Origin: Ulva prolifera
Lineage: Eukaryota; Chlorophyta; Ulvophyceae; Ulvales; Ulvaceae
DNA: 64,000 nucleotides
Assembly (NCBI GenBank): GCA_023078555.1
Contig: CM041204.1
Coordinates: forward strand, 1,584,923-1,648,922
Reading direction: 5' to 3'
Positions 1 through 64,000 of the stretch are shown one piece after another. The position numbers and the translations under genes are program-made. Positions within the stretch are counted from its first letter, which is position 1. Each line of letters opens with the position of its first letter. The notes under the pieces were generated by a model. It did no database searches, was not told the DNA's origin, and was given only the letters and a program-made list of their open reading frames with translations.

Positions 1-81
1 TGTACTGTAGTGTCAACTGGTAGAAGGGTGCATGAGATGCTCAAAACCCTTGCTTGGCATTTTGCCATTGAGCTGGGGTTT

Positions 82-96
82 GGGGGGGGGGGGGGG
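82..96. repeat. G15 homopolymer
   Basis: A run of 15 G on the + strand. Such runs recur in this window (near 16.84, 19.10, 19.59 and 20.36 kb) and are places where read errors in length are likely. Confidence 0.9.
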
Positions 97-551
97 AGGG
101 TTGGTGACAGCTGTGCAAGAAATACGGTTGCAAACTTGACCATGTGCAAGCTTGGCACTCAAAACCCAGCTGATGCAGGAGATGTGGTAGAAGAGGAAAA
201 CCCAACAATGACAGTGGACTGTATGTGGTGTCTGAACCGCCATTTCCAACCAATTAGTGTATAAGGTTGACAGAACATTCTTGCAATCAGTGCCCAACAC
301 TACTTACATCCTACATACAAGCTGCCCCTAGACCACATCAAGCCTGAAGCGCCCACAGGAAGCGCAGGACACATCTGGAGCTCTTCAGCCAAAACTGTTC
401 GACCACCACAATTGACACAAAGTGATGTGCCTTTCAGTGGATATACGCATATCAGGATGCCTATGAGGATGTGGACGTGCACACGTACAGGAAAACACAG
501 TAGCAAGGCACAAGGTTCTGGCTGTCGCTGTGAGACTGCAGGTTGTTCTGG

Positions 552-689
552 GGTCTGGATGGTGTGCTACATGTCACCCGGGCATGCATACTCATGGGGT
601 CTGGATGGTGTGCTACATGTCACCCGGGCATGCATACTCATGGGGTCTGGATGGTGTGCTACATGTCACCCGGGCATGCATACTCATGG
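552..689. repeat. 46-bp tandem repeat, three copies
   Basis: Three nearly perfect head-to-tail copies begin at 552, 598 and 644. Each contains the words ATGTCACCCGGGCATGCATA. A shorter GGGAAAG-type repeat follows at about 728-751. The period of 46 is not a multiple of three, so the open frames across it are probably not coding. Confidence 0.9.
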
Positions 690-1900
690 GAGCGGCTTTG
701 GTTTGTTTTCATGCAGAGGTGAAGGCGGGAAAGGGGGAAAGGGGGAAAGGGGGCGCACATTCATCTGGTCCTTGTGGAAGTCGCCCATCCCCACATCCCA
801 ATCATGGAACACAGTGGAGAACCACAGGAACCGCCGCTCTGCAGCAGGGTGAGGTGAGATTAGCCACATGAGAGCATGACACGCTGCAGCAGCAGCAGTA
901 GCAGAAGAGTGGTGCATTGCAGGCAGACATGGCTACAGCACTCATGGCCTCAGCTCATGGCCGCAGCTGCTCATTCCCTAGCTGCAGAACGAGGCTACTG
1001 CTTTGCAGCAAAGCAGCTCTGTCCTGGAGTTGCACCAGTGCGCCATTCTGGCTTAGGCTCACAAGACTCAGGTCACAATGGTGACTTTCGTTCTCTGCTG
1101 CTGTCCTGGGCACTGGGGAAACAACGGCGATGTATGGCATGACACCTGATCGAGCAGGTTGCTGTTATTCTATCTCAGATACATGGCCGTGCTTCTGCAG
1201 AAGGGGCAGTTTGTGGCATGGCCGTGGTGCAACACGATGCTACTGCTGTTGCAGACATGCAAGCAGTTTGCATGAAGCAGATCATGTTTGCAAGCAAGTG
1301 CACTGTGTCTGCCTGCATGCTCACAACATCGTTTGCCTGGGCGGGGATGGAACAACGGCAGAGACGCACGCAGTCTTGTCTTGCCTTCCCGCTTGTACAC
1401 TGGATATCTTGCATAGCATCCGAGCAGTTTGTAAACCCCGTCGATGCCCCATGGGATGTTGCCGGCCCGGTTCTCATCAGCACCCTTGATTTCTATGTCA
1501 CAGGGCTGACCTGCACATGCCAGACACGTTCCTGCCACATACTCCTGTAGCACAACGAGACGCGGACAGAAGCCTATCTGCTCTGCAGGGCGCAATGTGC
1601 TCACAAGGCGAGAACAGGCTGCAACTAACATGTGGTCAGGGCATGCAAACGCACCCAACACAGTGGCCCAATTGTTGGTGAGCACAACAGCTGCACGGAA
1701 CATTTGCAGTGGGCGAAAGTAGATCACACATGTACGCTGTGACGTTCTCTGTCATGTTCAGTACCCACGCCCTAGGGACCGCAAGACAGACTGCACACGG
1801 ACTGTATGCATATAAATGATATGCATATAAATGATAACGATGCTTTGCAGCCGCATCCTCACCTCAATTCTCAAGCAAATGCTGCCATTGTTATGCTGTG
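690..1900. other. Stretch without a recognised gene
   Basis: Open frames exist on both strands, but none has a recognisable domain, a convincing splice structure or a relative elsewhere in the window. A 16-bp direct duplication (ATGCATATAAATGAT twice) lies at about 1806-1836. The first 550 bases of the window likewise hold nothing assignable. Confidence 0.6.
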
Positions 1901-1905
1901 ATTTT

Positions 1906-2470
1906 TTATATCATGGAGGGTGATGCATTCCCAGCGATACCAGCAGCAGATTTAGCAAGCTGTGAATTATTCGAGGCAACGGACGTGGCCACACCTGCCA
2001 GACCGTGCGCGCCAGCCTCATCCAACTTACATTCTTCAATTATATTCTTGTTTTCAACGCGACTGCTGAGGTGATCCGCCTCCGTGCCGTGACCATACTG
2101 AAACCGAGCGCCCTGTCCGTCGTCATCGATATATACGTAGTTTTCTTCCCTGCAGTTCAGCTGGGCATCAATGATATATCCAGACACCCGTCAGATCGCC
2201 ATATGGAACATGTCAACTGCAGTATCACAACGCAAGCATATGTGGTGACAGCGCCGCTGAATCGCAAACACGCTGAACCAGGCCGCGCGGCCGCGGGCCA
2301 CACCCCATCAAACTGTCCAGTGAGTCAACATCCTCATTCAGGTTTATGTTGCTGTCAATATCATCACCACGATCCTGGTCGACGTCTGCGAATGATTCGG
2401 AAGTAGCCACCGTCAAGTCCAGGCAAAACGCCAGCAGCAGCACGCTTTGGCTGAAGGCCAAGACCACCAT
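1906..2470 (-). CDS. Possible small secreted acidic protein (two-exon candidate)
   Basis: Read on the - strand, an ATG at 2470 opens a frame whose first 25 or so residues look like a secretion signal (core LAFSQSVLLLAFCLDL) followed by a very acidic stretch rich in Asp and Asn (DVDQDRGDDIDSNINLNEDV). A second acidic open stretch at 1906-2187 in another frame ends in a stop at 1906 and could be a second exon, but no clean splice pair was found between them. No family is recognised. The call rests only on the signal-peptide-like start and composition, so it may be wrong. Confidence 0.25.
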
Positions 2471-2499
2471 GGCGCCAATTCAAGCCTGGAATGCTGCGT

Positions 2500-4888
2500 C
2501 AGCGGTCTAAATAATCGCTTCAGTTTTCTCCAGGTGCAGGTGTAGCGCTGATTGAGCTTTGTGTTTACGTATGGAAGCTAAATGTCCGTCACGCTGTTGA
2601 CCTTGACGATTGACACGAGGGGCTGTGCTCAATAACATATGAGCTCACCTGAAAGCACGGCTGATTATATTTAATAGCTCATCCACGACCAAAGCTGAAG
2701 TTTTTGTGGGGTACTGGCAAGCGTGAAAAGACCTGACGGACAAGTCCGCGTGGCCAAGGTGCAGCTGCAGCTGTGGGTGGAATCGATCATGACGCGGAGT
2801 GCTGTCACGTTGGACATGACAGCACAGATGTGTTTCGATCACGCTGCTGAGGGGCCAAACTACAGTCTATGCTTAGGTCGCCTCTGTGATATTTGTGTGC
2901 AACGATGAAGATGCAGCCCCAATATGCAACTGAACAGATATCAAGCTTAGTCCTTTGCACCTAGCACTGGTTTTTTTCCTGGGCGACGTTCAGATCTGGT
3001 GCGCAGCTGCAGGCATCAAGCTGATTTGATCTGTACACATAAATTTGTTCACAAGTTCGATCACGGGCCACGCCTGCATGCATCTACACATGTGGCTACG
3101 ACTAGAAGATGATGCGTACACATGCATGAATGCATACGATGCAGTCCTCGAGCGGAGCTTGCAGGTTCTTTTGTTCGGTACCTCTGTCTCCATGACGCAG
3201 TTGTGGGCGTGCCGTGTCGGATAGGTGTCAGGTTCCTGCAACAGCACAGCCACGCAGCCTTAAGGCTGAATTCTTCCAGCTGAAGCTGTGCCTGCATAGT
3301 ATTTCTAAGCAGCGTCAGCAATGGCTCGAGTCCATGGACCACGGCCAGGGCACAGGCGCCACCAGCGGCTTGTTGCAAGGCAACGTTAACGAACGCCGCA
3401 CTATCTCGAGATACTAGTGCCACTCTGCTGCACTAGTACTTGGTATGCGCTGTGCGATCCATCGCGGTACTGATCAGAATATATATAGACTGCAGTCTAT
3501 ACATACAGCTGGTCCAATCCACGGACAGTAGTGGTGACGACTTGGAAATGCGATCGGGGTGCGATATCTCGAGGTATACCGCCGGACAAAGTAGGTGGCT
3601 CCCTTCTCCCGAAACAAGCATACAGCATGACCATTTCGGAGGGGCCCTCCTACTTGAATGGAACAGGCCTACTCCCCTTTGACTGCTTGCCACGCATGCA
3701 CTATGACGTGCGCGGGGACTCCAGGGTACGTGCGAAGCCCTTCAGGGTGCATTAGAGATGCAAGTCACGTCTCAATTGCGTTTGCACGCCGCGGGCTCGT
3801 CCCGAAGGTTTGTCTGGCCATGCCCATGGTCGCACAGAATCTGTGCCACAGATACACGTGGCGCCTGTACATGAAGTCGTGCGTGCGAGCTCGACCGACG
3901 CCTGTGCTACAAGAGTGCTGCAGGAAAACGCTGTGCGTCACTCGCGATCGGGATCCCACACCTGAGCGCTAGCCAAATGCGTATAACGCCGCTCGTCCGG
4001 CATCGCGAGGGATGCCGTTTCACAGACTCCTGCAGCAATGGAAGCCGCGAAGTGGCGCTACGTATACTACGTAGGGTGCAGCGTCACTGCGGTTGTTTGG
4101 ACTTGCATGCAGGCATTAATACTGACGCGCATACAGGTCATATTGCAGAATGAGCCAGGAACTCCGAACCCTCCGTTATCGTGATCGTTAACGATATCAT
4201 GCATGAACGTATGGTCAGGCATATGGTCAGGCTTAAGCAGCTGCAGGTGAGCTATGCAACGCTGGCCACTGCCGTTGGCTGAAGATTCAGTCCGTCGCAG
4301 CCTAGCAAACTCGCTTCATAGGTTTTATTTTTGGCTGATTACCATTGCATATGTGCGCGTCTGCAGTCGTGTGGCAGCGACGACGAGTGTACATGTCAGC
4401 ATGTCCACACCGGTACCGTTTGCAGTGCTGGCTACCTGTTTCTTGCACGGGACCTGATGTAGGTACTCCAACCTGATCGATTGCAGGGGAGCCGTTATCG
4501 TGACGCCAGAGCTGACGCGAGCAGACACAGCTTGATTGTGGTCGCCGACGCGTTGCTGCTCGGCCTCGGCTCGGGCTTGCGAACATATTTGCTTTGCACG
4601 GATGTAGACATTCCAGCTTTCAGATCGCACGCGTCCAGGCGATTCCTCTCGCAGCGCGCCCCTGCGCTCCGCAGAGAGATCTGCCTGCGTGGTGACAGGT
4701 TGCCACATCGGACGGACATGTAAGTCAGAAACATACAAGCACAGAGACAGATACTTGGATCTAGTGGATGCATGAGAATGACTGAAACCAATGCCATGCA
4801 CTTGGTTGTCGTGGTCCCCGCTGTCCTGCTCGAGACACACTGTTCCTTTCCAAATTCCAGACACCCGATTCTACTGCGTTGCTGACGA
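2500..4888. other. Stretch without a secure gene
   Basis: Two places look slightly coding. One is on the - strand from 3423 (a 60-residue hydrophobic and Ala-rich start, MALVSRDSAAFVNVALQQAA). The other is on the - strand at about 4490-4700, between a CAG acceptor-like site and a GT, and is Arg/Ala/Glu-rich. Neither can be tied to a family or extended into a gene. The latter would be divergent from the gene starting at 4889. Confidence 0.4.
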
Positions 4889-7800
4889 ATGATCCCGGCA
4901 CATGCACACTTTCTGGTGGGATCTCTGCTTCTGTTGATTGCCAGGACAGATGCTCAAGTGATCGTCAACACTTGGCCGTTTTTAGATGCGACATCGGCAG
5001 CGTGGACGATTGTTGCGAACGGAGGAACCGCTGTTGATGCAGTCGTCGAGGTAAAGCGCCCTAAACGTCATAGGAATCATGCCAAAATTGCCTTGTGTTT
5101 CGATGTGATGAAGCTAAGTTATCCAGTAGCAAAACACGAGCCCGTGCTGGTCTCGACTGTGCAAGGGCGCTTGCTGCAGCTGAGTGCAGTGCCAGGCACC
5201 GGCTGGCAATGTTCAAGCTACGCAGTAATGCTTGACTCCTGATGTAGGCCAGTATCGAGATCGATCTGTTTTCAATGCCGTCTGTCACTTTTCGGCCAGT
5301 CATGTCTCTGGAGTTTCTATCAGTTGCGCCCGCGTGAACCTGCCTTGCCTCTGAAGCAAGCGCTGAATGACTCCGAATGATGCAGGGAGCAAGCACATGC
5401 GAGGTTCTCCAATGCGATGGCACGGTTGGTTACGGCGGCAGCCCCGATGAGGCTGGGGAAACCACACTGGATGCAATGATCATCGATGGAGTATGCACCA
5501 CAGCTGTTCCACTTCCCCTTGCAAGGCCGTGCCATCGTGCATGGGAAAGTCATGTCATGTTCCATGTGTCAGCGGACGAGCACAAGGGCCCAGCCATGCA
5601 ATGGTGCTCTGGGTCGACTTGCCTACACACTTGCGCCACCGGCATTCATGCTGGCTGGATGCCTCCTGCTGTCACACATCATCAGACATCTGCCTTGAGT
5701 CATTGCACCAACCCCAGAGCCGCTTCATGAAAGGGATGGGGCTCCACTACACCTGCGTCACCCAGCTGGGGTCGCTGCATGTAGATTCATGTCGGACGTG
5801 TGCACCGAACGGCAAACATGCTGGCAGGTATCTTCTGCAGGCACTTTCCATTAGCACGGCTCTAGCTGTGACTGAGGACACACATACGCTCAGTTAACAC
5901 ACCAAGCCCAGTGTCCAGGTCGCACAAATGATGGCGTGACACCTCGGTAAGTGTAGCAAAGTACAGAGGTGTCACGCCAGTAAATCTGAATTTGCTGCAG
6001 TAAGGTGTAAAGTCAAGTGAAGTAGATCTGAATTTGCATGCGGTCTCAGATCGCTGGAGTTCTCAATGCCTGGTAAGCATATGGCTAAGTGAATCTAGAA
6101 TGACTTGAGAATGCACTTCACTTCATGTATGGCTCTCGAAGCACATGACGTTACTCTGTGTGTAAACTGAAGTAAATCTAAACATACTGAGCCGTATCCT
6201 TTTGGACATTGACAATGGTTTTTTTGGTGTGTGTGTGAGTGTGGGTGGGTGGCCCACGCGGCCCGTACCAGCCAGCAGCCTGGAGCAGAGCAGCACACTG
6301 TCTCTGTGCTGCTCTGCACGACCTAATTCTCGTATGCTGCTGTTCGTCTCTGATTGAGGCGTGGCTGCAGTGGTGCGCTTCAGCATGCTCTCCACTTTCG
6401 GAAGCACCACGCGGCTGAGTTCCAAGCCGTTTCCATGACATGGGAGCACATCCTCGGGCATCTGCGGCAGCCATGTTTGCTAGTCATATATACGCTCGTG
6501 CGCTCATGCAGCTGCTGCGCACCTGAGGGCCGACGCCTGGGCTGCAAGGGCACATGCGGTCAGGTGGGCAGCACGGCGACATCAGCGAGCTTTGCAAGAA
6601 CACAGTCACGAACCCAGCCCAACTCACCCCCACCACAGCCGTAAGCAGCACACGCACATTCTCATGCACCCACAACCACGTACACAAACACCGTCACCCC
6701 CACACCCTCACCATAACCACACCCTCACCCACACGCCCACACACCCTTTAAGCAGTGTTTGTGGCTGGTGGGGGTGGGTGCGCGGGTGTGCGGGTGTGTG
6801 TTCGGTGGGTGTGTCTGTCATGCTGTGATTGGGGGGCCGTGTTCAGGTTTGCCGTGGGTGCACATCTCCCGCCGTGCATGCATCGGGGCGTTGTTGTGCT
6901 TGTTCGTTGCCCCCGCGGTGCTACGGACCACTCCGACTTTGTCCTTGGAACACACACGACATGCATGCGCATAGCCTCACAAGCATCTTCAAGACTCCCT
7001 GCCCCTTCCCCTCGCATGCTGAGCACCCCTCTCCTGCGTTAGCAGAAACCCTGCTGACACTCTCCACCGCCCGCTGAGTGACACGCTGAGTCATGCGCTG
7101 AGTCACATGCAGGAGACGCGGGAGATGGGCGCCGTCGGCGGCATCCGCAACATCCGGTCCGCGGCGCGGGCCGCGCGGGCGGTGATGCAGCACACGCGGC
7201 ACTCCGTGCTCGTCGGCGAGCAGGCCGCGGAGTTTGCCATGGCGATGGGCCTCGACTTCTCGGACCTCACGACACAGGCCTCCGCGGAGCTGCACCGCGG
7301 CTGGCTCGAGGGCGGCTGCCAGCCGAACTTCCGCAGGGCCGTGTCGCCGGCTGCGGCGGACTCGTGCGGCCCGTACTCCGCGGCTGCGTCAGGTACGTGT
7401 GCCTGCGATCCTGCTGCGCCCCGCTTGCGACAGTGGTGTGTGTGTGAGGCTGCGCAGCCGTGTCTACAGGGGCAGTGCCGACCCCGGCAGCCAGGCTAGA
7501 TCGGCGCATTCTTGCCACATGCTGTTGCACAGTCTGGGGGGCGTGGACATGCACCGCGGGGGTCATCCCAGAACGCTACATGCTGCTGCACACCTGCGAT
7601 GTCGTACTGGCGATGGAGGGCTGTGTGTATAGCTTAGTGAACCCTGTAGCGGTCGAGGCCAATTGATAAGGACAGTGGCCAGAAGTGCATTATGCTGGCC
7701 AGGTGCATATGCTCTTGGCAGAGATCGATCTGGTGGCGACGACGACCTTCAAAAGCTCGTGCAAGAGGAGAGTTCGGTGCAGATGTTGGTGGTGGCGGGG

Positions 7801-8951
7801 GCGGCGATGCTGCGGCGGCAGAGGGGGTTGAGGCGCGGCCGACGCGGCGGTGCGGCGTGGCGTGGGCGTCACCGCACGCGCACGACACCATCGCCATGCT
7901 CGCGCTGGACCGCTCCGGCCGCATCGCCGCCGGCACGTCGACAAACGGCAACTGCGGCAAGGTGCCCGGCCGCGTCGGTGACGCCGCGATCGTCGGCGCG
8001 GGCGCGTACGCGGCGGCCGGGGCGGGCGCGTGCGGCGCGACAGGCGACGGCGACGTCATGATGCGGTTCCTGCCGTGCTACCAGGTGGGTGCCCGCCCTG
8101 CTGCGTGCTTTGGTGTGCGATGGCTGCTGACAAGTACCTCACCATTTCGCATGATTTTCACTTCAACACACGGCTACCTCGGCCGAATTCTGGCGACGGG
8201 CGGATGTTCGGGGTGGTCTGTTTTGCGGGGGCGGAGACGCGCACTGAGCACTCGTGTCTGGACCAGTTGTCCGTGAAGTGTCGATCTGTGGAGACCTGAA
8301 AAGGGAAACATTGCTGTGGTTGCGCCGTGTGTGCCTTGACTGCATATGCTGCCTCCGTGTGAGGCTGGACGGCAGACTGAAACCTTGCAACTGCCACCGT
8401 GTTTGGAGGCATGCGTGGCTGCATTACATTCCCACATCATCATGCGGCGCTTTTTGCCATCACTCACAAACCGCATTCTGTGTGCAGCGTGCGACTGCGA
8501 TCGTAGGCTTCCGTCGACCGTTCTCTACTTTGGCCGCAAGCAGGCGTATGCATGCTGGCAATGCATGCAGGCAGTTGAGAACATGCGGCTCGGCATGGCC
8601 CCGAGCGCGGCTGCGGAGGACGCGATGCAGCGCATCCTCGACATCGTGCCGAAATTCCAGGGGGCACTCGTGGCGATGAATGCGAGCGGCGGCCACGGTG
8701 GCGCGGCCGTGGGCTGGGTGTTCCACTACGCCGTGGCCGACGCCGCCACCGCAGGCGCCCCAGAGGTCCTGGAGGTGCTGCCGATGGCATCACGCAGCAC
8801 AGCAGCCGCGGCACGGCGGCTGGACAGGGCAGGCTCACGTGAAGGAGGTGATGGGGGGGTGGCCAGGAGGCGCCTGATTGGGCCCGTACTGGAGAGGATG
8901 GGGGGTGGGGTAAAGGCTGAGAGTACGGCCGGGGATGAGTCTGGCTTTTGA
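4889..8951 (+). CDS. AGA: N(4)-(beta-N-acetylglucosaminyl)-L-asparaginase (aspartylglucosaminidase), five exons
   Basis: This lysosomal or secreted Ntn-hydrolase cleaves the GlcNAc-Asn bond of N-glycoproteins. The exons I assign are 4889-5050, 5386-5490, 7113-7392, 7783-8084 and 8571-8951. All junctions are GT-AG and in phase, giving 409 residues, somewhat longer than animal AGA (about 346). The start gives a signal peptide ([15 protein letters not shown]). Family motifs appear in order: [29 protein letters not shown] then [34 protein letters not shown] then [23 protein letters not shown] and MMRFLPCYQ. The autocleavage nucleophile is the Thr of HDT, codon 7887-7889, residue 218. Intron 2 is 1.6 kb and holds SINE tail pieces and CA/GT-rich DNA. 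The C-terminal 60 residues are low-complexity, and the last exon could end earlier by splicing. The family call is secure; the exact 3' end is not. Confidence 0.92.
5984..6216 (-). repeat. SINE tail fragments in AGA intron 2
   Basis: 6162-6216 matches, in reverse orientation, the 3' part of the repeat copies at 10.2 and 60.5 kb (shared words ACTGAGCCGTATCC and GGACATTGACAA). Two shorter pieces of the same tail (AGTARATCTGAATTTGC) precede it at about 5984 and 6018. It lies antisense to the AGA gene. Confidence 0.7.
6620..6860. repeat. CA-rich then GT/G-rich low-complexity block
   Basis: CACCC-type repeats (6620-6750) are followed by GGTGTGTG-type repeats (6755-6830), so the two halves could pair as a loose hairpin. 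It lies inside AGA intron 2. A similar G/T-rich block occurs at 37.06-37.42 kb. Confidence 0.7.
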
Positions 8952-9779
8952 TGATGCCTCACGTGGGACAGCAGGTGTGGCGCACACGCCAGAATGTCAG
9001 CAGTGGTCATAGTGGTGATTGGTCGTGCTCAGAACATCTTGCAACCAGGCCGTACTCTTACAATGTGATTCTAAAGCAACGGCACCACACTAGTAGCAGC
9101 TAGTATCCAGTGCCAGGATGTGTCTGGGCTAGCACGAGCACACTAAAAGTATCGTCCATGCTCACGTGCATGCGGGACACTTCAGAACGGTCACGTTTGC
9201 CGGGGGTATGCGTTACAAAGGAAAAAGCCGGAGGGGCCGGTAGCACCGCCAGGACCAAGAGGGAGAGCACGAGAAACGCCAGGGGTATGTGTGATCCACC
9301 AGTGGACGTGTCCATGTATACACTAGAGCGAGTGAGAAGCCCAATGGCCACCGGTGCGCCAGACACGCAGGCAGGGGCACTGAAGCAGCTTCTGTTGCAG
9401 CCTTCTCCATGTACAGCCCGGCCAAATGCAAGATGCATCTGGCACCTTGCTTCAGGGTCGTGCATGACGCATCTCCCAGGCCTGACCTCCTTCAGGCTCA
9501 CGGTGCATGTTCAGACCCACCGAGATGGCAGGCCTGCAGAGGCGGTACTACATTGACCGCAAATGTGGAACATCGCAAGGGGTTGAGCAGTGCCGCTTGT
9601 GGCGTGTCCCTTCAATCGAGCTGCCATATGCATGACTGTTCACAGCGCGGCCGCGGCCAACAGCGTAGCTACCTACTAGTAGGGGCTGCTCCAGCGATGG
9701 TCGAGGCTTGGCGCCAGAAATCAGGCAGCCAGGCCCCGTGGCGCCCAGGGTAGCAGAGGACGTGACAGGCGTAAGGGTA
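8952..9779. other. Gap between convergent AGA and GT2 genes
   Basis: Both neighbouring genes read into this interval. Open frames at 9100-9556 exist on both strands. The - strand one has a short hydrophobic stretch, but there is no recognisable domain. It probably holds 3' UTRs and spacer. Confidence 0.5.
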
Positions 9780-11928
9780 CTACTGGTATTTGCCGGTGGC
9801 AAAGCCGTACGCAAGCCGGGCCTCTGCCAGCAGTACCCCCAGCACCGCTATCGTGATGACCAGAGGCACCCACATCTTCAGCAGCCATGCGGCACGTGAG
9901 TACGTCGCCATGTACCTGCACGCACCCATCTCTGTTGTCCGCGGCATCACTGTCTAATGATGTACCGGTTTTCAAAGTGGAGTTTGATCAGTATTTGATA
10001 GGGCTTGTCCGTGTGACTGTGCGGCTTGTGCACTACCGACAAATTCAAATCTCGATGTACATGTGAGACAGTGACGCTCACTAGCACTGGGCAACTGCTA
10101 TTTGAGAGCACAATTTATCAGGCACCATCTGGCAAGTTCCAAAAAGCTCTTATCTTCAACCAGGAGTGAGTTGCGTACGGTCGTCTGAGGGGGGTTTCCA
10201 GGTGGTTTACCCCTTCCGCATATGTGGTCCCGTTAACTCGGATTTGTCAATGTCCAGTAGGATACTCAGTAAATTCAGATTTACTTTACTTTACCAGGAC
10301 AAAGTCAGTTACGCGTCTTTGTTGGGGTTCAGGGACTACACTGCAGCGCCCTTCGGCATCAGCGCCAGTCCGTGCATGATCGCTTGCGAATGCCCATGGA
10401 CAAAGTGCTCAACCATGCTGGTAGAGATGTGAGCAGCAGCCATATGCCTTAGTGCCTGCACATTGACGTCGACAGGTGCATGCACGGTCACGTACCCGAA
10501 GAACAGGAGGCCGGGGGTCATCTCCACGAACGCAAACACAATAGCGACCCACTGCAGCGCTTGCCGCTTGTCGATATTATCCAAGCGCATCGCATCACCC
10601 GCTAGTCGATTCAGCGCTACCCCAATCGCTGCGGCGCTCATTGCAGTCGTCACCGCCAGCATCCAGAAATCAAGGGTGCCGTCCAGCGGCATCACCGCCC
10701 GCCGCGCCTCCGTCGCCCGCGACAGCATACGATGCGAAAAGCAGGAAGCCCAACTGCAGCCGCTCGCAAATTCTTTGTATTCCTCAACGTTGGGCGTCTT
10801 GTGGCTCCTGTATGTAGCCAGGCCTTGAACACCTGGCTGCGCACTGGGACCCTGCCGCTTCTCTGTGATCAACTTCAAGTTGCCATCATCACGCTGGTCA
10901 GCGGCAGCTGCAGCATCACCCATACTGCTGCTGTCGCTGCTCTTCAAGGCGCCAGCGCTGCCGGACCGGTGCTTATTTGCGCTGCCACTATCACGTGAAT
11001 CTGCCGTCAGGCCGAGCGCCACGTCTCCGACACGAGCTGTCGCCGGATCGTCCAGGTTCTTCACGACGGCAGCACCGGCCTTCGGAGTCACGATGAAACG
11101 CCCCCGCGGCTTCCAGCCGGCGAACACCATCGCCGTGTTGATGCACGCCTTGACGTGCGAGAACCAGAGGATGCGGATCGTCGTGCGCACGGACATGCCC
11201 GCCCAGGCCCGCTCCAGGCTGCTGTGGTACACCGTGATGAGGAACGTGATGCCCACGAACGGAACGTGGGTCCAGAAGAGCAGGGGGTCCATGCCGTAGG
11301 GGCAGAGCTCACACACGATGCATAAAAAGGGTAGGGTATGAAACAGTGGGGCGAACAGGAGCTGGATGATGCTGTTGACCGCAAAGCTTGCCCAGATGGA
11401 CCTCTGGTAGAGGGTCACGTAGCGCTCGCGGCGCCAGAAGAAGGAGTCGCGGTCCAGCAGGAAGAGGTGGCCACTCTTGATCCACCGCAGGCGCTGCCGC
11501 CAGATGTCACGCGGCGGCAGAGGCACCTGTACGTGAGCATGCATATATACGCATATGCACGTGCACATAGGCTGACTCGAGAGATAATCATGACTCTTGA
11601 GGACCCTGCACTGGCTGCACCACACTGCAGCCATGATCAGCATGGTGCTGAGGCTGGCACCGTGTGGTGATCACTCTCGTGAGCATTGTGCCTGAACGTG
11701 TTCAGAACTACTGCCACCACCAGCCGTCCGCACCTCCCCAGTCGCGAGCTTTTGGTCGATGAAAACCGATTTGAATCCTGCTGCCTGGAGCCGAGAGCCC
11801 ATCTCAAAGTCTTCACCCACTTGAAACTCTGAGAAGATCTCTCGGATGTCCACGCCCTCCTCTGGATCCGCCGCCGCCTCGCTCACCGTGTGCCGTTTCA
11901 GCAGTCTGCTTGTAGCGAATGCTGCCTT
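9780..11928 (-). CDS. Cellulose-synthase-like family 2 glycosyltransferase, C-terminal exons only
   Basis: Three exons join in phase on the - strand: about 11928-11734, 11526-10340 and 9915-9780 (stop at 9782-9780). The first contains GEDFEMGSRLQAAGF and ends LATGEV, the acceptor-side ED region of processive GT2 enzymes. The second opens with PRDIWRQRLRWIKSG, which is the QxxRW motif that grips the growing glucan. It then has several membrane helices (for example SFAVNSIIQLLFAPLF and HVPFVGITFLITV), an Asp/Ser-rich loop and more helices. The last exon adds a final helix (KMWVPLVITIAVLGVLL). The upstream donor-binding half with the first catalytic Asp residues is absent. A branch-site-like CTAAC sits about 25 nt before the first exon, yet only about 160 bp remain before the transposon begins. 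The gene is therefore 5'-truncated here, or continues elsewhere. Substrate is unknown; cellulose or a related beta-glucan is an inference. Confidence 0.85.
10166..10295 (+). repeat. SINE copy, 5'-truncated, in GT2 intron
   Basis: It is about 130 bp matching the 60.5-kb copy and ends in the TTTACTTTACTTTAC tail. It sits in the intron 9916-10339 of the GT2 gene, antisense to it. The tRNA-like head is missing. Confidence 0.8.
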
Positions 11929-11940
11929 TGCACGCACCAT

Positions 11941-12098
11941 GCAGTTAGTGCCTACACATGAGATCTCATGTGTAGTCTCTCTAGAGGACCTGTGGCGAGA
12001 GGCGGGGCAGCGCCGTTGTCTCCGAGGGTCTGCTCTGAGTCATTGCAGATCTGAACTCACAGTAGTACTCACAGGAGTATGTTCATGTAACGTGCACT
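11941..12098. other. Left flank of the transposon
   Basis: This is intronic or intergenic DNA upstream of the first visible GT2 exon. The three bases before the element are ACT. They do not match the three bases after its other end (TAC). Confidence 0.6.
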
Positions 12099-12128
12099 CA
12101 CTAGGAGAATGGCGACACACTGAAACGG
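12099..12128 (+). repeat. Left terminal inverted repeat of the CACTA element
   Basis: It matches the complement of 32157-32186 at 26 of 30 positions. It contains GAATGGCGACAC, a half-site that recurs in the internal palindromic arrays. Confidence 0.88.
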
Positions 12129-12638
12129 ATCCGGGTGTCGTCCGCCAGATTCCGAAAGTCCGTTCACTCTCTGATACCTCTCCGACGTCATCGGATGCGA
12201 GCAGTCGGATGGACCTTGGACTTTGGCACCGAACCATCCGCCGACCCAGGTATATTCCGCCGGACTGTGGACGTACCTTACCGCTGCAAGTGGCCTTCGC
12301 ATGTCTGCGCCGGCTGCCATGATACGAGGTCACTTCGGGCCAAGCCCGCGCTGACAGTGGATCGAATGATACTATTGGTTACTTTATTACTACATGCGGA
12401 TCTGGAAACGACTGGATTGGACACGGTGCAGGTATATGTGGACCCATACTCATGGCAACTGACATCGACTTTGGGCAGGAGACGAAGCGGCAGGAAGCTG
12501 GAGGCAGGCTCACAACAGCGGTGACTTTTTGCATCGCCCAAGATAGCGTTGGTCCGGATGTCAGGCTCGGCAGCAGTCCTTGTAGTGTTGGTCGTCGCCC
12601 TGTGAAAGGTGGCCGGGAAAGCGTGCCCATAGGTTCCT
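12129..12638. other. Left subterminal region of the transposon
   Basis: No coding signal. Repeated TCCG and CGGA words (about fifteen in 12125-12280), alone or as TCCGAC and CGGATG, resemble the short subterminal motifs bound by TnpA-type proteins in CACTA elements. Confidence 0.55.
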
Positions 12639-13303
12639 GGACACGAATGCATGCGGTGGTCCAGAGTGGCCATTCGGCGAATGGCCACTCTGGCGGAGTT
12701 ACGTCATCATGCTCCAGGTAAGGCGTGCGCCCGTCCTCCTGGACACGAATGCATGCGGTGGTCCAGAGTGGCCATTCGGCGAATGGCCACTCTGGCGGAG
12801 TTACGTCATCATGCTCCAGGTAAGGCGTACGCCCGTCCTCCTGGACACGAATGCATGCGGTGGTCCAGAGTGGCCATTCGGCGAATGGCCACTCTGGCGG
12901 AGTTACGTCATCATGCTCCAGGTAAGGCGTGCGCCCGTCCTCCTGGACACGAATGCATGCGGTGGTCCAGAGTGGCCATTCGGCGAATGGCCACTCTGGC
13001 GGAGTTACGTCATCATGCTCCAGGTAAGGCGTGCGCCCGTCCTTCTGGACACGAATGCATGCGGTGGTACAGAGTGGCCATTCGGCGAATGGCCACTCTG
13101 GCGGAGTTACGTCATCATGCTCCAGGTAAGGCGTGCGCCCGTCCTCCTGGACACGAATGCATGCGGTGGTACAGAGTGGCCATTCGGCGAATGGCCACTC
13201 TGGCGGAGTTACGTCATCATGCTCCAGGTAAGGCGTGCGCCCGTCCTCCTGGACACGAATGCATGCGGTGGTACAGAGTGGCCATTCGGCGAATGGCCGC
13301 TCC
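12639..13303. repeat. Left palindromic tandem array, 102-bp unit, seven palindromes
   Basis: The unit of 102 bp is repeated about 6.5 times with few changes. Each unit contains a perfect palindrome of arms AGTGGCCATTCG and CGAATGGCCACT around one central G. The palindromes start at 12665, 12767, 12869, 12971, 13073, 13175 and 13277. Because 102 is a multiple of three, three reading frames stay open across the array and repeat a 34-residue word; these are probably not genes. The arm contains the same half-site as the terminal repeats (GAATGGCCACTC against GAATGGCGACAC). Confidence 0.95.
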
Positions 13304-13556
13304 AGCGCGGTTGATCTCACCCTGCCCTACCCGAGTGATCAGGCGCCTTTGCATTCGGGGCCCCCAACTTGGGTCGTGCTTCATGAAAGGGACAAACGGT
13401 GGATATAGTGTATGATACGGCTAACTTCCAGCGTTTGGAGTTCACCTGGCGTTTAAGTGCACCGCGTCCCTGCTGGCGTCGTATTCCTTCGCCTAGCTGC
13501 GCTGCTCGTGACCAGTTTCCGCTTCCGGCAGTGACCAAAATATTTATTTGCATACA

Positions 13557-16500
13557 ATGGATCCGCGCCATGCTGCAGCAGTTGCAGGACTGTCAAGTAC
13601 CCAGAATGGGCCTACTTCCGCTCGCAGCGGAGACTTACTCGTTGGTCGCATGCGTACTCAGAGAATCCCTGTAGTGGGTACTTTAATTTCAAGGGACGGG
13701 CGTTTTACGGATCGTGCCCGCGTCGGCCGCAACGACGGTCCACTGTCCGGTCCTGGGGTGTCGGTGTGGTGGTCCCTGGGGGTGGTTCTGCGAGACGACG
13801 TGGTGGAGAGTCGGACGAGGGAGCTGGGTACGGCCAAGGAAGTGATTGTCACTACCTGTCTCGCGCTCTCCTCCTGGCTGCACGAGCAGGCAATGCTCGT
13901 GTCCTCGTGGGAGGGCACAGGGAAGACCCCACATGGCTGCCTTGTGCCCCGGCGGTGGAAGCCCCTGTTGGGAAAGAAAGAGGTGTGTGTGCCCGGTGTG
14001 CTGGTGGATCAGCTGAGCGCGATCTGCATTTACTGCCAGTCCACTGACACGGGGCCCAGCTAACCTGTGGAGTGGGGCCAGGACTCAGTGCCGCCATTTG
14101 TGCAGGTTGAGATCACCGGCCACGTATGTGAGTCTGGCCTCCCTAAGACCAGAATCACAGCGGAGAGAGATCCGGAACTTCGCCAGCGGTTCGATCTTCC
14201 TCAGATCAACGTGGGGGAAAAGCGCAAAGGCCCGGACCCCCCGCCTCCAGACGGTGTGCTCTCTGCACGCATGTTGTTATGTAACGCAGTCACGTATGCT
14301 GTCCCCACATCGTGCGCGGCATGGCCTCCGCATTCGTGCACAAGTGACATGGGTGTTCTCGGTGCAGTGTTTCATTGCTCCACCCCACGACACGTCGTGT
14401 GGGCCTGGGCTTCCTTCATGTCTGGGCTGTCCCCTCATCGCACCAAGTTGTGGACAGCCGGAAAGGCTTCTCCCGCGGTGGAGGGTCACGGGTCCTCCAG
14501 GAGCAGGGAGAGACCCACATCCAACCTCCCAGAGGACCTGAACCCGCTGGTGGCGTGGGTGCTGTATGAACACGCACACTGCGCCCAGCTCGAGAGCATG
14601 GATGAAGATGAGCTCGAGCCGTGTCAGTCGATAGCACGGCACATTGGGGACCGGTGCCCCAGGATGTTGGCGAACACAAACGGGGTCCCTGCACAGCCGG
14701 TTTTCCAGCTGACCTCGGGCGCGCCGGTGTTAGTCGACATGCACACCTCGCACTCGGACCTCATCAAAGCTTTCGTGCGCTCCGGTGACTTAACATGACT
14801 CCGGCATGGACAGGGGGACTGCCTGTTGGTCTGTGTGCTGTCCTGTTCTACCCGGCATTTGTGCCTTATCGCATGCATGATCGTGGCCATGGTGCCCCGG
14901 GCCCTGTTTCTGTCCCTGTTTCTGTTGATCCCTCAAGACTGGCCTGTCACCGGCCTGGGCTCGAGCTCTGTAGTCAGGTCTCTTTGCGTGCAGGATGTCA
15001 AGATCCTCGGTGAGTTTGTCGCCGCGCTCGACAACTTAGGACCCTGGGTAGTGGCTTATGCGGCGGAGCACCCTCTGTTTGATTGTGCAGAGGTGCGAGG
15101 TGCCACTGACCTGTACATGCCATCGAGAGCTGCGTGTCTGTGCAGAGCTGTATATGCTTGCTGTTGCCCGTCCCCAATTGTTGAGTATACCTGGATCTCG
15201 CCGTGCAGGGTGACCGAGTAGCCCGAGCTCTCCGTCCGGCGTGGAGTTCTGTCCAGGCATTCAATTCCCACATCATGTGGGCATGTGAAGGGCTGCAGCT
15301 GACCTCTACGGAACTGGCGTCCTTCGCCACGAATGGGGTCCACCTGTTCATGCATGCTTATCGGCGCCTCGTCGCCGCGGCTGTGACAGGGGACCCGGGG
15401 GCGCCTGTCCTGGAGAGGCGGCGTGTGCAGGACATTCCAGTCTTGGAGCCCAGCCTCCTGGATCCCGCCTTTGCCGCCATCCTGGTGTGCACGGTGAATA
15501 CCAGCAGTGCGCTACCAACCTTTTCGTCTCCATTGTTCAGGATTCAGTTGTTACCTGCTGTAGCCCCCGAGGTGGGGCAAGACTCAGCTTTGCAGACAGT
15601 GCTCTCGTCTGAACCACGCGGTGCATCCAGGTTTGGTGAAATCGGGGTATGGTCAGCCCGTCAAGAGGCTGGCCGACGACCTGATCCCCTTGTGCCCGCC
15701 CCACACGCTGTGGCACTGGGCGCTCAGGAGCTGGCGGTACCTTAGCGTGGTGCAGAAAGACATCGCGGGGAGCAGTTCCGGGAAATCAGCATCCCCGTCG
15801 GTTGTCCGCCTTAGGCCAGGATCATTCCCCGGGATCAAGGACTGGGATTATGCCGGCGCTGAAGATCTTGCCAAGCTGTCCTTGGCCAAGGGGATGCAGA
15901 GCTCAAAGTGTTACATGTGCGAACCCCCGGTGATGGTCCCTACAGTGACCAGGAGTGTCTCTTGCAGAACATGCTCCCTGCATGTTCAGTCGTATGCGTC
16001 TGAGTTCTGGCCATCAGATCCTCCTGTTCTTTCACCAACGGGAGCATGTGTTGCTGTTAGTTGATCCAGAGTTGACATGCACGGGCCCTGGGACTACCAG
16101 CGTGTTCTGTTTGTTGTTGGCGACTCTGGTTAATTTTACAGGGCGGAGCTCAATAACATTCCCGAAGGTATCCTCGCCACCCTGCCCGAGGACTTGCGGC
16201 AGCCGCCTGTCGTACCACCCCAGCCTACCCCTGGGGCAGGGGGTGCCGGTGACACCCCTGCCTCTGGCCAGCGCAACCGTCGACGAACCGGGAAGCACGA
16301 GGTAGCTAAAGCACGTACCAAGTCGCTATTGCTGCGTAAGATGGGCCTGCCACCAGCCAAGAAGGGGGACACAGCCGCTGGCGGCACCGACACCGGCGGC
16401 AGCGACACTCAGGAATCCGGTGGGGACAGGGGCACCACCCGCCCTGCGTCCAAGGTGGCCACAGGGCCAGAGGTGCTCGGCCCGGGTGCCGCTGCGGGGC

Positions 16501-17704
16501 CGGGGCAGGGGAGGGCAGTCTCCCAGCCGGGGGGGGGATGCGTGTGGCCGTCCCGCAGAGGCTCTGCCGGTCACGGCAGTGACAGGGGGGTTGAGCCTGA
16601 CTGTGGGGCGGGGGGTGGTTTGGGGGGGAAAGCAGCGGCGGTGGCAGATTCGGCGGCGAAGGCGGGATTGAACCCCACTGTGAGGGTGGCAGCCACTGGG
16701 GGGGCTGCGGAGGCATTGCCAGTCACAGCGCTGAAGGCGGGACTGAGTCCCGTGGAGGGGAGGGCAGCGGGGGGGGGAGACGCGGAGGCTACGGCAGGCT
16801 TGGCGGGGCAGGGCGGGTTGAGCCCAACGGTGGCGGGGGCGGGGGGGGGGGGGGGGCTGGGGGGGGCTGGGCTGCAGAAGCTATGGCAGACATGGCGGCG
16901 CGTGGCGGGTTGAACCCACCAGTGGGGGGGGAAGTTGTGGGGGATGTTGCGGGGATCCCCTTGCAGGGTCAGGACGCTACAGGTCGTCCAGAAGTGGGCC
17001 CCTTTGGCCTGCCTGTCCCCGTGCCGGCGGGGGGACCGGCACCGACACCTACAGGGTTTATGCAACCGGACAGTGCGGGAGGAAGTGGGGGTCTGGTGGA
17101 CGATCCGGTAGCAGACGCCATGTTTGCAGATGCTCTCGCTGAGGCAGTGCTGTATCCGGAAGACCACTCCTCAGACGATTTCGGATCCATCAGCTTGGAT
17201 GACGATTCGGTTCGTTCTGACCCAGCGGACCCCCGCTGCGCTGAGCACGAAGTGGCGGCAGAGGACCCTGAGACTAGGCCGTCCCAAATAATCTACCTGC
17301 ACGATAGTTCGGGGTCAGTTCGTCTAACCGTGGACGAGTCCTTCGAGGAGCAGAAGACCACCCTGCACATGGCCGCCACTTTCGTATCCCCTCCGGGTGG
17401 TTCGGTCGGGCGTGCAGCTCAACTGCGGCTCATTGTCGTGGCAGTGGACCTGATGTTGGTAAGCACCGCCGGCATGGGTTTGACTAAAGCGGAGCGCTTA
17501 GTCCGCATGAAGTCGATCATATCGGCTTACGGGCTCCAACCAGATGAAGGCACTGTATCCGAAGTTGTGTCACTGATTCAGACGGTGCGCTCCTCCAAGC
17601 AAACAACCCCCGCCACCCCCCCTGGCCAGTCTGTCGCATGGCCGTGGTGGGCCAATTCTCTACTCCCGCTCCCAAGGCAGACGTACAGTACCCAGGGATG
17701 TTGA
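13557..17704 (+). CDS. Transposon gene 1: large multi-exon protein of unknown function
   Basis: Exons that join in phase: 13557-13982, 14106-14253, 14368-14774, 14994-15092, 15209-15484, 15564-15916, then 16142 onward to a stop at about 17704. The junction at 14253/14368 leaves one split codon, and the 14774 donor is a best guess. The protein starts MDPRHAAAVAGLSSTQNG. Its middle has conserved-looking segments such as VAWVLYEHAHCAQLE, FNSHIMWACEGLQLTSTEL and LWHWALRSWRYLSVVQKD. Next comes a Gly/Pro/Ala-rich linker (16.2-17.05 kb) where G-runs make the frame uncertain, then a possibly globular acidic-to-basic end (IIYLHDSSGSVRLTVDE; LTKAERLVRMKSIISAYGL). It has no recognised domain. Its place opposite the Tnp2 gene suggests a TnpA-like accessory protein, which is inference only. 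Confidence 0.6.
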
Positions 17705-17757
17705 CCGTGCAGGGACGCAATTCTACAGAGGGCAGCGAAGCCGTCCCAGCCCCGGAT

Positions 17758-17851
17758 CCTGTGGTGAATACTGGTTGATGAGCAAAGTCCCTGGGGGATG
17801 GGGGCCTGTGGTGAATACTGGTTGATGAGCTAAGTCCCTGGGGGATGGGGG
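17758..17851. repeat. 47-bp direct repeat, two copies
   Basis: Two near-identical head-to-tail copies begin at 17758 and 17805 (words GTGGTGAATACTGGTTGATG), just after the stop of transposon gene 1. Confidence 0.85.
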
Positions 17852-17859
17852 TGCCGGTA

Positions 17860-18510
17860 GCACAGCTGCGTGGGAGTACACTTTAATGCGGCGTGCAGTG
17901 TCCGCTAAGCCATCAAGCGTAGAACTTCCCGGCAGTATCAGCATAGTAACTTTGTTAATGCAGATGCTACGGGAATACGTCAAAATTATTCCCATTTCGA
18001 CGGTAATACAAGGACGGTGGGCCACATCACTGTACAGTGATGCACCCCCGTCTACTAGTGCCATACGCTCTGCTATAATGCAGGGGTTGACCGTTGTACC
18101 CCTCTAATCCTACAGCGCCGACCTGGTGTAGCCGTTGAGGATTGATAGTATTTTTTACACGAAATAACGATTAGAATACTGAGTCGAACTCCGTACGCAA
18201 ACTGTGGCGTCTTGTCTTCTGTAGACAATGGGTTCAGAACAGTTTCAGCTGTGCCTGCCTGGCAGCAGCCCGCAGCGCTGCAGTCGAGACACCGAGGTTC
18301 AGTGCAGCTGCAGCGAAATGGCATCACCTGGCCTGTGGCGTCGGAATCTCCCGGATGCCACCCTTCAGTGTCTCATAAACGCGTCTTCAGCGATTTAGCC
18401 ATCAGCTTGTTATACTGCTGTTTCAGGGTAGCCACTACCGGGCGCGCAGTCTCCAGGAAGGCGTCAAAGCGCGCCTGCAGGTACCACTCCCTGCAGATCC
18501 AGCAGCTTCA
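17860..18510. other. Spacer between convergent transposon genes
   Basis: AT-richer than its surroundings. No coding signal was recognised on either strand. It separates the 3' ends of gene 1 (+) and the protease gene (-). Confidence 0.5.
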
Positions 18511-19096
18511 TCAGGCAAAGGTCCCCACCGGGCCTCCAAGGGGGTGCCAGAGGATAGATGGTGACAATGCTGCGGTGGACATGGCAGGTGCATCGACTCG
18601 CCCGCACCTCAGCTGCTCTTCGGAAAAGTCTTTGAAGGGCGGTGTCTGGAGGTGGCGGTCCCACCTAGCGTCGGCTAGAATCTTGGTGGCATCCTCGACT
18701 GATAAGTGTCCCAACTTGTCGCCCCCTCTCCCGCCTCGGTGCCACTCTTGAATGAGGGCTCGAGTGAGGACGATACGGTACAGCACCGCGTGCTGCACCT
18801 TGACGCGGTTGGTGAGTAACAGGACCCTTCGAGTCGCCTCGACACCGTGGATGTCACTGCTGAACACAGTTCCCCCCTCCTGTCGCATGCGGTGGATGAC
18901 GTCGCACACAGCGTCGGCCAGCATGCATGTGAAAACCCCGCAGTCGTGGCCGTTTGGTTGCTGCGGGGTTCCTCCTACCTGGACACCATTGGGGGACGGT
19001 TATAATGCTAATGTTACGTCAACAGATCAAGTCCACCGCAGACCTTGGACGCGGGGTGGTTCCAAAGCAGTACGCTGTCCGGGTTCGGGCAGAGAA

Positions 19097-19135
<39 letters not shown>

Positions 19136-21765
19136 CAGGTGGGCGCATTCAGAGGGTGCTGTTGTGTCAACGATTGCAGTCCATTTGGTAATATGCGCGA
19201 CTGTCAAGGGTCAGAGGACAGCATCTGTGTGGATGGTATCGCAGGAGAACAGTGGGACGTGGGCATTGTACCTTCGCCAACTTCAGGGTTATCCTAGCGG
19301 TGGATTCGGTCGGCCGGGTGGCCAGTCGGACGTTGTGTGGGCGGCCCACTGCTTTTACCCGAGGCCGGGTGGTAGATGCGGGGTCTTCCGGGGGGGAGGG
19401 GGCCCGGCCCTCGGGGTAGTCCAGCGCCATGCACAGAGCCTCACTCAAGACGTCCCTGGCCCGTTCAGCGGTGCCTGAGCCGGCGCTGATCAGGCTGTCA
19501 AAGAACGACACAGTCGGCGCCTTATTCTGCTTCATACGCCCTGCATTATGGCTGAAACGTCAGTAGTGGCGTTCAGCGGGCCTACTGTGGGGGGGGGGGG
19601 GGGTATGGGGGGGCGGGGGGCAATATGACAGTCCTACGCACAGCAGGCTACCTCATCACAAAGTCTGCTGCGGCGGGAGAGCGTACATGGATGCCAGATG
19701 ACAGCCAACATCCAGTGGCCGTTCCGGGGGACAGGGACTAAGACACATTCTTGCTCAAAGGTGTGAGCTTTGAACAACCACCGCCCCATAAATCTGGTGC
19801 GTCCGCTTGACCAGTCTGCGTCCGCATCCCCAGTACATATCCCAGCCATATTCTGGCTAGGCGTTGCAATGACGCCCTGCCCGGCCAGTGCGACACACCT
19901 ACTCAAGGCGTAGTCAACGTGTGTACTCTCGGCCCATGCGGTGGGCCAGCCTCTCGCGAGGGTTTCCAGACCGACTGTCACAGACACCCGAGCATCCCCA
20001 AAATGCCCTAGTTGCAAGATCACACCCCCCACCACATTCGGGAACCTCCCCCCATCGTCGTCGTCGGAGGACACTACGGTCGGTTCAGCTGCATCCTGCG
20101 TTGTGTCGGCAGCGGATGTACCGGCGTCTTTGGAAGTGGACCCCCACTGCTGCTTCAGCTTGCCCGGAGGCTTTGCAGGGATGTTTGTGACCCAATCCGG
20201 CGGCACCACCGGAGGGTGTGCCAGGAGGGATGCTGACAGCCGCGGCTTATCCTTACCGGCGGCCGAAGGCTCCGGGACGTCCGGGGCAGGAGGAGGTGCG
20301 GACTGGATTGGCCCCTCTTGACCGGGTGCTGGACAAGCAGGCTCCGGAGAGGTCCGGAGCGGGGGGGGGGCCTCGCCGATGGAGCAGATGGCTGCACCGA
20401 CTGGGGCAGGTTGGGGCCCCTCGCTAGGGCCACCATCAGGGGTGACGGATGGAACCGGATTGGCATCGGTGTCCGACCTCGCCTTATTGTCTCCTTCGGC
20501 AGGGGGGTCCGCAATGGGCCCTTCCCAGGCGGGGGGATCATCCGGGGGACCTGCCGGCCCCGCGTCTGCGGCAGCTAGTCTGGTTTCGATAGCTGTAGCG
20601 GATTCGTCCAGCCGCGGCGGCGGCAGACAGCCACTGGTCCGCGATGGCGACGGCGGCCTCACAGGGCCAACCGGCTGTGGGGACTGCTGGGGCAACGCCA
20701 CAGGGGGAACCCCTACTGCAGCCGGCCCCTCGGGCGGCGGATGATCCCGGCTAAGGATCTGCGCTACGGCCGCAGCCCCCCCCCGTGCGGCACCCCGTGC
20801 CCCCCTGGGCCACCTAATTCGGGCGGGCTGCTGAAGACTGGTGCCCCGATCTGCGCGCCCTCTACCCGGAGCCCGTGCCCCTCGTGCCTCGCCAACCCGC
20901 TGCTGCTGCCGCGGATGGGTGTGTCTGCCACGCCCCTGCCTTCGGTCACCCGGGCCTATGCTGGTGCCGCTGGACTCTGTTGGCGGCGGGGCAGCGGCTG
21001 CACCCGGTCCTGGGGCTGTGGCGGTGCCGGTGACGCCCCCAAGAGCGGCGTCGGGTCCCCCCCGGTCTTCACCGTGCCGACCCGCCCGCCCCACCCCTAT
21101 CTAGCTGTAACGCCAACATGGGCGCCTGCAGAGGCCCCACATGCACCTCGGAGACGAGGCCACTTAGGATTTGGAGTCCGTGCGAAGTTTGCCTCGCACT
21201 GTATCCACTCGCAGATCAAGTCTGTCCCGCCCGTGTGCCGCACACGTTCGAGCAGGCCGCCAGCGTCTTCTATGATGCCCGCGCCGACCTGGCAAGACCG
21301 GTACAGCACGATATCCTCTGGCTTGCACGGGGCCTTAGTATGGACCGCGCGCTCGAATGCGATCATCCGGAGGTCGTGCCAGAGGGATTTCATCTTCTGC
21401 TCTACCCGCGCGGCGTGGTCGGCGGTTTGTGAAGCCTCTACACTCTCCTTCATCGCCCGGATCGAGTCCAGGTACATTGCTAACCCTTCCCCCCCGGCCT
21501 CCACTATACAGCCCACCATGGAAACATCTACAGTCGTTAATAGGTAGGCGTTGGCCATGAAGTCTATCGGGAACCCGGGCTTCCGGGTACAGATCGTTAG
21601 TGCTGGGATCGGCTGGCCAGGCGTCCAGTTACCCTGCAGGGCGGTTTCCAGGAACCGCTTGAAAGACGAGTCACACAGACGGTTACTACGAATTGTCGCA
21701 AGGTAGGCCCGCAAGTCCGCGTCCTTTATCATACTGGCACACATCGTGTGGACTGTACACCGCAC
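18511..21765 (-). CDS. Ulp1/SENP-like (C48) cysteine protease encoded by the transposon
   Basis: Read right to left. A first open exon at 21765-21140 has no known motif (AMKESVEASQTADHAARVEQ). A long Pro/Ala/Gly-rich exon from about 21094 ends at 19652 with VLVPVPRNGHWMLAVIW, the beta-strand plus catalytic His region of Ulp1 proteases. Exon 19526-19359 supplies APTVSFFDSL, the typical DSL strand. Exon 18978-18511 supplies TPQQPNGHDCGVFTC, with the oxyanion Gln and catalytic Cys. Junctions between the last three are GT-AG and phase 0. Family members remove SUMO or related tags, and Ulp1 domains are known passengers of CACTA and Mutator-like elements. The Asp of the triad was not pinpointed. 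The last intron carries a 35-base homopolymer. A tail of about 110 residues after the Cys motif has no assigned role. Confidence 0.82.
19100..19134. repeat. G35 homopolymer
   Basis: 35 consecutive G on the + strand, inside the intron between the DSL and catalytic-Cys exons of the protease gene (C-run in the transcript). Confidence 0.9.
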
Positions 21766-22097
21766 AGAAACGTTCTATCCGCGCTATCGCGACGCAGTCT
21801 TCCTACATCAACTGCATCAGACCTTGCACCTACCATTAATCTGTCCGCTGGACCTGCGACGTGCACTAACAGACGACACCGACGCTTGAAGAGGGAGCGA
21901 AAGTGGCCACGAGCGCACGACGCAGGACGTGGGTTGTATGGCTCCAACGAGGGTGGCGCCTGTAGACACGCACTGGCGGGGACTCTGGTCCCCCCCGTGG
22001 CCGTCTGGCAAGTATGGAAAATGCAAAGTGGGCACAACTGGGATTGCAGTCAACTGGGATTGCTGACGAAGGCATATGCGGCGGTGGTCTTGTACAA
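21766..22097. other. Spacer between transposase 3' end and protease 5' end
   Basis: About 330 bp between two same-strand genes, with no coding signal I can support. It may contain the protease promoter. Confidence 0.45.
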
Positions 22098-25000
22098 TTA
22101 CACAGTTCGGCCAGAAGCCTTGTTCGCAGTGGCCCAATACTGCACATTTTGTGCACCCCTCCGGACTGGAACTAACTGGCATGGAACTGCGTCCAAGTCT
22201 ACGACGTATCTGCCGGCATATGCCCGAGACCCCCTGTTTGCACCCGCCACACCGAAAAACTCAGGGGGGCGTTTCAACACGGGATCAGGGGCGCGGGCTC
22301 CCGGGGTGGCTGGCAAGGTGCAATTATACAGATCAGCAACCCCCAGGTACAATGGGTTTGGTTTCGCAACACATGACACGCAACACACGCCATCCCGGGG
22401 CTGCAGACACGCCCTCGTGAAATACTGCAGTTCCCCGACGAAATACGTCACTGTCCCGCCACCCCCGTCCCCGTCCCCCCCAATGAGGTACCTCAAGAGG
22501 CACCACTTGTTGTCTTTCTTCCCTTGCGTACCCTGTTGCGCGCAGCTGAACATGTCTGCAACGCGGGATTGCATCTGGTGGAACTTCATAAGTGTCACTG
22601 TGCCCTCACGGCGAGCCTCATCAACACTGCCATCCACCTTCAGGCCCAGAGCTCGGTGGATGGCCAGCCTGACGTGCATAACCAACCCCCAGGCGACTGT
22701 GAGTTGGCCAGCCCTCGTCCTGTAGGGAGTCCTGATGGAAGAGGAGGTACGGCAAGCCCTGTCAGATTATCTCCCACAAAGTCCAGGGGGAGGACCTCCG
22801 CAGTCTCAGACTGGGCTAGGGCCCTGCCCACCCCCGACGACCCTGCCGGTGATCCGGTCACTGTCAATTGGTTGCTCCCCGTCAGCGGATCTTCCATTGC
22901 GAGTTCGTGCCCGCCGGCGTTTCTCAGTCGCTATGGCATCTGACAGTGAAGTCATGGCAGCAGGCAGTGAAGCTGCATCATGCAACAGCCGCATACATGT
23001 GCGGCGCAGCAGTTCATCGCTCACATATACTTGTTCAGGGCAACGAGTCGATCGATACTTGATCAGTCTCTTCAAGAGCTGGACCATCCGCTCGATCCAG
23101 AATTCAAGACTGAAGAAGGATGCGCCGCAGCACCTCACCTGATCCGGGAGGTGACAAGCTGCCAGATGCAGCTTGTACGTGCTGAGAGCGGCGCCCTCAA
23201 ACGTCTCCTCCGCCAGCTTGGCGTACTGCAGCATCAGTCGCTGTGCTTCCGTGATTCGGGCCGGTGTGTGCTGACCCTCTTCATATCTGAGAAAGTAGAG
23301 GGCCCCTGCTCGCAGGAGCCCCCAAGACTGCTCAAACACACTGCGTATGCGTTTCTCGGAGGCTTTCCACGGGAGATCGTGCAGGAGGTACAGCGAGAAT
23401 GTCTCGGTGAAGGCCAGCCAGTCTTCCATGAGCCAGCGACTGCGGTGCCTACGCAAACAGTCACCCTGACTCAGACGGGCTGCTTCAATAGGAGTGCACA
23501 TGGTTCCTGCAGCTGTGTCCAAGTAACAGTCCGACAAATGGCGCAGCCTCGGATGCGAGCAGGGTGTGCAGGCGATGGGACTGCGCACTTGGTGATGTCG
23601 GTGTACACCTTCTTGAAAAGAGAGGTCTGCATGATGTGGGGGCGCTCTGGCAGCTATCGCCTTGACGACATCCTCTGGCAGTCGGAACAGGGCCCGGAGG
23701 CCAGTCAATGGCGCCTTCTTGGACTTCTTCCGGCCCAGGGGAGGGAGCCACTGGTTCCAGAAGTCCATGAGCACACCGAGCAGAAACACGTGCGCCACTT
23801 CCGAGCCGGAAGAAATGGCAGGGACTGCAACGCCACAGCGTAATTCATAATCAACTCCAGACTCAAGGGCGAGGCAGGCAGCAGCAGGCTGGGGGTGCTC
23901 GTACTTGAAGTAGGAGAGGAGACTGAACAGCGGAGAACCTTTCACCCCCAGTAGCTTGTACTCATCTTTGGCGAGCTTGGCCCTGGACTTCGGTGTCTTC
24001 CGGTCGCAATAGCGTTTCAAGGTTGGTGCGTGGACCTGCATTACCACAGGCCTGGCCAGGGTTACCACAAGAAAAGAGCCGTATCACCAACGACGCTTGT
24101 TCGGTGTACAGAGGGGTTGGCAGATGAGTTGCGGCGCACAGAGGGGGGGGCAGGGGAGTAGGCCGCATGTGCACAGTTTGCATTCGATGACACTGTAGAT
24201 GGAATTGCACCTGGGCAGCGATCGTGTCGCCCTTTCGGCCCCTGGCCAGGATCTCTGCCGCCGAGTACTTCAAGCGGTTGTCAGACTCCCAGGACGAGGG
24301 CTGCACATGCCGGGGCTCAGACCACGCGGTCCGCGGAGGGGTTGCCACCAGTGTCCGGTTGTACACTCCCAGGCACCATCCGGGGGTTTGCAGCCGAGGA
24401 TGCTGCTTCTTCCTCCGGGGTGAGTGATTTCCCTTTCAGAGGCCCGTCGGCATAGCAGGGCACGGGCTGGTGCAGAGGGTGATGGTGTCCCATCCACCTG
24501 TGTGGCATGCATGATAGCAGTTATAAGCAGGACAGGTACGTGAGACAGCACTAGCAGGAAAGAGATTACAAACGTAAGTGAACACCCCGGACCTGACAGT
24601 GTTGGAGGGGTAATCCCACACGCCGTTTTGGGGCACATCTGAAACATGCCCTCTTCGTGTATGGCCGATGCTGTTGGTAAGTTTCTCCAGCCACGGGATA
24701 TCCCCCTCCACACAGCACAGCACCGGCCCACGTGCAGTACCACCTCGCCCCCGGGCAGTGTGATTTGAGTGCCTCACCCCCAGCTCCTGCACTCCAGCCA
24801 TCACGTGGTGCGGGGGCCAGACACTACGTGATCGGGAACTGTACACATCACCCGGCAGTGACCAGGAAGACAAGGTGAGTGCGCGCCCGGATCATGCTTC
24901 TTGAAGAACGCCATCACGGACTCCAGAATGCTGGCCATGCATGTTGGTTCGGATGGCCCCTCCACCACTCCAAGGGGAATCCAGGCCACATTGGTACTTG

Positions 25001-28000
25001 AGAGATTGGGGCGGCAGGTCAAGCAGGCGGATCCCCCAGATTGTGACACCGTGCTGCTTGTTGACGTACAGCTGGGCCCCGTCCCCCCCTGCAGGAAAAG
25101 CGACTGTCGGGACACGAGGCAGAGGGTCTCAATTCGCGGAGTTGCATAGGCGTGCCGATGCGGTGTGATAGCCACCTGCTCAGATGAGGAGGTGGAGCGC
25201 ACCGAGGCTGAACAGCAGGACAAGCTCCCTATGCTTTGGCTTCAGGATTTTGCCCCCACACGCCAGGTTGAGGGCCTTTCCAGCCGGGGAGTTGAGGAAG
25301 CTGCTTTTGTCTTTGACAGCTGTTGCCCTGGCTTCCCGTACGCTCGTCANATGCGAGCAGGGTGTGCAGGCGATGGGACTGCGCACTTGGTGATGTCGGT
25401 GTACACCTTCTTGAAAAGAGAGGTCTGCATGATGTGGGGCGCTCTGGCAGCTATCGCCTTGACGACATCCTCTGGCAGTCGGAACAGGGCCCGGAGGCCA
25501 GTCAATGGCGCCTTCTTGGACTTCTTCCGGCCCAGGGGAGGGAGCCACTGGTTCCAGAAGTCCATGAGCACACCGAGCAGAAACACGTGCGCCACTCCGA
25601 GCCGGAAGAAATGGCAGGGACTGCAACGCCACAGCGTAGTTCATAATCAACTCCAAACTCAAGGGCGAGGCAGGCAGCAGCAGGCTGGGGGTGCTCGTAC
25701 TTGAAGTAGGAGAGGAGACTGAACAGCGGAGAACCTTTCACCCCCAGTAGCTTGTACTCATCTTTGGCGAGCTTGGCCCTAGACTTCGGTGTCTTCCGGT
25801 CGCAATAGCGTTTCAAGGTTGGTGCGTGGACCTGCACTACCACAGGCCTGGCCAGGGTTACCACAACAAAAGAGCCGTATCACCAACGACGCTTGTTCGG
25901 TGACAGAGGGGTTGGCAAGATGAGTTGCGGCGCACAGAGGGGGGGCAGGGGAGTAGGCGGCATGTGCACAGTTTGCATGCTATGACACTGTAGATGGAAT
26001 TGCACCTGGGCAGCGATCTTGTCGCCCTTTCGGCCCCTGGCCAGGATCTCTGCCGCCGAGTACTTCAAGCGGTTGTCAGACTCCCAGGACGAGGGCTGCA
26101 CATGCCGGGGCTCAGACCACGCGGTCCGCGGAGGGTTGCCACCAGTGTCCGGTTGTACACTCCCAGGCACCATCCGGGGGTTTGCAGCCGAAGATGCTGC
26201 TTCTTCCTCCGGGGTGAGTGATTTCCCTTTCAGAGGCCCGTCGGCATAGCAGGGCACGGGCTGGTGCAGAGGGTGATGGTGTCCCATCCACCTGTGTGGC
26301 ATGCATGATAGCAGTTATAAGCAGGACAGGTACGTGAGACCGCACTAGCAGGAAATAGATTACAAACGTAAGTGAACACCCCGGACCTGACAGTGTTGGA
26401 GGGGTAATCCCACACGCCGTTTTGGGCACATCTGAAACATGCCCTCTTCGCTGTATGGCCGATGCTGTTGGTAAGTTTCTCCAGCCATGGGATATCCCCC
26501 TCCACACAGCACAGCACCGGCCACACGTGCAGTACCTCGCCCCCTGGCAGTGTGATTTCGAGTGCCTCACCCCCAGCTCCTGCACTCCAGCCATCACGTG
26601 GTGCGGGGGCCAGACACTACGTGATCGGGAACTGTACACATCACCCGGCAGTGACCAGGAAGACAAGGTGAGTGCGCGCCCGGATCATGCTTCTTGAAGA
26701 ACGCCATCACGGACTCCAGAATGCTGGCCATGCATGTTGGTTCGGATGGCCCCTCCACCACTCCAAGGGGAATCCAGGCCACATTGGTACTTGAGAGATG
26801 GGGCGGCAGGTCAAGCAGGCGGATCCCCCAGATGGTGACACCGTGCTGCTTGTTGACATACAGCTGGGCCCCGTCCCCCCCTGCAGGAAAAGCGACTGTC
26901 GGGACACGAGGCAGAGGGTCTCAATTCGCGGAGTCGCATAGGCGTGCCGTTTCGGTGTGCCTGATAGCCAGCTGCTCAGATGAGGAGGTGGAGCGCACCG
27001 AGGCTGAACAGCAGGACAAGCTCCCTATGCTTTGGCTTCAGGATTTTGCCCCCACACGCCAGGTTGAGGGCCTTTCCAGCCGGGGAGTTGAGGAAGCTGC
27101 TTTTGTCTTTGACAGCTGTTGCCCTGGCTTCCCGTACGCTCGTCAGCAGCCCCGGCTGCAGGAGGAGGTCTTTCAGCGAGGCTTCTTCGCCAAAGAAGAA
27201 AGCAGAGCGCACTGGGACACCCTTCCCTGTGAGATCGACATCGAATCGCTGTTGACAACAACCAGGGGTTCCGCAGGTGTCCGCCAAATGCTGGTGATGG
27301 TCACCCGGATCAAGTGGGGGGAACAAGGTCCAGCATTGGGGACAAACGTGGCGCGTCACAGAGGAAACAGGCGGGACACCCAACACCGCCTTGACGAGGT
27401 GAAAGGAGGGGGGGAACAAGTTGCCATCGGGTAGCAGGAGGTAATGTATGAACCTGCACCACGTATCGACGACCACGTCTTGTATGCGAAAGAGGCTCTT
27501 CAACTGGGCAATCCACATGCACACCGTGAGGACGGTGAGGGCGCTGCCAGTGTATATGTGTTTCATGCGTTGGTCATGCCACCAGGCGCCCGTGCCCTTA
27601 CGGGCCCCTGTGGTGGGGAGCGGGCCGTCGTCATCCGCCTCCTGCATGGGCAACGATGCGGCCAGTCCCACGGAGGAGTACGAGCGGATTCACAGCATTG
27701 CATGTAATGGAAGATGAGGACACACCTCGGATTCGTCTGAACTGTAGTCCGTCTCTGAGGAGAAGGCAATGGAGTCTGCGTCTGAGGTGTCTGAGTCGGC
27801 GTCTGAAAATTGTGCGGGGCCCTCGGCATAGTCACTTTCGGACGGTGGGGGCAGCTGTATCACAATCCCAACACATCAGAGTTGCTTTGGGCGAGCAGGC
27901 AGGATACAGCTGAGGGACAGACGCGCTGACACCCATGGCCATCGTGATCACGAGCCGCTGTCAGGCCGAACTGCATCATGATCAGGCAAACCGGGACTTA

Positions 28001-28426
28001 GCACGGTCAACTACCGAAGGTACGCACGTCGAAGAGGTCGTCGGAGTGGGCAGGCTCATCGGGGGGACCCCCTATGTCTGGAGGTGATGGGGATCTCCCA
28101 GAGGGACCGGCCCCGTCGTGTCTGCCGCTGCGGTCATCATCGGCAGTAGCGGAGGTCGGGCCAGCGGCTGGCCTCGAGTCTGGGCCCGCGACGTCGTGTC
28201 CACCAGCGGCTCTCCGCGATGTGGCTGCTGCACTCAGTCGACGGCTGCAAGGACCGTGATGGTTTTGGGCGGTGTTGTGCCTCTGAAACTTCTCACCACA
28301 GGCTAGACACTGGTATTTAAACGGTTCCTTCCCCGTCGGCTCGGGAGGGGTCAGGCGCTTACAGTTCGCTTTGGCAACCAATTCGTTCACCTCCGCCCTC
28401 TTCAGTCTATTCGCCGAACCGGCCAT
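22098..28426 (-). CDS. tnp2: Tnp2-family (En/Spm CACTA) transposase, split by introns and by an internal duplication
   Basis: The N-terminal exon begins at 28426 and carries a zinc-finger-like CxxC with His/His/Cys (YQCLACGEKFQRHNTAQNHH), likely DNA-binding. Next come a second Cys cluster (CPQCWTLFPPLDP) near 27.3 kb; GDGAQLYVNKQHGVTIWGI near 26.87 kb with the first likely catalytic Asp; VEGDIPWLEKL then ACFRCAQNGVWDY near 26.5 kb, the D-x-P motif and metal knuckle typical of Tnp2; KLLGVKGSPLFSLLSYF then HVFLLGVLMDFWNQW; CGASFFSLEFWIERM near 23.09 kb, like the DUF4218-type tail; and GRYVVDLDAVPCQLVPV at the C-terminus. The 25351-27145 exons are repeated at 23553-25349, so the gene as assembled carries the middle third twice. 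Exon edges were not all fixed. Confidence 0.85.
23553..25349. repeat. 1.8-kb duplication, left copy
   Basis: It matches 25351-27145 end to end. By eye there are about 40 differences, many of them single-base indels in homopolymers, so identity is near 98%. The copy stops exactly at the single N at 25350. Confidence 0.93.
25350..25350. other. Single undetermined base (N) at an assembly join
   Basis: The only N in the window. It sits exactly between the two 1.8-kb copies, which argues for an unmerged overlap. Confidence 0.95.
25351..27145. repeat. 1.8-kb duplication, right copy
   Basis: It starts directly after the N with ATGCGAGCAGGGTGTGCAGG, the same words as at 23553, and ends with CGCTCGTCA, the words just before the N. 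The structure is that of two overlapping contig ends joined with a placeholder base. Confidence 0.93.
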
Positions 28427-28763
28427 GGTAGCCAGCAGTACTTAAGCATTCTTGTGACGAGGTTCAACAATAGCGCGGCCTCTGGTGTTTGTCGTCCCTA
28501 TGATGGCTTTACGTCCCACGAAGACCTCCCTGTCGCATCCCATGTTCGCCCTGACGCCACAATCCCTGGCGAGGCGCCGGGGTATCGAGGCAGCCAAACC
28601 TTTGAAGGCGGACCGCGCGACGACGCTACATCGGCATACCATTCAAAGCACGGAGCAGCAAAGCATGTGCGAATGACGCGATATGTTAGCTGTGCCTACG
28701 ATACGACCATCCACAGTACCGGCCATAGACGTGTGTTAATTCCGCTTTGTCTAATCATCCACC
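28427..28763. promoter_or_regulatory. Putative divergent promoter of transposase and gene 2
   Basis: 337 bp separate the transposase ATG (28426, -) from the ATG of the next gene (28764, +). The head-to-head layout suggests shared control. No TATA box or other defined element is clear. Confidence 0.4.
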
Positions 28764-29691
28764 ATGTCCAACCTGCAGTTCACGTTCCTCCGCGCGGCGC
28801 CCGTCGTCATCGAGAAAGAAGTTGTAGATGACGCAGACAACGGAGCAGGGATGCTTGACGTGCTGGTCAGCAACGTGTGGAGCAGAGGTGCCGGCGTCGA
28901 CGGGTTGACTTTGACGTCAACCGTCGACAAAGACAGCTCCGTTGATATCGACAGTGTCGAGAAACTGATGACGTGCGTAAAGTACTTCTTCAGGAAAGGC
29001 ACAATCGCTGGACTGCTGAAGCCGCCCGTGCTGGTGAAGGCGCTGGGCAAGGGCAGAGGGAGCGTGGGACAAGCGTCGGCAGCCGTCGGCACTGCACACT
29101 CCACAGCTACGGCCTTGACTGCGGACCCCGAAGCTGCCAGGCGGTGGGAAACGATGAAGGATGCGGTGATGATGTGGACGGAAGGGATGAGATCCAAGGT
29201 GGCGGGAATGGCCGATGCCCACACGCGAGGCAAGAAGGTGCAGGCACTAGTGAACCTGGCCCTCCCAGACGACGAGAAGGTGTGGGTCGGGAGTATTCTA
29301 ACGAAAACACAGGCGGACGCACTCGGCAAAGCTGCACATGGGGTACGGCTGCTGTCTCCGACTAACAACGTGATTGCAAACTGGGGTCCACTACCACCCC
29401 GTCAGGGCCACGGGATCGCATGCCACCGACTGTCAGTGTAGTGTCTTGGCACGTCAGAGTCGCCATTCGCGGTCAGTATGCAGTGACGGATATCGTGTAC
29501 AGGTCGGCAGAACAGGTGAAGCGTACGAAGCTGCTACTAATATCAATCATGCTTTCTACCGCCAGCACGCCCATTTGAACGCCGTGACCAAAGAGTGTGC
29601 CTCTGCTGATGCTCGGGTTATGCCGTACCTGTTGCCGTGCCCAACGGTGGCGGAGAAGGGAAGCACACAGTATCCGCCCAAACGGAGGTGA
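28764..29691 (+). CDS. Transposon gene 2: two-exon protein of unknown function
   Basis: Exon 28764-29342 (193 codons) begins MSNLQFTFLRAAPVVIEKEV. It has a Val/Asp-rich first part (VDIDSVEKLMTCVKYFFRKG) and a charged second part (AARRWETMKDAVMMWTEGMR; HTRGKKVQALVNLALPDDEK). A GTACGG donor follows. A CAG acceptor leads in phase to 29503-29691 (TGEAYEAATNINHAFYRQHA, ending YPPKRR then stop), giving about 255 residues. No family is recognised. It lies next to the right array and divergent from the transposase, so it may be a second transposition protein that binds the array; this is inference. Confidence 0.62.
29458..29469 (-). promoter_or_regulatory. Isolated terminal-type half-site
   Basis: Reads GAATGGCGACTC on the - strand, one base from the 12-mer inside both transposon ends (GAATGGCGACAC). 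It lies in the intron of transposon gene 2. Confidence 0.4.
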
Positions 29692-29840
29692 CCCGATGTG
29701 CAGTAAGTTTTCGAGACGGGCGTGGGACCATAACACGGGCCTGCGGAGGAATCCCAGCGCCCGCGAGCAGAGGAAGCTGCTCGCGGCAATGAATGTGTTC
29801 CAGAACACCAAGGCATGTCCTCCACCTTGGTCCGAGTTGG

Positions 29841-30260
29841 AGTGGCCATTCGCCGAATGGCCACCCCAGCGCGAATGCATTGTGTTGCACTGCACGCGGC
29901 CGGAGTGGCCATTCGCCGAATGGCCACTGCAGCGCGTCATGCATTGTCTTGCACTGCACGCGCCCGGAGTGGCCATTCGCCGAATGGCCACTCCAGCGCG
30001 TCATGCATTGTGTTGCACTGCACGCGCCCGGAGTGGCCATTCGCCGAATGGCCACTCCAGCGCGTCATGCATTGTGTTGCACTGCACGCGCCCGGAGTGG
30101 CCATTCGCCGAATGGCCACTCCAGCGCGTCATGCATTGTGTTGCACTGCACGCGCCCGGAGTGGCCATTCGCCGAATGGCCACTCCAGCGCGTCATGCAT
30201 TGTGTTGCACTGCACGCGCCCGGAGTGGCCATTCGCCGAATGGCCACTCCAGCGCGGCGC
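29841..30260. repeat. Right palindromic tandem array, 64-bp unit, seven palindromes
   Basis: Palindromes with the same 12-base arms as the left array start at 29841, 29904, 29968, 30032, 30096, 30160 and 30224. Here the central base is C instead of G on the + strand, and the flank CCAGCG lies on the right side. The array is therefore in inverted orientation relative to the left one. The spacers (GCGTCATGCATTGTGTTGCA type) are unrelated to the left spacers apart from the immediate flanks. Confidence 0.95.
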
Positions 30261-30283
30261 GGCCTGCTTGAATCCGCACTTGC

Positions 30284-31372
30284 ATGGCCACTGACCTGCC
30301 ATTCGGCGACTGTGTTCCAACCAATGTGGTTCGTGCGCAGTTCACCGTGAGAGGAGACCGCTTCCCTATCGATAGCGAACCCATGAAAACCCCCGAGGCC
30401 TGGGCTATGGAGGACGGTGAGTATGTGTGCGAAGGAATCGCCAAGGTTGCTGCGGCCCGGCGCGCCCTCGAAGGGACCGCTGACTCTCCCGTCCAACGGG
30501 GCAAGAGACAAAGGAAGACCGAGAAGGTACAATCTCACCACACGCTGTACTGCCCGCCTGAGGTTGGCCATTAAGTGGTACCGGGATTGTACGGGCGCCT
30601 GTGTGAGCGGCATGTGCCATCATTCGAGGCAGCCATGCGTGTACAGGCTCCTACCGCATCGAAGTCAGGAAGACGGGGCACTCATTCCAACAGCGGACGG
30701 CGCACAATGCTCGCTGACTTTTCTCCCCGGCGGCCAGGGCTAGAACCAAGGGCAGACCGCACTGCTGATAAGGACAGTGAGCACCAGCCGGACGTGGAAG
30801 AGGTGGGTCACGATCAGATGGGTGAAGAGGAAGAGCCTGATTCTCCCCAGCGGGCAGACGATCGATGCGAGTCCCCGGAGATGGAGTTACAAGCCGCAGC
30901 GCCGGTATGTCCTCTTATGATTTGTGCCAATTGACGCCTAGTCCGATTGTACTTGCCCCACCCATCATCAGACCAGGTGTAAGAGCGCCTGTACATTGCA
31001 GAAGTCCAACAAAGCTCTTGAGAAGCGAAAGGCCAAGGCAGAGAAGGAGGCCGCCCTCCAAGCGCGTAGGGATATTCGGAAAAAGATTGAGGATTGCGAG
31101 GCTAAGCTGGCAAGGCATCAGCCCAGAAGCAAGGGTGCGAGTGTGCAGAAATTAAAACAGCAGGTTGCTGTATTGACGGTATGTCACTACCCCGATACAC
31201 TTGATCTGACATGTGACACCAATGCCTGCAATTGTAGCACTATTTGTGTGACAGTCGCTCAGACCTCGAATGCATTAGAGCCGTGCACTCATGCAGCTGG
31301 TATTGCATGCAGGCCGAGTTGTCAAAGGTGCAAGACTCCTTAATTGACGGCTTCCCGGACGAGGACGAGTAG
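30284..31372 (+). CDS. Transposon gene 3: four-exon coiled-coil protein with acidic tail, unknown function
   Basis: Exons 30284-30526, 30647-30904, 31002-31178 and 31313-31372 join in phase 0 with GT-AG borders (GTACAA, GTATGT and GTATGT donors), giving 245 residues. The first exon begins MATDLPFGDCVPTNVV directly after the right array, and its true start could lie further upstream. The second exon is Arg-rich, then strongly acidic (QMGEEEEPDSPQRADD). The third is a Lys/Glu-rich likely coiled coil (KSNKALEKRKAKAEKEAA; KIEDCEAKLARH). The last ends SLIDGFPDEDE and a stop. It resembles no family I know. It lies inside the element, between the right array and the right end. It might form one transcript with gene 2, with the array in an intron. 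Confidence 0.65.
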
Positions 31373-32156
31373 ACATGCCAGTGCATTGTATGGTTGTATT
31401 TGGGCCATCTCAGGACCATCTTGCAGCCTGTACGTATACATAGGTCCTTTGCCCGGTCCTGTCCGCGGAATGTCAGGGAGTCTGTCCTGAGGAAATGTGT
31501 GGGAGTGTGAGCTATGTATGAATCTAGCGATGAACAAGGAAAGCACGCGCCATGTAAGCACCTACAGCATATGAATGCAGGCATGTTGCCAACTGCAGCC
31601 CCGTGTTCACGTGCCTCATAACAAAGAAAACAACCACATCATGCTTCCACAAAACCGCGAACCTTCCTGCACTCCGCTTACATGTGCGCGACCAAGTCTG
31701 ATCCGGTAATAACGCCCATGACGCCTTTGGTCAAGCATTGCGTGTCCACAAGTGCACACTCCTCGTAACCATACGTGAGTATATCTCAAGCCAGACGGAT
31801 ACATGTACGTCAAGAGATCACCAATCCTACGGCCCAGCCTGTACTTCCCGCATCCCCGAGGCGGACGCCATACGGATCCGAGACGGATCCGAAATTTAGT
31901 GCACGCGTCCGTAGTCCCTCCGTCGGACGCACAACGGAACCGTCTTTTCTTCCGTACATCCTCCGGTTGGGCTCCAAAGGCAGGCTAGTAACAAAAGGCG
32001 TTGCCCTGGGGCGTACCGGACGGGAATCGGAAAATCCTACCTGCCACTGCCCCACCTCCGCCACAAGTCTCCGATACTCCTAGCAACCTACGTCCGGCCT
32101 CCACCGATTCTCCGTAGGCTCTCCAACTACCCCTCCGCACACACTACGTCAACTCT
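31373..32156. other. Right subterminal region of the transposon
   Basis: No gene. From about 31860 the sequence is dense in TCCG/CGGA words (for example CCTCCGTCGGACGCA, CTCCGATACTCC and CTCCGATTCACC), mirroring the left subterminal region. Confidence 0.55.
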
Positions 32157-32186
32157 CCGATTCACCGTGTCGCCATTCTTCTAGTG
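32157..32186 (-). repeat. Right terminal inverted repeat of the CACTA element
   Basis: Its complement starts CACTAGAAGAATGGCGACAC. The stop codon that ends the neighbouring LRR reading frame (TAG at 32183-32181, - strand) lies within this terminus. Confidence 0.88.
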
Positions 32187-34194
32187 TACCCACTCAACAA
32201 TGCTGCCTGTCCCAGGTGCAGGTGCGGACACTGGCACTGACGCTGTGCAGCATTCTGTGGTCAGCCACACGAGACGTGCCCGCAGCTCTGCAGGTAGGGT
32301 GAAGCCGATCAGGTGCAGGCTACGCAGCTGCGTCATCCGTGATGTTGCCTCGACATCTGCCGGAGCCCGCACCATGTTGTACTGTTGCAGCTTCAGGGTA
32401 GACAAGCCCGTCAGGGGGAGCAGGGCGGACAGCACCGGGGCGGTGTCGCCGCGGTCGTCCCTGACGCACAGGTCTAGGTCCTGCAGCTGCAAGGCGGAGA
32501 GGTGCTCAAGCACCTGCGCCCACCCCTCTCGCGATGACTGAAGCCCACCTCTGTGCAAGCAATCACAGATGATGGTCAGCTGTCGCAGCGCCGGCAGCGT
32601 GGCAGCAAGCTGCGGCGCAGCCATCTGAAGGCCCCTGAATTCAACTTCAATCTGAAGCTCTGACAGCCCTTTAAGTGCAGTGAGGGCAGTCGGGGGGGGT
32701 CTGGAGGAGGATGCGGAGAGCTCGGGTAGCCCAAGTCTCAGGCGCACTGTTGATGTGCATGCTACGCAGGTGCGGGAACGCGTACAGCTCGCGCGCGGCT
32801 TCAGCGCGTGCGGCGTCGTCTTCGACGTGCGTGGAGTCTGACTGCACGATTACAAGGCTTGTGAGGGGAGAGGCGTGGAGGCTGCGGAGGAGGCGGGTCG
32901 CCATGGTGCAGTCATCTACGTTCAGCATGAGGTGGCGCAGGTGCTGCTGGGATACGCTCGCACCGCGGTGCGAGCGTCCAGAAGAATTTCGCCTGCAGCG
33001 ACAAATTGCGGCGCTGCGAGCGACTGGTGGCAGAGAGACCCAAGCTCTATGTGGAGGGAGGTGAGGCCAGGGGCTGAGGAGAGGAGGGTGGCGAGGCAGT
33101 GCCGTGACGGCGGGGGAGCATCAGGCGTGTCAGCATCGCGCTGCCGCTTCAGTGGAGGCTGCTGGGTCGACACATCTAGTGAGACGAGGAGGCAGTCAAG
33201 CTGAGGCAGGCTGTGGAGGGCGGCCTGGAGGGCGGGTATGGCGTCTGCGGAGAAGAGGGTGTCGTGGCTGCCAAGATGCAGTGTTTTGAGGGATGAAACG
33301 GCGGCGATAGCCGGGGCAAGTAACTCCGCTTGGGCAGTAGTGGCGTCCATGCTGAGTTGAAGGGTGGAGAGTGCTGAGTGGTGAAGTTCATGTGGAGCGA
33401 TGCAATGGACGGAGGATCAGCTGAAAGCGTAGCAAGGGCATCGAGGTACGGCGGAAGTTGATGGTAATTTTGAAAGCATGCCTCCAGAGTTCGGTCTGGG
33501 GCCTTGATGGCTGCATTGACAGTGGCTGCGTGGAGGCTCTGTGGCAGCCACTGGATCATGTCGAGCATGCATGACGGGTCCTGCGCGGAAGCTGCTGACG
33601 GGATCGTTCTCTGGGAGTTCTGGTGCAGCGAGGCAAGGCTCAGCACTGCCGTGTCGCTGGAGAGTGGGCCGCTGGGCGAGGATTCCTCCGTTCCAGCTGT
33701 GCCATGCGCCTTTTCAGCTGCATGCCGCAGACACTCTCCTGCGAGCTTGACCCACTCATCAAGTGATCGATCGTCGACCACAACTGCCACCTGCACCAGG
33801 CGACAGCTTTGACAACACGCCCTTGGCGGTGTGCAGGTATGAGCAAGACGATTCTGCTATTCTGCGGATGGTGCAACGCAAGTACTCCAGGCGGCACAAT
33901 GCTGTTGAGACAACCTTGCTGCGGAATGTATCTGAGAATAGTGCAGAGGGTCGGAAATGGCGTGCACTCCCGGTCCTCTCTGCTGGCAGCGCACGCTGTG
34001 AGCCATGCCCTTAATTCTGCCACGGTCACTGCGTCGGGCAGCCTCGCGTCCCCGCCGGCCTCGGCGATGCATGATAGCACGCTACTTCTGGAAACAGCGT
34101 TCACATCAACGACATCGTAGAAAACTAATTCGCCAGGCGAGATTGTGACGGGCGCTTTCTGTGTCAGGTGCACAGGTTGCGGGCGGTCTCGCAT
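32181..34194 (-). pseudogene. SKP1/BTB-like plus leucine-rich-repeat protein, frameshifted and cut by the transposon end
   Basis: The 5' exon (34194 down to about 33920) gives an N-terminus with VVDVNAVSRSSVLSCIAEAG and ARLPDAVTVAELRAWLTAC. It aligns with the start of the intact relative at 49.6 kb. After an intron, an exon from 33790 (VAVVVDDRSLDEWVKLAG) leads into leucine-rich repeats (AVSSLKTLHLGSHDTL; LTGLSTLKLQQYNMV; MTQLRSLHLIGF). The repeats need at least three frame changes, near 33.37, 32.94 and 32.70 kb. The last falls in an eight-base G-run and could be a read error. The frame then runs into the transposon terminus, where its stop lies, and lacks the final 100 or so residues of its relatives. 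It may have become a pseudogene, or some breaks may be sequence errors. Confidence 0.75.
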
Positions 34195-34480
34195 CGCCAG
34201 GTCTGGAGGTTGAGATAGCTGCTACACTGGCCGATGCATACAAAAAGATGCCAAAATCTTCTGCGATGGATCATACGCAAATTGGTAGACCTGCAGGTAT
34301 GAGGACATATCGCGCAGAGACCTCGCAGCACCAGATATCAGGCCACCACAGTACCTCATATCAAATTCAACCAACGACAAGATTTGGAATCTCAGGCAAC
34401 GCCACGGTTTCTGGCAACAGCTTGAGTCTAGAGATACAGACGTACTTTCCGCAGGTATGCTGTGGCGTGGCGTAAGGGCA
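34195..34480. other. Upstream region of the LRR gene
   Basis: No coding signal was recognised. It probably holds the promoter and 5' UTR of the - strand LRR gene. Confidence 0.4.
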
Positions 34481-34543
34481 GTCCACAGCAGAGGTCCACT
34501 GCTGTAGAGGCCACTGTAGACGGGCAGTCCACAGTAGATGTGG

Positions 34544-34630
34544 CAATCCAGTGATATGGCCGCTATACCACTGGATCCTTGCACGCGACGTGCAAGGGTC
34601 CAGTGGTATAGCGGCCATATCACTGGATTG
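34544..34630. repeat. 87-bp hairpin: 41-bp inverted repeat with 5-base loop
   Basis: Arms 34544-34584 and 34590-34630 are complementary at 40 of 41 positions, and the one mismatch would be a G-U pair in RNA. The loop is GCGAC. The arm contains AGTGATATGGCCGCTATACC. A solo arm recurs in direct orientation at about 34831-34863, and a diverged one at about 39896-39930, so this is a repeat family, perhaps a fold-back or MITE-type element. Confidence 0.9.
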
Positions 34631-34825
34631 CAACAAAAGCTGGGTCCTCTGAGATCTGAGGCTGGCCAGTCCTCCAGCTCCCCCGGTCCGTTTCAGCATC
34701 GATCCGACCACTGCCTCTCTGGACTTACGCTGGTCCCGTGATCCTATGCCCCACTTAACGCGACACGAGTGGCCGCGACCTGACTGTGCAAGGCGGGTGT
34801 CGAACTACCGACCTCACGAACCCAA

Positions 34826-34863
34826 CTTTTGTGGCAATCCAGTGATATGGCCGCTATACCACA
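34826..34863 (+). repeat. Solo arm of the hairpin repeat
   Basis: It shares CTTTTGTGGCAATCCAGTGA and the following GATATGGCCGCTATACCAC with the arms at 34544-34630. Just before it, 34741-34825 contains a tRNA B-box-like word on the - strand (GTAGTTCGACACC), so the unit could include a Pol III-derived piece. Confidence 0.7.
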
Positions 34864-35533
34864 GTAGAGGTACCAGTGCAGCCCTGCTGCGACGCCACAT
34901 TCATGCGAAGTTGCACAGCCAATCCAACAAGCTACGGGCAGCGAGATATCACATCTTCTGAACAAAATTCCGATTTTGTGGCATCACGTTGGACTCATGC
35001 ATCGCCTCAATGCAACGCCACAGGCATGGTGCCTTGTGTACACGGGACATCTCCCAAAACTTGTCAACCCCTAGCCACTAAGTCAGAGCTCTGATCAGCT
35101 GCAGCTCCGGTCACCGCTTGCCTGTGAATGCTCCTGTCACCGCTTGCCTTGAGCTTGAGCTTGAGCTTGAGCTTGAGTGCAGTGCACAAGATGGCAGGCC
35201 ATAGCCTGACTCCAGATTCCCAGGCCCTCTCAGCTGGCACACAGGTGGCTGCAGCTGGTGCGGCTGCGGAGCGGACACTCCTGGAGCATGCCATCACCCT
35301 GAGCGCCGTGGGCACGGTGCCTGTTTCGGGGATGGCCATGGGTTGCTGTGATTTACTACGATGATGCACCTAGCACTCTGTCCCCGCACATGCGGCCGCT
35401 CGGGCCAATTCTGTCCGGTCGAGTGGTGCGTTCTCCTGCGGTCGGGCTCTAGCTGTACGGGTCTGCAGCTCCTGACTCATAGCTATGATCATAGGTCTCC
35501 CCAGCCCCTCCTCGCCGGCTCCAGGCCACAGAG
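34864..35533. other. Spacer with a short hexamer repeat
   Basis: Contains a 27-bp direct repeat at about 35110/35137 (GTCACCGCTTGCCT) and five CTTGAG hexamers. No gene was recognised with confidence, though exons of the next gene could begin here. Confidence 0.45.
35148..35177 (+). repeat. (CTTGAG)5 microsatellite
   Basis: Five exact tandem hexamers. Confidence 0.9.
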
Positions 35534-36762
35534 GTGTCAGCAGCCCCACGATACAAGTGTGATGGCCTCCCCCAACTTGGCCTCATGTCTACACCTGGAT
35601 CGCGGCAATGGGCTGTCACGTGCACCGCAGCCGATGAAAATGGCCACCCCTCGGCCCACGTGAGCTCACGCGCAGCACAGATGAACACCGCTGACGAATA
35701 CATCCTGAATTACGGACGGGGTCCCTTCCTCGCGGATATCGCCGTCGACGTCCACAATCTCTCTGCATCCCTCAACACCGCCGCCGACGACCCCAACGGC
35801 TGCGCGGCCCTCCACCCCTCAGCCACATACGCCGTGCGGCTGCTCTTCGCATCCGCCATTCATGAGCGCGCTGCCGACGGCAGCCTTGTGCCCTTTGGCA
35901 CGGACATCACCGCCACAGTGGCCCTCTTCTCGCTGAAGGTCGATGAGGAGCGGGAGGCAGCATCGCCGGACCGCGTGGTGGGGGTGGCGGATGTGTACGA
36001 GGACAATGTAGTGGATCTCTGCGTGGAGGGCGTGAGGACCCAGCTGCAGGTGGAGGCGGTGGTCACCAATTGTACTGCAGGGACACTGCTCTCGCCTGAT
36101 GGATTCCCTTGTGACACTCTGATCGTACGTTCACCTGTCTACTAGTACCTGAGTATGCTCCAATGCAACTGTGAAAGCAAATGGCTTCCTCGATTCATAA
36201 GCTCCTAGAGCGCACATTATTAATTAATTAAACAGCATGCCCGTGCAGCTCGCTGGCAGTGAAGGCTGCTGCCTCCATCATGCAACCATTTGACCGCCGA
36301 GCATGCTGTCACGGGGCCGCTCCACAATCGCTCGGATGTCGATATCGATTGTACTGTAGCGTACACAAACATGATAACCATGATAATGGAATATCGTATG
36401 CCATTATGCGATATTTATCATACCACACAGATACCCTCCAATGCTGTGTACAGATGTTTGTTGGTCACTGCACATGGACCATGCTGATCCAGCACGTATA
36501 CATGCACTTCGCAGATCTGACACCCTGCGACGGGCCGGCCCCGGTGGTACCGGTCGACGCTGATGTTCGCCTCTATTTCGAGGAGGACCCCGCGGACTGC
36601 CCGTCCTGCGTGTCCACACCTGCCGCCGATGATCATCGTCATGACACCGACTCAGTGTCGGCTGGCGGTCGCGGCGGGCCTTGCCGCGTCGATGTGCTGC
36701 TGCATCACGACGTTCCTAATCGTCAGGTCTATGCCTCTAAGATGATTAATATAGTTGTGTGA
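35534..36762 (+). CDS. Extracellular-domain protein, paralogue of the 58.8-kb gene
   Basis: The exon ending at 36124 (GTACGT donor, phase 0) encodes a domain that aligns along its length with 59939-60377: ALHPSATYAVRLLFASAI, VVGVADVYEDNVVDLCVEG and LLSPDGFPCDTLI correspond to FPGATYAIRLIFSSGV, IIGQADADGDNYADVCVRG and VTAPDGVPCSTPI. A further exon near 36499-36760 may follow (DGPAPVVPVDADVRLYF). In the adjacent frame a terminal hydrophobic stretch (RLAVAAGLAASMCCCITTF) lies close to a stop at 36745. The relative ends in a Pro/Ala stalk and hydrophobic tail, so this one is probably also cell-surface anchored. The 5' exons, including any signal peptide, were not found. Function is unknown. Confidence 0.55.
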
Positions 36763-36769
36763 TTTGAAG

Positions 36770-38560
36770 ATCCTGGCCTGCAAGGTCTCTTTCAGCCACC
36801 CTCAATGATAGCCTATGCCCAGCTCTGAGTGCTGCACTCTGGACAGAAAGTAAGACTGCGTACGGCTGCAACACGAGCGCCATCCGCTCTCCAGCGTGAT
36901 TCATGCCAAAGTTCTGTGCACAATACTGACGCCGCTAATAGTGTTGGCTTTCAGTTGCTGCCATGCAATGCATGGGCTGTCGCCAAGTATTACTCGTACA
37001 CATGCTTACAAGGTATCCCCAGCGTGCTACCCGAACAGTGATACTTCAACAGATTGGAACGGGCAGGCCGGGCTGGGGTTTGGGGATTGGGGGTCTGGGT
37101 TTATGAGTGGGCGGGGTGGTGTGCGGGTGCTAGGCGGGGTTGGGTTTTGCTGGGGAAGGCTTAGGCCTCCCCAGGGGGGTTGTTGGTGTCTCGGTGTGTT
37201 TAGCTTGGCGGCCTTGGCTGCATAGGCTTTCGGGGCTCTGGTGCCGGGCTGGTGGGCGGGGTGCGAGTACCAGGGTGGGTGGGTGGGCGTGCGGGTGTGC
37301 TTGTGGGTGTGGGTTGTGGGGGCTTCGGTGTGGGGGCTTGTGTGGCTCTGTGGCTGTGGCCAGCGCAGGTGCTGACGCTGCGTGGGCCTGCTGATGTGTG
37401 CTGCGTGTGGCTGGTTGCGTGGGTGTGCGGTTCCTCTGGTTGTTGCTCGCGGTGCTACCTGCCTTGCTTGCTTTGTCCTTGCAACTTATTCACAGCCACC
37501 TTCGAGTCAGTTCCTCAAGCTTCGAACTGGCATCGAACTGGCATCGAACCTTCGATGCCAGTTCAAGGCATGGCCTCACAAAGAATACGCACACAATACC
37601 GACACACAGTCGGCAGCTGAACTCAAAATGATGTATTGAAGATGGGCAAGATGTGGGGGCGTTCTACATCTGTGAATCGAACGCTAGCGCTGCGTCGCGC
37701 GTGACTGCAGATGAGCACCCAGCGCAACATGACAGGTCCTTCACATACGCAGCAAAATCTTTGTATCACAGTCATGAATTTCGGTTCAGTGAGAAGGGAG
37801 GCCGATGTGCAGCTGCAGGACATGCCGCACCTGCCTGCTCCCGCTGCACTTGCTCTGTTGCCATGGCTCTAGGTGAGCACGCTCCCTGGACCTCAAGCAC
37901 TCCAAGGCAACAGTGTTGACAATCTTGAGCAGGCTTGGCTGGACAACCCGCAAGCCAAGTGCTCCCCTCTGTCGGGTGTTCTGCCGAATACTTAAGTCTC
38001 TATTCTAGACGACACAGCGGCGCCAATCACAATCTTACAACATTATTCTTGGAAAACAGCTGACTACCGCTTTCTTGCAGCTGATACTTGCCACGTGACA
38101 GCACTGCAGCACTGCGGCCGTGGGTCTGTTTCTGCAGCATCTCGAGAGCTAGCTCGAGATGTCGAGGTCAATGCCTTCGAATTCGGTCGCTGCGTCAGGC
38201 CCAGGTAAGAACTGCGACCGTCCAGTTGATGCACTAACAGGCTTTCTTCAAAAAGAGCAAAACATTACAGTTAACATTTTTGTTTCTCTCCAAAATAGCG
38301 TTCGCGGACCTGCCACATCTGAACAAGTCTCATCCAGCCGCTTCCGGGATCCTGCCAGGCTTTCGCATGCTGAAGTTTGCGTCGCTGATCATCACTTTCA
38401 AAATATCGAGCTACTTTCATTCCGTTTTGCGTGAAGCATGCTGACCGATCACGACGTGAGCCCCTCTCAATCGCAAGTGCAAGCTTCAGGTTGCTGCCCA
38501 CAACGCGCGGGATACCAAGCCAGATCCACAGTCCGCGTTCACTTGAAACCATCACACGTG
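36770..38560. other. Stretch without a secure gene; G/T-rich block at 37.06-37.42 kb
   Basis: The G/T-rich block gives long open frames of Gly, Val, Trp and Cys that are composition artefacts. A short inverted repeat (TGGCATCGAAC against its complement) lies near 37530-37560. Upstream exons of the MATH gene could lie in 38.1-38.5 kb, but none was identified. Confidence 0.5.
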
Positions 38561-38563
38561 CAG

Positions 38564-38952
38564 GCAGTCATTCAGGGATTTGAAGGTAGCTTGAAGTCAT
38601 GCAAGCCTGGTGTCAGCATCGAGTCGGAGACGTTTCAAGCACTTGGCACGTCCTGGTGCGGTGGCCCGCACGCAGATGGCGACAGCATAACTGATCAAAT
38701 TCCCATGAAATTTGCCAATCTACCTTGAAATGAACGTGCAGGCGTGTGTTCGTGTATCCGAGGGGCAGCGCCAGTTCCAAGCTGGAGCCAGCGGTCGCGC
38801 AGCATCATACCGGCCTCTTCCTGAAGCTCGTCGGCGCTGGCAGTGCTGAGGCAAACTCAGCAGCGAAACCACCGAAGCTCAAGTTCGAGCTCGCTATCAT
38901 AAGTCGGACTGGACGGCAAGCACAGTTGCTGAACAGTGCGATTCCAGCCTGA
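38564..38952 (+). CDS. MATH (TRAF-like) domain protein, partial
   Basis: Two exons, 38564-38655 and 38742-38952, join through a GTGCGG donor and a CAG acceptor with a split Trp codon. They read VSIESETFQALGTSW then RVFVYPRGSASS, HHTGLFLKLVGAGSAE and KLKFELAIISRTG. This is the MATH signature: a shared F..G..W core, the yPrG strand, the L.L strand and the F.L.l strand. MATH domains bind substrates or receptors, often as adaptors for cullin-3 ubiquitin ligases. The N-terminal strand and the last part of the fold were not found, and the frame stops at 38950, so further exons are missing or the copy is partial. Confidence 0.6.
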
Positions 38953-40028
38953 ATGTGCTCATGCTGAGTTGCCGGCGAAGCTTGAGCATTCCGGTCTGCT
39001 TCGGTAGCCATCATTGCTGATATCACGCTGATATCCTATGTTGGAGAATCGCAGTTGCTTGGGTGAGTTGGATACGGCCCCTGTAGCTGGATGGCAACGC
39101 TGGTGGAGGTTTTGTGTTGGCCTGCCACCCTGGCTCCTCCCTGAGGGTGCACATGGACGTCCATACATCTGTCTTAGGTTCTATACATCTGTTTCAGATT
39201 CTCAGGAACTTTCACGGCACATGGAGGCCACATGCGGGCAGCCGTGCATGCTGCCAGTGTGTCCACACCCGCAGAGCACCCTTACTGATGCTCCCTCGCT
39301 ATCATTACACCAGCTGCCACAAATTTGATGCAAGGGGCGACCCCACACTGGACAGCATCTGACCTGCAAACAGTGATGTGAGATGCTCGACGGTGTCTGG
39401 GTGTCCAGCTTGTCACCCAATGGACCACCACTTGCACAGCCCGCTCCTGCCTCTGCAGAAACATGCTGCTCTCACCGCTTCAAGTCCAGAGGCGATCGCT
39501 GTGGGTCACCGAAGTTCATGCCAGTCCAGACGCTTCTCGACAGCAGGAACAGCGTCATGCCCCACGGAAACCTGCACGTACATGTCACTTTCGTCAGCCA
39601 GACGGTGGACCCCCCTCGGCCATTGCGCTGTGCGCTCGATGAGTCGCCTGAACACCTGGACAGCCGGCCTGCGCATACACGCCAGGTGCGTGACAGCAGC
39701 GACAGCGGCATACCTTTGCCCTGACCTGAAAACGGAATCCAACTCACTGTCACATGTGACAGGAAGTTCACATTTTGCCACCACATCGAAGGGGCACGCC
39801 TCTAGAGATATTCATAACACGACAGATCTGTCGAACCATGAATATACGTTCACAGCATGTCATGCTTCCAAGCGGCGTGACTGCTTATTGCAGGCCAGTG
39901 ATGTGACCTCTATACCACTGGACTGCCACACTGCTGTGCATGTCACGCACATGTCACGCACAACGAGAGGGGTACCTTGCTTGCTTTATCCTTGTGACGC
40001 ACAATGAGAGGGCAGTGGCCCTTGCAAC
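38953..40028. other. Spacer with one weak - strand exon candidate
   Basis: On the - strand at about 39510-39700, two CAG-bounded stretches (VFRRLIERTAQWPRGVHRLA and VSVGHDAVPAVEKRLDWHEL) look coding but could not be placed in a gene. At about 39896-39930 lies a diverged arm of the 34.5-kb hairpin repeat. Confidence 0.4.
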
Positions 40029-42101
40029 ATGGTTTCCATCATAGGCTACTTGAAAACATCGCCACGTCTGCCGTGCATGCTGCGAGAGCAACCCTTGGCG
40101 TTCTGCCTTGATGCTCGTCTTCGCCTCGCTCACACCTGGAGTGTAGCAAGTGTGCGCAATGGCACCGTACTATGGCCCATTGTTGACCGAACGGCTGCAG
40201 TTCACGCAATCTGTACGTATGTGGTTGGCACACATGTCGTGGTGATGCAGGCCATGTTCTCCTTGGCCATGGAACAGGCTGGTGCAAAGCAGGCAGCCGA
40301 TGTGAAGCAGGCAGCCATTGCACAGCAGGTAGCCGCTGCGAAGCGGGCAGCCGCAGCACAGCAGGCAGCCGAGGCTGCAAAGGCAGCACAGCAGGCAGCC
40401 GATGCGAAGCGGGCGGTCGCAGCACAGCAGGCGGCCGATGCTGCTGCAAAGGCAGCACAGCAGGCAGCCGCTGCGAATCGGGCGGTCGCAGCACAGCAGG
40501 CAGCCGATGCGAAGCGGGCGGTCGCAGCACAGCAGGCGGCCGATGCTGCTGCAAAGGCAGCACAGCAGGCAGCCGCTGCGAATCGGGCGGTCGCAGCACA
40601 GCAGGCATCCGATGCGAAGCGAGCTGCCACAGCACAGCAGGCAGCCGATGCGAAGCGGGCGGCCGCAGCACAGCAGGCAGACGATGTGAAGCGGGTGGTC
40701 GCAGCACAGCAGGCGGCCGATGCTGCTGCAAAGGCAGCACAGCAGGTAGCCGCTGCGAAGCGGGTGGCCGCAGCACAGCAGGCAGACGATGCGAAGCGGG
40801 TGGTCGCAGCACAGCAGGCGGCCGATGCTGCTGCAAAGGCAGCACAGCAGGTAGCCGCTGCGAAGCGGGTGGCCGCAGCACAGCAGGCAGACGATGCGAA
40901 GCGGGTGGTCGCAGCACAGCAGGCGGCCGATGCTGCAAAGGCAGCACAGCAGGCAGACGATGCGAAGCGGGTGGCCGCAGCACAGCAGGCAGCCGCTGCG
41001 AAGCGGGTGGCCGCAGCACAGCAGGCGGCCGATGCTGCTGCAAAGGCAGCACAGCAGGCAGCCGCTGCGAATCGGGCGGCCGCAGCACAGCAGGCATCCG
41101 ATGCGAAGCGAGCTGCCACAGCACAGCAGGCAGCCGATGCGAAGCGGGTGGTCGCAGCACAGCAGGCGGCCGATGCTGCAAAGGCAGCACAGCAGGCAGC
41201 CTCTGCGAATCGGGCGACCGCAGCAAAGCAGGTATCCGATGCAAAGCTGGCGGCCGCAGCACAGCACGCAGCCGATGCGAAGCGGGCGGTCGCGGCACAG
41301 CAGGCAGCCGATGCACTGCATGCTGACGCAGCACAGCAGTCAGCCAGTTCACAGCAGGCGATCGCAGCACAGCACCTTGACGATACTCAGCAGGCGGGCG
41401 CAGCACAGCAGGCAGCTGAACCACAGCAGGCGATCGCTGCACAGCAGGCAAACGACGCACAGCAGGCGATCGCAGCACAGCACCTAGCCGATACACAGCA
41501 GGCGGGCGCAGCACATCAGGCAGCCGATGAAAATCAGGCTGTTGCAGTACAGCAGGCAGCCGAACCACAGCAGGCGATTGAAGCACATCAGGCAAACGAT
41601 GCACAACAGGCCGTCGCAGCACAGCAGGCCGCCGATCCACTGCAGGAGATCGCAGCACAGCAGGCAGCCGATGCACAGCAGACAATTGCAGAACACCACG
41701 TGCCCATCTCACAGCAGGCGACCATTGCACAGCAGGCAGTCGCTGCACTGCAGGCCCCCGTTGCGCAGCAGGCACCCGATGCAGGGTCACTGGCGGAAGC
41801 CCTGGAGGCGCTGGCAGCCGCCAAGGGCGCACAGAAGCGCTGTGCGCTGGAACTGGAGCTGCAGACCGCCACGGTCGAGGAGGCGGCGGCTTGGGTGGCC
41901 TTCGCGCAGGCTGCGCAGAAAGTCAAGGCGGCACGGACAGCGCTCGAGCGGGGCGATGCTGAGGCCTGCACTCCGCCTGCCACAGTGACCCCTGCAGCCA
42001 CGACCACTGCACAGGGCCGCGGCGCACCTGCTGCTGCGGCTGTGTCAGGTGAGCTCCCCGATCATGCCGTTTCCTCAATCGTGGCATGTGTCAAGATGTG
42101 A
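40029..42101 (+). CDS. Long Ala/Gln-rich repeat protein, likely extended helix
   Basis: One open frame of 690 codons. After an N-terminus of about 75 residues of uncertain reality, some 500 residues consist of 11- and 12-residue repeats of the type AAQQAADAKRAV and AQQAAAANRAV, changing to AAQQANDAQQAI in the C-terminal part. A non-repetitive helical end follows (ALELELQTATVEEAAAW). A strong donor (GTCAGGTGAGC) near 42046 suggests another exon. Composition and period suggest a long helix, like LEA-type or other Ala-rich helical proteins, but no family is certain. A more likely start is the ATG at 40246 or 40255, or an acceptor at about 40248. The 36-bp period keeps long frames open on the other strand too; those are shadows. 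Confidence 0.6.
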   Translation: MVSIIGYLKTSPRLPCMLREQPLAFCLDARLRLAHTWSVASVRNGTVLWPIVDRTAAVHAICTYVVGTHVVVMQAMFSLAMEQAGAKQAADVKQAAIAQQVAAAKRAAAAQQAAEAAKAAQQAADAKRAVAAQQAADAAAKAAQQAAAANRAVAAQQAADAKRAVAAQQAADAAAKAAQQAAAANRAVAAQQASDAKRAATAQQAADAKRAAAAQQADDVKRVVAAQQAADAAAKAAQQVAAAKRVAAAQQADDAKRVVAAQQAADAAAKAAQQVAAAKRVAAAQQADDAKRVVAAQQAADAAKAAQQADDAKRVAAAQQAAAAKRVAAAQQAADAAAKAAQQAAAANRAAAAQQASDAKRAATAQQAADAKRVVAAQQAADAAKAAQQAASANRATAAKQVSDAKLAAAAQHAADAKRAVAAQQAADALHADAAQQSASSQQAIAAQHLDDTQQAGAAQQAAEPQQAIAAQQANDAQQAIAAQHLADTQQAGAAHQAADENQAVAVQQAAEPQQAIEAHQANDAQQAVAAQQAADPLQEIAAQQAADAQQTIAEHHVPISQQATIAQQAVAALQAPVAQQAPDAGSLAEALEALAAAKGAQKRCALELELQTATVEEAAAWVAFAQAAQKVKAARTALERGDAEACTPPATVTPAATTTAQGRGAPAAAAVSGELPDHAVSSIVACVKM

Positions 42102-43830
42102 GGCATAAGCGCGCAGAGATAATGACGAAAAGTAGTTACTGGGATGTTGTCGACCAATACAAGGCCGGGAACCACCACTGCCGCTGGGCTAATCCGCTGT
42201 ATGTCGAGACATGCACGGCAAGTCACTCTGACCACACTACATTCCTGACAGCATGCTGCACAATGTCACTCTTGTGGTGCTTCCCTCTTGGGAAGCTGTG
42301 CTGGCGCAGGGAGGCCACAGACAAGCGTGTTGTGCAGGTGGGGCCAGGACTCCGGGGCCTGCTCGCTGCACACGCCGTGAGCGGACATGATTGCAGCGAT
42401 ACTTGACTTGTAGTCAGAATGTCATGACATGATCACATCTGTCAACAACGTCGTCAAGTAGCAGTCAGCTGCAGACGGAGGTGATACTGCCTCGACAACA
42501 AAGTACCGCATAAGGCTTTGGGCTGGCTTTGTCTAATCACGTTTAAAAAAATGTGGCCGCTATCGCCACAATCCATGCTTGAATATGCATGTCGCTGTAG
42601 AGGTGTCGTCTGTGCTAGATTGTGCCAGCTTCCAGTCACCGCGGTCCGTGTACATCTGTGCATGCCGGACACGCGCGATTTATTCAGCATGTACTCGGCA
42701 GATTTCGCTTGCTTGCAGGAGGAGCCCTGAAGTCTGAGGAGAGGTGCTGAGTCGCCCTGCAGCATGGTCACGAAATTTAGCCCGGAACTCGGTCTTTAAC
42801 ATTCAGAGTCGTTCTGATTGGGCCTGGCAATCCTTTGCCGCTGAGGAGCAGCGGCTCCACCACCAGGTATGAGCTCTAGACCGGTACCGCCACCCTTGCA
42901 GCCAGCCACGGGTCTGAGGTCCGCCTCGAAACAAGCTCCTGGACGGACCTGCCCCGGCGCCTGCCGTTGATGGTGCCAGAGATGACGGCGATGACCATAG
43001 CGTTGAAGTGGCTAAGGTGTCACTGCATGTCGGGGGCACCGGCTGTGGCGTGGCTGTGTCTGGCGTGTCTGATGTGTCTGTGATCGGCATAGATGACAAG
43101 TGCCGGGAGTGCAGGATTGCCTGGCCTATTAACACTGACAGCATTACATGGCATGTTGTAACATGCATGCTGAGTGGCTAGATAGCCACAAGCTTTGATC
43201 TCCATTGATATAGGATGGAGTGACGTGTCGCCACAGGCTGTGTTGGGTGGTCGGTTTGGATCGTGTTTGATCCGCATGCATTGCATCGCGCCGCTTCAGC
43301 CTGCTGTAAGCACTCCATCACTGCTCTGCTAAGGCACGGCATGTGTGGATCCCTCTCGAGCTCGGCCCAAGTAACTCCCCTGAACAGTTAAGACCAGCTA
43401 GCTTCCGTCCACCGCGGTCAGGTCGATGCTGAGCTCCACCTCACTGCGGCCTGCCAGTGGCCATAGCCAACCCAAGTGCAATTGAATTGTTGTCCCTCGA
43501 CATGAATCGCTGTCAATCTGCCATGGCAAATGTGCAGCGCGTGGCGGTGGAGGCGCACCCAGGTGCACGCACTTGCATTGTCGGTCGCCGCGACGGCCAG
43601 TACTGACCAGTTTGCTGGCCAGTACTGACCAGTTTGCATGTTGCACGGCCAACCGCGTCACAGGTGGCCAATCTGCGCAACAGCGGCGTCGGAAGTTCAT
43701 GCCACTCGGGGCGGCTATGCCCTGCCCATGCATATGGCGGGCCTTGAGGAGTGTCCGCAGGGAGAACCAGGCCCAAGGGGGCAGCGGGGCTGGAGCGTAG
43801 GGCCCTCAGCATTCTGTCTAGCGGTGATGG
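42102..43830. other. Spacer, weak exon candidates only
   Basis: On the + strand, 42896-43015 after a CAG reads SSWTDLPRRLPLMVPEM, vaguely F-box-like but not extendable. At about 43599-43640 a 22-bp direct repeat occurs twice (GGCCAGTACTGACCAGTTTG). No gene is supported. Confidence 0.4.
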
Positions 43831-44963
43831 GTTCAGGTGTGTAGCTGCCCCGCCCACGCGCGTGTGGGGAGGTCTGCCAGGACAGTACAGGTGATGCAGA
43901 GCTGGGCGGGTGCGTGCGGGTATGGATGGGTCACTCCACGTGTGCAACATGCATGTGTCGCTTTGGGCGGGCGTGGGCGCTGCCAGCACCCAGTGGCATG
44001 TGCGAGTGGCGTTGATGGACTAGTACTACAGTGTCTGGCCAATATCATTATGCCATCATCAAGTATCCGGATTTCGACAAACAGATACAACACCAGAATC
44101 TCCACCGTAGGCTAGTAGTAAGTCTGGCAGACAGCGATGTGTGAAATGGAGGCGTGAATGTGGGAGAGCGTCCTCAAGGGATCCATATGCTGCCGCCCTG
44201 ACTCTGTGCGCTGTCCATGTCATCCCACGACGTCCATCGATTGAAACATCAGCCTCCAAGACGCTACATTTTCTGTTATCTTTTTCAATCTTGCTGGCCT
44301 TCATGATCAGCCTTGTGGAGCTGCTCTAGATCTGGCTGCTCTAGATCTGCAGATCTGCACTGGGCGCTGTAGGCGCTCCCTGGGCAAAATGGGTCATTCT
44401 GCCCAGGCATGCATACGGTTTTCAACAAAAGGGCCGCTTTCGCCCAGTGACTCGAGACGACCGCCTGTGTGCATTCAGTGGCCCGGCCGGACGGACGGCT
44501 TCGCCTGGCGGAATGCACACATGACATGTTCAAGGTTCCATAATGCAGCGCACTGTAACATTGATCTGCAGCTGCATGGACAACTGCGAGCGCGGTGAGA
44601 GATCTGGCTGACTCATGCCGGCGCCGCATCGACATCGATCGACGGACCGTAAACAGGTGTCTTGGGCGGAATACAGCCCGGAATGCGGAATGTAACATAC
44701 AAATACATTGACGCTTGCGTGCAGCCGCAGGTAAACGTGTTTGTGTGCCACACGGAGAAACTCCACAAGGTTGAAGGCTAGAACAAGTCCCTAAGATCTG
44801 ATCGCCACGCTAGCATTAGACCGTTTAGTTCGACGTCGCTGTAGTTAGGAAGAAAGCTGAAGAAGTGGTGATGTTCCTGGTAGCCACGCAAGAGAACTTT
44901 GAATCGAGCAGCACAGAGGTCAGTGCTGCAGGTTCACTGTTGCCGGATCCCGCCCCACGGCGT

Positions 44964-44970
44964 ATAAAGC
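44964..44970 (+). promoter_or_regulatory. TATA-like box upstream of LRR copy A
   Basis: TATAAAG lies 87 bases before the ATG at 45051. The equivalent position upstream of the intact copy B reads CACAAAG, so the box is not conserved. Confidence 0.35.
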
Positions 44971-45050
44971 CATGGATGACGTCGTAGTTAGACTTCTTTT
45001 TGCGATACGCATATTACCCGGGATTGCGGCAGCGATCTGGCTAGCGCATC

Positions 45051-47796
45051 ATGCCAGACACCGATGTTCCAGTATGTTTGCCGCGCTCAACACCTGATGA
45101 TAGTGACTTAGGACCGCTGTTGTTGTTCAATGCTATTCCTCCCAGCGTTGTGTCTCGATCTGGGGTTTTGTCGTCCATCGCGGAAGCGAGCGGGAGTGAC
45201 AGCGTGAGGCTACCCGACTTCGTGACGCTGGCAGAGTTTAACTTATGGAGCAGTACGATCAGTGACGCTGAAGGCATCTTTGCCTGCGAGGACTTGGCTC
45301 ACGCATGCACCGTGCTGAAGGTGGGTGGTCGCCTCGTCAGCTCTGCTCATCTGGTGTGTATAATGACGCCCGGAGTCTCTTTTCCTCCCGCCGCTCCTCA
45401 AGCACAGCTCATGATCTGATGTAGTGACTGTGTGGCAAAATCTCGCAGAGGAGGCTTCATGGTCGACGCCTGAGTTGTAGCAAGCGAAGTCAAACAGGAT
45501 GTGTGCAGGCTGCTGATGCTCTTGACGATTACATGTTTCGTGACTGGTTCGACATCACAGTCGGTATCTTCCGTAGACAGTCCATGTCCCACCACCGTTA
45601 GAGGGGCCGCTCTCTGCCTAGTCAAATTTCGTCAGCCCTCTCAAAACTGCCATACCACCTGCATCAACGGGTGATCGAGGCAGCGAATCCCTGTCACAAA
45701 GCGGATCAACACCTCCTTGCAGCGTGGCTGGAGCTGCTGCCAATCCAGCATCATCCTGACATGGTGTCGAGGATGATTCCGGACCACCCCGGCCGAAGTC
45801 TCAGCGCCTCTGCAGACGTCCAGACTCTCCCGTTTCTGAGAGCCCTCATGCTGCTCCCACATTCGCCCCCACTGCTGCTGTCCCTCACTCTGGGCAGTCA
45901 AACGGCCAGCCGCAGTCCCTTTCAGCGGGTCCGTCTGCGAGGCGAGCCCATGCATGACAAAGCAGCAGCACTCGCTGCAGCGCTTCTGCCTTGACCAGCC
46001 TGAGTCTCGAGACCTTTCGTGATGACGAGTCCTTGCAGACTGTCGCTCCAGCCATCGGCACCCTCACTGCCCTGCAGACCGGGCACCTGGCATGCGGACA
46101 ATTTTGCAACTCCGGCATTTCGCACGGGGCAGTTCCATTGTTGGAGGTCGCGCTGCAGCCACTGACACGCCTCCAGGAGTTGGCGGCGCGCATCGGGCTG
46201 CACGAAGGGGCACCCCAATGCGCGCTCTGTTGGATCCGTGGCATGCGAAGCACCCACGCCACGCCAGCAGCGCAAGTGGCTGCACTGCACGTGGTGGCAC
46301 GTGTGCCGAGATCCCGCGCCACTGTCTGGCCGAGGTGCTCTCTACCGTCACGGCGCTCACATCCCTGAAAATCAAAGAACTTTTAGAGCTGGGGTCACCG
46401 TCGTTTGACAGCAACGTGCCCGCTGAGCCTGCCTCGGCTTGTACATGTGGAGGTCTCCAGCCAATTCTACAACGTTGCCAGCGCCCTCCTGAGCCAGCTC
46501 ATTGCCCCTCTGGCTAGCGTGGTGATCAGTGACGATGTTTGGCGCTGGAGCCTAGACGACATGACCCTTGCTCGGCAGCTATGGAGTGGCCTCCAGAACT
46601 GTGCCCAGCTCAGAAGCCTCGACCTCACACTGTGCATGTCCTCTCGCGAACCTCGCGTGGAGGATGAGTTGCTCGCGGGGGCCCCTGCAGCTCTGGCTCG
46701 GCTGTCTTGTCTCCGGGAGCTCAAGTTCCGCGGGGGTTTTCTGATTGTGCTGCGTGTGCTTCGGCAGCTGGCTGCCAGTGAGGCTGGAGTGCAGCGGCTC
46801 AAGGTCCACTGCGGCAGATCTGGCTGTCGTGCAACAGCGGATGCTTGTCAGAAGCTCCTGGCGTGCCTGAGCCGCTCGCCGCTGCAGCGCTTGCACTTGT
46901 CCTTTGGCAGCTATGTCGAGGGACCCGCACATGCAGGAATGTCGACGCTCCAGCCGCTGACGCAGCTCACAGTGCTGTGCATGTCCGGCTGGTGCAACTG
47001 CCTGCGGCGCCCAGAGGATTGCGGGGCGCTGGCGGGCATGCGGCAGCTGCAGAGCCTGTGCATCCGGGGGTTTTCGGTGCATCCGGGGGTTTTCGGTGCA
47101 TCCGGGGGTTTTCGGTGCATCCGGGGGTTTTCGGTGCATCCGGGGGTTTTCGGTGCATCCGGGGGTTTTCGGTGCATCCGGGGGTTTTCGGTGCATCCGG
47201 GGGTTTTCGGTGCATCCGCGGGTTTTCGGTGCATCCGGGGGTTTTCGGTGCATCCGGGGGTTTTCGGTGCATCCGGGGGTTTTCGGTGCATCCGGGGGTT
47301 TTCGGTGCATCCGGGGGTTTTCGGTGCATCCGCGGGTTTTCGGTGCATCCGGGGGTTTTCGGTGCATCCGCGGGTTTTCGGTGCATCCGGGGGTTTTCGG
47401 TGCATCCGCGGGTTTTCGGTGCCGCCGGCACTGCGGCCCGACTGCGTGCGCGGCCTCGGGGCGCTGCCGGCCCTCACCGAGCTGGCGCCGTGGCCGCGTG
47501 ATGACTTCCAAGGTGATTTTGTGCAGATTGCGCCGGGGGCCGCATGGGCAGCGCTGGAGTGGCTGGGGGTTTGTCCGGACACTCCTGAGCAGGCAGTAGC
47601 CATCGCCCAAGCCGTGGCAGCGTTCCCGGCGCTGAAGGAGCTGATACTCGGGGATGACAGTGACGCTAAGTGGTGTGATGAGAGCCTAGACTGTCCTGAA
47701 TATGCCCAAGTGCAACGCATCGCGACAGAAGCGGGATTTGAGGTGGAGCTCGAAGAAGAGTCGCCGCGATTTGAGTGGCGAAGCGCATGGGCGTAG
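45051..47796 (+). pseudogene. SKP1/BTB-like plus LRR gene, copy A, pseudogene with minisatellite
   Basis: Exon 1 (45051-45320) is intact: VSRSGVLSSIAEASGS then VRLPDFVTLAEF, ending ACTVLK at a GTGGGT donor. Exon 2 starts at 45509 (AADALDDYMFRDWFDITVGI) but meets an in-frame stop at 45599 and then several frame changes up to 46.4 kb (segments near 45671, 45991 and 46092). From 46405 a long frame with leucine-rich repeats continues to the normal end (FEWRSAWA, matching FHWRSAWA of copy B). Within it sits a 19-copy array of a 19-bp repeat. A partial transcript could still make the C-terminal part, but as a gene it is broken. Confidence 0.82.
47061..47421. repeat. 19-bp minisatellite, 19 copies, inside LRR copy A
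   Basis: The unit is CATCCGGGGGTTTTCGGTG, repeated 19 times with few variants (CCGCGGG). The homologous site in copy B has one ancestral stretch (CATGGCTTTTCGGTG). 18 extra units equal 342 bp, which preserves the downstream frame. Confidence 0.95.
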
Positions 47797-49632
47797 GTTC
47801 CAGATCTGGTGAAGGGCTCAGTCGTCCGTGCACGGCTGAGCCCGCGGGGTGCGTCGCCCCTTCCGAGTCCCTTCAGAAACTGCGTGCATGACACTGCAGG
47901 CCCAATAAGTTGTGCTGACACACATGCAGTTGAGATTTGCGATCTTTGCGTACTTGCCATGGGTAACAAGTACTGTACCTGGTACGGTTTGGTGCACGCA
48001 GTCCGATGCTGGTGCTGGACTAATGTGCATTCAGGTGGAGGCCACACACTAATGTGCATTCAGGTGGAGGCCACTCACGTGGCAAGGCAAGCTTGGTTGC
48101 ATGCTTTATCTGTTTGTAGCCAGCACTGCAGCTCGATCGCATGCATGCACTGGCCTCCGCGCGCATGCAGATCGACCACCGCAGAGCGTGTTGGAGGTGA
48201 CAGTGGAACCGCTCAGAGCACGGCATACATGCATGTGGCTGTGGACTGTATGTCTACTGTGTAGCTGTCACGTCATGGCAGTTCATGCTACTTCATGGGA
48301 CGGTGGGCGACAAGGGCTTGCCTTGCTCTTCCGGGCGGCCTCCACGCCGTCGCCTGCTTAACTCAGTGTTGCAGCACCCGTAGTTGAGCGCGACGTTGTC
48401 GAGTTCGGGTTCAGCAGAGCATTGCAGCGTGTACGTGCACAGAGATGGCATGTGGGACGTAAATCGTAAGTGCAGAAGCGCCTGCCCTTTTACTCCATAC
48501 ACAGCGGCACTGAGAGAAGCGGCCTTCCTAGAGGATCGCCGAGGGGTGTACTCGGGGGGGTTCCAGGGGGCCTGCGCAGTGGGGCTGGAGCTTAGACCAA
48601 CTAGCCTTTTTGATATGTAAATTGGAACAGTTAGGCTCAGAGGGACAGTTCAGAGGGCTGTAACAAAAGGGAGAAGAGTGTTACAAGTAAAGTCCGAAGC
48701 TCTTGCGGCAGAGGCCGGGCGGCAATTGATTCTGGTGTTTGGTTTGCCACGCATGTGCTGAGGTTTGCCGGGGCGGTGCTGCAGTTTGGGGAGGGTGATG
48801 TAGTCGTGAGTGGGTGATTCTGTACATGTGTGTGAAGGTGCTGCTTTGAGTGCACCCATGTGTGGGGACGCTGCCAGCACTCAGTGGCGTGCGCCAGTGG
48901 TGTCGATGGCCAGCAGTGTCTCGCCAATGGCATCATGTATCTGTACCTCGACACACAAATACAACACTAGAATCAATGTCGTAGGCCGGTAGTATGTCTG
49001 GCAGTCGATGTCGTATCTACAGGAGAGCAGCGCATGCATGGCGCAGCTGCGCCTCGGGCCTCTGTCGTTTGGCCTGCTCAGCTGGTTCCTTGTGACGAGG
49101 CTCAGCACGCGCTAGGCCATGCTTCGTGTGCAGCGGCCAGAGGTAAGGCAGGTACGGAAACGCGACATGGAGACAGTAAGTGTGGGACAGATCCTCTTGG
49201 GAGGATTCATGCTGCTGCCCTGATGCTGCCTTGTCCATGTCCGCTCACGACCTCCATCGATTGAGGCTTCAACTTACGACACGCGAGAACTGCGCAGCTG
49301 CGAACAAGGTGTACAAAGAACTCTGTACTATATCTGTGTGCCACACACAGCGGCTCCGCATGGTTCAAGGCCAGAGCTACTGCTTGGGACAAGATCACAA
49401 TGACAGGAGTAGACCGTAAGTCCGACGTCGCTGCAGTCAGGTGGAAAGCTGCTCAAGACTGGTGATGTTCCTGGTAGCCACGCGAGAGTGTTTTGAATTG
49501 AAGCGGGACAGACGTCTGTGCTGTGGCTGGATCCGGTCCCACAACGCACAAAGCCGTGCTAACGTAGTACGTAGATTGCTTTTTGCGTTGTGGGTATCAC
49601 TCAGAATTGCGGCAGCATCTTGCTAGCGCATC
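47797..49632. other. Between LRR copies A and B
   Basis: Holds the downstream part of unit A (to about 48.26 kb), then a spacer, then the upstream region of copy B from about 48.77 kb. No gene recognised. Confidence 0.5.
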
Positions 49633-52530
49633 ATGTCCGACATCGACGGCCCAGTGTGTTTGACGCGCTCAGCACCTGATCAAAGCTACGCAGGACAGCT
49701 GTTTCTGTTTGATGCCATTCCGTCCGGCGTCGTGTCTCGATCTGGCGTTTTGTCGTCCATTGCGGAAGCGAGCGGTAGTGAAAGCGTGAGGCTGCCCGAC
49801 TTCGTGACGTTGGCAGAGTTCAAGATATGGAGCAGCACGATCAGGAATGCTGAAATCATCTCAGATTGCAAGGACATGGCTCACGCATGCACCGTGCTAA
49901 AGGTGGGCTGTCGTCTCATCAGCGCCGCACATTCGACGTCATACACAGCGTCCGTGGCCAGCCGCGACTACTACTCTCAGAGATAGCTCGTGATCATGTC
50001 ATGATACGTTGCTTGTAATGCTTTTCAGTAGGCTGCATTAGCGGCTTCAGTCTCGTGATCAACGCCTGTACGTAGCATAGCAAAGCTGATCGAGCAGGAT
50101 GTGTGCAGGCTGCTGATGCTCTGGACGATCACTGCTTTTGTGACTGGCTTGACGTCACAGTAGGCATCTTTCTTGAGCAAGCCTTGGCCCACCACCACCG
50201 GGGGGGGCGCGAACTGCCGGAAGAAATATCAGCAGGCTTCTCAAAGCTGCCAGATCACCTGCAACAACGGGTGATCGAGGCGATGACCCTCAAGAATACT
50301 GTGCAATTTAGATATTTTCATGATCACTGTTCAGATATACTATTAGAGGATGACCGAGATATCCTGGCAGTACTGCTGGACCTGCTGCCTGCCCACCACC
50401 ACGCTGCTACGGTCTCAATGAAGATTACAGGCCGCCCCGACACAAGTCTCAGTGTTGGTGAAACCACGCAAACCTTGCCCTTTCTGAGAGCGCTTGGCAG
50501 CCTGCCAAAGTCACGCCCTCCGCTGCTATCCTTAATCCTCTCTCTGGATAATTGTCCGACCCGTAACACCATGTCCCGCGAGTATATCCTTGAGAGAGCC
50601 ACGTCCAGGCATGAAAAAGCAACCGCGCTCGCCTCCGCGCTGCGCCATCATTCCGGCCTCAGCAGCCTGACCCTGATGCCCTTTTGCGATCACGTCTCGA
50701 TGCAGGCCGTCGCTCCAGCCATCGCCACCCTCACTGCCCTGAAGGCCCTGCATCTTGGGGCAGAGGACATCTCATGGATCCCTCGCAAGGCCCTTCCACT
50801 ACTGAAGGCTGCGCTGCAGCCACTGTCACGTCTACAGGAGTTCTCGATGAGCATTGCGTTGCCATCCACAGAAGTGCGGGGCCCATGCCTTTCTGGCAGC
50901 GCAGACGGCAGCACAAGTGAAGAAGCACCGCACCACTGCCTAGCTGAGATGCTCTCTACCGTCACAGCGCTCACCTCCCTCAAGGTTGTGGATCGCAGCA
51001 AGGATAGGTTTTGCATAGTGGCGCAGCCGCTGAGCCTGCCTTGCCTCAAGCAGCTGCGGGTGCAAAGCGCGTTCCACGACATTTCCATCGCCCTCCTCAA
51101 CCAGCTCACCGCCCCTCTTGATGCCCTCTCTATCTCCTGCTGTCATCATGACTTCCAGCCGGAGAAGTGGAGTCGACACAGACTGCCTCTAGCTCAGCAG
51201 CTGTGGAGCGGCCTGCAGAGGTTTGTGCACCTCAGAAGCCTCAACATCGAGCTAGGCATGTGCTCGGAATATGCTACTGCTGAAGCTCATTTGACGGACG
51301 AACTGCTCGCTGGGGCCCCTGCCGCTCTGGCGTGTCTGTCTTGTCTCCAAGAGCTCAGGTTTGAAGGGGAGCTCCCAGCTGCAGTGCGTGTGATGCGGCA
51401 GCTGGCTGCCAGTGAGGCCGAGCTGCAGCGGCTGATGGTGTATTGCCGCTACTCCCCGCGGCACGACACTGCCGAGGCTTTCCAGGAGCTCCTGTCAAGC
51501 CTGAGCAGCTTGCCACTGCAGCACCTGCACTTGTCTTTCGACTGCATGATCGCATGCCCCACACTTCCGGGCATTGCGGCTCTTCAGCCGCTGACGCAGC
51601 TCACGCGCCTGTGTATCAAGAAATGGGAGAGTTGCCTGCGGCGCCCACGGGACTGCGAGGCTCTGGCGGGCATGCAGCGGCTGCAGAGCCTCTACATTCA
51701 TGGCTTTTCGGTGCCGCTGGCACTGCAGACCGACAGCGTACGATGCCTAGGAGTGCTGCCGGCCCTCACCGAGCTAAAGCTTCAGCCGAACGATTTCAGC
51801 GACGGGTTCCAGGCTGCGTTTGTGCAGAGTGCGCCGGGAGCGGAGTGGGCTGCTCTGGAGTGGCTGGAGATGTGCGCTGCCAAGGACCAGGCGGAAGCCA
51901 TCGCCAGAGCAGTGGCAGCGTTCCCGGCCGTAAAGGAGCTGATGCTCTGGTCAGATGAGCATGACTTTTGTCCGTTTGACGAGTATGATGGGGACCGAGA
52001 CGTGACCGTGCCCACCCCTTTATGGCTCCGAGTACAACGCATTGCAGCAGAAGTAGGTCTCAAGGTGGGGTATAACGAATTCTCGTCACGATTTCACTGG
52101 CGGAGCGCATGGGCATAGGCTCTGGTGGAGGGCTCAGCCTTCCATGCATGGCGCCGGCGTGGTGCGTCACCGTCGCCGGACTTCTGTAGATTTCTATAGA
52201 GTTAGTTGCGTGCATGGCAGCGCAGGCCGATGCGGTACTTGTGCAGAATTGCATGCGGTTCATACTTGCTACGCCTATATCACTTATAGCAGGTCGGCGG
52301 TGGTGCTCATGTCACGCTGAAGATGCTGATCCCAACGTTGCCCGAGGTGGGCAATGCCAAGACCAGGTTGTTTGCATGCACGTTGCGTCCATGGGACATG
52401 CACGCTGCAGCTTGGTAGCATGCATGGACTGACGTCCAGAAGCATGCAGATCGGCCACAAAGGAGAAGGCGTGTAGAGGGTTACAGTGGAGTCAGGTCGA
52501 GCGTTGCGCGTGTGCATGTGGCTGTGGAGC
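48770..52530. repeat. Segmental duplication unit B
   Basis: Counterpart of 43840-48260. The downstream segment (words GCATGCAGATCGRCCAC) recurs again at about 53.2 and 57.35 kb in more diverged form. Confidence 0.72.
49633..52118 (+). CDS. SKP1/BTB-like plus leucine-rich-repeat protein, copy B (intact)
   Basis: Exons 49633-49902 and 50109-52118 join in phase 0, giving 759 residues. The N-terminal 110 residues (LFLFDAIPSGVVSRSGVLSS; VRLPDFVTLAEFKIW; ACTVLK-AADALDDHCFCDW) look like a divergent SKP1/BTB-POZ fold: a start strand, a conserved S..L helix, P-F-V..aEF, and a terminal AD.L helix split by the intron. About 600 residues of irregular leucine-rich repeats follow (ALKALHLGAEDISW; LTSLKVVDRSKDRF; LQELRFEGELPAAV; LTRLCIKKWESCL), ending HWRSAWA. 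The combination suggests an adaptor that recruits targets to a cullin ubiquitin ligase, by analogy only. It is the reference member for three other copies here. Confidence 0.82.
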
Positions 52531-54291
52531 GCACGCTGTTGATCACGCTGTTGTCAATGGTGGTCGGCAATCAGTCGGCCTTGGGCTGTGTCGCTGGGAG
52601 AGTTCATCAAGAGCATGAAAACGCTGCTGGACACAACGTTGTGCCCATGGCACGCCTTGGCCATGTGAGGGATGATATTTGGGCCAGCGCTGGCGCCCTG
52701 GTTGTTCGCGGCTCGCAGGCTTGAAGATGTGTATGTGGGAGTTTGGCGGGGTTTTGTACGTTAAAACACAGCGGTCGCGGCCTGCCGCACGGGCATGGGC
52801 ACCACGGGGAATAGTCACAACATGTGGTCTTCGCAAAAGGAAAAAGCGCATTGGCATGCGAGGCAGGGAAACTTGAATCCTGGTGACATGGGTTACTCTT
52901 GTGAGCAGCACGATCGATAGCTATGGGTATCTAGCCTTGCTATCACGGCAGCATGCATATGCAGCTTGATTACCTGGTTCGGTTCCGTGCATCTGCGACG
53001 GTTCCAACTGTCTGAGTTGTCAATGCTCAGGTGGATGCACTGTATCGTGTGGTATGATCGTTTAATCTCTGGTGTGATCATGCACCACCCACCCTGCCTG
53101 ACTTCAGGGAAGGCGTGTGCATCTTACCTGGTCGGCAGTGGTCATCATGGCACGCTGACGGTGCAGATCCCAACATTTCCTGAGGATCTTAGTTCCAGGA
53201 CCAGGTCGTCAGCATGCCCCCTGAATTGCTTCCATGAAAACACACGCTGCAGCTCGGCAGCATGCCCGCACTGACCTCCAGAAGCACGCAAATTGACCGC
53301 AAAGGAGGTGTGTAGAAGGTGAAAGTGGAGGCAAGACGAGCGTGGCGTATGTGCACATGGCTGTGGGATGTTCGTGTGCCTCATGGCTGCCAGCTCATGC
53401 TGAATCATGCCACTGCCAGTACAGTGTATCGGATGGTCGGCGCCGAGATCTCGTGCACGAGAACATGTTGCGCCGCTGGGAGGGCTTGCTGTTGACCATC
53501 ACAGTCTGTGTAATGCAGCGTCACCGATTGAGCACAGTGAACCCGAGTCAAAAATCAAAACAACAACACGGCGTGTATTCTGCAGAGAGCCGGCATATGT
53601 CACACAACTCGAGACTGGGTGCCTGCCATCGTTCTTCGCAGTGGCATTGCGGGCAAACCATGGCGTCCTATGCCGCAGGTGCAGCTCCCAAGACGTAGAA
53701 AGAAATTGTGACGTCACACCTAGTCTCACTGTGTGCTGCATTGGCCCTAGTGGAGGTGTTGCATTGAAGCAGACAGCACCTGTCGTGGTCTGGTATTCAT
53801 TCGATCACCCCTTGGCTTGGCATACGCCCAATCGCGACCGAGCGAGGTCTGGCATGCAGAGGTCTAGAGTGCTGCAAAGCAGCTGGAAAGCAGGAGAGGC
53901 CTCGAGGCGTGGGCAAGCGAGACGTATTATACGTCACGTATACCTTGAGCCGAAGCCGGCCTTCGGGAGCATTCTCCGAACTCAAAATGACAACAAGTAC
54001 ACTGCACGTATCCTGAAAGTATCACGTAGTGCTCTACCGGCTGGTAGGCTACAGCAGCAGCAGCAGCAGATGTACATGACTGAGCGAAGCAGAGCGCGGG
54101 CCGGAGCTACCACCTGACGGCCTACGAAGATTATCATCGATGTGATCACGGACAGGGCGTATCGCTATTGACTACTCTGTCGATACACGTGGCGGTGGTA
54201 GTCAGGCCAGGAATCCGCATGGCCAGGCGATGTATGTACCGCTGCGACGGAGGGAATGGTCTAACTCGCAATCCTGCACCATCATGCGGTA
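52119..54291. other. Downstream of LRR copy B; start of the second duplicated block
   Basis: Diverged repeats of the post-LRR segment occur near 52.3 and 53.16 kb. From about 53.45 kb the sequence parallels 57.57 kb onward. No gene supported. Confidence 0.5.
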
Positions 54292-54295
54292 CATG

Positions 54296-55045
54296 CGGTC
54301 AGCTTTCACAGAAATGGACACTTTCAAATTTCGAAAACACTGCACGTCACTGAAACCGCTAAGCAGAATTCAATACGGATAACCCAGTTCACGTCCTTGA
54401 TAACCAAATGTGCATGCTGTGTGAGCAATTCCGGAGTGGAGCTGGTGATCGCACTATTCAGCTTTTTTGCTGTGGTGGTCGTGTGGCTGACTCTGCAGCC
54501 CCCACCCCCCATGACAGGAGAACACTGTGGCTGCACCTCTAGGTTCACTGCAACAGTTATGGCCTTGATTCTTTGGGGACATGTAGCTGACACACCAAGA
54601 CATCACCTGACTCGAGCTCGCCGGTACACGTCTCCGTACCTGCAACGTAGCGTCGCTGGCGTGCACGCCCCCCGCCAGCACGGCGTAAAGTCTATAAATA
54701 TAGTTTGCAGATAGCTGTTGCAGTCGGAATTGAGTGCGGTGTGCCACAGGTTGCTCGAGTGCCTGTATCACTAGGCCGGTCACTCGGCTGTGCAAGAGCC
54801 TGTACTCCACCATTTACAGCGTGCGGGCATTCTGTCGGCCACTGGAGACACCCTCTATTTCACTATGCCGTTCGTCACGTCTTTCATTTACTTGATTTGC
54901 TCGCCTGCTAGGGCATCGTAGCCCATGCATTGCCACAAAACTGCTCCCTATGCGCTGTGCATGGCTCGGTCAGGCCTCTCTCTCATGTTTTGATATGTTT
55001 ATATGGCATTGTGCATGAAGTGCCGGTTTGTGCATGTGCTGACCG
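54296..55045. mobile_element. 750-bp insertion with short inverted ends, likely non-autonomous DNA transposon
   Basis: The ends read CGGTCAGC at 54296 and GCTGACCG at 55045. CATG flanks both sides (54292-54295 and 55046-55049), while the paralogous empty site at about 58398 has one CATG. Inner sequence diverges beyond the first 8 bases of the ends. It includes an open frame with a hydrophobic stretch (VELVIALFSFFAVVVVW) at 54397-54714 that has no known relative. The superfamily is undetermined. Confidence 0.6.
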
Positions 55046-55438
55046 CATGACGTATCGCGAGAGCCGCGATGGGCATGACGGAGCTTGGCGATGAACGCCG
55101 TGCACAGGCGCAGTACGTACGTTAATACACTTTCAAACTCACAATGGTGCACAGTAGCGCACGAGCGTTGAGCCGCGTGGCCATGCAGCTGTGCTCCAGA
55201 AAGAAAAGTACTGCAGCAAACTTCGGGACACTGTCAATTGCCTGTGTGTTCGCCAGGTCAGCGATGCTCCAGCTGTCCCAGACTCGTATTTATCTGCTTG
55301 ATTTACAGCTCAATTGGGGCCAAGAATGCGCCTGATCAAGTAGGTAACTCTGCACAATAAGGCACGCGTGTTTGTGGCGTGCTGCTTGCAACGCAGATAC
55401 CTCTCCCCATCCACGGGATCTAGCTGCAGAAGAAGACA

Positions 55439-55628
55439 ATGATTATCGCCTTCTTAAGCGCCTTGGCCGCGCTGGTGCCCACCTGCAGGGCGGATGCGGG
55501 CATGGTCGCCCAGCCTGCTGCCGCTCCATCGGTCCTCTCTGCCCAGCTCGCAGTGCTAGGGATCCAACTCCCCTTCTGTGAGGGAACTAATGACGCACTT
55601 CCAGTGACGTTTTCACACCCTCTCGCGG
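55439..55628 (+). pseudogene. Truncated first exon of the secreted-protein gene
   Basis: MIIAFLSALAALVPTCRADA and QLPFCEGTNDALPVTFSHPL are identical to the start of the 58808 gene. The match ends at 55628, where unrelated sequence begins, so only the signal peptide and the first 50 or so residues remain. It also lacks a four-residue stretch (REGP) present in the other copy. Confidence 0.85.
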
Positions 55629-56690
55629 ATGCAGATCGGACACCAACAAGGCAAAGTCAGAGTGATAGTTGTGACAGCCAGATACTGAGATGGATATACG
55701 TATACTGCATAGTGTGGTATGATATATGAGATCTCGTGTGATGATACCTACATACATACCGTAACACACAGCAAAGGGAATGCTTATATAACGTATATGT
55801 GCTCCGTGCGGGGCTCATGCCCGGCGTAGTGCCATGCATGAGTGAGCGGACGTGCGAGTGGATTCCGAGAAGCGGTTGCGTGCATGTACTAACTGAGGTT
55901 GCGTGCATGGCCTCTGTCCTTTGTGACTACAATCGTACACACAGTGCATGCATGCATGTTGAGGCCTGTTGCGGGCGGCGCAGCAGTGTTACAGGCACGT
56001 AGACTAGTTACACACAGCCCTTGCGTTCTACAGAATTGTCACACGCTGTCGCCTCTGAGTTGATGCCTTCAATGGCCGTATGTCTGGTCCGATCACGTTT
56101 GTGGTGCCCCAAACTGCGGGGCTGCCTTGGCCGTAGAACACACCTACGTGTGTATGCTGTAGTGTGGCCATGTGTGTGGCTGTCGATATGGAGAAGGATG
56201 TTTTGCTGTGTTGGTCTATGGCCCGTCACTTTTCTGTCATTTTCGTGCGTTTGCAGGACTAACTATAAATGCGCATGTGGCAGTGCTTGCACCGGCGCCA
56301 CGACGTGCGCGCTGGTTGATTGCTGCGGCGTCGTGACATTTGGTGATATGGAAGTACTGGTGTTTGCGTAAACTATATCCGTAAGCGTGTGACCATCCGA
56401 AGCGGCAGGTACAACGTGTAGGGCATGAGCGCAAGGGCACATTCGTGCAGTGTTACACGGATGGAGGTGGCAGGCAGGCAGCACCGCGAAAGAAGCAAGC
56501 AGGGCGCATTTGTGCAGTGGGCCACGCGGCTGCTGTCTGTTTCCCTGCAGAACTGCTGATGTAAGTGGAAGGTCAGGGCCTGCAAAGTCACGGGACACAG
56601 GACTGCACTTTGGTGCAAGGCCCAGCCCTGGCAGGTTCAGTAGTGCGTGTCTGTGGCACTGCTGCTCGTGTAGTGCGGCTGTGTGGAAGC
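55629..56690. other. Spacer after the truncated exon
   Basis: The first 120 bp (ATACTGAGATGGATATACG region) resemble 52990-53080, as if the duplicated block restarts. No gene recognised. Confidence 0.45.
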
Positions 56691-56699
56691 CTGTTCGCG

Positions 56700-56985
56700 G
56701 AATTCGTGTGTTGTGAACAGACCCGTTTGGAGGCCCTCTTCGGCCGCATGCTCGAGGCTCAAGGAAGTGATGATCCGGGCCGTGGTGAAGCCGTTGTGGA
56801 TCAGGAGTATGGAGAAAACGGAGGCATGTTGATGTACTGCACTGAGAGCGGACACAGCATCGCGGCAGGCGCGGGTTCCGAGGAGGAGTCCAACCAGATT
56901 GCAGCTAAGAGCGGTTCAAAGGACACAGTGCGTGGGCATGTGCTCTGGTGAAGGGCTCAGTTGTTCGTGCACGGGTGACCGTGCC
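56700..56985 (+). pseudogene. 3' relic of a further LRR gene copy
   Basis: GTGGGCATGTGCTCTGGTG then AAGGGCTCAGTTGTTCGTGC matches the ends of LRR copies A (47.78-47.83 kb) and B (52.10-52.13 kb). Upstream residues (LEALFGRMLEAQGSDD) no longer show repeats. Only the terminus and downstream segment survive. Confidence 0.5.
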
Positions 56986-58807
56986 GGCTGCATCACGCCT
57001 GCCTGTCTTCTTTTTTTTCTTCTTTTTTTCTTTCTACAGCAAGTGTGTGCTCTGCGGTTGAAGGACTGATGCAGCACTTGTGCACAGACGCATGCAAGTC
57101 ATACTTGCCATGGGCATATGAGGTGGCTGTGGCACAAGTATGGCTTGACATGTTCTGGGCACCACAGCATATCAGCATATGATGTCGGAGTGATCTCCCC
57201 AGAGCCCTTTTTTCCTGCTTGGTAGGAGAGCAGAGCATAGGATAGCAGAGGCCATTGTTACGGGCACCACAGCATATGAGTTCTCCCTGGCAGACTGTGG
57301 TGCTGTGGTGCCCATGGTGCCGATTCTAATGATTCCCGAGGTGGTTAGTGTCAGGACCAGGTCTTCAGCATGCACTTTGCTATCATGGACACACGATCTG
57401 AAGCTCGGTAGCATGGACGGACTGACCTTCAGAAGCATGCAGATTGACTACAAAGGAGGTGTGTAGAAGCATTCTAGGTGCAGGTGGAGGCAAGTCGAGC
57501 AAGGCATACGTGCAGATGGCTGTGGGATGTACGGCTGCATTACGGCCGCCAGCACATGCTGAATTATGAAACTGTATGGAACGGTTGGCATTCAGGTCTT
57601 GGGTTGCGTCGCTGGAGGGCATGTTTTTGATCATGACAACCGGAGTCTGTGCAATGAAACAACACCGATCGAGCAGAACGAACTCGAGTCTGAACACCTA
57701 AGAGCAACACAGCGTATATACTGCAGAGAGCCGGCGTGTGGCATCCTGTGCCGCAGATGCAATTACCAAGACGTATCATCAAATCCTGGCGTCAAATGTT
57801 GTCACCAATTTCTTCGTTGGGCCCAGTGGGTGTGTCGCATCGTGGTATCGCATCGGCATCACAGTATCTCGAGATAGGCCGCACCTGTCGTGGTAGGTGG
57901 TACAATGTCGAATCGAACAATATTTCGTGTGGCATAAGCCCAATCGCGACCGAGCCAGTTCTGGCTACATGCAGAGGTCTGGAGTGTTGAGGTACGGGCA
58001 AGCTAGACGTGTCACTTGAATCGAAGCCGGTCTTTGGGATCGAATACCGAACTCAGAATGACAACACGTATACTGCATGTGTCCTGGTAGTACCACGACG
58101 TGCAATATGGGCCGTGAGGCTACAGCCGCAGCACATGACTGTGTGAAGCATAGCGCGGGCCGGAGCTACCACCCGACTGCCTACGAAGATTATCATCGAT
58201 GTGATCACGGATGGGGCGTATCGCTATTGACTACTCTGTCGGTACACGTGGCGGTGGTAGTCAGACCAGAAATCAAAGAGATCCGCATGGCTAGGCGATG
58301 TATATACCGCTGCGACGGAGGGAATGGTCTCACTTGCAATCCTGTACCGTGTCTTTCAGACGGCGAAGGTTACGGGGCGATGCTGAGGCATCATACGGTG
58401 CATGACGTATCGCGAGATCCGCGATGGCCATGCCAACAGATGACGGAGCTTGGCGATGAACGCCGTGCACAGGCGCAGTACGTACGTTAATACACTTTCA
58501 AACTCACATTGGTGCACGTTAGTGCTAGAGCGTTGAGCCGCGTTGCCATGCAGCTGTGCTGCAGAAAGGGAAGCAAGTACTGCAGCAAACTTCGGGATAC
58601 TGTCAATTGCCTGTGTGTTCTCCAGGTCAGCGATGCTCCAGCTGTCCCAGACTCGTATTTATCTGCTTTATTTACAGCTCAAGTGGGGCCAAGACTGCGC
58701 CTGATCAAGTAGATAACTCTGCACAATAGGGCACGCGTGTTTGTGTCGTGCTGCTTGCAACGCAGATACCTCTCCCCATCCACGGGATCTAGCTGCAGAA
58801 GAAGACA
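56986..58807. other. Downstream of the LRR relic and upstream of the secreted-protein gene
   Basis: T-rich tract at 57008-57038. 57.2-57.55 kb repeats the post-LRR segment, and 57.57 kb onward is the right copy of the duplicated upstream block. No gene supported. Confidence 0.5.
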
Positions 58808-59008
58808 ATGATTATCGCCTTCTTAAGCGCCTTGGCTGCGCTGGTGCCCACCTGCAGGGCGGATGCGGGCATGGTCGCCCAGCCTGCTGCCGCTCGTGAA
58901 GGCCCTCCCTCTGTCCTCTCTGCCCAGCTCGCAGTGCTAGGGATCCAACTCCCCTTCTGTGAGGGAACTAATGACGCACTTCCAGTGACGTTTTCACACC
59001 CTCTCGCG
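57570..59008. repeat. Segmental duplication, right copy of the secreted-protein upstream block
   Basis: Counterpart of 53450-55628, without the 750-bp insertion. It continues into the complete gene at 58808. Confidence 0.85.
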
Positions 59009-61241
59009 GATGATCCCTCCACCGAGAGCTTTCTGGTGAAGATCGGCGAAGAAACAGTGGAGCCCGCATGCGCGACGCTCGACCCAGCAAACGAAGACAA
59101 CGAGAGGCAGACGGTGCTGCTGCTGGGCCAATTTCAGCCTGCTAACGCATCCGTGCCGATGGAAGTAGAGATCCGGAGCGTGTCGGTCACGGTGAATGGT
59201 TCCAGAGTGGCTCTGGAGAAAGATCACAAGTGCGTCACGCCAGTCGAGCCTAGACAGCACGCCGATTATGTGGTCTTAGACGTAGTGCAGTCTGTAGTGC
59301 TTGCCATCCTGAAATGCGTCATGTTCGCGCGATTGCGTAATTGTGCACTAAGCTGCTCAGCTCGCAGAGGTTACCAGCTGCATGGTGTCATCCCCTGTGT
59401 CCAGGACTTGCTCACCAGCGCGCCCATGAAGACAAGTATATTAGATGAGTACCCATCAATTAGCAACTCACTCACTGCCTCATCAGTTCCAGTCCTGTGT
59501 CTTTTCCCACTGTTACAAGCCCCATCCTCCTGCAAGCTCCTGCAAGCCTAGGCCACTTGACCCAACCACTACGGCACGTATGGTGCAGCATCACCTCGCC
59601 TTCTCTCCTTCTTTTCTTCCACCATCACGTCCTCCTCACCAGTCGAAGGAGTCCACGAATCCTGCTATGCCATTACATCCACCACACATCCAAACATTCG
59701 TCACACGCCATGGGCGGGAAGGCGGCCCACTGCCAAGCCAGACCACTATCCAGCACCCCGCTCCCCAGCCCGCACGCCCCAGATATACCCCCCTTCACCT
59801 AGCCCACCCAACTTATACCACCCATACGTTGCACGCCGGCCCCAATGATTGGGGCCCAATCGCCGCCCCCCACACCACAATCAACCCCCATGCAGCCCAC
59901 TACCCACCCGCCTGCACTCGGAGTTTTGCCTTGTGCAGTTTCTCTGCGAACCTCGACGCCCCGGCCGCGAGCATCGCCGTCGCGCGGAACCAGACCCTCG
60001 TCGATTCCGCGGTCCTCGACCTCTCCGCCGACGGCAACACCGCCGACGACGACGAGAACGGCTGCGCCGCCAGCTTCCCCGGCGCCACCTACGCCATCCG
60101 CCTCATCTTCTCCTCCGGGGTGCGCGACCGCGATGCCGCCGGTGCCCTCGTGCCCCTCGGCGCCGACCCCAGCGCCGCCCGCGCGAACGAGCTCTTCACG
60201 CTCGATTCCGACGCGGGCGATGAGATCATCGGCCAGGCGGACGCGGACGGGGATAACTACGCGGACGTGTGCGTGCGTGGCGCGGGGGGTGTGCGGGGAG
60301 CCGCGGTGCTGACCGTGACATGCGCGGAGGGCGCCGCGGTGACGGCACCAGACGGAGTTCCCTGCTCCACACCGATTGTGCGTTTCCAGTTGCCTCCCCT
60401 CGCGCTGATGTGCGTATTTATTGGCCTGCATCGCATTGTGCATGTAAAGTAAAGTAAAACTAAATTTACTGAGCCGTATCCTATTGGACATTGACAACTC
60501 CGAATGAACGGGACCACATATGCCGAAGGGGTAAACCACCTGGAAACCCCCCTCAGACGACCGTACGCAACTCACAGGGCCTCCTCCTGTGCTAAGCGAG
60601 GTGGTCACGTGCGGCCGTTTCGATTCCCCAAAGCGCACGCAGAATCGAACCCACGACCTCCTGAAACAGACGGGGTAGCTTTTAATCCGTCCTCAACCCA
60701 TTGGACCCATGGACCCATCATGTGCTGAAGAGTGTAGAGTGCTCTGGGGTGTCATGTGTCTGGACGACATCTCTGCTGTGCAGTGGTCTGTGTGGCTGTG
60801 AAGGTGGTAGTAGCTGCCCCTGCAGCAGTGTTGGGTCATCGGGCCTGCTCATATGTAACAATTCTGAGTTTGGAGGTCTAATTTCTGGGTGGCAGCCCTG
60901 CAAATGCTGCAGAGCGACCCAACGCTGCCCTGCAGCGCGGTATGCGCCGGGGCTACTGGTCTCGCATCCGTGCATGGCTCGGCTGTCGCGCTGTGAATGC
61001 AGACTCTAACCCGCTGGCTGCTGCTGTTCAGGAGGTGCGCTTGGGGGCGCCCGCGGCACCCGGCGGCGCCGAGCCGGCGGCCGTGGAGGTGGCCGCGCCG
61101 GAGGCGGCGCCCGCGCCGGCACCCGTTCAGCCGCCCGCAGACTCCAGCGGCGCCGGCCCCCTCGGCCCCTTCGCCTCGCAGCCCACCCTAGCGACCGTGG
61201 CGGCTGTAGGGGCAGGACTGCTCGCCGACCTGCTCCTGTGA
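58808..61241 (+). CDS. Secreted, probably GPI-anchored surface protein with two extracellular domains
   Basis: Exon 1 starts at 58808 with a clear signal peptide (IIAFLSALAALVPTCRADA) and a first domain (FCEGTNDALPVTFSHPLADD; ESFLVKIGEETVEPACATL; RQTVLLLGQFQPANASVPME) to about 59280. An exon at 59939-60377 gives a second, acidic, Asp/Ala-rich domain (YAIRLIFSSGVRD; IIGQADADGDNYADVCV; DGVPCSTPI). After a 650-bp intron with a SINE, the exon 61032-61241 gives a Pro/Ala stalk (APAPAPVQPPADSSG) and a hydrophobic end (TLATVAAVGAGLLADLLL) right at the stop, as in GPI-anchor signals. The junction between exon 1 and 59939 was not resolved, and extra exons may lie in 59.3-59.9 kb. Its role is unknown; a wall or adhesion protein is an inference. 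Confidence 0.72.
60444..60722 (-). mobile_element. tRNA-derived SINE, most complete copy
   Basis: Read on the - strand, a tRNA-like head (A-box-like TGGGTCCAATGG; B box GGGTTCGATTC at about 60652-60642) is followed by a body shared with the 10.2- and 6.2-kb copies and a TTTACTTTAC tail at 60444. It lies in the last intron of the surface-protein gene, antisense to it. The head does not fold into a clean tRNA, so it is not a functional tRNA gene. Confidence 0.75.
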
Positions 61242-63080
61242 GCCGGGCCTGCTCCAAGTTCCAACTCTGTAGCATCCCCCGCTCTTGCGCGCATCAGTGA
61301 GCATTAGTGTGCCACGTCCATCAAACCGTGAGCAAATTGAGTTGCGGTGAAGCGGAGGCTTCATGTGTGGCTGTGGCATGTGTTGCACTGCTGCCAGTGG
61401 GGACCCTCTTGCACAGCCTCGACCGCATTGGAGTGCCTTCAATCTCTGCTGTGTGTATGGGATTGGATGTTTTCCGCAGCTCTGGGGCGTCGGGGAGGGG
61501 GTGTGAGGCTTGCCGGGGCGTGGCGAGCACTGTGGCACACGGCACAGGCTCGCGGGGCAATGCTCGGGCTAGCCCTGCCATGCAGGCGGATTTGCATGTG
61601 CTTGTGCAGCTGGAGCCGTGCTTTGCACAGCACGCGGCGCAGTCTGTGGCGGCCCCGTGCATGATACATTGCTAAAACGCAACAACTGCCGTCTTTCTTT
61701 CGACTATGGCTCTTGCATGGCCTCTGCTGTTCCAATAATGTGCTACCCTTCATAATCTGCCTTTCGAGAAGATATGAATAGCGAAATAATGCCTCGAGGA
61801 GGTTTGGTGGACACGTGCTTATCATGCATGCCAGTGGCTAGGATATGCCGCATGCCCAGTTGCCATGGACGGCAGATCCTTGCAGTAGCTGCCACGAACC
61901 AAATTTTGCAGTCAAGAACCACGTCAGGTTGCATGCTGTCTATTTGGACGTTGTGTGAGAAGTATTGTAAAACAGGAGATATGATAGGGATACGGTAGCC
62001 ATTGAGCAGCGAGCTGTTTTCCATGTGCTCAGTGAGTGAAGCCAAGTGGCAGTGTGACATGAGTTTCGCCACATATTGATGGCAACACCAAAATAGCACA
62101 ACACAATGTTCATGTCCCGCCCCTGCGGGGCTCGTTCTGCCTCTGGACATTTTATATGGTGATCATTACAAAAACAGAGGCCTGCTTGGTGACCCGTGAC
62201 AGAGTGTGGCATACTTGGCCTCGTGTGCACGTGTCGAGCCTGTGCACCACGCTGCACACAGCACAGAAGTGCCACCAGGGAAACAATGCAGCTGCTTCAA
62301 TTCCGCGGTTGTAGGCTCGGTGGCCCCACTGAGTGCCCTGTTCACATCGATGCAGCCTCGCCTCCGTATCGGCCTGACAGGTCAATAGAACCCCGGATCC
62401 AGGACCTACGCAGCAGCTACGCGCAGGACCGCGTGCAGTGTATCCCAAGCAGTGTACAATTACAGCAACGCACGGGCATATGTAGCATGCATGCGTACAA
62501 CCACAACACTGTAGAGCGGCCTGAGGCTGCCGCTTCTGCCGGTCGCTGCCGCCTCGGCCACATGTGCACCTGAGCTCGCCAGGGCGTTGATCACTGCTCA
62601 GCAGTCCACAGTCTGCATGCGATGGACCACCGCGGCCGTGACAGGCCCAACATACATGCCCTTGGCCACACTGGTCCGAGCAGCACCCGTGTGGACGCCA
62701 TGCATGCATGTTGGCGGCGAGACAGGCACACGGCCGTGTCTGAAACTGAGGCCTTGGGCGAGATGCACCTCGTGTTTCCAGCACAACAAGAATGTGCAGG
62801 CGGTCCTGGTCTCTGCGTCCAGCAGGATGCAGAGCATGGTCTGGCTCACACCATGGGCACAGGATGTAATGACGACGACATGCGCTTCTGGCAGAGGGAC
62901 GGCAGGCGGCCCTGGCAGACAGGGCGAGGAACTGGCAGCACACCCCGACGCGCATCATCTCTGACGCCAAAAGAGCCGAGGTCTCCGCAGCGGTGCCCAG
63001 GCAGGTATTGAACGAAACATGTCGAGGTGGAGAGGCTGTGCTTGAGGCCAGGCGTGTGGCTGCAGCACTACACACATCAT
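61242..63080. other. Gap between surface-protein gene and the last LRR gene
   Basis: Long open frames occur on both strands from 62.1 to 63.0 kb. The - strand stretch near 62.6-62.85 kb (TMLCILLDAETRTACTFLLC) looks most protein-like, but no family, start or splice chain could be given. 61.24-62.1 kb shows nothing. Confidence 0.4.
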
Positions 63081-64000
63081 TCAGAGCTCTACAAGGGGAG
63101 GAAAGCTGCGGTCTGCCGTCTGGTGAGAGATAGAGATTGCAAAGCCCATCTCCCCGGCGATGCAGCGCAATCGCGCCTCCGCAGCATCCCCAACTTCCGC
63201 GTCATCCTCGGCACCACACGCGAGATCTTCTGAATCAGCTCCCCTCCCAAAGTCCTGGTTTAAGAGCAAGGAGAGCTGCTTCAGGGATGGCAGGCCTCCG
63301 ATGGCACGGACGAGATCCTCCGTCTCGCTGCCTTGCCGGGAGGCCACAAACACGGCGAGCCGCTGCAGAGCAGGCCACGGCGACGCAATTTCCACGACGG
63401 CTGCAAGCAGGGCATTGGTCATCGGCGTGTCTTTGACCATGAGTGACGTGAGGAGTGGAAGAGGCGCCAGGCGGCGCATGAAGGCTGGGTTTGAGGCGTC
63501 CGCCATGCTGCAGCAGCCTCGGCACAGATGCAGCTTGCTCAACTGCGTCATCTTCCCAAGGGCCGCAAGGTCGCTGGAAGTTTCAGCAGCCCGGCACTGG
63601 CAGAAGGCGTCTTCCGGAAACAAGTGGTGGAGATCTAATTCCAGGCCGGTGAGGCAGGTCAGCGGAAGCAGATCCGCAAGCCTCGGGCCTGTGCTGTCCA
63701 GTGACAGCGCCAGCTCCTGCAGCTGCAATTGGCATAGCTGTTGAGTAATGTGTGGCCACTGTTGCTTCTTGGTCCTGAAGGTGTCAAAGGCATGGAGCGA
63801 CATGCGCCGCAGCGCTGGCATGGCCGAGGACAGATGTTGGGCAGCAAGCTTGAGGATGCGGGCATCAGGACGGAAGTCAAGCGTGTGCAGCTGCTGCAGA
63901 GCCATTAGCTCGGAGGTCGAGATGTTGGAGCATCATCGCCAGCGCCCAACCAGGCCAAGTACGTGGAAAAGGGTTGGGCATGTGGAGACGCCTCAGCTGC
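63081..64000 (-). CDS. LRR protein of the same family, C-terminal part, runs off the window
   Basis: An open - strand frame from 63905 to a stop at 63081 carries leucine-rich repeats (MALQQLHTLDFRPDAR; LCQLQLQELALSLDST; LTCLTGLELDLHHLF; MTQLSKLHLCRGCC; LPLLTSLMVKDTPMTNALL) and ends with the family's closing pattern (IGGLPSLKQLSLLL, then EARLRCIAGEMGF, like LRVQRIAAEVGL of copy B). Bases 63906-64000 continue the homology in another frame (LRRLHMPNPFPRTW; ALAMMLQHLDLRAN), so an intron, a frameshift or an error lies near 63.91 kb. The N-terminal domain would be beyond the window. Confidence 0.75.

Follow-up and report, generated by a model that had tools for sequence, protein, structure and literature searches.

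Two arrays of seven palindromes each lie inside a pair of terminal inverted repeats (TIRs) in the 64,000-nucleotide stretch of Ulva prolifera DNA analysed here (the window). These arrays are probably the subterminal repeats of a DNA transposon of the CACTA (En/Spm)-like kind, in which the palindromes would offer half-sites in pairs to a protein encoded by the element. Four things can be read directly from the DNA, namely the palindromes, the TIRs, the similarity of TIR and palindrome arm and the placing of the arrays between the TIRs (about 545 bp in from the left one and 1.9 kb in from the right one):

12099..12118, plus strand: left TIR, CACTAGGAGAATGGCGACAC, containing the half-site GAATGGCGACAC and identical to the right end at 19 of 20 positions
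12664..13302, plus strand: left array, seven palindromes of the form GAGTGGCCATTCG-G-CGAATGGCCACTC in 102-bp units
29457..29468, minus strand: solitary half-site, GAATGGCGACTC, one mismatch from the TIR version and one from the array version
29840..30249, plus strand: right array, seven palindromes of the form GAGTGGCCATTCG-C-CGAATGGCCACTC in 64-bp units, the first unit being 63 bp
32167..32186, minus strand: right TIR, CACTAGAAGAATGGCGACAC as read on the minus strand

Both ends begin with CACTAG and follow the shared pattern CACTAG[GA]AGAATGGCGACAC; these are the CACTA-type termini by which CACTA (En/Spm) transposons are recognised, and a sequence-only reading of this DNA, which had taken them for the inverted ends of a DNA transposon, was right on this point. 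The half-site GAATGGCGACAC is present in both, at 12107-12118 (plus strand) and at 32167-32178 (minus strand). A 3-bp target-site duplication was not found: ACT stands beside the left TIR and TAC beside the right TIR.

The left tandem array (12635-13302) has a period of 102 with 98% matches and the right one (29839-30256) a period of 64 with 97% matches. Left palindromes start at 12664 + 102n and right palindromes at 29840, 29903, 29967, 30031, 30095, 30159 and 30223, bearing out the earlier count of seven per array and the unit lengths of 102 and 64 bp, save for the 63-bp first right unit. The palindrome core is 27 bp long, with a 13-nt arm on each side of one central base, and the perfect arm is longer than this in several units, at 16 nt in four and 15 nt in two on the left and at 14 nt in five on the right. 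Identical 12-base arms had been proposed; this is so in most copies, the core arm being in fact 13 nt, and three copies carry one change. The core is thus intact in six of seven left and five of seven right palindromes, with a single base change in the last left copy (which also has a different 3' flank) and in each of the first two right copies. All seven left copies have G as their central base and all seven right copies have C, as first read. With 14 palindromes, that is 28 half-sites, close to the two ends, the arrays correspond to subterminal repeats as defined for CACTA elements (PMC8978399), their unit spacing being wider than that of CACTA subterminal repeats, which are described there as 'closely spaced'. 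There is no 15th palindrome in the 64-kb window, everything outside the arrays being more than 9 mismatches from the 27-mer. One more right palindrome, an eighth copy in decayed form at 30298 (3 mismatches in 17), was considered and found unconvincing, given that a shuffled window is expected to hold 1.6 plus-strand matches at ≤4 mismatches (20 shuffles).

The palindrome arm resembles the transposon tip. Allowing up to two mismatches, the half-site GAATGGCCACTC matches 64 times in the window compared with 8.1 times in shuffled sequence (sd 3.1, maximum 17, n = 100); 53 of these matches fall in the arrays, two are the terminal copies and nine lie elsewhere. Since 9 matches outside the arrays and TIRs are what chance predicts (8.1 expected), there is no wider field of half-sites. 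Aligned to the 20-nt left TIR, the arm matches at 10 of 12 positions, a score equalled by 16 of 20,000 random 13-mers from the element, so the earlier observation that the arm is two bases off a half-site, GAATGGCGACAC, shared by both ends stands, with a likeness beyond chance. The CACTA assignment draws on the TIR ends, on these TIR-like arms and on the solitary half-site at 29457, a one-mismatch intermediate which may be a chance occurrence.

The coding content is consistent with the assignment in places and bears against it in others. Four open stretches are of interest:

18514..18999, minus strand: Ulp1-like peptidase motif (Q..DCG), with only 22 residues matched
22809..24083, minus strand: open stretch of a presumed transposase, with a weak DUF4218 match
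28010..28441, minus strand: open stretch showing a C2H2-like zinc-finger pattern, close to where the transposase gene presumably has its 5' end
30942..31340, plus strand: K/E/Q-rich open stretch of coiled-coil appearance, lying beyond the right array and before the right end

The short Peptidase_C48 match at 18514..18999 (E = 1.7e-4, 22.0 bits against a cut-off of 20.7, profile positions 160-181 of 217; PDB Ulp1 1euv, E = 0.018) and the weak DUF4218 match at 22809..24083 (13.9 bits, E = 0.05, cut-off 27) both agree with a CACTA element, Ulp1 domains having been reported in such elements (PMC2528002). The zinc-finger stretch matched Pfam zf-C2H2_7 below the cut-off (E = 0.054), and Pfam Transposase_21 had no match in 37 overlapping entries drawn from part of the open stretches inside the element, so that the zinc-finger and Tnp2 assignments of the sequence-only reading are plausible and yet lie below Pfam cut-offs or have no match. 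The presumed transposase gene looks split by introns and by an assembly join described below, and its exons were searched separately. Structure prediction for the 425-aa ORF at 22809..24083 gave an unusable model (pLDDT 37), 30942..31340 had no Pfam match, five pieces searched against NCBIfam returned nothing relevant, and Rfam and tRNA searches found nothing. Candidate matches in the left array's antisense frame to an AsnC-type HTH and to NigD_N (each below the Pfam cut-off) and to DUF7902 at 21100-21774 (weak, E = 0.062) were set aside.

Searches for relatives were made in viral, plasmid, bacterial and archaeal collections, so the absence of relatives there says little about eukaryotes. The 27-mer palindrome occurred at 0 loci in both viral_contigs and genome_contigs, the TIR pattern was absent from viral_contigs and the left array had no match in plasmids; a protein search with the ORF at 22809-24083 gave 2 candidates in viral_contigs and 52 in genome_contigs, with 0 confirmed. 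No related element turned up in these collections in which palindromes could be seen to travel with these ends. Standing against the subterminal-repeat assignment are the lack of a Transposase_21 match in the pieces searched, the DUF4218 score below cut-off, the missing target-site duplication, this lack of relatives, the chance-level half-site matches outside the arrays and TIRs and the wide unit spacing.

Whether one insertion carries both arrays is affected by the assembly, in which one further feature lies between the ends:

25350..25350, no strand: single N, an apparent scaffold join inside the element

The segments 23553-25349 and 25351-27145 are identical at 1767 of 1805 positions (97.9%, about 1.8 kb) and both abut the N exactly. 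The stretch is probably stitched from two assembly pieces, the pattern being that of an unmerged contig overlap at 25350; a real tandem duplication was judged unlikely because both copies stop exactly at the N. A join between the ends means that they may stem from more than one insertion, which bears on the missing duplication, and the flanking genes differ as well, being GT2-like on one side and LRR-like on the other. Given the join, the missing duplication and the unlike flanking genes, the two ends and their arrays may come from different element copies merged by the assembler; the idea of one element with 7 + 7 palindromes holds as to the counts and is weakened as to the single element. 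Symmetrical 'two-ended' structures in draft assemblies may, as a general warning, straddle an unrecognised join.

The proposal that the arrays are inverted relative to each other is weakened. Opposite orientation hangs on the one central base, and the only flank match between the arrays to reach significance is direct: CAGCGCGG lies directly 3' of the innermost left and of the last right palindrome, an 8/8 match in direct orientation equalled in 3 of 5000 random trials. With this 8-nt exception the spacers are unrelated, as proposed, so far as local alignment shows, which gave no homology beyond chance in either orientation (8 tests, p 0.056 to 0.85, with a single spacer from the left array and two of six from the right). 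Wider subterminal homology between the ends was likewise not found in eight comparisons of 100 shuffles each, the best of which (left outer against right outer inverted) was equalled or beaten by 5 of 100. Selection on the palindrome itself, also proposed earlier, is not borne out within the arrays, where variants occupy 3 of 378 palindrome positions and 6 of 635 spacer positions (Fisher p = 1.0), an equal density that counts against the subterminal-repeat assignment. Between the arrays, the identity of the palindrome on different spacers argues for conservation or exchange.

Equal variation of palindromes and spacers is what one would expect if the arrays were functionless minisatellites, captured or home-grown and spread by slippage and exchange, their TIR likeness reflecting origin or chance. 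Recent tandem growth would also account for the 97-98% likeness of the units in each array, and Chenopodium quinoa is reported to have a CACTA-like element that contains a satellite array (PMC8978399). We nevertheless regard this explanation as quite unlikely, since the same 27-bp palindrome recurs near both ends with a different spacer each time, and its arm is closer to the TIR than chance would make it. It is also unlikely that the arrays serve mainly as promoter or operator clusters, bound by an element-encoded repressor or activator and playing no direct part in end joining. The right array does have the presumed minus-strand transposase start on one side (about 28.4 kb) and plus-strand open stretches on the other (after 30.3 kb), the left array precedes plus-strand open stretches from about 13.5 kb, and in Spm/En the subterminal repeats are recognised by TNPA, a protein able to regulate its own activity (PMC2613891); however, these gene starts are open-frame readings, not mapped transcripts, and a purely regulatory site would have no need of the half-site at the very ends. 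Very improbable, finally, is a role as hairpins or cruciforms (obstacles to replication or recombination, or small-RNA sources) in place of double-stranded binding sites. In silico, single strands form stems of 15 and 13 bp closed by 3-nt loops, and these folds are far better than those of shuffles (z -9.4 and -7.5), but any perfect palindrome folds so and nothing points to single-stranded use. Short palindromes probably extrude poorly in cells.

For the subterminal repeats of a CACTA-like transposon, we infer a binding protein, dimer binding, synapsis and regulation as follows. Each 27-bp palindrome would be a head-to-head pair of half-sites, a variant of which also sits in the inner part of the CACTAG TIR, and a DNA-binding protein encoded by the element (either a TNPA-like dimer or the zinc-finger region of the transposase) would bind it as a dimer. 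Many protein copies could then load near each end and help to unite both ends for cutting, and the bound protein may in addition control genes with 5' ends that seemingly adjoin the arrays; the units would have multiplied as ordinary minisatellites, homogenising each array. The earlier idea of transposase-binding platforms made from a mirrored end keeps its force in that the mirrored half-sites resemble the TIR and fit predicted binding sites, and stops short of a binding protein, none having been identified. Since the arrays repeat, in mirrored form, a half-site that the tip itself contains, one protein could conceivably recognise both tip and arrays, each palindrome being a mock pair of joined ends; we offer this tentatively and think it doubtful. 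It departs from the usual view, which has the transposase associating with the TIR while the subterminal repeats are left to another protein (PMC2613891). If the subterminal-repeat assignment is true, the element provides clean, near-identical, evenly spaced predicted dimer sites set among two unrelated spacers, and lends itself well to the questions of how subterminal repeats function in CACTA elements and whether the TIR is their evolutionary source.

The element is a tidy version of a known design, both subterminal palindromes (Tgmt*) and a TIR-like subterminal 12-mer (Jozin) being known already; what is new is the geometry, in which each minisatellite unit holds one head-to-head dimer. Among the literature matches listed, no title or abstract opening describes minisatellite arrays of perfect palindromes at CACTA ends. 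Soybean Tgmt*, a 20.5-kb CACTA element with 2 left and 12 right subterminal palindromes, shares with this element its CACTA ends, a length of about 20 kb and several palindromes at each border (PMC2613891). It differs in having repeats of a 17-bp motif that lie no more than 159 and 732 bp from the ends, in its asymmetric palindrome numbers (2/12, here 7/7) and in its 3-bp target-site duplication, which is lacking here (PMC2613891); the present element has one palindrome per 102- or 64-bp unit. Maize En/Spm has a 12-bp subterminal repeat motif recognised by the element's TNPA, and TNPA-like proteins share little sequence between elements (PMC2613891); no TNPA counterpart was identified here.

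Jozin, a Chenopodium CACTA element, also has a TIR beginning with CACTAG, and carries a 12-bp subterminal motif in similar numbers at both ends, e.g. 9 and 10 (PMC8978399). Its motif sequence differs from that of the present element, and the part of the Jozin description examined contains no perfect-palindrome arrays on minisatellite spacers like those seen here (PMC8978399). Our own comparison of the sequences given there revealed that the Jozin 12-mer resembles the inner TIR end, with the best alignment in the same inner TIR register in all four species (9, 8, 9 and 7 of 10 positions). Shuffled motifs did as well in 47, 236, 22 and 1536 of 5000 trials, so that the likeness is clear in two species, borderline in one and not beyond chance in one. 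The same register measure gave 7 of 5000 shuffled motifs as good for the element described here.

A 27-bp palindrome, GAGTGGCCATTCG-S-CGAATGGCCACTC, occurs seven times in each of the two tandem arrays near the ends of the CACTA-like element, and the half-site that resembles its arm belongs to a 20-bp terminal inverted repeat (TIR) found at both element ends. The sequence-only reading had reported the seven palindromes per array and the terminal half-site, and on both points our analysis agrees.

Repeat features of the element (window positions)
12099-12118 and 32167-32186: 20-bp inverted repeat, CACTAG[G/A]AGAATGGCGACAC
12635-13302: left tandem array, 102-bp units
29457-29468: solitary half-site, a one-mismatch intermediate
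29839-30256: right tandem array, 64-bp units

CACTA (En/Spm) transposons are named for the CACTA motif at their tips. The palindrome core is intact in six of seven left copies and five of seven right copies. Perfect arms on the left extend to 16 nt (four units) or 15 nt (two units); on the right, five units have perfect arms of 14 nt. Half-site matches in the window far exceed those in shuffles (64 vs 8.1 expected) and 53 of the 64 lie inside the arrays; beyond arrays and TIRs, half-sites with two or fewer mismatches show no excess in the window (9 vs 8.1 by chance). Arm and TIR share 10 of 12 bases, a similarity equalled by 16 of 20,000 random 13-mers drawn from the element. By simple arithmetic, about 0.1 one-mismatch half-sites like the solitary one would be expected in 20 kb.

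The arrays had also been read as lying in opposite orientation, and the central base S, which is G in 7/7 left and C in 7/7 right copies, agrees with this. The flanks do not: CAGCGCGG lies directly 3' of both the innermost left palindrome and that of the last right unit, an 8/8 match in direct orientation reached in 3 of 5000 random trials, vs a best inverted match of 6/8 (635 of 5000 trials). Central base and flank therefore point opposite ways and, because the repeat unit is itself palindromic, there is little basis for opposite orientation. In every one of the seven right units the palindrome is followed directly by CAGCGCG. Direct and inverted alignment of one left spacer with two of the six right spacers did not rise above chance (8 tests, p 0.056-0.85). 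The proposed selection on the palindrome gains no support within the arrays, where palindromes vary as spacers do (3/378 vs 6/635 variable positions, counting five of six right spacers and excluding the 36-nt one; Fisher p = 1.0). A common palindrome on two different spacers near the two ends does favour function.

Excerpts of PMC2613891 describe the subterminal repeats of maize Spm/En as recognised by TNPA and cis-acting for excision and transposition. In the likeliest scheme for this element, a dimer would meet two head-to-head half-sites in each palindrome, and the TIR half-site could be bound by the same domain or a related one. In soybean TgmR*, according to excerpts of PMC4219821, the mutable line has reduced methylation near the subterminal repeats, so methylation may also regulate this element.

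According to PMC2613891, soybean Tgmt* forms palindromes at both borders, two on the left and 12 on the right. In our comparison of the Chenopodium Jozin sequences given in PMC8978399, the first ten bases of a 12-bp subterminal motif correspond to the final ten TIR bases. Across all four species printed there, 9, 8, 9 and 7 of 10 bases match, levels that shuffled motifs also reach in 47, 236, 22 and 1536 of 5000 cases; the vulvaria match is within chance and the sosnowskyi match borderline. Palindromic and TIR-echoing subterminal repeats thus both have precedents. What is novel is that the two are combined: near each end lie perfect dimers, with a single one in every minisatellite unit. No relatives of the element were found in viral, plasmid, bacterial and archaeal collections, non-eukaryotic by description.

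Minus-strand open stretches from about 28.4 to 18.5 kb include the domain signals listed below.

Domain signals within the element
28010-28441, minus: C2H2-like pattern (Pfam E = 0.054, below cut-off)
minus: 425-aa stretch, weakly matching DUF4218 (13.9 bits vs cut-off 27)
minus: Ulp1-like motif (Peptidase_C48 E = 1.7e-4, above cut-off, 22 residues matched)

The closest PDB sequence to the Ulp1-like stretch is yeast Ulp1 (E = 0.018), and excerpts of PMC2528002 report Ulp1 domains in plant CACTA elements. A 35-G run (19100-19134) is taken as lying in an intron of this region. The upstream stretch 19637-21100 has no Pfam match; an NGHW motif was read in it by eye. The earlier naming of Tnp2 is plausible but not demonstrated, because Transposase_21 was not found in the pieces searched against Pfam (37 overlapping entries from within the element).

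The sole N of the window, at 25350, is flanked by 1.8-kb near-identical copies that both end exactly at it (1797 bases before vs 1795 after, 1767/1805 identical or 97.9%, span 23553-27145). This is probably an unmerged overlap of two contigs, and the 12099-32186 interval is probably not one intact element copy; counting the 1.8-kb repeat once would shorten its nominal 20,088 bp to ~18.3 kb. No target-site duplication was found in the 3 bp outside the ends (ACT vs TAC). The left flank holds part of a GT2-like glycosyltransferase (10339-12039, minus strand), apparently cut by the element's left end, with Glyco_trans_2_3 profile positions 60-120 of 198 above cut-off (E = 4.9e-7) and 121-196 below it (E = 0.0034). 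Its missing first part was expected past the element, where an LRR-like coding sequence instead extends to the TIR (E = 1.4e-5, 25.5 bits, just under the cut-off of 27). The differing 3-bp neighbours and the mismatched flanking genes both fit two loci having been joined. For the missing duplication, element-mediated rearrangement or an old insertion are alternative explanations.

Window GC is 58%, and we read its genes as eukaryote-like. An LRR-like gene region contains a diverged (66%) duplication (44742-47080 and 49335-51714), and a 690-aa open frame contains a long 36/105-bp repeat array (40283-41674). Other repeats are a 97-bp near-perfect palindrome (92.8%; 34539-34635), possibly a small hairpin element; a palindrome with 14-bp arms (37535-37564) overlapping an 11-bp tandem repeat; ~19 near-identical copies of a 19-bp unit (47058-47422); and a dispersed 140-bp repeat, inverted and 91% identical (10166-10302 and 60436-60575).
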